Positions 1 through 39,553 of a stretch of DNA of 39,553 nucleotides are shown here, piece by piece. The notes beneath the pieces are model-generated. The model made no database searches. It was not told the DNA's origin and worked only from the letters and a program-made list of their open reading frames with translations. Position numbers and translations under genes: made by a program. The stretch comes from Lentisphaerota bacterium (GTDB lineage Bacteria > Verrucomicrobiota > Kiritimatiellia > RFP12 > JAAYLN01): NCBI GenBank assembly GCA_012521875.1, contig JAAYLN010000252.1, positions 1-39,553 on the forward strand. Reading direction: 5' to 3'. Within the stretch, counting starts at the first letter, position 1, and each line of letters starts with the position of its first letter.

Positions 1-1
1 C

Positions 2-1798
2 TGGTACCGCGTGCGCCTCAACGCGGCCGGGGAGATCGAGAGCATCTTCGACAAGGAACTGGCACGCGAGCTTCTGGCCGCCCCGGCCAACCGCCTGATC
101 TACTCGCGCGACGGCAACGAGACCTTCGAGGGCGGGGAGGCACTTGATGCAACCATCACACGGCGCGTCGCGTTGCGCGGCGACGAGCGTGCTGTCCATG
201 TCGAGACACTCATCGAGAACCCGCGCGACCTCTGGCATCCCGAACAGATATCCGACCGCTTCGGCTACCTTGCCTTCCCCTTCGACGTGCCGGACTTCAC
301 CTTTGCCGCGCAACTCTGCGGGCCGGTGATCGACCCGCATGCCGACATCGCGGGGGTGTCGTCGGACGCCTTTGTCGCCGTCCGCGACTGGTGCGCGGCG
401 GATGGCGACGGCTGGGGCGTGGGGCTTGTCATGCACGACTCCGCACTGACAGAGTTCGGCGGAATCGCGCGCGACATCCAGGGGCGGACGGGGCGGGCTC
501 TCTCATCCGCCATCTACCCCTGCCTCTTCAACAACGCCAAGGCCTTCGCGGAGGTGCCCGGCGCACGGGAATTGCGCCTCTGCTACCGCTATGCCATCAC
601 CTCGTACCGCGGAACCTGGCGCGAGGCCGGTGTGCCCGCCCTCGCCGCACGCTGGATCGAGCCCGGGATGGAACGCGTACGCTCCCGCTTCCGCCTGAAC
701 GCGCCCAACGTCTCGCTCATCGCCTTCCGCCGTGCCGATAATGGCCGCGCCAACGAGGCCATCCTGCGCGAGACGCATGGACGCGAGGTGCGCGTGTGTG
801 TCGCGACTGACCTCTTCCCCGGCGAAACGCCGACGGCACACCTCACCCCGTGGAGTACAGTGACCGTCGCCTTCACCGGCAACGCGGCACAGGTCAGGGA
901 GGCCGCCGGCGAAAAGGGGCCGACAACGCGGCTCTCCCCCATGCTGGTCTTGGGAGCGCTTATCGCGGGTGCCATAGACATCATGCTCTACCTGCGGCTG
1001 CCCGATCCGCCCAACACCACCGTGCGCGACAGCAATCTCTGGCGCAACCTGATCGAGCCGGCACGCAACCCGCTCTTCAAGCGCTTCATCACCTACGCCT
1101 GCTTCTGGTCGATCGCGCTGCAGTTCGGCTCCACCTTCCTTGTCGTCTACAGTCTCAAGATCCTCAAGCTTCCACCCTATCTGGTGATGCTCTACTGGTC
1201 GCTGCAGGGGATCGGCAGCGCGATCGCGTCGGGCTTCTGGGGCAAGATGGCCGACCGCTTCGGCCACAAGCCGGTGCTCCGGCTCTGCGTGGGCTTCAAG
1301 CCGGTGCTATTTATCGGCTACCTGCTGGCGACGCCGTCCAACATGTACTGGCTGATCCCGCTGCTGCTGTTTCCCGACGGACTGGCCAACGCCGGCTACG
1401 AGTTGGCGAACCAGGGGTATCTGCTGACCATGTCGCCGCAACGCAACCGCTCGATGTTCATCGCCGCCCAGACGGGGTTGTCGGGTATCTGCGGCGGCCT
1501 GAGCGTGATTGTCAGCGGGGCGCTGCTCCAGAAGCTGGATGGCTTCTCATTCGACTTCGCGGGCCGCACGTGGATCAACTACCACATCATCTTCGCCATC
1601 TGCGCGCTCCTGCGCATGTCCACGCAGTTCTTCATATCCCGTATCCATGAGCCGGAAGCCGTCCACACACGGGTGCTGCTGCGCAACATGCTGGACGAGT
1701 CGCCGCTACGCGCGCTCCAGTTCCCGGTGGGACTGTTCCGCCGCTTGAATCCCTTCGCGGGAGAGGACGAGGATCATGATGCGGCGGCAGGGAGATGA
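2..1798 (+). CDS. GH38 alpha-mannosidase C-terminal region fused to C-terminal half of an MFS transporter (5' partial)
   Basis: The frame is open to the left window edge, so the true start lies upstream; residues are counted from the GTG at 11. Residues 1 to about 290 are beta-rich, and the opening RLNAAGEIESIFDKELAREL resembles the post-catalytic beta-sandwich of GH38 alpha-mannosidases. Residues about 311-545 are hydrophobic with about seven membrane segments, including a short loop GKMADRFGHKP typical of the MFS helix 8-9 region and the motif RNLIEPARNPLFKRF that opens the second half of many MFS proteins. Helices 1-5 of the transporter are absent. A hydrolase beta-sandwich joined to half a transporter makes little functional sense, so I infer an in-frame deletion between adjacent mannosidase and transporter genes, or an assembly misjoin, around 875-945. 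The stop is 3 nt from the stop of the convergent gltA. Confidence 0.7.
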   Translation, partial: WYRVRLNAAGEIESIFDKELARELLAAPANRLIYSRDGNETFEGGEALDATITRRVALRGDERAVHVETLIENPRDLWHPEQISDRFGYLAFPFDVPDFTFAAQLCGPVIDPHADIAGVSSDAFVAVRDWCAADGDGWGVGLVMHDSALTEFGGIARDIQGRTGRALSSAIYPCLFNNAKAFAEVPGARELRLCYRYAITSYRGTWREAGVPALAARWIEPGMERVRSRFRLNAPNVSLIAFRRADNGRANEAILRETHGREVRVCVATDLFPGETPTAHLTPWSTVTVAFTGNAAQVREAAGEKGPTTRLSPMLVLGALIAGAIDIMLYLRLPDPPNTTVRDSNLWRNLIEPARNPLFKRFITYACFWSIALQFGSTFLVVYSLKILKLPPYLVMLYWSLQGIGSAIASGFWGKMADRFGHKPVLRLCVGFKPVLFIGYLLATPSNMYWLIPLLLFPDGLANAGYELANQGYLLTMSPQRNRSMFIAAQTGLSGICGGLSVIVSGALLQKLDGFSFDFAGRTWINYHIIFAICALLRMSTQFFISRIHEPEAVHTRVLLRNMLDESPLRALQFPVGLFRRLNPFAGEDEDHDAAAGR

Positions 1799-1801
1799 TA
1801 A

Positions 1802-3160
1802 TCAGCGCGAGCGCGCCAGCGGCATGTGGGACGGCTCAGTGGTACACTGGCCGGGCTCGAGGTGGCGCAGGGTGGGCCCGACATAGACCTGGCGCGGGCG
1901 CTGCAGCTTGAAGCGCGGATCCTCGTGAGCCTCCTTCCAGTGGGCGATCCAACCGGGAAGGCGTCCCAGCGCGAACATGACGGTGAACATGTTCTTGGGA
2001 ATGCCCATGGCGCGCAGGATGATGCCGCTGTAGAAGTCGATGTTCGGATAGAGATTGCGGGAGATGAAAAACTCGTCCCGCAGCGCCAGATCCTCCATCT
2101 CGAGCGCGATATCCATGAGCGGATCCTGGATGTTCAGCGCCTTGAGGACGCGGTAGCAGGTCTCCTTGATGACCGTCGCGCGCGGGTCGTAGTGCTTGTA
2201 GACGCGGTGACCGAAGCCGTAGAGCAGATCCTTGCCCTTGGAGTTCTTGATCTGCTCGATGCGCTGCCGCGGCGTGATACCGCGCGCCATCATCTCCTCG
2301 AGCATCTCGATGGCCATCTGGTTGGCACCGCCGTGCAGCGGCCCCCAGAGCGCGCAGATGCCGGCCGCGACGGCGGCGTAGAGATTCACTCGCGCGCTGC
2401 CGACCAGCCGCACGGCGGCCGTAGAGCAGTTCTGCTCGTGGTCGGCATGCAGGATCAGGAGCACGCTGAGCGCCTGGACAACCACCGGATCAATCTCGTA
2501 CGGATGCACCGGCGAGTAGAACATCATGTTCAGGAAGTTGGCGCAATAGCTCAGATCGTGCCGCGGGTAGACAAAGGGCTCGCCGATCGACTTCTTGTAG
2601 GAGAAGGCCGCGATCGTGCGCAGTTTCGAGAGCAGGCGTGTCGCCGCGATGTTGATCGCCTCCTCGCCCTCATCGCCCCTGTGCTGCGAGAGTTCGGGGT
2701 AGAAGGCCGAGAGCGAGACCACCATGGCCGAGAGAATCGCCATCGGGTGGGCGCGGTCGGGAAAGCGGTAGAAGAAGTGGCGCATGTCCTCGTGGAACAT
2801 CGAGTGACGGTTCAGCAGCAGCGACCATTCCTCGCGCTCCTGCGCATCCGGCATCTTGCCGTTGATCAGCAGGTAGGCCACCTCGACAAAGCGCGACTTG
2901 GCGGCCAGTTCCTCGACCGGATAACCGCGGTAGCGCAGAATGCCCTTCTCGCCATCCAGATAGGTGATGGTGCTGGCGCAAGAGCCGGTGTTCTGGTAGC
3001 CGTAGTCAAGCGTCACGGCCCCGGACTGCTTGCGCAGGGTCGAGATATCGATGGCCTTCTCGCCTTCGCTGCCCTCGAAGACGGGCAGGGAGTAGTTCTT
3101 GTCCCCAAGGGCCAGGGTGGCGGTACCTTGGGGGGTCATGAGGGCACTGGGTTCTTTCAC
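1802..3160 (-). CDS. gltA: Citrate synthase
   Basis: Condenses acetyl-CoA with oxaloacetate to citrate, the entry step of the TCA cycle, in the cytoplasm. The 452-aa protein is close to the type II (E. coli GltA-like) length of about 430. The catalytic triad can be read: His276 in GPLHGGANQ, a second His at about 318 in GFGHRVYKHYDPRA, and Asp375 in NIDFYSG. The motif LHADHEQN at about 238 is also conserved. The GTG at 3160 overlaps the TGA of the upstream aminotransferase as GTGA, indicating translational coupling. An ATG at 3139 (MTPQGTATL) is an alternative start; neither has a convincing Shine-Dalgarno sequence. With the aminotransferase upstream, the operon sits at the oxaloacetate/2-oxoglutarate/amino acid branch point (inference). 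The 3' end converges on the GH38-MFS gene with a 3-nt gap and no room for a separate terminator. Confidence 0.96.
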   Translation of the reverse strand: MKEPSALMTPQGTATLALGDKNYSLPVFEGSEGEKAIDISTLRKQSGAVTLDYGYQNTGSCASTITYLDGEKGILRYRGYPVEELAAKSRFVEVAYLLINGKMPDAQEREEWSLLLNRHSMFHEDMRHFFYRFPDRAHPMAILSAMVVSLSAFYPELSQHRGDEGEEAINIAATRLLSKLRTIAAFSYKKSIGEPFVYPRHDLSYCANFLNMMFYSPVHPYEIDPVVVQALSVLLILHADHEQNCSTAAVRLVGSARVNLYAAVAAGICALWGPLHGGANQMAIEMLEEMMARGITPRQRIEQIKNSKGKDLLYGFGHRVYKHYDPRATVIKETCYRVLKALNIQDPLMDIALEMEDLALRDEFFISRNLYPNIDFYSGIILRAMGIPKNMFTVMFALGRLPGWIAHWKEAHEDPRFKLQRPRQVYVGPTLRHLEPGQCTTEPSHMPLARSR

Positions 3161-4461
3161 GGCTGGGACTTCAGGGTGCGGATCGCATCATGCAGGTTGG
3201 CAAACAGGGTGTCGAGGCTCGTCAGCGGCACACACGAGAAGGCAAGCCGCAGCAGCCCGCCAAGGACGATCGTCCCGGTCTGGTATTCGGCGAGCAGACG
3301 CTGCCGCACCGTCTCGGCCTCGACGCCAACGGGCTTCACGCACATGAAGTAGCCCGAGTTGAAGGGCATGGGCGTGAACGACTCCCGATATTCGGGGTGC
3401 TCGCGCAGGATATTGCGGATGCGCCTATAGCGCGCCTCCAGCGTGGCGAACTTGGCGGCCTTCTGCTCCGCGTACCCTGGGCATGTAAAGGCATGGGCAA
3501 GCAACTGCTGGCTGAGATTGCTGCCGCTGGAGATCGTCGCGCGCACGATGCCGGCGCTCTTGGCCTCGAGCGCCTTGTAGTGCACCGGCGTGCCACCCTT
3601 GATACCGTAGGTGACGAAGCCCACGCGCAGCCCCCACACGTAGTCCTCCTTGGTGGGGCCGTCGAGCTTTACCGCCAGTAGGTTCGGGTGCAGACTGGCC
3701 AGCAGGGTAAAGAGCGACTCGCGGAAGACGCCCTTCTCGTAGACCAGTCCGAAGTAGGCATCGTCCAGGATCACCACCAGCCGCTTGCCGGCCTCCGCCG
3801 CACGCAGCAGCACATCACGGATCTCCAGCGCCTCCTCATCGGTGGCCGTGTAGCCGGTCGGGTTGTTGGGGAAGTTGAGCAGGACCACCTTCTTGTCGCC
3901 CGCCGCCATCACGAGGCGCTCCAGCCCCCTGACGTTGAAGTGCTGCCCTTGGAAGGTCCTGAAGGTCCTGAGCCGCGCGCCGCAGCACTCCTCGAAGACC
4001 AGTTCATAGTTGTCCCAGTAAAGGTCGGGCAGGATAAGCCTCTCGCGCGGGTCGAGAAAGAGCTGGCCGGCCACAAAGAGCCCATGTGTCAGGGCATGCG
4101 TCACCACCGGCAGACTATGGATCTGCCCGGCCAGCGAGGGATTCTTGCGGCTCAGCATCGCGCTCCACTCCTCACGCAGCGTGGGAATACCGGCGCTCGG
4201 CGCATAGAGAAAGGCGGTCGACGGCAACCGGACCATCTCCTCGAGGCACTCCATGCAGAGCGGTGTGCCGTCCTCCTCGAAGGCCGTGCCGATCGTGGCG
4301 TTGATCTTCGACTGCCTGGCTTCCGCGCTCTGTCCAAGAATGCCCTTGGAGGGGAAAAAGGCGCGCAGTCCCTTGCGCGACAATAGCGCAGGGATGACAC
4401 TGCCTTCCGTGGCAAGATCGGCATTGAGCGCCCGGGCAAGCGGATGGATCGGTCTCGGCAT
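3157..4461 (-). CDS. PLP-dependent class I/II aminotransferase
   Basis: A fold type I PLP enzyme of 434 aa that moves an amino group between an amino acid and a 2-oxo acid in the cytoplasm; the substrate cannot be told from sequence. Visible hallmarks are NNPTG (199-203), the cofactor-binding D233/D234 and Y236 in ILDDAYFGL, the Schiff-base Lys271 in GPTKEDYVWGLR, and Arg279 just after it. The arrangement is like aromatic/aspartate aminotransferases, but a Lys followed by EDYVWGLRVGF is unlike classical AspC, so I keep it at family level. It is the first gene of a two-gene operon with gltA and overlaps it. A consensus-like promoter lies about 40-70 nt upstream of the ATG. Aspartate or glutamate-family transamination would match the gltA partnership, but that is inference. 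Confidence 0.88.
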   Translation of the reverse strand: MPRPIHPLARALNADLATEGSVIPALLSRKGLRAFFPSKGILGQSAEARQSKINATIGTAFEEDGTPLCMECLEEMVRLPSTAFLYAPSAGIPTLREEWSAMLSRKNPSLAGQIHSLPVVTHALTHGLFVAGQLFLDPRERLILPDLYWDNYELVFEECCGARLRTFRTFQGQHFNVRGLERLVMAAGDKKVVLLNFPNNPTGYTATDEEALEIRDVLLRAAEAGKRLVVILDDAYFGLVYEKGVFRESLFTLLASLHPNLLAVKLDGPTKEDYVWGLRVGFVTYGIKGGTPVHYKALEAKSAGIVRATISSGSNLSQQLLAHAFTCPGYAEQKAAKFATLEARYRRIRNILREHPEYRESFTPMPFNSGYFMCVKPVGVEAETVRQRLLAEYQTGTIVLGGLLRLAFSCVPLTSLDTLFANLHDAIRTLKSQP

Positions 4462-4502
4462 AAGCTATCAACACAAGTGGTTACAAAGTAAACAAACATG
4501 AT

Positions 4503-4531
4503 ATATTAGACTCTTTGTGCATCCAGGTCAA
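4503..4531 (-). promoter_or_regulatory. Predicted sigma70-type promoter of the aminotransferase-gltA operon
   Basis: On the minus strand the -35 box TTGACC (4531-4526) and the -10 box TAATAT (4508-4503) are separated by 17 nt. Transcription would begin near 4496, giving a leader of about 35 nt before the ATG at 4461. The -35 box overlaps by one base the first unit of an exact 17-nt tandem repeat lying just upstream. Confidence 0.55.
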
Positions 4532-4564
4532 TGCAAACGCGCGCGCAATGCAAACGCGCGCGCA
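4531..4564. repeat. Exact tandem duplication of a 17-nt GC-alternating unit
   Basis: The unit ATGCAAACGCGCGCGCA occurs at 4531-4547 and again, identically, at 4548-4564. It sits directly upstream of the -35 box of the aminotransferase promoter, between two divergent transcription units. The CG alternation could favour non-B DNA, or it could be an operator-like direct repeat; both are speculation. Confidence 0.85.
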
Positions 4565-4569
4565 ATCGC

Positions 4570-4635
4570 GTAATCGGCTAGTGACAGGGGGGGGCGGTGG
4601 GCACACCCCCTTGTCACTAGCCACTAGCCGATTAC
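4570..4635. repeat. Large imperfect palindrome in the divergent intergenic region
   Basis: The left arm (4570 to about 4591, beginning GTAATCGGCTAGTGACA and running into a G-tract) pairs with the right arm (about 4606-4635, a C-tract followed by TTGTCACTAG and ending CCGATTAC). The right arm carries a 7-nt internal duplication of CACTAGC. It cannot terminate either neighbour because both are transcribed away from it. A related fragment, TAATCGTCTAGTGACAAGGG, recurs at about 19984, so this is probably a dispersed element. Confidence 0.75.
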
Positions 4636-4714
4636 TTTTACTTTTGCTCCTTGCCGTGCTGTATGCCGCGTGGTAAGATAAGTGCGTTGATGCGGTGTTG
4701 TTTAGCTTGCCTCG

Positions 4715-4742
4715 TTTACCTGTACACGAAGGATAGCATAAT
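4715..4742 (+). promoter_or_regulatory. Possible promoter of the four-gene exported-protein cluster
   Basis: TTTACC (4715-4720) and CATAAT (4737-4742) are spaced by 16 nt, giving a start near 4750 and a leader of about 84 nt. The match is moderate and it is the best sigma70-like pair I found between the upstream palindrome and the ATG at 4834. Confidence 0.35.
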
Positions 4743-4833
4743 GCGCCTTTCCCCATCGCCTGTGGCCCACAGATGCCCCGCGGGAGTCCGGTTCTCCGTG
4801 GAGCACCTCACTCTTAACATTTGGAGTCCTGTG

Positions 4834-6573
4834 ATGCACCTTTTGAAGCGATGCCGAAGTATGCCGCCGCTGCTGGCGGGCCTGTGCTGCATGTTCCACG
4901 CCGCGGTCTCCGCCCAGGAGATGTCCCAGGAGATCCAGCTCGTGCGCGGCTGGAACGCCGTGTGCTTCAAGATCTCACCCGGCCTGCCGGCGGACGATCT
5001 CTTCGCCGATTGGCCTGTGGAGAGCGTGGGTGTCTATGACGCCGCCGCGTTCGCCCGCACCAGGCAGTTCGACGCGACGGGTTCGTCCGAGGGTCTGCCC
5101 AGCCGGGCGGTCGGCGTCTGGCACCGCCAGCTTCCGGGCGACTCGGAGGTCTTTGCAATCCCCGCCAACGCGGTGCTGCTGTGCTTCGCCACCGACTCCT
5201 TCGACACGATGATCTACGGCGCGCCGGAAGCGCTGCGCTATGCGTGGCATCCAACGGGTCCCGAGGCCGTCTATAACTACATCGGGTTCTCAGTCGCGCC
5301 GGGAGCCACACCGAGCCTGACGGCCTATTGCTCGGGCTTGAAGCTGGGCGCTCTGGGAGCCCAAGTCCTGTACGGCCAGAACCCGGAGGCGGTCGGGTTC
5401 GGCCCCGTCCCCCCCACCACACCCGTTGCCAATGGCATGGTGCTGGCCATGACGGCCGACAAGACCGTCGACTGGAGCGGGGTCTTCCACGTCTCGCCGC
5501 TGCACGGCGTGGCTTTCGGCAGCGAGGCGACACTGCAGCCGCTGACCATCCGCAACGATGCCGCCACGGTGCGGCGCGCGCGCATCTCCTATCTGCCCGG
5601 CGAGGCGGCCAACGCGGTGGACATCCCGCCCCGCTGCGACGTGCTCTACCGCGATGTCTCCGGCGGGGCGACCTACACCGACTGGCAGACGCTGTCGGCG
5701 CACATCGAGAAAAGCCTGCAGCCGGGGGAGGTCTGGAAACTGACGCTGGCGCTGAACCGGGAGCAATTCGCCGCCGTCGCGGCCGGGACACGTGTTGGCG
5801 GTCTGCTGCGCGTGGAGGACGTGGATGGCGGCTCGTTCTTCCGCACCACAGTCCCGCTGAGCGCCGTCTCCGACGGGGGCGCCGCCGGCGCGTCCGCCTG
5901 GCCCGCCGGCCTTTGGGTAGCCGATGTGAAACTCGACAAGGTGACGCAGGTGGTGAACCACTCCAAGCTGGTCGAGGCGATCCCTGCCGGTGGGAACATG
6001 ACGATGCGCCTGCCGCTGCATGTGGATCGTGAGGGTCGTATGCGCCTGCTCCAGCGCGTGGTGGTCGCCGGCGCCGCCAACGGTGATGGCACGATCGCGA
6101 CCGCGCTCTACGCCGGCCATGCGACCATTCCCGCCGAGGCGAACCAGTCGATGCGCATCAGCGCCGTCTGCCTGCCTGTCGACCAACCGGTCATCGCCGG
6201 CGAGGGGACCTTCGGCGCGGACGCCCGCTTCGGGTTCGCCGTGGGAGCCCACTCGGCCGCCAATCCGCTGCGCCATGCGCTCCACCCGCAACACGACGGA
6301 CTGGCGGCCGACTTCCAGACCCCGGCGCCTCTGGGCGACGACTTCGAGAACTACGTCTCCAAGGTCAAACCGGAGCTCTTCTCGATTGCCAACACGATCC
6401 ACTTGACCTGGGACGTCCTTCCCGCCGGCGCCGCCCCCTGGAGCCCGGAGGAGAAGTTGCAGGGGAAGCTCAGCTGGGACTTCGACGGCCTGCGCCGCGA
6501 AGGCACGCTGCGCGCCCAAGGCCGCTTCACCATGCGGCGCGTCAGCCCGCATCCTGCTGTTGAAGGATTATGA
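4834..6573 (+). CDS. Exported beta-rich protein, first gene of the four-gene cluster (gene A)
   Basis: I place the start at the ATG at 4834, because GGAG lies 7 nt upstream and the ATG opens a clear signal peptide (residues 1-27, ending HAAVSA-QE). The frame is open further upstream, but that part looks non-coding. The mature protein (579 aa in all) has no catalytic motif that I recognise. It starts with IQLVRGWNAVCFKISP and seems to consist of beta-domains. Around residues 359-410 is a module GLWVADVKLDKV followed by LPLHVDREGRMRLLQRVVV; I have the impression of similar modules in large secreted PVC proteins but could not search for them. Three genes for exported proteins follow in the same direction, so I infer a secreted or surface component that acts with them. 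No enzymatic role is assigned. Confidence 0.8.
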   Translation: MHLLKRCRSMPPLLAGLCCMFHAAVSAQEMSQEIQLVRGWNAVCFKISPGLPADDLFADWPVESVGVYDAAAFARTRQFDATGSSEGLPSRAVGVWHRQLPGDSEVFAIPANAVLLCFATDSFDTMIYGAPEALRYAWHPTGPEAVYNYIGFSVAPGATPSLTAYCSGLKLGALGAQVLYGQNPEAVGFGPVPPTTPVANGMVLAMTADKTVDWSGVFHVSPLHGVAFGSEATLQPLTIRNDAATVRRARISYLPGEAANAVDIPPRCDVLYRDVSGGATYTDWQTLSAHIEKSLQPGEVWKLTLALNREQFAAVAAGTRVGGLLRVEDVDGGSFFRTTVPLSAVSDGGAAGASAWPAGLWVADVKLDKVTQVVNHSKLVEAIPAGGNMTMRLPLHVDREGRMRLLQRVVVAGAANGDGTIATALYAGHATIPAEANQSMRISAVCLPVDQPVIAGEGTFGADARFGFAVGAHSAANPLRHALHPQHDGLAADFQTPAPLGDDFENYVSKVKPELFSIANTIHLTWDVLPAGAAPWSPEEKLQGKLSWDFDGLRREGTLRAQGRFTMRRVSPHPAVEGL

Positions 6574-6636
6574 GCAGCACCCTTCACCGACTCACGTAAC
6601 CGGATAGACTTCAACCCGCCAACCCCACACCACACC

Positions 6637-7710
6637 ATGAAAACCAGCAACATCACCGTCGCCATCCTCGTCGCTATGGCCCTCAGCGCCATCGTCGCGC
6701 GCGCGCAGTCCGCCGCCTTCGCGTACCAAGGTGCTCTGAAGGATCAGCTTGGGCAATCGCTGGTACAGCTCAACCAGACGGTGACCTTCAAGCTCTACAA
6801 GACACCCACCGGGGACGACTTCCTGTGGGGCCGCACCTATGCCGTGCTGCTCGACGCCAATGGCCTGTTCAACGTCGAGCTCTCCGACGCGGCGGGCAAC
6901 GCGGTGGAAGGCGCCTCGCAGCCGTCGCTCAAGGATGCCCTCGCCGACGCGGCGAACGACACCCTCTACATCGGGCTGACGGTCAACGGCATGGGTGGTG
7001 AGATCCTGCCGCGCCAGAAGCTGCTGCCTGTCCCGTATGCGGTCATGGCCGGCGATGTCCGCAACGCCGCCGCGGACTTGACCGTGGCGGGGCGCGTCAC
7101 GACCGCCAACGCCTCCGTCACCGGCGGACTCCATGTCGAGGGCACGGCCACGCTCAAGACGCTCACCGTGTCCGGAACCTCGGATCTGACCGGCAAGCTG
7201 ACGGCACGCGGCGGCATTGAGCTGACCGGTGGCGAGGCCACGATTGCCGGCAATCTCACGGTGAGCGGCCAGGTGGTCGGCAACCTGAACGTCAGCGGGA
7301 AGGTCAAGGAGAGGGGCAACGACCTGCTGCCCGCGGGCGTCATCGTCATGTGGTCGGGGGCCGTCAACAATATTCCTGCCGGCTGGGCGCTTTGCGACGG
7401 TGGATCCGGCCGCCCCGACCTGCGCGACCGCTTCATCGTCGGTGCCGGCAGAAATTACAGCGTGGGCGCCACCGGCGGCGAGGAGAAGCATGCGCTGACG
7501 GTCGCGGAGATGCCATCCCACTCCCACTCGACCACGTTCGCGACTGTCGGGTACACCTCGGGCTGGAACGGGTCTATGGAGGCGATGAGCGGCGAAGGGA
7601 AGGACAAGAACAACGGCAACAGAACCAAGACCACCACGGCCACCGGTAGCGGCGCGGCCCACGAGAACCGTCCGCCCTACTATGCCCTCTGCTACATCAT
7701 CAAGCTCTAG
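6637..7710 (+). CDS. Exported fibre-like protein with C-terminal phage tail-collar domain (gene B)
   Basis: A 357-aa protein with a signal peptide (1-23, ending VARAQS). Residues 24 to about 125 resemble an N-terminal domain seen in secreted PVC proteins (FAYQGALKDQ, then FKLYKTPTGDDFLWGRTY). Residues about 140-230 are short repeats with alternating V/T and G, such as LTVSGTSDLTG and NLTVSGQVVGNLNVSGKV, suggesting a beta-fibre. Residues about 232-357 match the phage tail-collar/tail-fibre tip pattern: PAGVIVMWSG, IPAGWALCDG, PDLRDRFIVGAG, EMPSHSHS, and the terminal ENRPPYYALCYIIKL. In phages such tips form knobs on trimeric fibres. Here there are no other phage genes and the protein has its own export signal, so a cell-surface or secreted adhesive fibre is likelier (inference). 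It starts 63 nt after gene A and ends 12 nt before the giant gene. No clear Shine-Dalgarno is visible. Confidence 0.87.
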   Translation: MKTSNITVAILVAMALSAIVARAQSAAFAYQGALKDQLGQSLVQLNQTVTFKLYKTPTGDDFLWGRTYAVLLDANGLFNVELSDAAGNAVEGASQPSLKDALADAANDTLYIGLTVNGMGGEILPRQKLLPVPYAVMAGDVRNAAADLTVAGRVTTANASVTGGLHVEGTATLKTLTVSGTSDLTGKLTARGGIELTGGEATIAGNLTVSGQVVGNLNVSGKVKERGNDLLPAGVIVMWSGAVNNIPAGWALCDGGSGRPDLRDRFIVGAGRNYSVGATGGEEKHALTVAEMPSHSHSTTFATVGYTSGWNGSMEAMSGEGKDKNNGNRTKTTTATGSGAAHENRPPYYALCYIIKL

Positions 7711-7722
7711 ACGGGGGTCGCC

Positions 7723-10700
7723 ATGAACGGAAGCTGTTCCAAGCCGCCGCTCCGCAGGCGCTTTCCGTGCCTGCTGGCGCTGTTGGCGCTGGCCCTGCCG
7801 GGCGGGCGGGCGCTGGCCGAGCCGTCTCGCTGTTCGCTCGGCATTCCCGGCGCCCCCGTGCTCCGCGTCACGGCCAACGCCGCCGGGAATACCTGGCTCT
7901 CGGCCAACGACGCCTATCCCGCGATGGCGCTGGGCGTGGCGTCCATGGACGCCGTCTCGACGCTCGAACCAGAGATGATTGGCCAGGAGGTTGTGCGGCT
8001 GCAGGCTGCCGAGGCGGGCTTTGCCGTCGAGCGCAGCAGGCCCATGTACTGGATCGCCGACCGCATCATGGCGCCGGATCACGTCGACTGGGACGCGACG
8101 TTTGCCCGGTTCCACGCTGAAAACCCCAACCCGGGCAGCTTCTTCTTCGATACCGCCACCCCCGCCCTCTATGCAGCCGCCGGCGGCCCGGCCCACTTCA
8201 CCTGGGTGCTGACGGACGGGCAGACGGAAGCGCATGTCTACATCATCGGTGCAGCCGCGCAGGGGCGTCCGCGGCGGATCTTCTGGACCGACTGGCCCTA
8301 CCAGGCGCCGCCCGTCAACCTCGCCGGCACGTTCGTCAGGTTCTACGGCAACCCCGAGATCCTCACGCCGCGCTATGGTGTCGTCACCAACGTCACCGGC
8401 GGCATCTCGCAGGTGATTACCAACAAGATCACACGCGGTCTCTACCTGGACCAGACCACGAAGCAGCTCTTCGCGGCCGGCGAGCTCTCCGGACAGGTGC
8501 TGATGGTCTACTACGACTCCGGCACCTTCGAGACCCCGCTGCTGGTGCAGGTCGTCGAGGTGGCGCGGCCGCAGGTCATTCCCATGGCCGGCCGCATCGG
8601 CGAACCCCTGCGTCCGCACGGCGGCGGCTACAATACCGACGGCCTCCGCGCGCTGCCGACCGTGGTGCTCGAGACGGACAACCGCGGCCCCTACCTCTAT
8701 CAGCACAAGGGCGAGTACTCCTACAGTCCCAAGAATGGCAACGTCTATCCGCTGCGGCCGACCGTCGGGGCGCGCTGGAACGCCGAGGTGTACTGGATGG
8801 AGACGGACGAGCTCAAGGTTCAATGGCCCTTCGAGGTCTGCCAGTACGCGTGTGACTGGCCGGACGATGCGCCGGTCTTGGTCCGCGGGACGCTGGCCGG
8901 CACGGACGGCGCCGTCGATTACGGCCGCCCGCTCTTCATTCCGGACGATTACAACGCGACCCTGATGGCCTACCAGGAGCCCGAGGGCCATGCCCGCGCC
9001 GTGACGGCCGATGGCACCTTCGTTACGCAGGGGGCGGGATGGTCGTTGCTGCGGCTCTCCGCCGAGGACAATGTGTGGTTCCTCCCCATCCGTTCCGTTT
9101 TGCGCGACGATCCGGCCCGCTTCACGCTTGCACCCTCGGAGCTTGAGGTCGGCAGCGAGGCGACGCTGCGTGGCGGCTCGGTCGCCGGTGTCGCGCCGGG
9201 CTGGTCCGCGCCGACGGTCGATCCTTCCCTGCCGGGCTATCTCTACCTGGCCGCGTCCGGCACGTCCTATCATCCGAGCCTCTACCACGAGCCGCAACCG
9301 GACGGCACGGACACGGGTGCCGAAGAGAAGCTACCCTCCGCCATCTTCCCCGTGACGGTGGATGGGAAACCATTAGAAGTCTGGTGGTGCACCCAGTTCC
9401 GGGCGGATGACATGCCCACGTCCATCGCGGTTCCGTCGCTGCCGCAGGTCTACACCCCGGTGTGGCCGACGGTCTCGCAGGTGCCGCAGATCGTCCTTGC
9501 CAGCCAGCAGGGGAGCGCCAACGAAAACCTTTACGAACAGGGCGGCGCGCTGGTTTTCGACTCGACCAACGCCTGCATGGAGCTGCCCGCCCGCGCCTAC
9601 TTCACCGATGACGGCGGCGCCATCCATTTCTGGACGCGCGCCTGCGATGCCGATCCCGGCTACGGCCAGCTCATCGACCTTCGCGGCGACGGCGACCTGC
9701 CGTTTTCGCTGACCATCGCCGCGAGCATCTCCGCGGGGGCTCCCGCCACGGAGACGTTCCGGGTGACACTCGCAGGGTGGCATGATCCCGAGACGCCAAC
9801 CAACGTGGTCGTGGAGGCATCCCGCGATGCGCTCGACACCTTCCAATGGGTGAGCGTCGGGCTGACGCGCGACGGCACGACCTTCCGCCTCTATCTCGAC
9901 GGGCAACAGGTCCTCGCGCGCGACCTCCCCACCTTTGCCATCTGCGACTTCGACGCCTGCCTGGCCGATGGTTTTCTCGGCGCCGCCCGCGGGGCGGTGG
10001 CGCGCCCGAACCGTGAAATCACGGAGGTCTCTTGCTGGAACCAACCGTTCGACGCCGCGGCGTTCCGGACGCTCGCCTACCACAGGCCCGCCGTCACCGC
10101 CTCCGGCTTGACGGGGTATTTCGCCTTCGAAGACGGACGCGATCTCTCCGTGGTGCCGGGCTCGAATCTGCGCACCGCGTACGAGCGCATCCACAACCAC
10201 CCCTGCGTCTGCCGCGACGTGCTGCTGCGCACCCCGGGCGCCCCCGCCCTGGGGACCGGCATCATCGACGCCGACGACACGCCGACCATCTACGCGCAGA
10301 CCGATCCAGGCGCCATCGGCTACAACCCCAACGAAGAGCATGCCTCTATCCGCGTCGGCAGCGGCGGCCACGTGGCGTGGGCTCTGCGCTGCGATCTCAA
10401 CACCGCGAGCAGTTCACGCCCCGCCGTCCTGGTGCAATACGAGAAAGATGGCCGGGCGCACATGCAATACTTCGCGGTCGTCCTGACCAACGCCGTCTAT
10501 CCGGAACTGGCGGCGGACTGCGTCGCCGGCCAGCAGCTTCCCGGACCGCATCCGCTCGACTACCTCGACGATCCGTGGCTCGACGAAACCTACTGGGACC
10601 TGCCGGCAGGCCAGGCCGAACCCGCCGGATTCCGTGACCGCAAGAAGCAGATCTGGGCCCGCTGCGCCGGCATCCTGCCGATCCACATGTACTACCGCAT

Positions 10701-13700
10701 GCAGGAAGGGTTCTGGTTCCCGAGCCTGCCCGCGAACCAGCAGCCTGCCGTCGGCACGCCCATTCCCTGGCTCTCGCAGGTGGTCGGCCAGACGCCCAAT
10801 CCCAACGCCGCCGCCCCGGTCACCTGGACCTGGCGCGCCACCTGGCCGAAGGAGGTGCCCGAGATGGGTATCGGCCAGACGCTCACGCTGCCCACCGGCG
10901 GCCTGCCCGAGGTCTGGAACGCCAAGAGTATGGCCGTCGTCTATCCCTCCTCCACGAATGGTAGCGATACCGTCCTACTCTACGACCCGACCGTGGCGCA
11001 AGCGGTCGCCTTCGACCCGAACCTCCTCGCCGCCCTCGGCCTCAAGACCGGCCCCAATGAAAAGCTCCTGAGCCGCCAGGGGAAGTACTGGTTCCAGGAT
11101 ATCCCGCCCGCCATCAGCAGTCGCGTCTATGTCGACCCCGTCGCCGGCAGCCTCGTCTGCATCGGCGTCAAGGAAGAGAACCCCGGCGGCGTCGAACTGC
11201 TGCAGGTGAATGTCCTCGCCGACGCCGAGCGCGCGACGCTCCGCGATCTGGTGGATCCATCGCTGCGGGATGGAGCCGCCTGGAATGCGTGGTGTACGGC
11301 CGTTGTCTCCCTGGCCACCTCGCCGGTGGTGCCGACAAGCCACCATTTTGACAAGAACACCGATCTGCGGATCGACTACCGCCCGGTCGATCACTACGCG
11401 CTCACCGCCATGGGCGCGACCAACTACGTGGTGCTGATCGAGAACGACGCCACCAACCGGGCCACCGGCGTGAATCCCGGTGACCCCATCTCGATGCAGG
11501 TATTGCGCGTGGCGCCACGCTACTACACCGGCCGCATCGTGACCCGCGAAGATCCGGTCAACCTGCTGTCGCAGCAACTCTCGGTGCTCTACGAGGAGTC
11601 CTTCGCGGGCAGGGCCGACGCCTACACCTTCCAATGGAAAAAGGCCTCACCCAACGTCGACGGCACCATTCCCGAGGACTACGACACCGCCTACCAGGCG
11701 CGCTTCCCCGACTCCAACGGCCTCACCCGTTTCGTCATCGGCGGCCAGGGCGACACGCTCGCCAACATGGTCAACACCTACTACATCGTCCGCTACCGCG
11801 CCGCCGGCCCATCCAGCCCCGCCTATGCCGTGATGGGCGACCAGTGGAGCGATTGGTGCGCACCGCCCGCGCTGGCCGAGGGCTGGGTGCAGCGCGTGCT
11901 CAACAACATCACCCCCTTCACCCAGCGCATGCGGGACCTCTACGAGAACGAGGCCGAGGACGCGGTCTCCATGATTCGGCAGGCCGGCGCTCCCTACGAG
12001 GGCGACGTGGCCCTCAACCAGGACAACCTCAGCAACGTCGGACTGATCCAGCTTTATCACACGATCCTCAACAAGGCCGAAACCATAAGCCTGCTGCAGC
12101 GCACCAACGATGGCGAGGCCAACAAGCAACTCCTCCTCGCCGTCGAGCGTCTGGCCGACCTCTACACCATTCTGGGCGACGAGGCCTACACAGACGCCAT
12201 GAACCCGACCATCTCCATCGGCGCCAACTTCGGGGCGCTCGAGGGCGGCCTCGGCCTCGGCTACGACTACGGTGCACTCGCCAGCGGACTCTTCTGCTTC
12301 GACAACCAGCTTCCCAGCCTGCTGGAGGAGGAGCTGGCGCTCCTGCGCGGACGTTCCGGCGCCAATGCGCCCGGCACCACCATCGGCCCCTACTACAACC
12401 GCCTCGTCTGGAACTTCACCCGCGGCATCACCGCCGGCGAGGTCGCCTACGCCGTGAACTACAACATCAGCGGCGAGAAGACCGCCACGATCGACTACCA
12501 GCAGGCCGCCGCGGCTTTCCCGCAGGGCCACGGCGACGCCTACGGGCACTACCTCTCCGCGCTGGCCGGCTACTACCGCCTGCTGCACAACCCCTATTTC
12601 AGCTGGGGCACACCCGCCATGGGCGAGATGGTCGTCGCCGACAGCGTGGTGAACGTCGACTACTATGACGAGTCCACCTTTGCCAAGGCTGCCGCCAAGG
12701 TGGCCAGGACCGCGGTCGACATCGTCGACCGCACCGGACGCAAGGCGTGGAAGGAGGCGGAGACCGGCGCAGGCTACCTCGACAGCGACTCCGCGCGCGC
12801 GTTCGGGTACGGCGAGTGGGCCTCCCGCGGCGGCTTCGGCGCCCTCTGCCACTGGGTCGTCGCCAACTCGCTCCTGCCCGAGGCTGGCGGCGTCACCAAC
12901 ACCTACCGCATGCAGTTCACCGGCGGCGATTCGATGCTGACCGGCACACTGCCCGCCAACGCCACAACAACCAACGCGGCCGACGCCTGGACGCTGGAGT
13001 TCCGCCTGCAGGCCGATGCCGACGCGCCGCGTACTGGTGACGCCTCCCTGATCGTGTGGATGGGCGAGTCACGCGAACAGACACTCACCTTGAGCCTCGC
13101 GGCGGACGGCATCCTCCGTGCCGGCCTCTACACCAACGCACTGGCGATCGTCGACGCCGACGGCACGACCGAGACCAACTACGTCCTCGATGCCGCCTGG
13201 ACCTTCGACACCGCGCCTGTGGCGCTCGCCCCCGGCCGGTCCTACCTCGCGGCGCTCAGCCACCGCGGCGGCACGCAGTCCATCGATCTACGCGTCTTCG
13301 ACGCCAACGGCGCAAATATCGCCTCATGCACGCACGCGATCGACGCCATGCCCGACCTGACGGGCGGCTACGTCACCGCCGGCGTGAACTTCGAAGGGAC
13401 GCTTGCCAACTTCCGCTTCTGGGCGGATGATCGCTCCGACGAGGCGCTCGTGGCCGGCTGGGAGACGGTCGCACCTGCCGCGCAGAGGCTCGTTTCATCC
13501 CTGCCCATGACTGCCGCATCCGAGGACGACACGACGCTCATCGACGCGGTCTCCGGCCTGGCCTGGAGTCCCTATGACGTGTTCTGGCGCGTGGTTCAGG
13601 CGTCGGCCGCACAGACGACGCTCGATGACCGTGGCTTGATGCGCATCGACCGCGGCACGGTGACGGAACTCAGCGAGCTCGCCGCGTGCGTCCACCAGCT

Positions 13701-16122
13701 CCAGGTCAAGACCGATGCGATCGACGCCGGCCTCAACCCGCTGGGTCTTGCCGATGGCGCCATTCCGTTCGACCTCTCGCCGCTCGGCACGGGCGAGGCA
13801 GGCGCAACCCACTTCGAGCAGATCCGCGACCGTGCGCGCGTCGCGCTGCAGAACGCCGCCACCATCCTGGCCCAGGCGCAGGAGAACGGCTCGCGCCTGC
13901 GGCAGATCGAAGACGCGCGCGCCGGCTATGCCGACCAGCTCGACACCATGGAAGCCGCCTACAAGAGCGAACTCATCGCCCTCTTCGGTTATCCCTACTC
14001 CGGTGACATCGGCCCCTCCGGCACCTATGCGCAGGGCTACGACGGCCCCGACCTGATCCACTACATGTGGATGGACACCGCGCCCTACGGACTCACCGAC
14101 GTGGAGGATACCAAGAGCGTCGCCACCAAGACCTACCGCCTCGCCTCCTTTCTCGAGCGCCAGGCCTTCGCCATGTGGATCAACGCCTTTGCCTCCGAGA
14201 GCGCCTCCACCACGTTCACCCTGAACTTCTCCGCCAGCGGTCTGGCGCAGAAACCGGCAGCCGTCACCGGTGCCCGGCGCGCGCCGGGTGAGATCCAGCA
14301 AGCCTACGGGAACTACCTGCAGGTCTACGCCAAGGTCAAGCGCGCCCTCTACCTCTACGAGCAACGGACGGCTGACCTGGAAACCAAGATCGGTTCCGCC
14401 GCACTCCAACGTACCATCGCGGAGGTCAAGGCCGTTGTCCTCGAAGTCGTCGCCATATTCAACAAGGTGTCGGCCGCCAAGCGCCATCTGCTCAACATAT
14501 CGCTCAACTCGATCAACTACGGACTCGACATGATCGGGATGTTCAGCGAGGTTGTCGACGACAGCATGCCGGAAATCACCGGCGCCGGCCTGACTGTCAA
14601 CGTCGATCCCTCAGCCATCGCCAGTGCCGCGCTCGCCCCCGCCGAATCGGCCACGCGCAGCTCGCTTCTCGCCAGCAGGCTGCTGGTCCAGAACGCGCTG
14701 GTTGACGACATTGGCAAGGGATGGGGCGACTTCATCAAGGATACGATCAGCATGGCCGCCGGCTACATGGCGGACATGGACGCCGCCTATCAGCCCGTTT
14801 TCGATGCCTTCTACCTGCAGTTGGCAGCCCGCGACGAACTCGAATCGGCCTGGGGCGAGATGCTCGCCGCGCAGGCCGCCTACGAGACGGTCGTCGCCAA
14901 GGCACAGCGCCTACTCGACTCGCGCGAACTCGAGCGCCAGCAGGCCGTGGTTGCCCTGACTAAGCTGCGCTACCACGACATGCTCTTCCGCCAGAGCCGC
15001 AACGAGTCGCTCGTCCGCTACTCGGCGGCCTTCGACCTCGCACAGAAGTACGTCTACCTCACGGCCAAGGCCTACGATTACGAGACCGGACTGCTCGCGT
15101 CCGACCCCGCGGCTGGCGACGCCTTCCTCAAGCAGGTCATCGGCGCCCGCGCGCTGGGCGTCTTCGACGCGGCCGGCAACCCGGTCGTCGGCGGCAGTGT
15201 CGGCGACCCCGGCCTCGCCGACATCATGGCCCGCATGGAGGGCAACTGGCTTGTCCTGAAGACGCGTCTCGGCATCAACAACCCGCAGGCCTATGCCACC
15301 TGGTTCTCGCTGCGCCAGGAGCTCTTCCGCATCCTGCCCGGACCGCAGGGCGACAGCGCCTGGCAGACCGAACTGGCCAAGTACTGGGTCGAGGACCTCC
15401 TCACACTGCCCGAATACCGGCGCTACTGTCAGCCCTTCCAGGCTATTAACGGCCTCCAGGCCAAGGAGCCCGGTCTCGTGATCCCCTTCTCCTCCGTGAT
15501 CGACTTTGCCCGCAACTTCTTCGGCAACGACCTGGCCGGCGAGGATAGCGCCCTTGACTCGACCTACTTCGCGACCAAGATCGCCGCGGCCGGTGTCTTC
15601 TTCGACGGCTACAACGAGAAGCTCAACGGCTACACCGGGACTGCGCCCTTCGCGCTGACCCCGACCGTCTACCTGATCCCCATTGGCGACGACCGCATGC
15701 GCGCTCCGGGACTGGCCGACGGCACGGCGCTCTCCTTCCGCGTCGTCGACCAGGTGATTCCGCTGCCCTATACCGTCGGCGGCACGCACCTCAACGATCC
15801 CGACTGGATACCACTCTACGATGGCTATACCGGCGGTGTCGATCTCGCCGCGCGCATCCGCAAGTACCCCTCCTTCCGCGCCTACTTCGGCGCCGGCGGT
15901 CCGGACAATGGGCAACTGGATTGCCCACGCCTCGTCGGACGCAGCGCCTGGAACACCCGCTGGCTCCTGATCATACCGGCAGGCACGCTCAACGCCAACC
16001 GCGATGACGCGCTGCAAACCTTCATCCGCGGCAAGGATGCCAACCGTGACGGCATCACGGATCTCTCCGGGGTAACCGATATCCGCCTCGGCCTCAGGAC
16101 CTACTCCCACTCGGGGAACTAG
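7723..16122 (+). CDS. Giant exported multidomain protein with two LamG-like domains and long helical regions (gene C)
   Basis: The protein has 2799 aa. A signal peptide (1-32) ends GGRALA. Residues about 33-600 are beta-rich with no recognised domain. Residues about 605-790 form a LamG/concanavalin-A-like domain (GGALVFDSTNACMELPARAY, GAIHFWTR, WVSVGLTRDGTTFRLYLDGQ). Residues about 1390-1720 are mostly helical (LLEEELALLRGR). A second LamG-like domain covers about 1730-1915 (DAWTLEFRLQADAD, LANFRFWADD). Residues about 2035-2415 are strongly helical, with coiled-coil-like stretches. The C-terminal 240 residues are beta-rich and carry a calcium-loop-like DANRDGITD at about 2774. Overlapping long frames on the other strand are codon-bias shadows. 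There are 12 nt to gene B and 2 nt to gene D, so co-translation is likely. I infer a large extracellular scaffold or adhesin. Tc-toxin-like proteins also combine lectin and helical modules, but I see no diagnostic Tc motif. Confidence 0.88.
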   Translation: MNGSCSKPPLRRRFPCLLALLALALPGGRALAEPSRCSLGIPGAPVLRVTANAAGNTWLSANDAYPAMALGVASMDAVSTLEPEMIGQEVVRLQAAEAGFAVERSRPMYWIADRIMAPDHVDWDATFARFHAENPNPGSFFFDTATPALYAAAGGPAHFTWVLTDGQTEAHVYIIGAAAQGRPRRIFWTDWPYQAPPVNLAGTFVRFYGNPEILTPRYGVVTNVTGGISQVITNKITRGLYLDQTTKQLFAAGELSGQVLMVYYDSGTFETPLLVQVVEVARPQVIPMAGRIGEPLRPHGGGYNTDGLRALPTVVLETDNRGPYLYQHKGEYSYSPKNGNVYPLRPTVGARWNAEVYWMETDELKVQWPFEVCQYACDWPDDAPVLVRGTLAGTDGAVDYGRPLFIPDDYNATLMAYQEPEGHARAVTADGTFVTQGAGWSLLRLSAEDNVWFLPIRSVLRDDPARFTLAPSELEVGSEATLRGGSVAGVAPGWSAPTVDPSLPGYLYLAASGTSYHPSLYHEPQPDGTDTGAEEKLPSAIFPVTVDGKPLEVWWCTQFRADDMPTSIAVPSLPQVYTPVWPTVSQVPQIVLASQQGSANENLYEQGGALVFDSTNACMELPARAYFTDDGGAIHFWTRACDADPGYGQLIDLRGDGDLPFSLTIAASISAGAPATETFRVTLAGWHDPETPTNVVVEASRDALDTFQWVSVGLTRDGTTFRLYLDGQQVLARDLPTFAICDFDACLADGFLGAARGAVARPNREITEVSCWNQPFDAAAFRTLAYHRPAVTASGLTGYFAFEDGRDLSVVPGSNLRTAYERIHNHPCVCRDVLLRTPGAPALGTGIIDADDTPTIYAQTDPGAIGYNPNEEHASIRVGSGGHVAWALRCDLNTASSSRPAVLVQYEKDGRAHMQYFAVVLTNAVYPELAADCVAGQQLPGPHPLDYLDDPWLDETYWDLPAGQAEPAGFRDRKKQIWARCAGILPIHMYYRMQEGFWFPSLPANQQPAVGTPIPWLSQVVGQTPNPNAAAPVTWTWRATWPKEVPEMGIGQTLTLPTGGLPEVWNAKSMAVVYPSSTNGSDTVLLYDPTVAQAVAFDPNLLAALGLKTGPNEKLLSRQGKYWFQDIPPAISSRVYVDPVAGSLVCIGVKEENPGGVELLQVNVLADAERATLRDLVDPSLRDGAAWNAWCTAVVSLATSPVVPTSHHFDKNTDLRIDYRPVDHYALTAMGATNYVVLIENDATNRATGVNPGDPISMQVLRVAPRYYTGRIVTREDPVNLLSQQLSVLYEESFAGRADAYTFQWKKASPNVDGTIPEDYDTAYQARFPDSNGLTRFVIGGQGDTLANMVNTYYIVRYRAAGPSSPAYAVMGDQWSDWCAPPALAEGWVQRVLNNITPFTQRMRDLYENEAEDAVSMIRQAGAPYEGDVALNQDNLSNVGLIQLYHTILNKAETISLLQRTNDGEANKQLLLAVERLADLYTILGDEAYTDAMNPTISIGANFGALEGGLGLGYDYGALASGLFCFDNQLPSLLEEELALLRGRSGANAPGTTIGPYYNRLVWNFTRGITAGEVAYAVNYNISGEKTATIDYQQAAAAFPQGHGDAYGHYLSALAGYYRLLHNPYFSWGTPAMGEMVVADSVVNVDYYDESTFAKAAAKVARTAVDIVDRTGRKAWKEAETGAGYLDSDSARAFGYGEWASRGGFGALCHWVVANSLLPEAGGVTNTYRMQFTGGDSMLTGTLPANATTTNAADAWTLEFRLQADADAPRTGDASLIVWMGESREQTLTLSLAADGILRAGLYTNALAIVDADGTTETNYVLDAAWTFDTAPVALAPGRSYLAALSHRGGTQSIDLRVFDANGANIASCTHAIDAMPDLTGGYVTAGVNFEGTLANFRFWADDRSDEALVAGWETVAPAAQRLVSSLPMTAASEDDTTLIDAVSGLAWSPYDVFWRVVQASAAQTTLDDRGLMRIDRGTVTELSELAACVHQLQVKTDAIDAGLNPLGLADGAIPFDLSPLGTGEAGATHFEQIRDRARVALQNAATILAQAQENGSRLRQIEDARAGYADQLDTMEAAYKSELIALFGYPYSGDIGPSGTYAQGYDGPDLIHYMWMDTAPYGLTDVEDTKSVATKTYRLASFLERQAFAMWINAFASESASTTFTLNFSASGLAQKPAAVTGARRAPGEIQQAYGNYLQVYAKVKRALYLYEQRTADLETKIGSAALQRTIAEVKAVVLEVVAIFNKVSAAKRHLLNISLNSINYGLDMIGMFSEVVDDSMPEITGAGLTVNVDPSAIASAALAPAESATRSSLLASRLLVQNALVDDIGKGWGDFIKDTISMAAGYMADMDAAYQPVFDAFYLQLAARDELESAWGEMLAAQAAYETVVAKAQRLLDSRELERQQAVVALTKLRYHDMLFRQSRNESLVRYSAAFDLAQKYVYLTAKAYDYETGLLASDPAAGDAFLKQVIGARALGVFDAAGNPVVGGSVGDPGLADIMARMEGNWLVLKTRLGINNPQAYATWFSLRQELFRILPGPQGDSAWQTELAKYWVEDLLTLPEYRRYCQPFQAINGLQAKEPGLVIPFSSVIDFARNFFGNDLAGEDSALDSTYFATKIAAAGVFFDGYNEKLNGYTGTAPFALTPTVYLIPIGDDRMRAPGLADGTALSFRVVDQVIPLPYTVGGTHLNDPDWIPLYDGYTGGVDLAARIRKYPSFRAYFGAGGPDNGQLDCPRLVGRSAWNTRWLLIIPAGTLNANRDDALQTFIRGKDANRDGITDLSGVTDIRLGLRTYSHSGN

Positions 16123-16124
16123 CC

Positions 16125-17030
16125 ATGAAAAAAACCGCAAACAACCACCGCAATGGGTGCGCGCGCGCCGGAACCGGCGCCATGCGCCGGCTGGCGCACG
16201 CCGCGCTGCTCCTCTCGCTTGCCGCCGCCACGCACGCCTTCGGTCAGGCGGGCGCCCTGCCTCCCTATACATTTGTCGGCAAGGTCAGCAACTACTCCGG
16301 CATACCCTACGGTACCAACGCCCTGGTGGAAATCCGCGTCAAGAGCCTCGGCGGTGTACTGCTGGCCAAGGCCGGCATCCGCGTCACCACCGAGTCGCCC
16401 TACAACTACCGCCTCACCATCCCCGTCGCCAGCGCGCCAGCCGCCGGTTACGCCACGACCGGCGAGAGCCTGGTTTTCGAGGTTTACGATGGTGCCGGCA
16501 CAACCTACACCAGCCTCGTCCCCGCCGACCAGTCGGTGGTGGGCAAGCCCGGCGGGATCACCGTCGTCAACTTCTCGCTCTCCGTTGACGCCAATGAGAA
16601 CGGCATCCCCGACCAGTATGAGAACTACATCTCCTACCTGATGTACCTGCAAGACATCCCCGGCCCCTACGACCCCGAGGCCGACACCGATGGCGATGGT
16701 TTCACCAACCGCGCCGAGTACCTGGCCGGCACCGACCCGCTCAATGCCGCCGACAGACTCACCATCACCGCCGCCAGTGCGTACAAGCCCGGCATTGGGG
16801 GTGACGAGTTCTTCGCCATCACGTTTGTAACCGCCGCCGGACGCACCTACTCGGTCAGGGCCACGGCCAGGCTCGAAGCCACAGGTGATGCCGTCCGCGA
16901 GCCCTTCCGCGTCAACCCCGCTGCAACCCCGCAGACCTATCTGCACACTCCAAGCGACCAGGCCGAGGCCGCCACCATCTATCTGGTTCCCCAGGACGCA
17001 GCCCGCTTCTACCAAATCGTCGCGGAGTGA
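16125..17030 (+). CDS. Exported protein with thrombospondin type 3-like calcium motifs (gene D)
   Basis: A 301-aa protein whose signal peptide has a long basic n-region and ends near THAFGQA (about 43). Residues about 44-150 are beta-rich and start YTFVGKVSNYSGIPYGTNALVEI. Two calcium-binding loops follow: DANENGIPDQYE (about 156-167) and DTDGDGFTNRAEYLAGTDP (about 187-205), the form common in TSP3-repeat proteins of planctomycetes and verrucomicrobia. Residues about 215-301 form a final beta-domain (FFAITFVTAAGRTYSVRAT) like those that follow such loops. The start codon is 2 nt after the stop of the giant gene. I infer a calcium-dependent structural partner or anchor of the giant protein. 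It is the last gene of the cluster; minisatellite repeats begin 6 nt after its stop. Confidence 0.86.
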   Translation: MKKTANNHRNGCARAGTGAMRRLAHAALLLSLAAATHAFGQAGALPPYTFVGKVSNYSGIPYGTNALVEIRVKSLGGVLLAKAGIRVTTESPYNYRLTIPVASAPAAGYATTGESLVFEVYDGAGTTYTSLVPADQSVVGKPGGITVVNFSLSVDANENGIPDQYENYISYLMYLQDIPGPYDPEADTDGDGFTNRAEYLAGTDPLNAADRLTITAASAYKPGIGGDEFFAITFVTAAGRTYSVRATARLEATGDAVREPFRVNPAATPQTYLHTPSDQAEAATIYLVPQDAARFYQIVAE

Positions 17031-17036
17031 TTCCCA

Positions 17037-17110
17037 ACACACCTTGTCCCCCACACCTTGTCCCCCACACCTTGTCTTCACACCTTGTCTCCACTTCATC
17101 CACCCGCTTA
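17037..17110. repeat. Minisatellite array, CACACCTTGTC type
   Basis: Four head-to-tail units of ACACCTTGTC with 2-5 nt between them, followed by degenerate units (CACTTCATCC, CGCTTACTCC). This is one of seven related arrays in the window; units within an array resemble each other more than those of other arrays. Confidence 0.85.
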
Positions 17111-17377
17111 CTCCTTCGCTTTCGACAAAGTCGACAAGGTTTCCGACAAAGCTCGCGACAAAGTGGCGTCTCTCACCCTTTCCAACCGCCCCGTAGGGGC
17201 GGCGGCCAGACTAGTCTGAGACACCCCATGCCAATCCGCGAAATCCGCGCACATGCGCCTGCGAAGCAGGACATCCGTAGCTTCATCCTACCGCGCAGCG
17301 GCCATCCAAAATAATCCTGTAAATCCTGTCATCCTGTCAAAATAACAGCGGAGGCTGACCCAAAACATCCTGAAAAC
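17111..17377. repeat. Repeat-only intergenic block before the sugar kinase
   Basis: It holds no gene. In order: the element TTTCGACAAAG...GCGACAAAGTGGCGTCTCTCACC (about 17118-17185), shared with 23374, 27573 and 28733; a perfect hairpin CCGCCCC-GTA-GGGGCGG (17186-17202); a stretch with AATCCGCGAAATCCGCG broken by a small hairpin CCTGC-GAA-GCAGG (17226-17280), whose relative is at 28649; and AATCCTGTAAATCCTGTC-type wording (17311-17340), of the sort widespread in PVC genomes. Confidence 0.75.
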
Positions 17378-18379
17378 GTGTCTCTCACCTGTTCCACCCG
17401 CCCCGCAGGGGCGGCGGCCCCACTGAACCCCGAAACCGCCGCGCTGCTGGTGGGCATAGACGGTGGCGGCACCAAGACCGAACTGGTCTTGTGCTCGCCG
17501 CAGGGACAGGTGTTGCAGCGCAATCTGCGGGGGCCCAGCAATCCCAATGCGGTCGGGATTGAGCGGGCCGTTGCGGAAATCGCCGCAGGGCTTGATGCGG
17601 TTCTTCCGCCGGGACAGGAGCACGTCCACGCGTTCATCGGCGTCTCGGGGGTGTCTGTCGGCGACAACCGGGATCGGCTCGCCAGCGGGCTTGCCGCCAG
17701 ATTCCCCCGGCTTTCGGCGCAGATCGGTTCCGATAGCCGTTCCGGCATCGCCAGCGTGCCGCACGAAGGCGGCTGCACGGCCGCGATCCTGGGAACCGGG
17801 TGTGTCGTGTTCCAGCACGACGGGTGCGGCGCGCTCCGCCGCACCGGGGGCTGGGGATGGCTTTTCGATGGCGCGGGCAGCGGATTCTCCATCGGGCGCG
17901 AAGCCCTCCGGGCGCGGCTGGCCTTCGAGGACGGCATGGCGCTGCCGGGGCCTCTTGTGGAGACCGTCGGTGCGCGGCTGGGCGGCAGCGCCTTCAATAC
18001 GCTCAAGCATTTTCTCTCCGGCGACAATTGTACCGGCATCGCGAAATTAGCCCCGCTCGTCTTCGACGCCTGCGATGCGGGCGATCCGGCAGCCAGCGCC
18101 ATTCTGGCGCACGCCGTGGCGCATGTCACCGCGCTTGTCCGCCACAGCCGCGCGGCGCAGGCCAGCCCCGGCCCGCTCATCCTCGGCGGCGGGCTCACCG
18201 CCCGCGCCGACCTGCTCGTTCCCACGCTCCGCCAGGCCTTGGAGCCGGATGCCCCCGATATCATCGTCCCCACCCTGCCACCGGTTTTCGGATCCTGCCG
18301 CCTTGCCGCCGGATCACCGGGGGACGACTTTACGATTTGCTTCGCAGCCTCATACCCTGCTTTTCTCAAGACCACCTGA
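17378..18379 (+). CDS. BadF/BadG/BcrA/BcrD-family sugar kinase (N-acetylglucosamine/N-acetylmuramic acid kinase-like)
   Basis: A 333-aa ASKHA-fold ATPase. The phosphate-1 loop GIDGGGTKTEL is at residues 26-36, AILGTGC is mid-protein, and LILGGGLTARADLL near residue 270 is the adenosine motif. BadF-family members phosphorylate GlcNAc and, in Clostridium MurK, also MurNAc. The murQ gene 16 nt downstream makes a MurK-like role likely: MurNAc to MurNAc-6-phosphate, the MurQ substrate. The start is doubtful. The GTG at 17378 gives a 24-residue leader encoded by a dispersed repeat (GTCTCTCACC plus the hairpin CCGCCCC-GCA-GGGGCGG at 17398-17414). The next in-frame GTG (17450) would cut into the first beta-strand, so the repeat-encoded leader may really be translated. 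Confidence 0.85.
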   Translation: MSLTCSTRPAGAAAPLNPETAALLVGIDGGGTKTELVLCSPQGQVLQRNLRGPSNPNAVGIERAVAEIAAGLDAVLPPGQEHVHAFIGVSGVSVGDNRDRLASGLAARFPRLSAQIGSDSRSGIASVPHEGGCTAAILGTGCVVFQHDGCGALRRTGGWGWLFDGAGSGFSIGREALRARLAFEDGMALPGPLVETVGARLGGSAFNTLKHFLSGDNCTGIAKLAPLVFDACDAGDPAASAILAHAVAHVTALVRHSRAAQASPGPLILGGGLTARADLLVPTLRQALEPDAPDIIVPTLPPVFGSCRLAAGSPGDDFTICFAASYPAFLKTT

Positions 18380-18395
18380 ACCCACACCTTTTGCC

Positions 18396-19214
18396 ATGCT
18401 TAGCACCGAACAACGCAACCCCGCCACCGCGCATCTCGACCAGGCCTCCACCAACGAAATGCTCCGCCTCATCCAGGACGCCAACCGCCGCTCGGTCGAG
18501 GCCGTCGACGAGGCGCTTCCGCAGATTGCCCGTGTTGTGGACGCTGCCGCAAGCGCCATTGCCGCCGGCGGGCGTATCATCTACGTCGGTGCCGGTACCT
18601 CCGGACGGCTAGCCATGCAGGACGCCGCCGAATGCCCGCCGACCTACGGCGTCGATCCCGAAACCGTAGTCGCGATCATGGCGGGCGGACGCGACGCCGT
18701 CTTTCGTGCCGTCGAAGGCGTCGAGGACGACGCCGAGGCCGGCAGTCGTGACATGCTCGCGTTCAAGCCCGGCCCACACGACCTCGTGCTTGGCATCTCA
18801 GCCTCCGGCGGCGCCCCCTACGTTGCCGCCGCGCTCCGGACAGCCCGCGAACACGGTGCCGTCACGGCCTCGCTCTCCTCGAACCCCGGAACGGCCATCG
18901 AGCGCGAGGCGGATCTGCCGATCGTCACGGATACGGGCCCCGAGGTCGTGACCGGCTCCACCCGCATGAAGGCCGGCAATGCGCAGAAGATGGTGCTCAA
19001 CATGATTTCCACCTGCGCGATGGTCAAGACCGGCAAGGTGCGCGGCAACCTCATGATCAACCTGCGCCCGACCAACCGCAAGCTCCGCGCGCGCATGATC
19101 CGCATTGTCCGCGAAGAGCTCGGTGTAGGCGAAGCCCGTGCCGTCGCCCTCCTCGACGCCCATGACTGGGCACTGCGCCCAACCCTCGACTCCGTCACCA
19201 GCCATAACACTTAG
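18396..19214 (+). CDS. murQ: N-acetylmuramic acid 6-phosphate etherase, short C-terminal part
   Basis: Cleaves the lactyl ether of MurNAc-6-phosphate to give GlcNAc-6-phosphate and D-lactate in cell-wall sugar recycling. The SIS-domain signature GAGTSGRLAMQDAAECPP is complete. Glu79 (in AAECPP) and Glu110 (in VEGVEDD) are 31 residues apart, as are E. coli Glu83 and Glu114. SASGGAPYVAAAL, GSTRMKAGNAQKMVLNM and GNLMINLRPTN are also conserved. At 272 aa it is about 26 residues shorter than typical MurQ (near 298). After REELGVGEA the usual helical region seems shortened, and the protein ends TSHNT with the stop TAG lying inside the first CACTTAG unit of a minisatellite array. The catalytic part is intact. 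I use the ATG at 18396; upstream frame belongs to the kinase gene. Confidence 0.93.
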   Translation: MLSTEQRNPATAHLDQASTNEMLRLIQDANRRSVEAVDEALPQIARVVDAAASAIAAGGRIIYVGAGTSGRLAMQDAAECPPTYGVDPETVVAIMAGGRDAVFRAVEGVEDDAEAGSRDMLAFKPGPHDLVLGISASGGAPYVAAALRTAREHGAVTASLSSNPGTAIEREADLPIVTDTGPEVVTGSTRMKAGNAQKMVLNMISTCAMVKTGKVRGNLMINLRPTNRKLRARMIRIVREELGVGEARAVALLDAHDWALRPTLDSVTSHNT

Positions 19215-19290
19215 TCCCCACACTTAGTTGCCATACACTTAGTCGCCATACACTTAGTCCCCCACACTTAGTCCCCCACACTTAGTCGCC
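19206..19290. repeat. Minisatellite array, ACACTTAGTC type, overlapping the murQ stop
   Basis: Six units of ACACTTAGTC with 2-5-nt linkers (CCC, GCCAT). The first unit contains the murQ stop codon (AAC ACT TAG). The unit type is the same as in the array at 26913, which likewise supplies a stop codon. Confidence 0.88.
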
Positions 19291-19298
19291 CTTTCCAC

Positions 19299-19964
19299 AT
19301 GCCCAGCCCCCCAGACACCTCCCTGCCCCTCCGCCTTGAGCATCCCTCCCGCCGTCAGCGCCTTCCCCCCGGCTGCCGTCTGCTACTAGCGTCGCTTGCA
19401 AAACCCCTCGTGGCATGGGCGTCCCGCCCATGGACGGATCACAGGCAGGATGCCCGTGCCACGTGCTCCCATGCCACTAGGCGTTTTACAAGAGCCTTGC
19501 TACTCCTCGCCGCGGCTGTGCTCACTTACGCCTCACCCGCCGCCTCCGTGGCTGCGACAAACACCATTTCCAGCGTTCCGCCGCAGGGCTACACCAATCA
19601 TGCCGGGCACGTGCTGGCCGGCACGCTGGTCTCCGCCGATGCCCGGCACGTCACCCTCCGCCTGCCGGGCGGTGCCACACGCAGCCTGCCGCTCTCCATC
19701 TTTCCGCCTTCCGAACGCGAGCGCATCGGCATCGAGAGCGGCACGCTGGCGCCGCCGCCCGCCGTGGCGGAGGCGTTTGAGCGCTGCCGTCTGGCGTTGC
19801 AGCGGCTGGATGTGCTGGTCAAGGTCGGGCAGCAGAGCGAGGAATCGGCCGATGAGCGCCGCGACCTCGAGCGCCGCGCCGTGCGCGCCATCATCGCCGA
19901 TCTCGAAAAGGAGCAGCGCCTCTCGCCCGCCGCCGCCGCCTACTTCACCGACCGCGTGCCGTAG
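19299..19964 (+). CDS. Small exported protein with SHD1-like domain; N-terminus read from a repeat
   Basis: The frame from the ATG at 19299 encodes 221 aa. Residues about 30-65 (PLVAWASRPW...ARATCSHATRRF) are the translation of the hairpin-pair repeat at 19395-19497. A hydrophobic export signal follows directly (RALLLLAAAVLTYASPAASVA). The mature part has one domain, GHVLAGTLVSADARHVTLRLPGGATRSLPLSIF, patterned like the SHD1 domains common in PVC secreted proteins (expand a surface, set V-T-L-R, then P-L). A charged helix follows (FERCRLALQRLDVLVKV...ERRDLERRAVRAIIADLEKEQRL). Start choice is open: the ATG at 19299 through the repeat, the GTG at about 19407 inside it, or a TTG at 19497 after it, which would leave the signal without basic residues. 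The repeat may have entered an existing 5' end. Function unknown. Confidence 0.6.
   Translation: MPSPPDTSLPLRLEHPSRRQRLPPGCRLLLASLAKPLVAWASRPWTDHRQDARATCSHATRRFTRALLLLAAAVLTYASPAASVAATNTISSVPPQGYTNHAGHVLAGTLVSADARHVTLRLPGGATRSLPLSIFPPSERERIGIESGTLAPPPAVAEAFERCRLALQRLDVLVKVGQQSEESADERRDLERRAVRAIIADLEKEQRLSPAAAAYFTDRVP
19395..19497. repeat. Two-hairpin dispersed repeat, copy 1
   Basis: The outer stem CTTGCAAAAC pairs with GTTTTACAAG. Inside are CTCGTGGC, a hairpin CATGGGCG-TCC-CGCCCATG, a spacer, a GGCA-GGA-TGCC hairpin, and GCCACGTG. The layout predicts a closed stem with two side arms. Its relatives are at 20791-20890 and 34401-34496, with a fragment at 23336. Confidence 0.88.
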
Positions 19965-20271
19965 CGCCCCAATGCGGCGCGGTTAATCGTCTAGTGACAA
20001 GGGTGCGCATGAAGCGTGGAGGGAATGAGGATGGATCGTCCTCGTCCTCGATTCAGCGGACAAGGTGTAGGGACAAGGTGTGAAGACAAGGTGCAAGTGC
20101 GAAGCACCCACTTAAACCCACACTTAATCCCACTCTTAAACGGCACACTTCATCCACCCGCTTAATCTTTCGCAGCGCAAGGTCAGCGCAGCGCTTTTAC
20201 CCTCCACATTGCCAGCCACTGCGTGGTCGCAATAATCGCGTTCGAGTGGCGCGATTGGTGGCGCGATTGGC
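19965..20271. repeat. Gene-free repeat block with minisatellite units in opposed orientations
   Basis: It starts with TAATCGTCTAGTGACAAGGG (about 19984), a relative of the palindrome arm at 4570. At 20058-20100 come inverted minisatellite units (GACAAGGTGTAGG, GACAAGGTGTGAA). At 20110-20172 units run the other way (CACACTTAATCC, CACTCTTAAAC, CACACTTCATCC), so the block could fold back on itself. At about 20248-20270 a GGCGCGATTGG unit is repeated. No gene is visible. Confidence 0.75.
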
Positions 20272-20301
20272 TTGACGTGGTACCACTAGGCAATATACAA
20301 T
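20272..20301 (+). promoter_or_regulatory. Predicted sigma70-type promoter of the superoxide reductase gene
   Basis: TTGACG (20272-20277) is followed by TATACA (20294-20299, 16-nt spacing) or TACAAT (20296-20301, 18-nt spacing). Transcription would start near 20308, with a leader of about 59 nt holding a small hairpin GCCGC-TTT-GCGGC. Confidence 0.55.
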
Positions 20302-20366
20302 ACCCTCTCTTGAAGCCGCTTTGCGGCGCATCAGCATTTCAAGCACAACCGCAGGAGAACATAACA

Positions 20367-20762
20367 ATGAAGCGACTGAACGAATTCGTCAAGGCCGACG
20401 ACTGGAAGAACGAGAAGCATGTTCCGGCGATCGAGGCGCCCGCAACCGCCAAGGCCGGTGACTGGGTCGAGATTTCGGTCACGGTGGGCAAGGATATCCC
20501 CCACCCCAACACCACCGAGCACCACATGAGCTGGATCGCGATCCACTTCGTCCCCGAGGGCGCCAAGCTCTCCTACGAGCTGGGCCGCTTCGAGTTCTCG
20601 GCGCATGGGCAGTCGGCCAAGGGTGCCAACGAGGGCCCGGTCTATACCGACAGCCGCGTGACGGTACGTGTGCGCCTGCTTACCTCGGGCACCATCTACG
20701 CCACCACCTACTGCAACATCCACGGACTCTGGGAATCGAGCCAGAACATCACTCTGGCATAG
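20367..20762 (+). CDS. Superoxide reductase, neelaredoxin (class II) type
   Basis: Reduces superoxide to hydrogen peroxide without making oxygen, a defence typical of anaerobes and microaerophiles; cytoplasmic. The 131-aa protein has all the ligands of the Fe(His)4Cys centre: His18 (preceded by Glu16, in EKHVP), His46 and His52 (in HPNTTEHHMSWI), Cys116 and His119 (in CNIHGLW). It lacks the N-terminal desulforedoxin (Cys4 rubredoxin-like) domain, so it is neelaredoxin-like, not desulfoferrodoxin. The ATG at 20367 is preceded by AGGAG at 9 nt. Its own promoter lies upstream. The next gene begins 11 nt after its stop, and could be co-transcribed. Confidence 0.94.
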   Translation: MKRLNEFVKADDWKNEKHVPAIEAPATAKAGDWVEISVTVGKDIPHPNTTEHHMSWIAIHFVPEGAKLSYELGRFEFSAHGQSAKGANEGPVYTDSRVTVRVRLLTSGTIYATTYCNIHGLWESSQNITLA

Positions 20763-20773
20763 GCGTGCCACGC

Positions 20774-22603
20774 ATGCCAGTTGACCGCCGGAGCCTCTTG
20801 CAAAAGCCCTCGTGGCATGGGCGTCCCGCCCATGAAACACGGGCAGGATGCCCTTGCCACGTGCGCCTGCAAGGGTTTTGGAAGAGCCTCCGACGGCTAA
20901 ACCCGCCCCTGCCGGCGCGCCCGCGGGCGTGGCTGGCGGGGGTCTTCTGTCTTCTGTGCCTGGCGCAGGCCGCCGGTGGCGCGGAGAGGCCGTGGCGCGA
21001 CTGGGCGGTGGCCAAGATCCGCATGCACGTCCAGCGCGCCGCCGACCTGCGGCGCTACTACTACGACGGCTACGCGCTTGATCACGCCATCGCGCGCGAG
21101 CAGGATGAGGTGCGCCAATGCCTCCTGGAACTGGAGCGCGACACGCCGCCGCCGTGGCAGCCCGGCATCCACATCGAGGCCTATATCAGCGAGATCGACG
21201 ACTCCGCGCAACCCTTCTGGCGCTATCTGCCGCCCTCGCTCACCCCGGCCTCCCCCCCGCCCCCCCTGCTGGTCTTCCTCCACGGCTACGATCCCTCCAT
21301 CACTTTCGCCTCCTTCCCCTGCTTCCCCACCTGCTTCACGAACGTGGCCAACCGCACCGGCGCGCTGATCGCGGCCCCCTTCGGACGCGGCAACACCGAC
21401 TACCAGCATATCGGCGAGCAGGATGTGCTGCGCGTCATCGACGAGATGCGCCTGCGCTACCATGCCGATCCGCAGCGCGTCGTCCTCTGCGGCAACTCCA
21501 TGGGCGGACTCGGCGTCTGGAACATCGGCGCGCGCTGGGCCGACCGCTTCAATGCCCTGATGCCCATCTGCGGACGCGGCGACTTCTATGTCTGGCACGA
21601 GCTCACCCGCGCCGAGATCCCCGGCTGGCACCGCGAGCTGGTCGACACCCAGTTTGCCACCCTCTACCTCAGACGGCTGCTCAACACCCCAGTCTTCGCC
21701 ACGCACGGGCGCTATGATGACATTGTCACCTACGAGCAGGGTGCCTTCCCAGTACAGAAACTCCGGCGCCTCGGCTCGACGAGCGCCCGCCTCCTCACCT
21801 TCACCGATGGCGGGCACGACATCTTCGCCCCCACCTGGTACTACCCGCCCTGGCAGCAGTTCCTCGAAACCGTGCTGACGCAGATCCATCCCAAGCCGCC
21901 GCCCCGTTCCCGCGCCTACATCGGCACCACCGGCAGCCGCTTGCAGGATGCGCTGCTCAAGCCCTTCGTCTTTGTCGGCGGGGACGACGGCGGTACCGGC
22001 CACAGTCTAACCAACCTGCGGCAGCGGGCGCACGAGTGGCGGCGCTTTGCCTTCGCCCTGCCGCGCATGGCGCTGGAGACAGCACTCGAGCCCGCGCTCG
22101 CCACCAACTGCAATCTCTTCGTCTTCGGCGAGCCGGAGACCAGCCCACTCGTCGCACGCATCCTGCAGACCGGCAAGGTGGGCGTGATGCCGGACAAGTT
22201 CCTGATCGCCGGCCGCGAGCTGCCGCGCGACGCGGAACACGGACTCTGGTTCACGGGACGCAACCCCTTCAACACCAACCGCACGGCGGTCGTGCAGTCC
22301 GGAATCGCGTGGGGCGGCTGGACTTCGGACAACCACCGCTACGACCGCATCCCCGACGTCATCGTCTATACCAACGCCGCCGACCGCTGGGGCTACAACG
22401 TGGCCGTGGCGGCGGGCTTTGTGACGCACGGCGGCGATGTGCGCTGGAGCGATCCCCCGTTCACCGAGGCCATCCGCCGACCACCCGATCCGCCACCCTG
22501 GCCGGATTACGACTACTTCCTACCCTACACCACCTCCCCCTATTCCAGACCGGATGACAGGCGGGATGAGGAGAGGGAAGAGAAGGAGGAGTCATACTGG
22601 TGA
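20774..22603 (+). CDS. Exported alpha/beta-hydrolase (esterase/peptidase-like) with repeat-encoded N-terminus
   Basis: From the ATG at 20774 (a GTG at 20765 is in frame) the protein has 609 aa. Residues about 6-40 are the translation of the hairpin-pair repeat at 20791-20890, then comes an export signal (RAWLAGVFCLLCLAQAAGGA, about 51-70). The catalytic domain shows LLVFLHGYDPS (oxyanion region), nucleophile Ser242 in GNSMGGLG, Asp315/316 in HGRYDDIV and His348 in DGGHDIF: a complete triad of the prolyl oligopeptidase/esterase type. Residues about 385-540 form a second domain (LFVFGEPETSPLV, GLWFTGRNPFN) seen after such hydrolases in PVC proteins. The tail is very acidic and basic (about 585-609). 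There is no in-frame start between the repeat and the signal peptide, so the repeat-derived leader is probably translated. An envelope or secreted esterase/peptidase is likely; substrate unknown. Confidence 0.8.
   Translation: MPVDRRSLLQKPSWHGRPAHETRAGCPCHVRLQGFWKSLRRLNPPLPARPRAWLAGVFCLLCLAQAAGGAERPWRDWAVAKIRMHVQRAADLRRYYYDGYALDHAIAREQDEVRQCLLELERDTPPPWQPGIHIEAYISEIDDSAQPFWRYLPPSLTPASPPPPLLVFLHGYDPSITFASFPCFPTCFTNVANRTGALIAAPFGRGNTDYQHIGEQDVLRVIDEMRLRYHADPQRVVLCGNSMGGLGVWNIGARWADRFNALMPICGRGDFYVWHELTRAEIPGWHRELVDTQFATLYLRRLLNTPVFATHGRYDDIVTYEQGAFPVQKLRRLGSTSARLLTFTDGGHDIFAPTWYYPPWQQFLETVLTQIHPKPPPRSRAYIGTTGSRLQDALLKPFVFVGGDDGGTGHSLTNLRQRAHEWRRFAFALPRMALETALEPALATNCNLFVFGEPETSPLVARILQTGKVGVMPDKFLIAGRELPRDAEHGLWFTGRNPFNTNRTAVVQSGIAWGGWTSDNHRYDRIPDVIVYTNAADRWGYNVAVAAGFVTHGGDVRWSDPPFTEAIRRPPDPPPWPDYDYFLPYTTSPYSRPDDRRDEEREEKEESYW
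20791..20890. repeat. Two-hairpin dispersed repeat, copy 2
   Basis: Outer arms GAGCCTCTTGCAAAAGCCC and GGGTTTTGGAAGAGCCTC are inverted. Between them lie CATGGGCG-TCC-CGCCCATG, then the hairpin CACGGGCA-GGA-TGCCCTTG, then GCCACGTG. This copy is inside the N-terminal coding region of the hydrolase, open in frame. Confidence 0.9.
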
Positions 22604-22806
22604 GGCGCCTGTGGCCGCTGCCCTGCAGGGCGGCGGCAGTGGCAGTAGGCAGTAGGCAGTGGCCGCCGCCATGGCGGCGGGGCGGCATGCGTGCCGCCCG
22701 TACAGTGCTGCCTGCCCCACGTCGTGTCTCCACACCTTGTCTCCACACTTCATCCCTACGCTTTGTCGAAAGCGAAAGCGAAAGCGGCTGGCGGTGTCTC
22801 GGATCA
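22604..22806. repeat. Low-complexity and minisatellite block after the hydrolase gene
   Basis: Nothing coding is seen. It holds a GCCCTGCAGGGC palindrome (about 22619), GGCAGTAGGCAGT units (about 22640-22665, reverse complement of the TGCCTACTGCC units at 27612), a GGCGGCATGC-GTGCCGCC palindrome (about 22681), and minisatellite units CACACCTTGTC, CACACTTCATC and ACGCTTTGTCG (22731-22768), then three GAAAGC units. Confidence 0.7.
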
Positions 22807-22918
22807 CGCTATTTCACCTCGTCCTCGAGCCCCGGTACTGCCGGAACTGCCGGTACTGCCGGCGGATTGATGGGCGTCTGCTTGCCCGCGTTCCCGTGGA
22901 CGAGCAGACGCTCGTCCC
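22807..22918. repeat. GTACTGCCGG / GCGTCTGCT hairpin repeat, copy 1
   Basis: CTATTTC and CCTCGAGCCCCGG lead into short direct repeats (GGTACTGCCGGAACTGCC). A 9-bp stem follows, GCGTCTGCT pairing with AGCAGACGC around a loop with TGCCCGCG. The same order of parts recurs at 38803-38900, and the first half at about 27130-27178. Confidence 0.78.
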
Positions 22919-23055
22919 TCCCGCCCGGACGCACGCGGCGCCCCGCAGCGTCTATCACCTCTCCTTTTACACTCCGCGATCATACGACTGAGTCGTATGC
23001 TCAACGTGAGCGAGATAGCGGCAGATATAAGCGAGACAGAGCCAGATATAGGCGC

Positions 23056-23300
23056 CCGGGCAGTGCAGCGCCCCGCGTGTGCGGCTCGCCGGGACGGCTC
23101 GCCCTACCTGCGCTGGCGCGCTTCTGCAGAAGCTGCCCCAATGTGGCGCGGACATTCCTGTCTGCGCGCGTCGCAGAAGCTGCCCCAATGTGGCGCGGAC
23201 ATTCCTGTCTGCGCGCGTCGCAGAAGCTGCCCCAATGTGGCGCGGACATTCCTGTCTGCGCGCGTCGCAGAGGGCAGACAGGAATGTCTGCCCCACACTA
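23056..23300. repeat. Hairpin-pair repeat with an exact 47-nt triplication
   Basis: After GTGTGCGGCTCGCCGG and a GACGGCTCGCCCTACC stretch, a 47-nt unit beginning CAGAAGCTGCCCCAATGTGG occurs three times without change at 23127, 23174 and 23221. Each unit contains GCGGACA-TTCC-TGTCTGC. After the third unit follows GGCAGACA-GGAA-TGTCTGCC (about 23272-23292), complementary to the first arm, so the two hairpins can also pair with each other. Other copies are at 27255, 30965 and 31332. Confidence 0.9.
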
Positions 23301-23330
23301 TCACGCTCCATCGCTGCGGCTAGCCCTGCA

Positions 23331-23435
23331 GCGAGGCACGGGCCCATGGGCGGGACGCCCATGCCACGAGCGAGCTTTCGACAAAGTTGCCGGCAAAGCC
23401 CGCGACAAAGTGGCGTCCCCGCCTATTCCAACGGC
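23331..23435. repeat. Two-hairpin fragment plus GACAAAGTGGCGTC element at the qmcA 3' end
   Basis: 23336-23370 holds one arm of the two-hairpin repeat (CATGGGCG-GGA-CGCCCATG and GCCACGAG). From 23374 comes CTTTCGACAAAG...GCGACAAAGTGGCGTC...TTCCAACGGCCTACTT, which runs into the last two codons of qmcA on the minus strand. The hairpin could act in qmcA transcript ending, but no T-tract follows. Confidence 0.75.
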
Positions 23436-24353
23436 CTACTTAGCCGGAACGTTCTGGATTACGCTGCTGGCGGTCTTGATCAGCCCGGCGACGTTGGCCA
23501 GATCGGTGGGGATGATCATCGTGTTGCCCGTCTTGGCGAGCTTGCCGAACTCATTGATGTACTGCTCGGCCAGGCGCAGGTTGACGGCGTTGATACCACC
23601 ATCGGCCTGTGTAGCCTCCGCAATCTCGCGGATACCGGCAGCAGTAGCCGCCGCCACCATCTTGATCTCGGCAGCACGACCCTCGGCCTCGTTGATGCGG
23701 CGCATCTTCTCGCCCTCGGAACGCGCAATGGCCTCCTGCTTCTCACCGTCGGCCCGGTTGATACGCGCCTGCCGATCACCTTCCGACTCGGCGATCATGG
23801 CGCGCTTCTCGCGCTCGGCGCGCATCTGCTTCTCCATGGCGTCGCGGATTGTCTGGGGCGGCGTGATGTTCTTGATCTCGTAGCGCGTGACCTTGACCCC
23901 CCAGGGACCGGAGGCCTTGTCAACCGCCTCCACAATCTCGCTGTTGATGTGCATGCGCTCCTCGAAGCTGCGGTCGAGATCGAGCTTGCCCATCTCGCTA
24001 CGCATCGTGGTCTGCGCAAGCTGCGTCGAGGCGAAGAGGTAGTTGGCGATGCCATACGAGGCCTTGGCGGGATCGATCACCATGAGGTATAGGATACCAT
24101 CCACCTCCACCGAGATGTTGTCGCGCGTGATGCACATCTGCGGCGGCACGTCGATCGCCTGCTCCTTGAGCGTGTGCCGGTAGGAGACACGATCAATGAT
24201 CGGCATCAGCAGGTGGAAGCCTGCCTCGAGCGTCTTGTGGTACTTGCCGAGGCGCTCGACGATGTAGGCGCTCCTCTGCGGAACGACGCGGACGCACTTG
24301 AAGAGCGTCACGATCACAAAGAAAACTACAATCAGTGCAATGAATTGACCCAT
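23436..24353 (-). CDS. qmcA: SPFH/stomatin-like membrane protein (QmcA family)
   Basis: A 305-aa stomatin/prohibitin homologue. An N-terminal membrane anchor (residues 4-22, FIALIVVFFVIVTLFKCV) precedes the SPFH domain: RSAYIVERLGKYHKTLEAGFH, DRVSYRHTLKEQAIDVPPQ, TRDNISVEVDGILYL, and LDRSFEERMHINSEI. A charged helix rich in A, E and R (about 175-250) is the oligomerisation coiled coil, followed by a hydrophobic C-terminal region. Such proteins form ring or cage oligomers in membrane microdomains and affect membrane protease activity. The partner nfeD lies 26 nt upstream, the usual SPFH/NfeD pairing. The start is supported by AGGAAAGGAAA. The gene ends AAG-TAG directly at a dispersed repeat. 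Confidence 0.92.
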   Translation of the reverse strand: MGQFIALIVVFFVIVTLFKCVRVVPQRSAYIVERLGKYHKTLEAGFHLLMPIIDRVSYRHTLKEQAIDVPPQMCITRDNISVEVDGILYLMVIDPAKASYGIANYLFASTQLAQTTMRSEMGKLDLDRSFEERMHINSEIVEAVDKASGPWGVKVTRYEIKNITPPQTIRDAMEKQMRAEREKRAMIAESEGDRQARINRADGEKQEAIARSEGEKMRRINEAEGRAAEIKMVAAATAAGIREIAEATQADGGINAVNLRLAEQYINEFGKLAKTGNTMIIPTDLANVAGLIKTASSVIQNVPAK

Positions 24354-24379
24354 GGCCTATTTCCTTTCCTGTTCCTGCC

Positions 24380-24823
24380 TCACTTAACCCGCGGGCGCAC
24401 CCGTAGCGTCAGCCCATCCCGGCCGACAACCTCTACGGGAACTCCCGCCTCGATGATTTCGTCGGCTGTAGCCGACCACATGACACCGTTTAGTTCGATC
24501 TTGCCGTCGTGTGGCTCGTTAATACGCTCCGTCACCACGGCATGGCTTCCGATCAATGGGTCGTCGCTATCTGGCTGACCGTCACGGATACGACCGGTGA
24601 AGATCTCCCTCACATGCCGCCGCAACAGCATCAGCGTCGCTACGGAGAAAACCGCGAAGAGAATCAGTTGCAATGTGCCGAAGGCTGCAATGGGTGGAAT
24701 AAAACAGAGCAAACCCACCAGAATGGCGGAGAGACCGAAGAAAAAGAGAATGAAGCCCGGGGTTACCACCTCGGCAATCATAAGCATCAGACCCAATACC
24801 AGCCAGAAAGCATACGGCACCAT
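24380..24823 (-). CDS. NfeD-like membrane protein
   Basis: I choose the ATG at 24823 (MVPYAFWL), because AGAGGAG is 6 nt upstream; the ATG at 24829 is too near it, and the longer frame has no good start. That makes 147 aa. Three membrane segments (about 2-20, 23-41, 49-68) are followed by the OB-fold typical of short NfeD proteins: GSHAVVTERINEPHDGKIELNGVMWSA and EVVGRDGLTLRVRP. It is the standard partner of SPFH proteins and the first gene of this operon; the pair is thought to shape lipid microdomains. A possible promoter is at 24910-24883. Confidence 0.9.
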   Translation of the reverse strand: MVPYAFWLVLGLMLMIAEVVTPGFILFFFGLSAILVGLLCFIPPIAAFGTLQLILFAVFSVATLMLLRRHVREIFTGRIRDGQPDSDDPLIGSHAVVTERINEPHDGKIELNGVMWSATADEIIEAGVPVEVVGRDGLTLRVRPRVK

Positions 24824-24882
24824 ACTCATCTCCTCTGCACGCGACAATCGAGACTCTCGCCTTACTTTCGCGCAATGATTAG

Positions 24883-24910
24883 AGCGTAACAAAAGCGCCG
24901 TGATTGTCAA
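24883..24910 (-). promoter_or_regulatory. Possible promoter of nfeD-qmcA
   Basis: A perfect -35 box TTGACA (24910-24905) is followed after 16 nt by TACGCT (24888-24883), a weak -10 match. Transcription would start near 24876, about 53 nt before the ATG at 24823. Confidence 0.42.
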
Positions 24911-24950
24911 CCATGTACGTATTGGCACGGGAAATGCGTAAAAACCAAGT

Positions 24951-26921
24951 ATGAGCGTTTACCCTCGCATCCGCGCTTTTTGGCTCTGGATGGTGCTTAT
25001 AACCGCTATCGGCAGTCTCGTAGCACATGCGTATGACTCGCCGCGCATCGGGCGTTTGCCGCTGGATACCCAATGGGTGCCGGCCGACCTGCGGGTTGCG
25101 ATTGTCGCGCCGGCCTGGAAAGAGGTGGTCTATCTGGACAAGGCCGCGTCGTTGCTGCGCGAGGAGCATGTGGCGGGCACCCTCTGGCATGCCGAACTCC
25201 CGCCCGGCACCCTCGGCGGCGGCGGGCGGCTGGAGCAGCGTGTCCGGCGCATCGGCAACGATCTGCTGGTGGATCTCGAGATTGCAAATCTCGGCACACA
25301 GGCCCTGGCCGGTGTCTTCCTGCTGCTCAATGTTCCGGCACCGGAGTTCGCCGGCGGCAGTTTCCGCATCGACGAGTCCCGCGGCGAGCTACCCCTGGTT
25401 CCCGGCAAGCCGCACCTGCGCATAGGCGACGGTACGCAATGCACCCTCTGGAACGCCGACGCCACACAGGGCGTCTCGCTCGGCTCGGACACCCCCCTGC
25501 GCCTGCTGATCCAGGATGGACGCCGCTGGGGCCCCGAGTTCTCGGTGCTAGCCACGCTCCACGTGGGTACCCCGCCACCCGGACGCACACTGCGCCGCCA
25601 CTTCACTCTCTCGGCACTTGGCAAGTTGCCGACTCCGGCACCACCGGGTATCCTGACCCTCGACCCGGACAAGCACCTAGGAGCCCCCCTGGAGGGCTTT
25701 GGTGGCAACTTCTGCTTCAGCCTGCAGGAGCCCGTAGCAGAGCAGGTGCGCCGCAGGCTGCGTCCGCGTGTGGCGCGACTCCGCATGCATCTGGACGATT
25801 TGCGTCCGCCGCCGCCCGGCAGCCGCGACCCCCACACCGACTGGTTGCGCATGCTGGCGCTGGCCGACCGTCCGTGGAGTGAATTGTGGTACAATCTGGG
25901 ACTCGCCGAAACGCTGCACCGTGACGGTACACGCCTCCAGATCAGCACATGGCGCGTGCCGGAGTGGATACTTGACCATCCACCCATGCACGACCAAAAC
26001 CATATCGCGCCCGCACACTACGATACTCTGGCCGGCATGGTCGCCGCCTACCTCGACTATATGCGCCTCACGCGTGGTGCCGTTCCCGAGACCTTCTCCT
26101 TCAACGAGCCCGACTGGGGCGCCAACGTCATCTTTACCCCGGAAGAGTACCGCGACGCCCTGCTCGCCATCAACAGGGCACTGCAGCGCCACGGCCTTGA
26201 GACGCGCCTGATGATCGGCGACCTCTCCAACGCCGGTTCCGGCAACGACTATCTGGCGCCCGTACTGACCAACGAGACCCTGATGGCGCGGGCCGCCGGA
26301 CTCTCCTTCCACGCCTGGCAGGCGGCTTGCGAGCCCGACTATGAGGCATGGCGAACGCTTGCCGACCAGACCGGACTGCCGCTCATCGTCGGCGAGATCG
26401 GAGTCGACCACAACTGGCGCGAGGTGCAACTGCACGGCTACGACTACGCGCTGCGGGAGATGGCGCACTATCTGGATGTCTTGCGCATGGCGCGGCCGCA
26501 GCAGGTGCTCTACTGGGAATACGGCGGCAGCTACGCGCTCCTGCCGCCGGAGACGTGGCGCGAACGCCACCCCGAAAGCGAACGCCTCGCCCTGCAGCAG
26601 CACATGGTATCGTTGACGCCGCCAGGTGCGGCGGCTATCGCCTGCCACTCACCGCTCAAGGAGGTCGCTGCCGCCGCCTTCGCCTTTCCGCAGGGAAAGG
26701 CCGAGGGATACACGCTGCACGTGGCCAACTTCGGTACGGATGCCGCAATGACAATTACCGGCCTCCCGCCCCGCATACGGCGGCTGAATGTGTTCGAAAC
26801 CTCGCAGGGGGTCTGTTTTAGTGCCAGGCGGGCTATAACCTGCAAAGACGGAACGGCCAGTGTGACACTGCCGGCCCTCTCGCTGACGAGCTTTACCACC
26901 CTCTCCCTGCCGCACACTTAG
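24951..26921 (+). CDS. Exported glycoside hydrolase, clan GH-A, GH30-like
   Basis: A 656-aa protein with a signal peptide (1-27, ending LVAHA). Residues about 30-210 form a beta-rich N-terminal domain. A TIM-barrel follows, opening EGFGGNFCFSL, like the GFGG start of GH30 enzymes. The probable acid/base is Glu386 in SFNEPDWG and the nucleophile Glu482 in PLIVGEIGVD, on strands 4 and 7, as clan GH-A requires. WEYGGSYALLP marks the end of the barrel. Residues about 550-656 look like a terminal beta-sandwich (GYTLHVANFGTDAAMTITGLP), as in GH30. GH39 or an unclassified GH-A family is the alternative; the substrate is unknown. The terminal LPHT and the TAG stop come from the first unit of a minisatellite array. 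It diverges from nfeD-qmcA. Confidence 0.82.
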   Translation: MSVYPRIRAFWLWMVLITAIGSLVAHAYDSPRIGRLPLDTQWVPADLRVAIVAPAWKEVVYLDKAASLLREEHVAGTLWHAELPPGTLGGGGRLEQRVRRIGNDLLVDLEIANLGTQALAGVFLLLNVPAPEFAGGSFRIDESRGELPLVPGKPHLRIGDGTQCTLWNADATQGVSLGSDTPLRLLIQDGRRWGPEFSVLATLHVGTPPPGRTLRRHFTLSALGKLPTPAPPGILTLDPDKHLGAPLEGFGGNFCFSLQEPVAEQVRRRLRPRVARLRMHLDDLRPPPPGSRDPHTDWLRMLALADRPWSELWYNLGLAETLHRDGTRLQISTWRVPEWILDHPPMHDQNHIAPAHYDTLAGMVAAYLDYMRLTRGAVPETFSFNEPDWGANVIFTPEEYRDALLAINRALQRHGLETRLMIGDLSNAGSGNDYLAPVLTNETLMARAAGLSFHAWQAACEPDYEAWRTLADQTGLPLIVGEIGVDHNWREVQLHGYDYALREMAHYLDVLRMARPQQVLYWEYGGSYALLPPETWRERHPESERLALQQHMVSLTPPGAAAIACHSPLKEVAAAAFAFPQGKAEGYTLHVANFGTDAAMTITGLPPRIRRLNVFETSQGVCFSARRAITCKDGTASVTLPALSLTSFTTLSLPHT

Positions 26922-27020
26922 TCTCCACACTTAGTCGCCTTACACTTAGTCGCCGCACTTAGTCGCCTTACACTTAGTCTCCACACTTAGTCGCCGCACT
27001 TAGTCCCTACGCTTTGTCAA
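26913..27020. repeat. Minisatellite array, CACACTTAGTC type, overlapping the GH30-like gene end
   Basis: Seven to eight units (CACACTTAGTCTC, ACACTTAGTCGCC, GCACTTAGTCGCC), closing with ACGCTTTGTC. The first unit encodes His-Thr-stop of the glycosidase gene, just as the array at 19206 ends murQ. Confidence 0.9.
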
Positions 27021-27254
27021 GAGCTGTCCCTGTTGGCGAACACGGAGATCCGTCCCCACGAGAATGGCCCGGCGGAGCCGGGCAGAGAGCGGGGCGCTTT
27101 CTCGTCCTCGTCGTCCTCGTCATTGTCATCGAGCCCCGGTACTACCGGTACTGCCGTGCCTGCCGGTACTGCCGCGTGGCTACCGCCCCATAGCCAAGGC
27201 TACGTAGGACAGGCGACGTCGCCCTGTGCTGGCGCGCTTTTGCAGGTGCTGCCC
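27021..27254. repeat. Mixed repeat block
   Basis: No gene. TCGTCCTCGTCGTCCTCGTC-type units (about 27102-27128) and GAGCCCCGGTACTACCGG with GGTACTGCCG units (27130-27178) match the block at 22820 without its hairpin. From about 27205 GGCGACGTCGCCCTGTGCTGGCGCGCTTTTGC leads into the next hairpin pair, as at 23093. Confidence 0.65.
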
Positions 27255-27335
27255 CCAGAGTGGCGCGGACATTCCTGTCTGCGCACGTCGCCGAGGGCAG
27301 ACAGGAATGTCTGCCCCACACTGCCACGCTCCAGC
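27255..27335. repeat. Hairpin-pair repeat, ATTCCTGTCTGC family
   Basis: CAGAGTGGCGCGGACA-TTCC-TGTCTGC, the spacer GCACGTCGCCGA, then GGCAGACA-GGAA-TGTCTGCC and CCACACTGCCACGCTCC. It is a single unit of the family triplicated at 23127. Confidence 0.88.
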
Positions 27336-27518
27336 ACTGCCAGGACGGCTTCGCCCTACTCCTGTGCTGGCGCGCTTTTGTGGAAACTTCCCAGGCGCCC
27401 GACCCCCTTCGACCCCCGTCAACCCCCTTCGACCCCCATCGAGGCTTGTGAACGACAGTATCGACACTGCCTACTGCTCCTGACCAGCGACACCACCAGC
27501 CGCCCTCTCTTTCGCTTT
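27336..27518. repeat. GACGGCTTCGCCC fragment and four 10-nt units
   Basis: No gene. 27341 starts GGACGGCTTCGCCCTACTCC and GTGCTGGCGCGC. At 27401-27440 there are four 10-nt units (GACCCCCTTC, GACCCCCGTC, AACCCCCTTC, GACCCCCATC). Confidence 0.7.
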
Positions 27519-27611
27519 CGACAAAGCGTAGGGACGAAGTGTGGAGACGAAGCGTAGCCGACAAAGTGTGGAGATAAAGCGTGGCGACAAAGTGTGTCTC
27601 TGACCCATTCC
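27519..27611. repeat. Minisatellite array in inverted orientation, GACAAAGTGTGGA type
   Basis: About seven units: GACAAAGCGTAGG, GACGAAGTGTGGA, GACGAAGCGTAGCC, GACAAAGTGTGGA, GATAAAGCGTGGC, GACAAAGTGTG, the reverse complement of the CACACTTWGTC arrays. It ends TCTCTGACCCATTCCAACTGCC, the shared tail that also follows GACAAAGTGGCGTC at 17156 and 23403. This links the minisatellite and the 3'-end element into one family. Confidence 0.85.
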
Positions 27612-27770
27612 AACTGCCTACTGCCACTGCCTACTGCTACTTTCCTGTCCCCTGTCTCCCCTTCCCGCGCTTCTGTGCCTCCGTGCCTCTGTGAGAGACT
27701 CCTGCTGACGCCACTGCCTACTGCCACTGCCTACTGCTACTTCCCTGTCCCCTGTCTCCTGTCCCCTATC
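27612..27770. repeat. 100-nt-spaced direct repeat of TGCCTACTGCCACTGCCTAC
   Basis: ACTGCCTACTGCCACTGCC, then TACTGCTACTT and CCTGTCCCCTGTCTCC, is found at 27612 and again at 27712. Between them is CTTCTGTGCCTCCGTGCCTC wording. After it, 27771-27846 holds one more minisatellite unit (about 27800-27815) and the 5' region of the methyltransferase gene. Confidence 0.8.
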
Positions 27771-27846
27771 TGTACCGTCAACCGCACGCAAACACGTGTG
27801 GTGACTAAGTGTGGCAGCCTTCCGTGGCACATGCTACACTAAGCTC

Positions 27847-28626
27847 ATGCACAAACCCGACATGGACGAAGCCGCACCCGACGCCGCATCACCTTTCCCC
27901 GAAACGGCCGACATCGAAACGTCTAACGACGATTACGCCACGCGTTTCAAGGGCGCCACGGGGGCCTGGATGCTCGCGGTACAGACGCGCCTGACGCGCG
28001 CTCTACTTAAGAACCAGCCGCGCGGCACCTTGTTGGATGTCGGCGGCGGACACGGGCAGTTGGCCTACCCGCTGGCGGATGACGGATGGAAGATCGAGGT
28101 GCTCGGCAGCGCGCCGAGCTGCCGCAAGCGCATCGCGACACTGGTCGATGCACAGCGCTGCACCTTTACCGTCGGCAATGTGATTGAACTCCCCTACCCC
28201 GACCGGCACTTCGATGCCGTGATCTGTTTCCGTCTGCTGACGCACTGCGAGCGCTGGCCGCAGCTCGTCAAGGAGCTCTGCCGCGTCTCGCGCGGTCCGG
28301 TGATCGTGGATTATCCCACCAGCCAGAGCGTCAACGCCATCGCGCCGGCGCTCTTCGCCGCCAAGAAGAAGATCGAGCGCAACACGCGCACCTGGCGGCT
28401 CTTCCGTCATGCCGAGGTGGACGAAGCCTTCGCCGCGGCGGGCTACCGTATTGTGGCGCGGCGCAAGCAATTCGCCCTGCCGATGGTGCTGCACCGCGCT
28501 CTACGGTGCGCACCTGTCTCGGCAGGGCTCGAAGCCGTCTGCCGCGCCTGCGGCCTGACAGCCCTCTTGGGCTCGCCCGTCATTCTCCGCGCGGAACGCG
28601 TGGAGAATGATGCCGGACTGGCCTGA
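27847..28626 (+). CDS. SAM-dependent methyltransferase (class I, type 11-like)
   Basis: A 259-aa cytoplasmic protein. Motif I TLLDVGGGHGQLAYPL lies at 61-76, followed by an acceptor region in which the usual acidic residue of motif II is less clear (KIEVLGSAPSC). FTVGNVIELPYPDRHFDAVICFRLLTHCERW matches motifs III-IV of the type-11/UbiE-like fold, with HFDAVICFRLL the core. A methyl acceptor cannot be deduced. The ATG at 27847 lacks a Shine-Dalgarno; GTGGCA (27811) and TACACT (27835) are 18 nt apart and would put the transcript start almost at the ATG, so the message may be leaderless. Neighbouring genes give no pathway context. Confidence 0.85.
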   Translation: MHKPDMDEAAPDAASPFPETADIETSNDDYATRFKGATGAWMLAVQTRLTRALLKNQPRGTLLDVGGGHGQLAYPLADDGWKIEVLGSAPSCRKRIATLVDAQRCTFTVGNVIELPYPDRHFDAVICFRLLTHCERWPQLVKELCRVSRGPVIVDYPTSQSVNAIAPALFAAKKKIERNTRTWRLFRHAEVDEAFAAAGYRIVARRKQFALPMVLHRALRCAPVSAGLEAVCRACGLTALLGSPVILRAERVENDAGLA

Positions 28627-28795
28627 GACAACCGATTCAATCTGCGGCATATGCGCCTGCGCAGCAGGACATCTGCGCAATCTGCGGTTACAATTCTCCG
28701 CGTCTCCGCGCCTCCGCGTGGGCTTTCCCAGTTGCTTTCGACAAAGCTCCCGACAATGCTTGCGACAAAGTAGGGTCCGGGCCTAATCCGACGGC
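28627..28795. repeat. Repeat block between the methyltransferase and ThuA genes
   Basis: CAATCTGCGG is interrupted by ATGCGCCTGC-GCA-GCAGGACAT (28650-28675), as at 17250, then CTCCGCGTCTCCGCGCCTCC wording (28696-28720). 28733-28800 is another GACAAAG...GCGACAAAGTAGGGTC...CCGACGGCCTACTT element, which ends in the stop and last codon of the ThuA gene. Confidence 0.8.
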
Positions 28796-29539
28796 CTACT
28801 TCACAGGCTCGAAAGGCTCGCGCTCGTGAGGGCAGACCGGGGCGTCGCCGACGCCGTTGGCCGGCATGCACCAGCGGATGCCGTTGGCCAGCACGCGCTG
28901 CACAGCCGGATTGTGGTAGATCGGCAGGGTTTCGTGACCCGGCGCAAAATAGAAGATCTTGCCGAGACCGCGCTGGAATGTCACGCCGCTGCGGAAGACG
29001 TTGCCGCCCGCGTACCACGACATGAAGACCACGTGGCCGTCGTTGGGAATACCGAACGGCTCCCCGTACATCTCCGTCTGCTCAATGGCAAAGGTCTCGG
29101 GAACTCCCTGCGCGATGGGATGCGCCGGGTCGCAAACCCATACGCGTTCACGCTCGCCGATCTCGCGCCAGCGCAGTGTGCAGGGCGTGCCGAGCATGCG
29201 GCGGAAGATCTTCGACATGTGACCGGAGTGCAGCACCACCAGCCCCATGCCGCCGAAGATGCGCTTCTGGATGCGGTCGACCAGCTCATCGGGCACCTTG
29301 TCGTGCGCCATGTGGCCCCACCAGACGAGGACATCCGTCTTGTTGAGCACCTTGTCGGGCAATCCGTTCTCAGGCATGTCGAGCGACACGGCGCGAATCG
29401 TGCAACCCTCCAGCTCCGGCCGAAGTACCCTTCTCAGGTAGGCGTGGATGCCCTTGGGGTAGTGCTTGCGGCAAAGCTTGCCATAATCGCTCTCCGCCTG
29501 CTCGTGCATAAACTCGTTCCAGATTGTGATACTGGGCAT
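28796..29539 (-). CDS. ThuA-like domain protein
   Basis: A 247-aa protein of the ThuA/class I glutamine amidotransferase-like fold. Matching features: TDVLVWWGHMAHDKVPDELVDRIQKRI (the strand-helix before the elbow), GLVVLHSGHMSKIF at the position of the nucleophile elbow, DPAHPIAQGVPETF, EMYGEPF, and GLGKIFYFAPGHETLPIYHNPAVQRVLANGIRW. ThuA proteins occur in sugar-utilisation loci and their activity is poorly defined; a catalytic Cys is lacking here, as in most. There is no signal peptide. The ATG at 29539 has GGGAG 7 nt upstream. It ends GTG-AAG-TAG at the repeat shared with qmcA. Possible role in sugar metabolism, by analogy only. Confidence 0.83.
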   Translation of the reverse strand: MPSITIWNEFMHEQAESDYGKLCRKHYPKGIHAYLRRVLRPELEGCTIRAVSLDMPENGLPDKVLNKTDVLVWWGHMAHDKVPDELVDRIQKRIFGGMGLVVLHSGHMSKIFRRMLGTPCTLRWREIGERERVWVCDPAHPIAQGVPETFAIEQTEMYGEPFGIPNDGHVVFMSWYAGGNVFRSGVTFQRGLGKIFYFAPGHETLPIYHNPAVQRVLANGIRWCMPANGVGDAPVCPHEREPFEPVK

Positions 29540-29868
29540 GTTCGTCTCCCTCTAGTTCCTTAGGATGTGGCGCTACGGCATATTCGCCTTCGCGTTTCAT
29601 TGAATGTAAGACTATCACGCCATGCCTTGTAAGTTCAAGTCATAATCGGTTGCCGTCATAATCGGTTGCCGTAATCGGTTGCCAGGGATGTGAATACGAG
29701 CCTTGCCGAGTGAATCGAGCGAGTCGATAGAATCGAGCGAATCGATTCAGTCGAATCCATCGACTTTATCGCTTCCATCAAACACACCGTTTCAGCACAA
29801 CATGTGACTCCGTACTCTGCCTTGTATTATCCGAGGCCGGGGGGGATTACCATGCCCGCAAACACAAA
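29540..29868. repeat. Upstream region of the ThuA gene with tandem TAATCGGTTGCC and GAATCGAGC units
   Basis: GTCATAATCGGTTGCC occurs at 29639-29654 and 29655-29670, and a shorter GTAATCGGTTGCC at 29671-29683. From 29707 to 29763 there are degenerate units (GAATCGAGCGAGTCGATAG, GAATCGAGCGAATCGATTC). I see no gene and no confident promoter, though this region must hold that of the ThuA gene. Both arrays could be protein-binding sites, untested. Confidence 0.72.
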
Positions 29869-30147
29869 TCAAAAATCCCCTCCCCCGCACGCCTCCTTGC
29901 GTATGGCCGAGGGTGTCTTGCCCGTGACGCGCTTGACATAGGTCGAGAGGAAGGCTGTGTTGGTGATGCCCATGCGCACAGCAATTGTCTTAATGGGCAG
30001 ATCCGACTTGCAGAGGTAGTTGTTGATCAGATGGCGCCGCTGCCATTCGCGGTAGGTGCCCGGCGATACTCCCATCCGGCGCTTGAAGGCAGCTCTAAGA
30101 TGACGCTCCGAAAACGCTATAGCGGACGGAATCAAAATGCAGGGCAT
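29869..30147 (-). pseudogene. Truncated AraC-family regulator, C-terminal HTH only
   Basis: 92 codons. FSERHLRAAFKRRMGVSPGTYREWQR covers the end of the first helix-turn-helix and the linker, and IKTIAVRMGITNTAFLSTYVKRVTGKTPSAIRKE the second HTH, as in AraC C-termini. The N-terminal sensor domain and the first helix of the DNA-binding domain are gone. Upstream of IAFSERHLR the sequence belongs to the opposed beta-helix remnant. One half-HTH is unlikely to bind DNA, so I call it a fragment. The codons are otherwise intact, suggesting recent loss. Confidence 0.75.
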
Positions 30148-30161
30148 CGCAGTCGAAATAG

Positions 30162-30731
30162 ACTACGTACACCTCGGTATGCTCCCATATCACGACCAAC
30201 ACCGTCTTCCTCGGCAAGGGTATCCGGCTCGCTGGCGCGGGTATCGGCAGCACCATCCTCAAACCAGGCGCCGACAATATGCGGCTGTTGAGTTTCAACC
30301 ACGAGGATGCCGTGGCGGAAAAGATGACCCTGACAGGTGTGTACTTCGACACATCGGTCTACATCCATGGTGCCGTTGCCTCCTTCGCCTCGCGCGGGGG
30401 AACCATCTCAGAGTGCCGCATCACCGGCAACTCCAGAGCCTCGAAGAACTACTGCAGCGGCGTGGTGGCCAACATGAGCGCGGGTCTGATCTCCCGTTGT
30501 ATTATTGACAACAACCTTGAGCCCGGGGACAACGACTATCAGCATTCCATGGTGCGTTTGGTAGATGGAGGAACTGTCGAGAACACCCTCTTCTATAACA
30601 ACACCACAAAGAATTTCGGCACCATCACCTTGCAGGGTCCCGGGATCGTCCGCAACTGCACGTTTGTCGGCAACACGAACCGCGAGGCCCAGGTTTACAT
30701 TGCGTCCGACAAGGCCTCGGTCATCAACTGT
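30162..30731 (+). pseudogene. Beta-helix (parallel right-handed) protein fragment, both ends lost
   Basis: An open frame without start codon begins after a stop at 30159. It reads HITTNTVFLGKGIRLAGAGI, then STILKPGADNMRLLSF, EKMTLTGVYF, GTISECRITGNSRASK, GLISRCIIDNN, GTVENTLFYNN, GPGIVRNCTFVGNTN and ASVINC: typical rungs of pectin-lyase-like or PMP-like repeats. The N-terminus is missing at the AraC junction. At 30733 the frame enters the 367-bp repeat, which adds about 57 unrelated residues. No signal peptide or anchor is left. The intact relative is the frameshifted gene at 36494-38691. Confidence 0.72.
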
Positions 30732-30732
30732 G

Positions 30733-31395
30733 CAGGCGCGGCGGGCGGGGCGGTTCGGTACAGACGCAGCCTGGTGAACGCGAGGCCGCAACGCTGGAGC
30801 ACGCCGTCCCCGGCGGTAACGTTCTCCACTCATGCGCCTTCCAACTTACCGCGGAGACCGCGGGCTCCAGTGCGCATCGGAAGCGAACGCAGAGAACGGA
30901 ACTGACGACAAGTAGCGACAGGCTCGAGAGAGGGCGAATGCGTCTGCGACAAAGACAGTCCCACCAGAGTGGCGCGGACATTCCTGTCTGCGCGGGTATG
31001 CGCGGGCAGACAGGAATGTCTGCCCCACACTACCACGCTCCATCGCTGCGGCCAGCCGGGACGGCGTCGCCCTTCGAGTAGCGGTACCGTGAGCTTGTAC
31101 AGGCGCGGCGGGCGGGGCGGTTCGGTACAGACGCAGCCTGGTGGACGCGAGGCCGCAACGCTGGAGCACGCCGTCCCCGGCGGTAACGTTCTCCACTCAT
31201 GCGCCTTCCAACTTACAGCGGAGACCGCGGGCTCCAGAGCGCATCGGAAGCGAACGCGGAGAACGGAACTGTCGACAAGTAGCGACAGGATCGAGAGAGG
31301 GCGAATGCGTCTGCGACAAAGGCAGTCACACCAGAGTGGCGCGGACATTCCTGTCTGCGCGGGTATGCGCGGGCAGACAGGAATGTCTGCCCCAG
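30733..31395. repeat. 367-bp tandem duplication containing hairpin pairs
   Basis: Unit 1 starts at 30733 and unit 2 at 31100 with CAGGCGCGGCGGGCGGGGCG. The 367-nt offset holds without change from the start up to the end of the hairpin pair (about 31028 and 31395), with scattered substitutions (for example GTGAACG versus GTGGACG). Each unit holds one ATTCCTGTCTGC-type hairpin pair (about 30975 and 31342). Unit 2 then jumps to AGAGCGCATCGGAAGCG, a copy of its own interior (31236). A third partial copy is at 39297-39329. No gene is present. Confidence 0.9.
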
Positions 31396-31424
31396 AGCGC
31401 ATCGGAAGCGAACGGGAGGCCACA

Positions 31425-31491
31425 GCCCAAATCACAAATCACAAATCTAAAATCCCTTGGCGTTCCTGGCGTCTTGGCGGTTCGATTCACA
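31425..31491. repeat. GGCGTTCCTGGCGTCTTGG wording after the DUF4838 gene
   Basis: AAATCACAAATCACAAATC units and then GGCGTTCCTGGCGTCTTGG (31459-31477). Its match is at 39181-39199. These phrase-like repeats are widespread in this type of genome. Confidence 0.6.
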
Positions 31492-34371
31492 CTACTTGGC
31501 GGCGGGTGGCGCGGGTAGCGCGGGCTGGGTTTTACCAGCATAGTCGGGATCGAGCAGCACAATGCGCCGCAGGTCGGTGAAGCGCGGCAGTGAGTTGGTG
31601 TCCGCGCCGGGTTCGAGGACTACCCGCATGCCGGTCTCGAGATTAACTCTGCCCAGTCCGACAATCTGCCACGACTCGTCGCCGCGCGAGCCGGTAACGT
31701 GACGCAGGTTGTCGCGCTGCAGCGCACCGCATTCGGTGCAGGTGGCATCGTCCGTGACATACGCGACGGCGGCCTCCTGATCGAGCGGGATCGAGGCGCC
31801 GCTGCGGAGGTCGAGCAGGAGTTCCCACTCACCGGCGAGATCGGCTGGAACACTCCACGAGATCGAGTGGACAGGCGCGTTGGTATCGAAGCCGGCCAGC
31901 CGCGCATACTTGAAGTTGTCGATGTTATCGGTCTCGATCCGGACGTTGCGATCCTTGGCGAACTTGTCGCAAGCCACGACCACGGCACGTGCCTTGGCCT
32001 TGGCGTCCTTCGGGGCGGCGGCACCGTTCTCGATCAGCACGGGATCAACGAGACGCACCTCGCGCACATCGCACCAGTCGCTCGGGTGGAGGATGCCGGG
32101 CATCACCCAGATGCGGCTGCCCTTGTAGAGACGGCGCTTGCCGACGCAGATGGTCTTCCAGGCCGTATCGCCCTTGCGGCCCTGAATGGCCTGGTTGGCA
32201 ATCTCCTGTCCGCCCGCGGCCTTGTAGTCGTTGACGTACCACGGCTGGTAGATGCCCATGTAGCTGACGGCGGGATCGACATCAACGCTCGCGGCGGTGC
32301 GGACGGTCGCGAAGACGTACCACCAGCCGGCATCGTCATCCTCGATCGAGTAGCCGATTTCAGCGAAGTCCGGATTCATCCAAACGCTCTCGGTCTCGCC
32401 GCCGAGCTTGACCTGGAAACGGCAGTATTCCGTACCGTCGGGATCCTTGCCGCGCGTCATGCGCTTGCCGCCGGTGAGCCTGGCGGCGGGAGCCACGATC
32501 ACCGAGGAGCGGCGCGGATATACCGTGGGCTCGGCAGGCGACTCGAAGGAGTGCCTGAAGATGTTCTCGAAGGTGCCCAGCATGCGCCCTTCACCAAGCT
32601 CGCCGTAGGCACCGCGGGAAGTCTCGCCCTCGACGAGCGATTTCCACCGGTACAGCATCTCCTCACGCGGCATGAGCTTGTAGCGCAGACGCTGGGCGGG
32701 CTCGATCATGTCGTTGTAGCGCTGCAGGGCCATGTCGTAGCCGGCGATCCGCGCGCGGCGCAGCATGACCGCCTCGGGACCGCCGCGGCCGGCATTCCAG
32801 GCGTTGTCGAGGGCGCGCAGCATCTTGACGCAGTCGTCGCCGGTGAGGTAGTGCGACGTATCGGCGACGTAGCAGCCCAGCCACGTCCAGCGCTGACGCA
32901 GGCGCGCATGCTCGAGCAGGCCGAGGTACTCCTGGATGCCCTTGGCGCCGCGTCCGTAGGCGGCATTGACGTAGGTGGCGGTAAGCTCATCGACATCAAG
33001 GTCGGGATTCCACAGGAGCTTGGCGAAGAGCCAGAGGTTCAGCGCGGCCATGTCGCCGATGCTTGTCGAGAATTGCGTCTGGCAGAAGACGCCTTGTACC
33101 CCGCTCTCCTTGTAGAACTTCGCCGTCTGACCAAAGATGCGGTGGTTCGGGAACGGGATGCAGAAGTCGCTGAAGTTGGCGAGGTAGTCCCAGACGTAGA
33201 GACCGTGCTTCGCGCTGGACATGCGGGCGAGACGTCCGAAGAAGATGTCGGAGCGCTCGTTGCAGTCCGCCGGAAGCCCGTGGTTGCGCCATAGCTCGGC
33301 CACACCGGCACCGACGTTGGGCGAGAACTTGAGTTCCCCGGTGATGGGCAGGCTATCGCCGAAGCCTAAATAGCCGAGGAAATTGAAGCGCACGTGCGGA
33401 TACCTGGCGGCGAAATGGTCGCCGACCTTGTTGGCAAGGACGACACACTGGAGCGCCGGATGGGTCGAGCCATCCGGATCGGCATAGTGCTGCGCCAGCG
33501 CCAGGCACTTGTCGCACTCGCAGTAGGTGTAGGCGTCGTCGATGCCCACGGAGATTTCGCGGATGGTGGGATCCTTGGCGAGTTCGGCGTCGATCTCGCT
33601 GTAGAGCTGATTGAGCATGCCCTCGTTGGAGACGCAGACCCAGTGGAAGTTGCGCTTCCGGGTGGCCGCGACGTAGGCGTACCAGTCGGGGTGCGTCTCG
33701 GCGAACTTCTTGCGCGGAACGTAGTGGGTGCAGACGGTCTGGCCGATGTTCTCGCCGCGGGTCGGGTCGAACCACTTCCAGCGCCGATCCCCCCGGCTCG
33801 GCACGATGCGCAGGTTCATGGCGTGGTCGAAGTGGCCCTGGAACTGCACCTCGCAACCGGCCTCGCGCCAGGTCATGCAGGGTGCATCGATCTTGGCGTA
33901 GTCGCCGGGCAGGGAGAGTTCGGACTGCCGCGGCGCATAGGTGTAGTCGTGGGCGCAGAAGACAGCGCCGAGCGTCTCGGCAAGATCGACTGCCGCATAG
34001 GCTGTACCGATGGCACCGTCGCCCGTCACCTCGAGGGTGTTGGCGTCCTTGACGCGCACACAGGTCTCCTGCCGCTTGGTGGCCTTGTAGGGCGCGCCGA
34101 CGTGGATCGTCCTGTAGCCCGCGACGGGCTTGTCCGCCACCATGAAGGTTGCGCCCGAGAGACGCCCCAGATTCTTGGCAAGCTGCTGCGCCGCATAGCC
34201 GATGCCGTTGGTATCGCCGCCATGGGCCACGATGACCGCCTGCGCGCGTCCGCCACTGGCGAGGACAAAGGGCTGGGGCGCGGCCTGAACGGACATGGGG
34301 GCCAAGGCGGCAAAAAGAAGTGAAAAGGCGAGAATAACGCCGGTACGGCTGGTGTTACAAGTGTCGTGCAT
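31492..34371 (-). CDS. Exported DUF4838 protein (glycosidase-like)
   Basis: The start is the ATG at 34371, with AGGA about 10 nt upstream and a signal peptide (1-30, TGVILAFSLLFAALAPMSVQA); the open frame upstream to 34500 reads through a two-hairpin repeat. The protein has 959 aa. Residues about 45-140 resemble the N-terminal domain found before alpha-glucuronidase-type catalytic domains (GIGYAAQQLAKNLGRLSGA). Residues about 165-460 fit DUF4838: CVSNEGM, ISVGIDDAYTYCECDKC with its CxCxxC, and VFCQTQFSTSIGDMAALNLWLFAKLLWNP. The rest is beta-rich, two related modules (about 620-760 and 800-930) ending ALPAPPAAK. DUF4838 proteins are abundant in polysaccharide-degrading PVC and Bacteroidetes; enzyme activity is only inferred. 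It is the last gene of the minus-strand locus. Confidence 0.85.
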   Translation of the reverse strand: MHDTCNTSRTGVILAFSLLFAALAPMSVQAAPQPFVLASGGRAQAVIVAHGGDTNGIGYAAQQLAKNLGRLSGATFMVADKPVAGYRTIHVGAPYKATKRQETCVRVKDANTLEVTGDGAIGTAYAAVDLAETLGAVFCAHDYTYAPRQSELSLPGDYAKIDAPCMTWREAGCEVQFQGHFDHAMNLRIVPSRGDRRWKWFDPTRGENIGQTVCTHYVPRKKFAETHPDWYAYVAATRKRNFHWVCVSNEGMLNQLYSEIDAELAKDPTIREISVGIDDAYTYCECDKCLALAQHYADPDGSTHPALQCVVLANKVGDHFAARYPHVRFNFLGYLGFGDSLPITGELKFSPNVGAGVAELWRNHGLPADCNERSDIFFGRLARMSSAKHGLYVWDYLANFSDFCIPFPNHRIFGQTAKFYKESGVQGVFCQTQFSTSIGDMAALNLWLFAKLLWNPDLDVDELTATYVNAAYGRGAKGIQEYLGLLEHARLRQRWTWLGCYVADTSHYLTGDDCVKMLRALDNAWNAGRGGPEAVMLRRARIAGYDMALQRYNDMIEPAQRLRYKLMPREEMLYRWKSLVEGETSRGAYGELGEGRMLGTFENIFRHSFESPAEPTVYPRRSSVIVAPAARLTGGKRMTRGKDPDGTEYCRFQVKLGGETESVWMNPDFAEIGYSIEDDDAGWWYVFATVRTAASVDVDPAVSYMGIYQPWYVNDYKAAGGQEIANQAIQGRKGDTAWKTICVGKRRLYKGSRIWVMPGILHPSDWCDVREVRLVDPVLIENGAAAPKDAKAKARAVVVACDKFAKDRNVRIETDNIDNFKYARLAGFDTNAPVHSISWSVPADLAGEWELLLDLRSGASIPLDQEAAVAYVTDDATCTECGALQRDNLRHVTGSRGDESWQIVGLGRVNLETGMRVVLEPGADTNSLPRFTDLRRIVLLDPDYAGKTQPALPAPPAAK

Positions 34372-34400
34372 GTCTGGTGGTTCCTGTGCAAGCTTTGCGT

Positions 34401-34496
34401 GAGGCTCTTGCCCCTCGTGGCAAGGGCGTTCCGCCCTTGAAACACGGGCAGGATGCCCGTGCCACGTGTGCCCGGCCAGGGGCTTGCAAGAGTCTA
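34401..34496. repeat. Two-hairpin dispersed repeat, copy 3
   Basis: Outer arms GAGGCTCTTGCCCCT and AGGGGCTTGCAAGAGTCT, inner CTCGTGGCAAGGGCG-TTC-CGCCCTTG and CACGGGCA-GGA-TGCCCGTG, then GCCACGTG. It occupies most of the 154-nt gap before the DUF4838 start, just as copies 1 and 2 sit before other exported genes. In this copy the first arm carries CAAGGGCG/CGCCCTTG with compensatory changes relative to CATGGGCG/CGCCCATG. Confidence 0.9.
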
Positions 34497-34525
34497 GCAT
34501 GATTTATGCCATTGGAGACGGCTCA

Positions 34526-36475
34526 TCATGGGAGTTCACCGAAGCCGAGGGTGGCGAGACCGCACTCCTTGGCGGTGGCGAGAATGCGCTCAAGCCATTC
34601 GGTCTTCATGTGGATCCACTTGGCGTCGTCCGCGATATCATGCGCGGTGATGACGAGCACCTCGCGACGCTCGGCGGCACGGCGGACACAGGCAAGGATG
34701 TCCTCGATATCGGTATGGTAGGCCTCGCCCACGAGCAGCGTGTCGAGCCGCTTGCGCGTGGCCAGTTCCGTGGCCGGGAAGAAGGCGCGATCGTCGGTCG
34801 CCAGAGGCTTGCGATCCGCCTGCATCCTGCCTTCGGGGTCGTAGGGCGTGAGGTTTTTAAGACAGCCGCGGATGCGCTTGAACCCCTGCTTGAAGAAGAG
34901 CTCGTCCGACTCCTCGCTGCGGCGGCAGTTGGGATAGGCGAAGCCGCTGATCTTGACGTAGCACTTGTTGCAGGTGTCGAGCTGGGGCCAGACCTCCTCA
35001 TCCCAGTAGACTTGGGCGCCCTTGGCCGCGATCTCCTCGTCGGCATTGGCATGGTGCAGGCCGTGCAGGCCGATCGAGTGACCCTTGCCGGCCAGTGTCT
35101 TCATCGCACGCACAACGGCGTTGTCGATCTGGCCCGAGACAAAGAAGGTCGCGTGCGCATCGTACTTTTCAAAGAGCGGAATCGCGGCCAGCCAGCCATC
35201 GAAGTTGCGGTCGTCAAAGGTGAGCAGGAGTGCGCCCGGCACCACCGCATCAGGCGATGGCGTGCAGTTTTCGGTGCGCACATTGACCACCTTGCCGCGC
35301 GTCTCCAGAAAAACATTCTGGCGATCGGGCCAGTGCGAGAACCAGTGCATGTTCTGACGCACCTTCACATGCCCGAGCAGCTTGAAGGAGCAATCCTTGA
35401 AGAGGATGTTCTCGGGCCAGCTATTGTCGTTGCCGATGATGGAGCTTGGCAGCAGCGCCTCGAAGCGGCAGCGTTCGAAGAGGATGTTCTTGACACGGGC
35501 ATCGCCCGCAGGCGTTGCAACGTGGACGGGGCGCTCGCTTTCGAGCGAGACACAATCGCGGACGGCCACATCCTCGATATAGACGTTCTTGCCGGCGTTG
35601 ATCCAGGCGGGCGTGAAGCCGAAGCCGATGGCCGACTCGTGGAAGCGGCAGTTGTCGAACTCCACATCGCGGATTGTGCCGGTACCGACACCGAAACGGA
35701 CACCGAAGCAGCAGCTTGAGACATCGCAGTCGCGGATGCGGATATGCTCGCAGGGATGCTGATCGGCATGCAGACGGCAGCTTGCGCGGATCGCGAAGCC
35801 GTCATCCCCCGTGAGGAGCCGGCATCGCTCGATCTCGACATTGCGCGTGCAGTCGATGCTGAAGCCGTCGGAGTTGGCGATCGTGCGGTCGGCATCAATC
35901 GTCACACCGCGCGCGGTAAAGCCATCGCAGCAGCGGATATGCGCCGTCCAGCCGGTCGTGTTCTTGAACGTCACATCCTCGAAGCGGATATTCCTCGAGA
36001 GGAAGAAGGCCAGCATCGGGCCGGGACGGAACCAGCCCCGGTCGATCGGGTGCAGCTTGAGACCGTACTTGTACCACGGGAAGCTCGAGTCGCGGTCACA
36101 TTCGCCGAAGAAGGCCGGTCCGTTGGCGTCAATGACGCCCTCGCCCGTGATGGCCGCATCCTCGACCTTGTAGCCGAGGATCAGGTGTGCGCCACTCCAC
36201 TCCTCACCCACGCTATGGAAGTTCTCGGGGAAGGCGTCGTCCGGGTTGTAGTCCTGCTCACGGACGCTGCCAAGCAGCGTCGCGCCCCGTTCGAGGTGCA
36301 GCTCGACGCGGCTCTTCATCCAGATCGTGCCGGTGGTCCATGTGCCCGCAGGCACGACAACACGTCCCCCACCTGCCGCCTCGGCGGCATCAACGGCCTT
36401 CTGGATAGCCTCGGTGTTGATAAAGTCCGTCTCGGCCTTCGCGCCGAAATCGGTAATGAGAAAGTTGGTCATCAT
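34526..36475 (-). CDS. GH28-like beta-helix fused to a polysaccharide deacetylase (CE4/NodB) domain
   Basis: 649 aa. Residues 5 to about 400 are a parallel beta-helix of the GH28 polygalacturonase type: FGAKAETDFINTEAIQKAVD, GGGRVVVPAGTW, ILGYKVEDAAITGEGVIDANG, NSDGFSID and TGDDGFAI, with catalytic aspartates in the usual places (D203, D224, D225). The later GHG and RIK signatures are not visible, so activity is uncertain. Residues 415-649 form a NodB-like deacetylase: LLLTFDD (D421/D422), HATFFVSGQ, IGLHGLHHAN with H471 and H475 in the H-x3-H metal position. There is no signal peptide; MMTNF is preceded by AGGAG at 8 nt. The gene follows the beta-helix gene by 18 nt, so they are probably co-transcribed. 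I infer debranching plus hydrolysis of one acetylated polysaccharide. Confidence 0.85.
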   Translation of the reverse strand: MMTNFLITDFGAKAETDFINTEAIQKAVDAAEAAGGGRVVVPAGTWTTGTIWMKSRVELHLERGATLLGSVREQDYNPDDAFPENFHSVGEEWSGAHLILGYKVEDAAITGEGVIDANGPAFFGECDRDSSFPWYKYGLKLHPIDRGWFRPGPMLAFFLSRNIRFEDVTFKNTTGWTAHIRCCDGFTARGVTIDADRTIANSDGFSIDCTRNVEIERCRLLTGDDGFAIRASCRLHADQHPCEHIRIRDCDVSSCCFGVRFGVGTGTIRDVEFDNCRFHESAIGFGFTPAWINAGKNVYIEDVAVRDCVSLESERPVHVATPAGDARVKNILFERCRFEALLPSSIIGNDNSWPENILFKDCSFKLLGHVKVRQNMHWFSHWPDRQNVFLETRGKVVNVRTENCTPSPDAVVPGALLLTFDDRNFDGWLAAIPLFEKYDAHATFFVSGQIDNAVVRAMKTLAGKGHSIGLHGLHHANADEEIAAKGAQVYWDEEVWPQLDTCNKCYVKISGFAYPNCRRSEESDELFFKQGFKRIRGCLKNLTPYDPEGRMQADRKPLATDDRAFFPATELATRKRLDTLLVGEAYHTDIEDILACVRRAAERREVLVITAHDIADDAKWIHMKTEWLERILATAKECGLATLGFGELP

Positions 36476-36493
36476 AGGGAATTCTCCTGCGCC

Positions 36494-38691
36494 TCAGCGC
36501 ACACCAAAGATAGTTCCGAAGTTGCCGGGCCAGTATTCGTAGCAGCCGATATCAACAGGCCCGTTGAGGCGTAACCGCCCGGCGAGGTCAAGCGAGCTTT
36601 CGGTATAGCCGCGCTCCATACCGGCATCCCGTGCGGGCGAGCCGCTGCGGGGAGCGAACCAGGGTGCCCTGGGATCCAGGCCGGCGTTGTAGCGCGGGTC
36701 GCCGGTCTGGATGCTGTCCGTGAAGGCGGGCAAACCGGTCGTCGTGCCGTACAGGGCGTTCTTGTGCGTGCCACCGCCGATGTCACAGGGGAGATTGGCG
36801 TGGAAGAGGCAGTTGACCGTGGCGGTCTGGGTGGCGGCACGGTCAACGCACTGATTGCCCTCAAAGGTGCAGTTGTTGGCCGTGGCCGTCACGATGTAGC
36901 CTTTTGCCTGGAGCGCCTGATTGCTGATGACGAGGCAATCATTGATCGAAGCCCCGTATGCGGCGGCACCGGTACCGGTTGCGCGGTTGCCCTCGAAGAC
37001 GCAGCGGTAGGCAATTGCGTTATCAATGGCGCCGGCGTTGCCATTGGTGGCCACGTTGCCGATAAAAGCCGAGTCGCTAATGGAGCGTCCCGTATAGCTG
37101 CCGACCGCACCGCCCGTGGCGGCGCTGTTGTTGACGAAGCGACTGCCTACTACACTTATGGAACTCTGGCTTCCCAAAAGCGCACCGCCAGTGGCCGCTG
37201 CCCAGTTGTTGGAGAAGAAACTGTCAGAAACCGTGCCGTTGTAAAGGTAGACGGCGCCAGCCGTTTCTCCTGCCGAGTTGCCGATGAACTCGCAGCCGTA
37301 GGCGCTCATATAGCCGGCACCCCCCTGCCCCGTCGCCGAATTGTTTTCAAACCGGCAGTCGCTGCAAGCGGCGTCGCCTGCTCCACCGTAGTTGCCGTTC
37401 GTCGCGACGTTGCCGATGAAGACGCAATTGCGGATTGAACGTCCGTAAAAGCTGTCGACGGCACCTCCTGAAGCGGCACCGTTTGCAACGAAGATACTAT
37501 CCGAAACCGAGACGGAACTCTTGCTTCCGAGAACCGCCCCTGCGCTTGTCCTTGCCAGTTGTTGGAGAAGAGGCACACCGAAAGCGTACGGTTGTAAAGA
37601 TAGATGGCACCCGCAGATCCGTCCGACGAGTTGCCAATAAACTCACAGTCGTAAGCGTAGCCCTGATCGATAGCGCCAGAACGCGTAAATGCAATATTGT
37701 CCTGGAAGTGGCAGCGCGTGCTCGTGCCGCCGGAGAGGGCGCCGCCGGTTCCGGCGGAATTGCCGATGAAGGTGCAGTCGGTGGCACCGCCGGACGCCAG
37801 GACCGCCCCGCCGGTCTTGTTCGACGGGCAACTGTTGCCGATAAAGGTGCAGCCGTCAACGATGGCGTAGGAGACTGCACCGCCGCCACCCGCCGCGAAA
37901 TTGCCGACAAAGGTGCAGCGGCGCGCGGTGTATTGGCCGGAGTTGCCACCTGATGCATTGCCGTCGAAGGCACCACCGTAGGCGGTGGCGACATTGTTCG
38001 AGAAGAGGCTGTCGATGGCGTAGCAGTGGCTCGCGCCGCCACCGAGATAGGCGCAATTGCCGATGAAGGTGCAGTTGGTGATCAGGGATGTGTAGTAGCA
38101 GACACCGGTGCCGGTGCGGTTCGTGTTGGCGGCGAAGAGGCAGCCGTCCGCCGTGGCCGCGTAGACAATCGCGGCGTTGGTGCCGATGTTGCCCGCGACG
38201 ACGCAGTCCACAAGCTGGAGCTGATCCTTGTTCTTCGAATAGGCCGCGACGCCGGTAAAGTTGGCATTGCCGAAGAAGTTCGAAATCGTGAGCCCCCGGA
38301 TGCGGGAAACACAAGTTGCGTAGAAGGCGCGTGCGAAGAAGTCGGACCCGCCACCGGCACCGACGAGACGGACGGAGTCGCGCTGCCCGTTGGCGGAGCG
38401 GATGGTGAGATAGTTCCTGGACTTGATCTCGACGGCGTTCTTGCCGCTCCATTCGGTGCCCGAGAAGTCGTAGGTTCCGGGCAGCAGCAGGACCTCGTCG
38501 CAATTTGTCCAGGACGACCCCGGAACGGCCTTGTCCACGGCGGCCTGGATCGTGCCGGGGTCGCTCTCCGTGCAAGCGGCATCGGGCGTCCCAGTGGGCG
38601 AGGCGTAGTAGGTCGCGGCATACGCGCCGACAAGCGGCGCGAGGGCGAATGCCACAGCGAGAAGATAGTGCCGAATGCGATTCGTAGCCAT
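36494..38691 (-). pseudogene. Exported PMP-like beta-helix protein interrupted by a one-base frameshift
   Basis: From the ATG at 38691 (AGGA 8 nt upstream, signal peptide ending VGAYA-ATYYASPTGTP) the frame reads many beta-helix rungs of the polymorphic outer membrane protein type (CTFIGNCAYLGGGASHC, FSNNVATAYGGAFDGNASGG), then leaves frame after CLFSNNWQ. The next frame goes on at once with ARTSAGAVLGSKSSVSVSDS and runs to 36494. The homologous internal repeat at about 37145-37225 reads AACTGGGCA where this site reads AACTGGCA (plus coordinates 37555-37556), so a single G is missing. Corrected, the protein would be about 732 aa, ending RDAGMERG...DLAGRLRLNGPVDIGCYEY, the choice-of-anchor Q pattern. 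A sequencing error, a decayed gene or slippage are all possible. First gene of the polysaccharide locus. Confidence 0.9.
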
Positions 38692-38710
38692 AGCGGAGTC
38701 CTTTCAAGGC

Positions 38711-38739
38711 ATTATATTAGGCTGCTAAACGAATATCAA
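38711..38739 (-). promoter_or_regulatory. Strong predicted sigma70-type promoter of the polysaccharide locus
   Basis: On the minus strand TTGATA (38739-38734) and the consensus TATAAT (38716-38711) are exactly 17 nt apart. Transcription would start near 38704, leaving a leader of about 12 nt that begins at the Shine-Dalgarno AAAGGA. It is the best promoter match in the window. Confidence 0.72.
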
Positions 38740-38802
38740 CACATAGTATCGCGGAGCGCTGCAATGACCCCATGACTGCAAGCCCACAACTGCAAGGGGC
38801 TG

Positions 38803-38900
38803 CACACTATTTCGACCTCGAGCCCCGGAACTGCCGGTACTACCGGCTGGATAGACAAGCGTCTGCTTGCCCGCGCATCCAAGGATGAGCAGACGCTCGT
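38803..38900. repeat. GGTACTACCGG / AGCGTCTGCT hairpin repeat, copy 2
   Basis: CTATTTCGACCTCGAGCCCC and GGAACTGCCGGTACTACCGG are followed by a perfect 10-bp stem, AGCGTCTGCT with AGCAGACGCT, around a loop starting TGCCCGCG. It is homologous to 22807-22918. Confidence 0.85.
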
Positions 38901-39434
38901 GCTTTGTCGCGAGCTTTACGGACTGGGCGGGCGGTACATTCCTGCAAAGGGGCGCAGTCGCGTCGGAGTACCGGCTTCAGGGAGCGTTGCTTATTGCTAT
39001 TCCCTGCTGGTTTTTCATCTGGAACTCATGAAATCAGGAATTTGTTTGTGGAAACCGCGCATTCTTTCATTCTTCTTGAGTTCTTGAGTTCCTGATTAAT
39101 ACGCGCGGGGAATGAATCATCAGTCCCTTCAGGGATGTACTCCAGCCGGGGCGGCAAGTCGGAATATTGACTTATAACTTGGCGTTCTTGGCGTCTTGGC
39201 GGTACATCGCCTGTGTGCGGCTCGCCGGTCACACCGCGTAGCGGCGTGACGGGGACGGCTCGCCCTACCTTCCGGTGGCTGTACCGTGAACTTGTGCAGG
39301 CGCGGTGGGCGGGGCGGTTCGGTACAGGCGCCAGTCTCAAACTTTAGAACTCCCGAACTTTAGAACTTCCCCACGCTCTATCTCTGCGGGCTAGCCCCTG
39401 CACGTGCCCCACAGAATGCCCTATAAAACCACGA
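38901..39434. repeat. Gene-free repeat block at the right end
   Basis: Contains TTCTTGAGTTCTTGAGTTCC (about 39072), GGCGTTCTTGGCGTCTTGG (39181), and GTGTGCGGCTCGCCGG followed by a hairpin GTCACACCGC-GTA-GCGGCGTGAC (39228-39250), which interrupts a sequence uninterrupted at 23078. GACGGCTCGCCCTACC follows, then GTACCGTGAACTTGTG and 33 nt matching the 367-bp unit (39297-39329), then ACTTTAGAACTCCCGAACTT units (39339-39370). I see no coding region. Confidence 0.7.
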
Positions 39435-39553
39435 CTACGGGGACCCTCCCCTTCCTATCCAGAAGCCTATGAGGAAGCCCTTGATGTAGCCCTTGCAGTA
39501 GCCGAACAGCATGGTGTGGAAGCGTCTAAGTCCGCGTATCATCGTCTGCTGGC
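39435..39553 (-). CDS. C-terminus of an unidentified protein, running off the right edge
   Basis: On the minus strand the frame enters from the edge and reads QQTMIRGLRRFHTMLFGYCK, then GYIKGFLIGFWIGRGGSP and TAG. It is basic and hydrophobic, in the manner of the last helix of some family 2 glycosyltransferases (R-F..ML.GY-KGY..GF), but 39 residues are too few to name it. The plus strand of the same bases is open too (YPEAYEEALDVALAVAEQHG) without a start codon. The minus reading is preferred because it has a clean stop and agrees with the direction of the next gene. Confidence 0.35.
   Translation of the reverse strand, partial: QQTMIRGLRRFHTMLFGYCKGYIKGFLIGFWIGRGGSP

Follow-up and report, generated by a model that had tools for sequence, protein, structure and literature searches.

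Organization of the fusion locus

The window, i.e. the whole 39,553-nt stretch of a Lentisphaerota bacterium contig analysed here, contains on the reverse strand a single uninterrupted frame of 649 aa (36475-34526), with AGGAG ahead of its ATG. In Pfam searches, residues 66-282 matched GH28 (PF00295; 51.6 bits, E-value 1e-13; cut-off, 22.9 bits) and residues 415-509 matched Polysacc_deac_1 (PF01522; 44.7 bits, 1.6e-11; cut-off, 23.1 bits), confirming the fusion of a GH28-like domain to a CE4-type deacetylase that had been claimed in a sequence-only reading of this DNA. In the AlphaFold model, the helix ends near residue 402 and the deacetylase starts at residue 415; the linker is as short as had been supposed, its length being about 12 residues rather than about 15. 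The gene and its features are as follows:

34526..36475, reverse strand: GH28-like/NodB(CE4)-like fusion protein, 649 aa (open frame, AGGAG, Pfam, same fusion in 21 genomes)
35267..36475, reverse strand: GH28-like right-handed beta-helix, residues 1 to about 403 (PF00295, AlphaFold, Foldseek)
35864..35875, reverse strand: NSDG motif, residues 201-204, with putative catalytic Asp203 (Asp203 invariant in 12/12 aligned fused proteins)
35801..35809, reverse strand: GDD motif, Gly223-Asp224-Asp225 (invariant in 12/12 aligned fused proteins)
35705..35707, reverse strand: Phe257 at the His position of GHG (alignment with canonical GH28s in L176 and L177)
35612..35620, reverse strand: Gly286-Phe287-Thr288 at the RIK position (same alignment)
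34529..35233, reverse strand: NodB/CE4-like deacetylase domain, residues about 415-649 (PF01522, AlphaFold, Foldseek)
35210..35221, reverse strand: TFDD, deacetylase motif 1, residues 419-422 (Phe-Asp-Asp invariant)
35051..35065, reverse strand: HGLHH, deacetylase motif 2, with His471 and His475 (both invariant)
34640..34642, reverse strand: His612, putative catalytic His of motif 5 (ITAHD; invariant)

The neighbours of the fusion gene in the window encode a DUF4838 protein, a PMP-like beta-helix protein, and ThuA, none of which points to pectin. The DUF4838 gene (31492-34500, reverse strand) lies downstream of the fusion, and its product, for which no solved relative was found, would include a stretch resembling a signal peptide were translation to start near position 34371. 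The beta-helix protein (36494-38691, reverse strand) bears PMP repeats of the Chlamydia type and what looks like a signal peptide; its coding sequence is divided between two frames that overlap (37306-38691 and 36494-37576), owing to a frameshift that results from either assembly error or decay. Elsewhere in the window, a protein of 2799 aa encoded at 7723-16122 (forward strand) appears to have a signal peptide and matches no Pfam family, three identical GC-rich 52-bp copies spaced by 47 bp are present at 23126-23271, and two direct copies of 299 bp (97% identical; 367 bp start to start) are present at 30729-31394. Rfam and tRNA scans of the entire window yielded no matches.

No signal peptide was found in the window copy, the N-terminus of which contains no strongly hydrophobic stretch, and a hidden upstream signal peptide was ruled out, since the stop codon of the preceding gene is located 18 nt before the start codon. 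The missing export signal reported in the sequence-only reading was thus verified. A simple hydropathy scan, as distinct from a trained predictor, indicated that the fused copies of three close relative groups (loci L034/L035/L069, L036, and L044) are also devoid of signal peptides, whereas thirteen other fused relatives begin with the kind of hydrophobic segment expected of a signal peptide. Intracellular action, as suggested in the earlier reading, therefore fits the former copies and that of the window but is not a trait of the family, and the mixed presence of signal stretches indicates that location has changed within the family. Three stand-alone deacetylases (L100, L103, and L104) were judged by eye to be lipoprotein-like.

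Folds and active sites of the two domains

The AlphaFold model of the full protein, built with 33 aligned sequences, is a confident, two-domain model (pLDDT, 90.6). The N-terminal domain has the attributes of GH28 at the family level, namely a profile score above the cut-off, a parallel beta-helix fold, and three carboxylates (NxD and DD), and its best Foldseek match was the galacturonidase 5olp (1.3e-18), followed by exo-polygalacturonases. All 12 aligned fused proteins matched the NCBIfam models PglB, BT4146, BT4153, and BT4155, with best E-values of 3e-46, 9e-43, 3e-39, and 5e-42, respectively; the scores of the window protein (111.6-141.5 bits) are far under the cut-offs of these models (500-800), and that for PglB is slightly above those for the rhamnogalacturonidase models.

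The NSDG (residues 201-204) and GDD (residues 223-225) motifs are retained, as had been read from the sequence, and Asp203, Asp224, and Asp225 were found in every fused and stand-alone relative examined. The GHG and RIK motifs are indeed missing: in the alignment with L176 and L177, two ordinary Bacteroidota proteins in which both motifs are intact, Phe257 takes the place of the GHG His, and Gly286 and Thr288 take those of the RIK Arg and Lys, respectively, so that the domain does not have the residues that define a polygalacturonase. The same His, Arg, and Lys are missing from all of the fused proteins; the stand-alone GH28s of L053, L054, and L055 have Arg but no Lys at the RIK position. Distant relatives in the phylum likewise lack GHG and RIK and contain RxG in that place, and these residues have been lost in nearly all wider Verrucomicrobiota relatives, fused or stand-alone. 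Because nearly all stand-alone relatives show this loss, it is a feature of a wider clade and is not tied to the fusion.

Since the uronate-binding Arg and Lys are lost, binding of galacturonate in the usual pose is disfavoured; in Aspergillus niger endopolygalacturonase II, the R256N and K258N replacements sharply reduce activity (PMC10059216). Arg260, which is invariant, is the foremost candidate for making contacts in place of the His/Arg/Lys set. The missing His is less telling than the earlier reading implied, as rhamnogalacturonases also lack the GHG His (PMC8952511).

When modelled alone, the deacetylase domain gave a pLDDT of 94.7 and a pTM of 0.91. Canonical CE4 enzymes are characterized by the motifs TFDD, H(S/T)xxH, and RxPY/F and by a catalytic His in motif 5. 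The retention of TFDD (residues 419-422) and HGLHH (471-475) noted earlier was confirmed, and Asp421, Asp422, His471, His475, and His612 are invariant among the aligned fused copies. Both His residues of motif 2 are present, with Gly in place of Ser/Thr, and the Arg of motif 3 is missing, the corresponding sequence being FAYPN. Both domains of the fusion are probably active. The deacetylase domain belongs to the PF01522/NodB-fold superfamily by profile match and fold; NodB chitooligosaccharide deacetylase proper was rejected, since the TIGR04243 profile gave 17.8 bits where 240 are required, and NodB itself is a poor name for the domain. In Foldseek, an acetylxylan esterase (7fbw; 2.6e-9) and the peptidoglycan deacetylase PdaC (3.0e-9) were nearly equal, and the fold search is therefore undecided between O- and N-deacetylation.

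Distribution of the fusion and exchange of its domains

A profile of the fused protein, requiring both domains in one frame, identified the fused gene in 21 of the 162 genomes of the source organism's order, representing six genera in three families. These genomes contain 23 copies, a few of which are clipped at contig ends; one copy (L046 of genome G054; 283-2209, reverse strand) has an apparent frameshift near its start. The fused homologues are 49-65% identical (alignment of 12). No fused protein was found outside the order in a 388-genome sample of the phylum (best three candidates per genome scored), and a tblastn search of a plasmid collection detected no record spanning most of the fusion protein. 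Fused homologues were also located at 22 loci of public genome contigs, including metagenome-assembled genomes (MAGs) from yak, goat, and horse gut. The titles of the records bearing the fusion mostly refer to herbivore-gut MAGs called Kiritimatiellae or Verrucomicrobia; two contigs are titled 'Bacteroidales' (L095) and 'Planctomycetia' (L085), these placements being by title only.

The sequence-only reading had allowed that the two domains might be separate genes in relatives and that the joining might be a read error at about position 35250. Stand-alone versions of both domains do exist, but a read error at the join was ruled out because the identical fusion is present in 21 genomes. A split form, with separate GH28 and deacetylase genes of this family side by side, was sought at 55 loci, none of which contained both. 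The fusion is therefore a genuine two-domain enzyme, and its conservation extends across gut bacteria from ruminants and horses.

Stand-alone GH28 relatives (L050, L051, L053, L054, and L088) and stand-alone deacetylases (L056, L059, L061, L063, and L066) were both identified, as were other domain combinations: a 1581-aa GH2-GH28-deacetylase three-enzyme fusion (L042; 5245-9987, forward strand) encoded beside GH106 and GH127 genes; a deacetylase behind a BD-FAE-like esterase (L057); tandem deacetylases in which the fusion-type domain follows a second polysaccharide deacetylase domain (L058, L065, and L067); and a GH28 relative with a GH5-type domain instead of the deacetylase (L049). Fused proteins form the basal branches of the GH28 tree, with weak basal support, and stand-alone proteins are nested, so that the 'alone' label must have switched at least 4-5 times. 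A similar mixture is seen in the deacetylase tree. The GH28 topology fits an old fusion followed by repeated losses of the deacetylase.

Proposed substrate and comparison with known enzymes

GH78 (L044 and L060), GH106 (L042 and L063), and Melibiase_2/alpha-galactosidase (GH27-type; L048 and L056) genes are located near relatives of the fusion, and a gene for the rhamnose transporter RhaT lies beside one (L041). The source genome itself contains, as candidates, two GH78 matches and two weaker GH106 matches above the cut-off; no GH88/105 was found in it, which speaks against a pectic substrate. There is no fixed gene cluster, each rhamnosidase family occurring once in a Pfam tally at 16 fused loci, and, among the 25 commonest families listed, no enrichment of pectin genes can be claimed from the comparison of 85 neighbours with 85 genes of arbitrary contigs, mostly of the same genomes. 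Since no family is frequent enough for enrichment, the context argument rests on individual loci.

In Bacteroides thetaiotaomicron, the BT GH28 enzymes whose profiles match the fused proteins degrade RG-I in concert with a rhamnosidase (GH106), a glucuronidase (GH2), a galactosidase (GH27), and an esterase that releases acetyl groups (PMC8002723). Because of these profile matches, because the same kinds of enzyme are found beside or fused to relatives, and because rhamnogalacturonases share the missing GHG His, we tentatively favour, with somewhat less than even confidence, a bifunctional enzyme for acetylated rhamnogalacturonan-type (pectic) oligosaccharides. The C-terminal domain would be a metal-dependent deacetylase (Asp421/422, His471, His475, and His612) that first removes an O-acetyl group blocking the glycosidic bond; the beta-helix would then cleave the unblocked oligosaccharide by GH28-type hydrolysis via Asp203, Asp224, and Asp225. 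GH28 enzymes use an inverting mechanism, which would apply here too, but in the absence of the His/Arg/Lys set by which polygalacturonases hold galacturonate. The enzyme would act on imported oligosaccharides in the cytoplasm of the source organism and would be exported in most relatives. The acetylated oligosaccharide proposed in the sequence-only reading is plausible, and the pectic affinities of the protein make an O-acetyl group at least as likely as an N-acetyl group. To our knowledge, CE4 enzymes act on N-acetyl-hexosamines or acetylxylan and not on pectin, which counts against a pectic substrate. A bolder and rather unlikely proposal is that GH28-type enzymes of one Verrucomicrobiota clade, which have RxGxG for GHG and lack RIK, have come to act on a new substrate and that their fusion partner in gut Kiritimatiellae, a divergent NodB/CE4 domain, is a pectin O-acetylesterase, an activity of which we know no example in CE4.

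The main rival, itself unlikely, is that the substrate is an amino-sugar glycan with N-acetyl groups, or another glycan free of uronic acid, which would be N-deacetylated before the beta-helix cuts a neutral or amino-sugar linkage. This would suit the loss of the RIK Arg/Lys and GHG His throughout, the about equal closeness of the deacetylase to peptidoglycan deacetylases and acetylxylan esterase, and the annotation elsewhere of the neighbouring DUF4838 family as GH163 endo-beta-N-acetylglucosaminidase; the nearest GH28 profiles, however, are all galacturonic or rhamnogalacturonic, and rhamnose-related genes lie near several relatives. It is distinctly improbable that each domain attacks its own bond or substrate and that the two were joined for co-expression or co-localization only: each domain does occur alone, and the deacetylase is also joined to a BD-FAE-like esterase, a GH2-GH28 protein, and other deacetylases, but the basal position of the fused form, weakly supported as it is, and the repeated apparent deacetylase losses suggest an old and useful joining. 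Even less probably, the beta-helix would be a binding scaffold and the deacetylase alone catalytic, given that exo-polygalacturonases conserve eight residues, three of which are replaced here, and that much of the activity is lost in the R256N and K258N variants from A. niger (PMC10059216); a pure scaffold would have no need of Asp203, Asp224, and Asp225, which all relatives examined retain. That the join arose from misassembly or misreading, or that the gene is dying, is hardly credible, for although the neighbouring gene is broken into two frames, the fusion is an open frame that recurs in 21 genomes.

Acetyl groups impede gut microbes in degrading plant cell walls. A deacetylase and a GH28-type hydrolase in one conserved protein would show how the little-studied gut Kiritimatiellae deal with acetylated glycans, and the unusual active sites can be tested as a source of new specificities in either family.

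The fusion is a variant of known enzyme families; no paper on combinations of GH28 with CE4, CE12, or CE8 was found in the literature searched, which excluded most subscription journals. The B. thetaiotaomicron rhamnogalacturonidases BT4146 and BT4153, the galacturonidase BT4155, and 5OLP share with it the GH28 beta-helix and the three catalytic carboxylates, but no deacetylase domain was noted in them. His is likewise missing from the GHG position of 5OLP in a pairwise alignment; this enzyme retains Arg and Lys near RIK, whereas the fusion clade does not. The exo-polygalacturonases 3JUR, 2UVE, and rumen IDSPGA28-16 have the fold and the NxD and DD motifs in common with the fusion but retain the His, Arg, and Lys that are replaced in it by Phe257, Gly286, and Thr288. 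The CE4 acetylxylan esterases and peptidoglycan deacetylases (7fbw, 2cc0, and 6h8l) share the NodB fold, FDD, the HxxxH metal motif, and the motif-5 His, while the fusion differs in the Gly of motif 2 and the missing Arg of motif 3, with an identity of only 14-18% in fold alignments. Like the fusion, Xyl-CE4 (7ax7), from a multidomain xylanase of a termite-gut metagenome, combines a CE4 domain with a plant-polysaccharide hydrolase in a gut community; its partner is a xylanase, whereas that in the fusion is a GH28 beta-helix.
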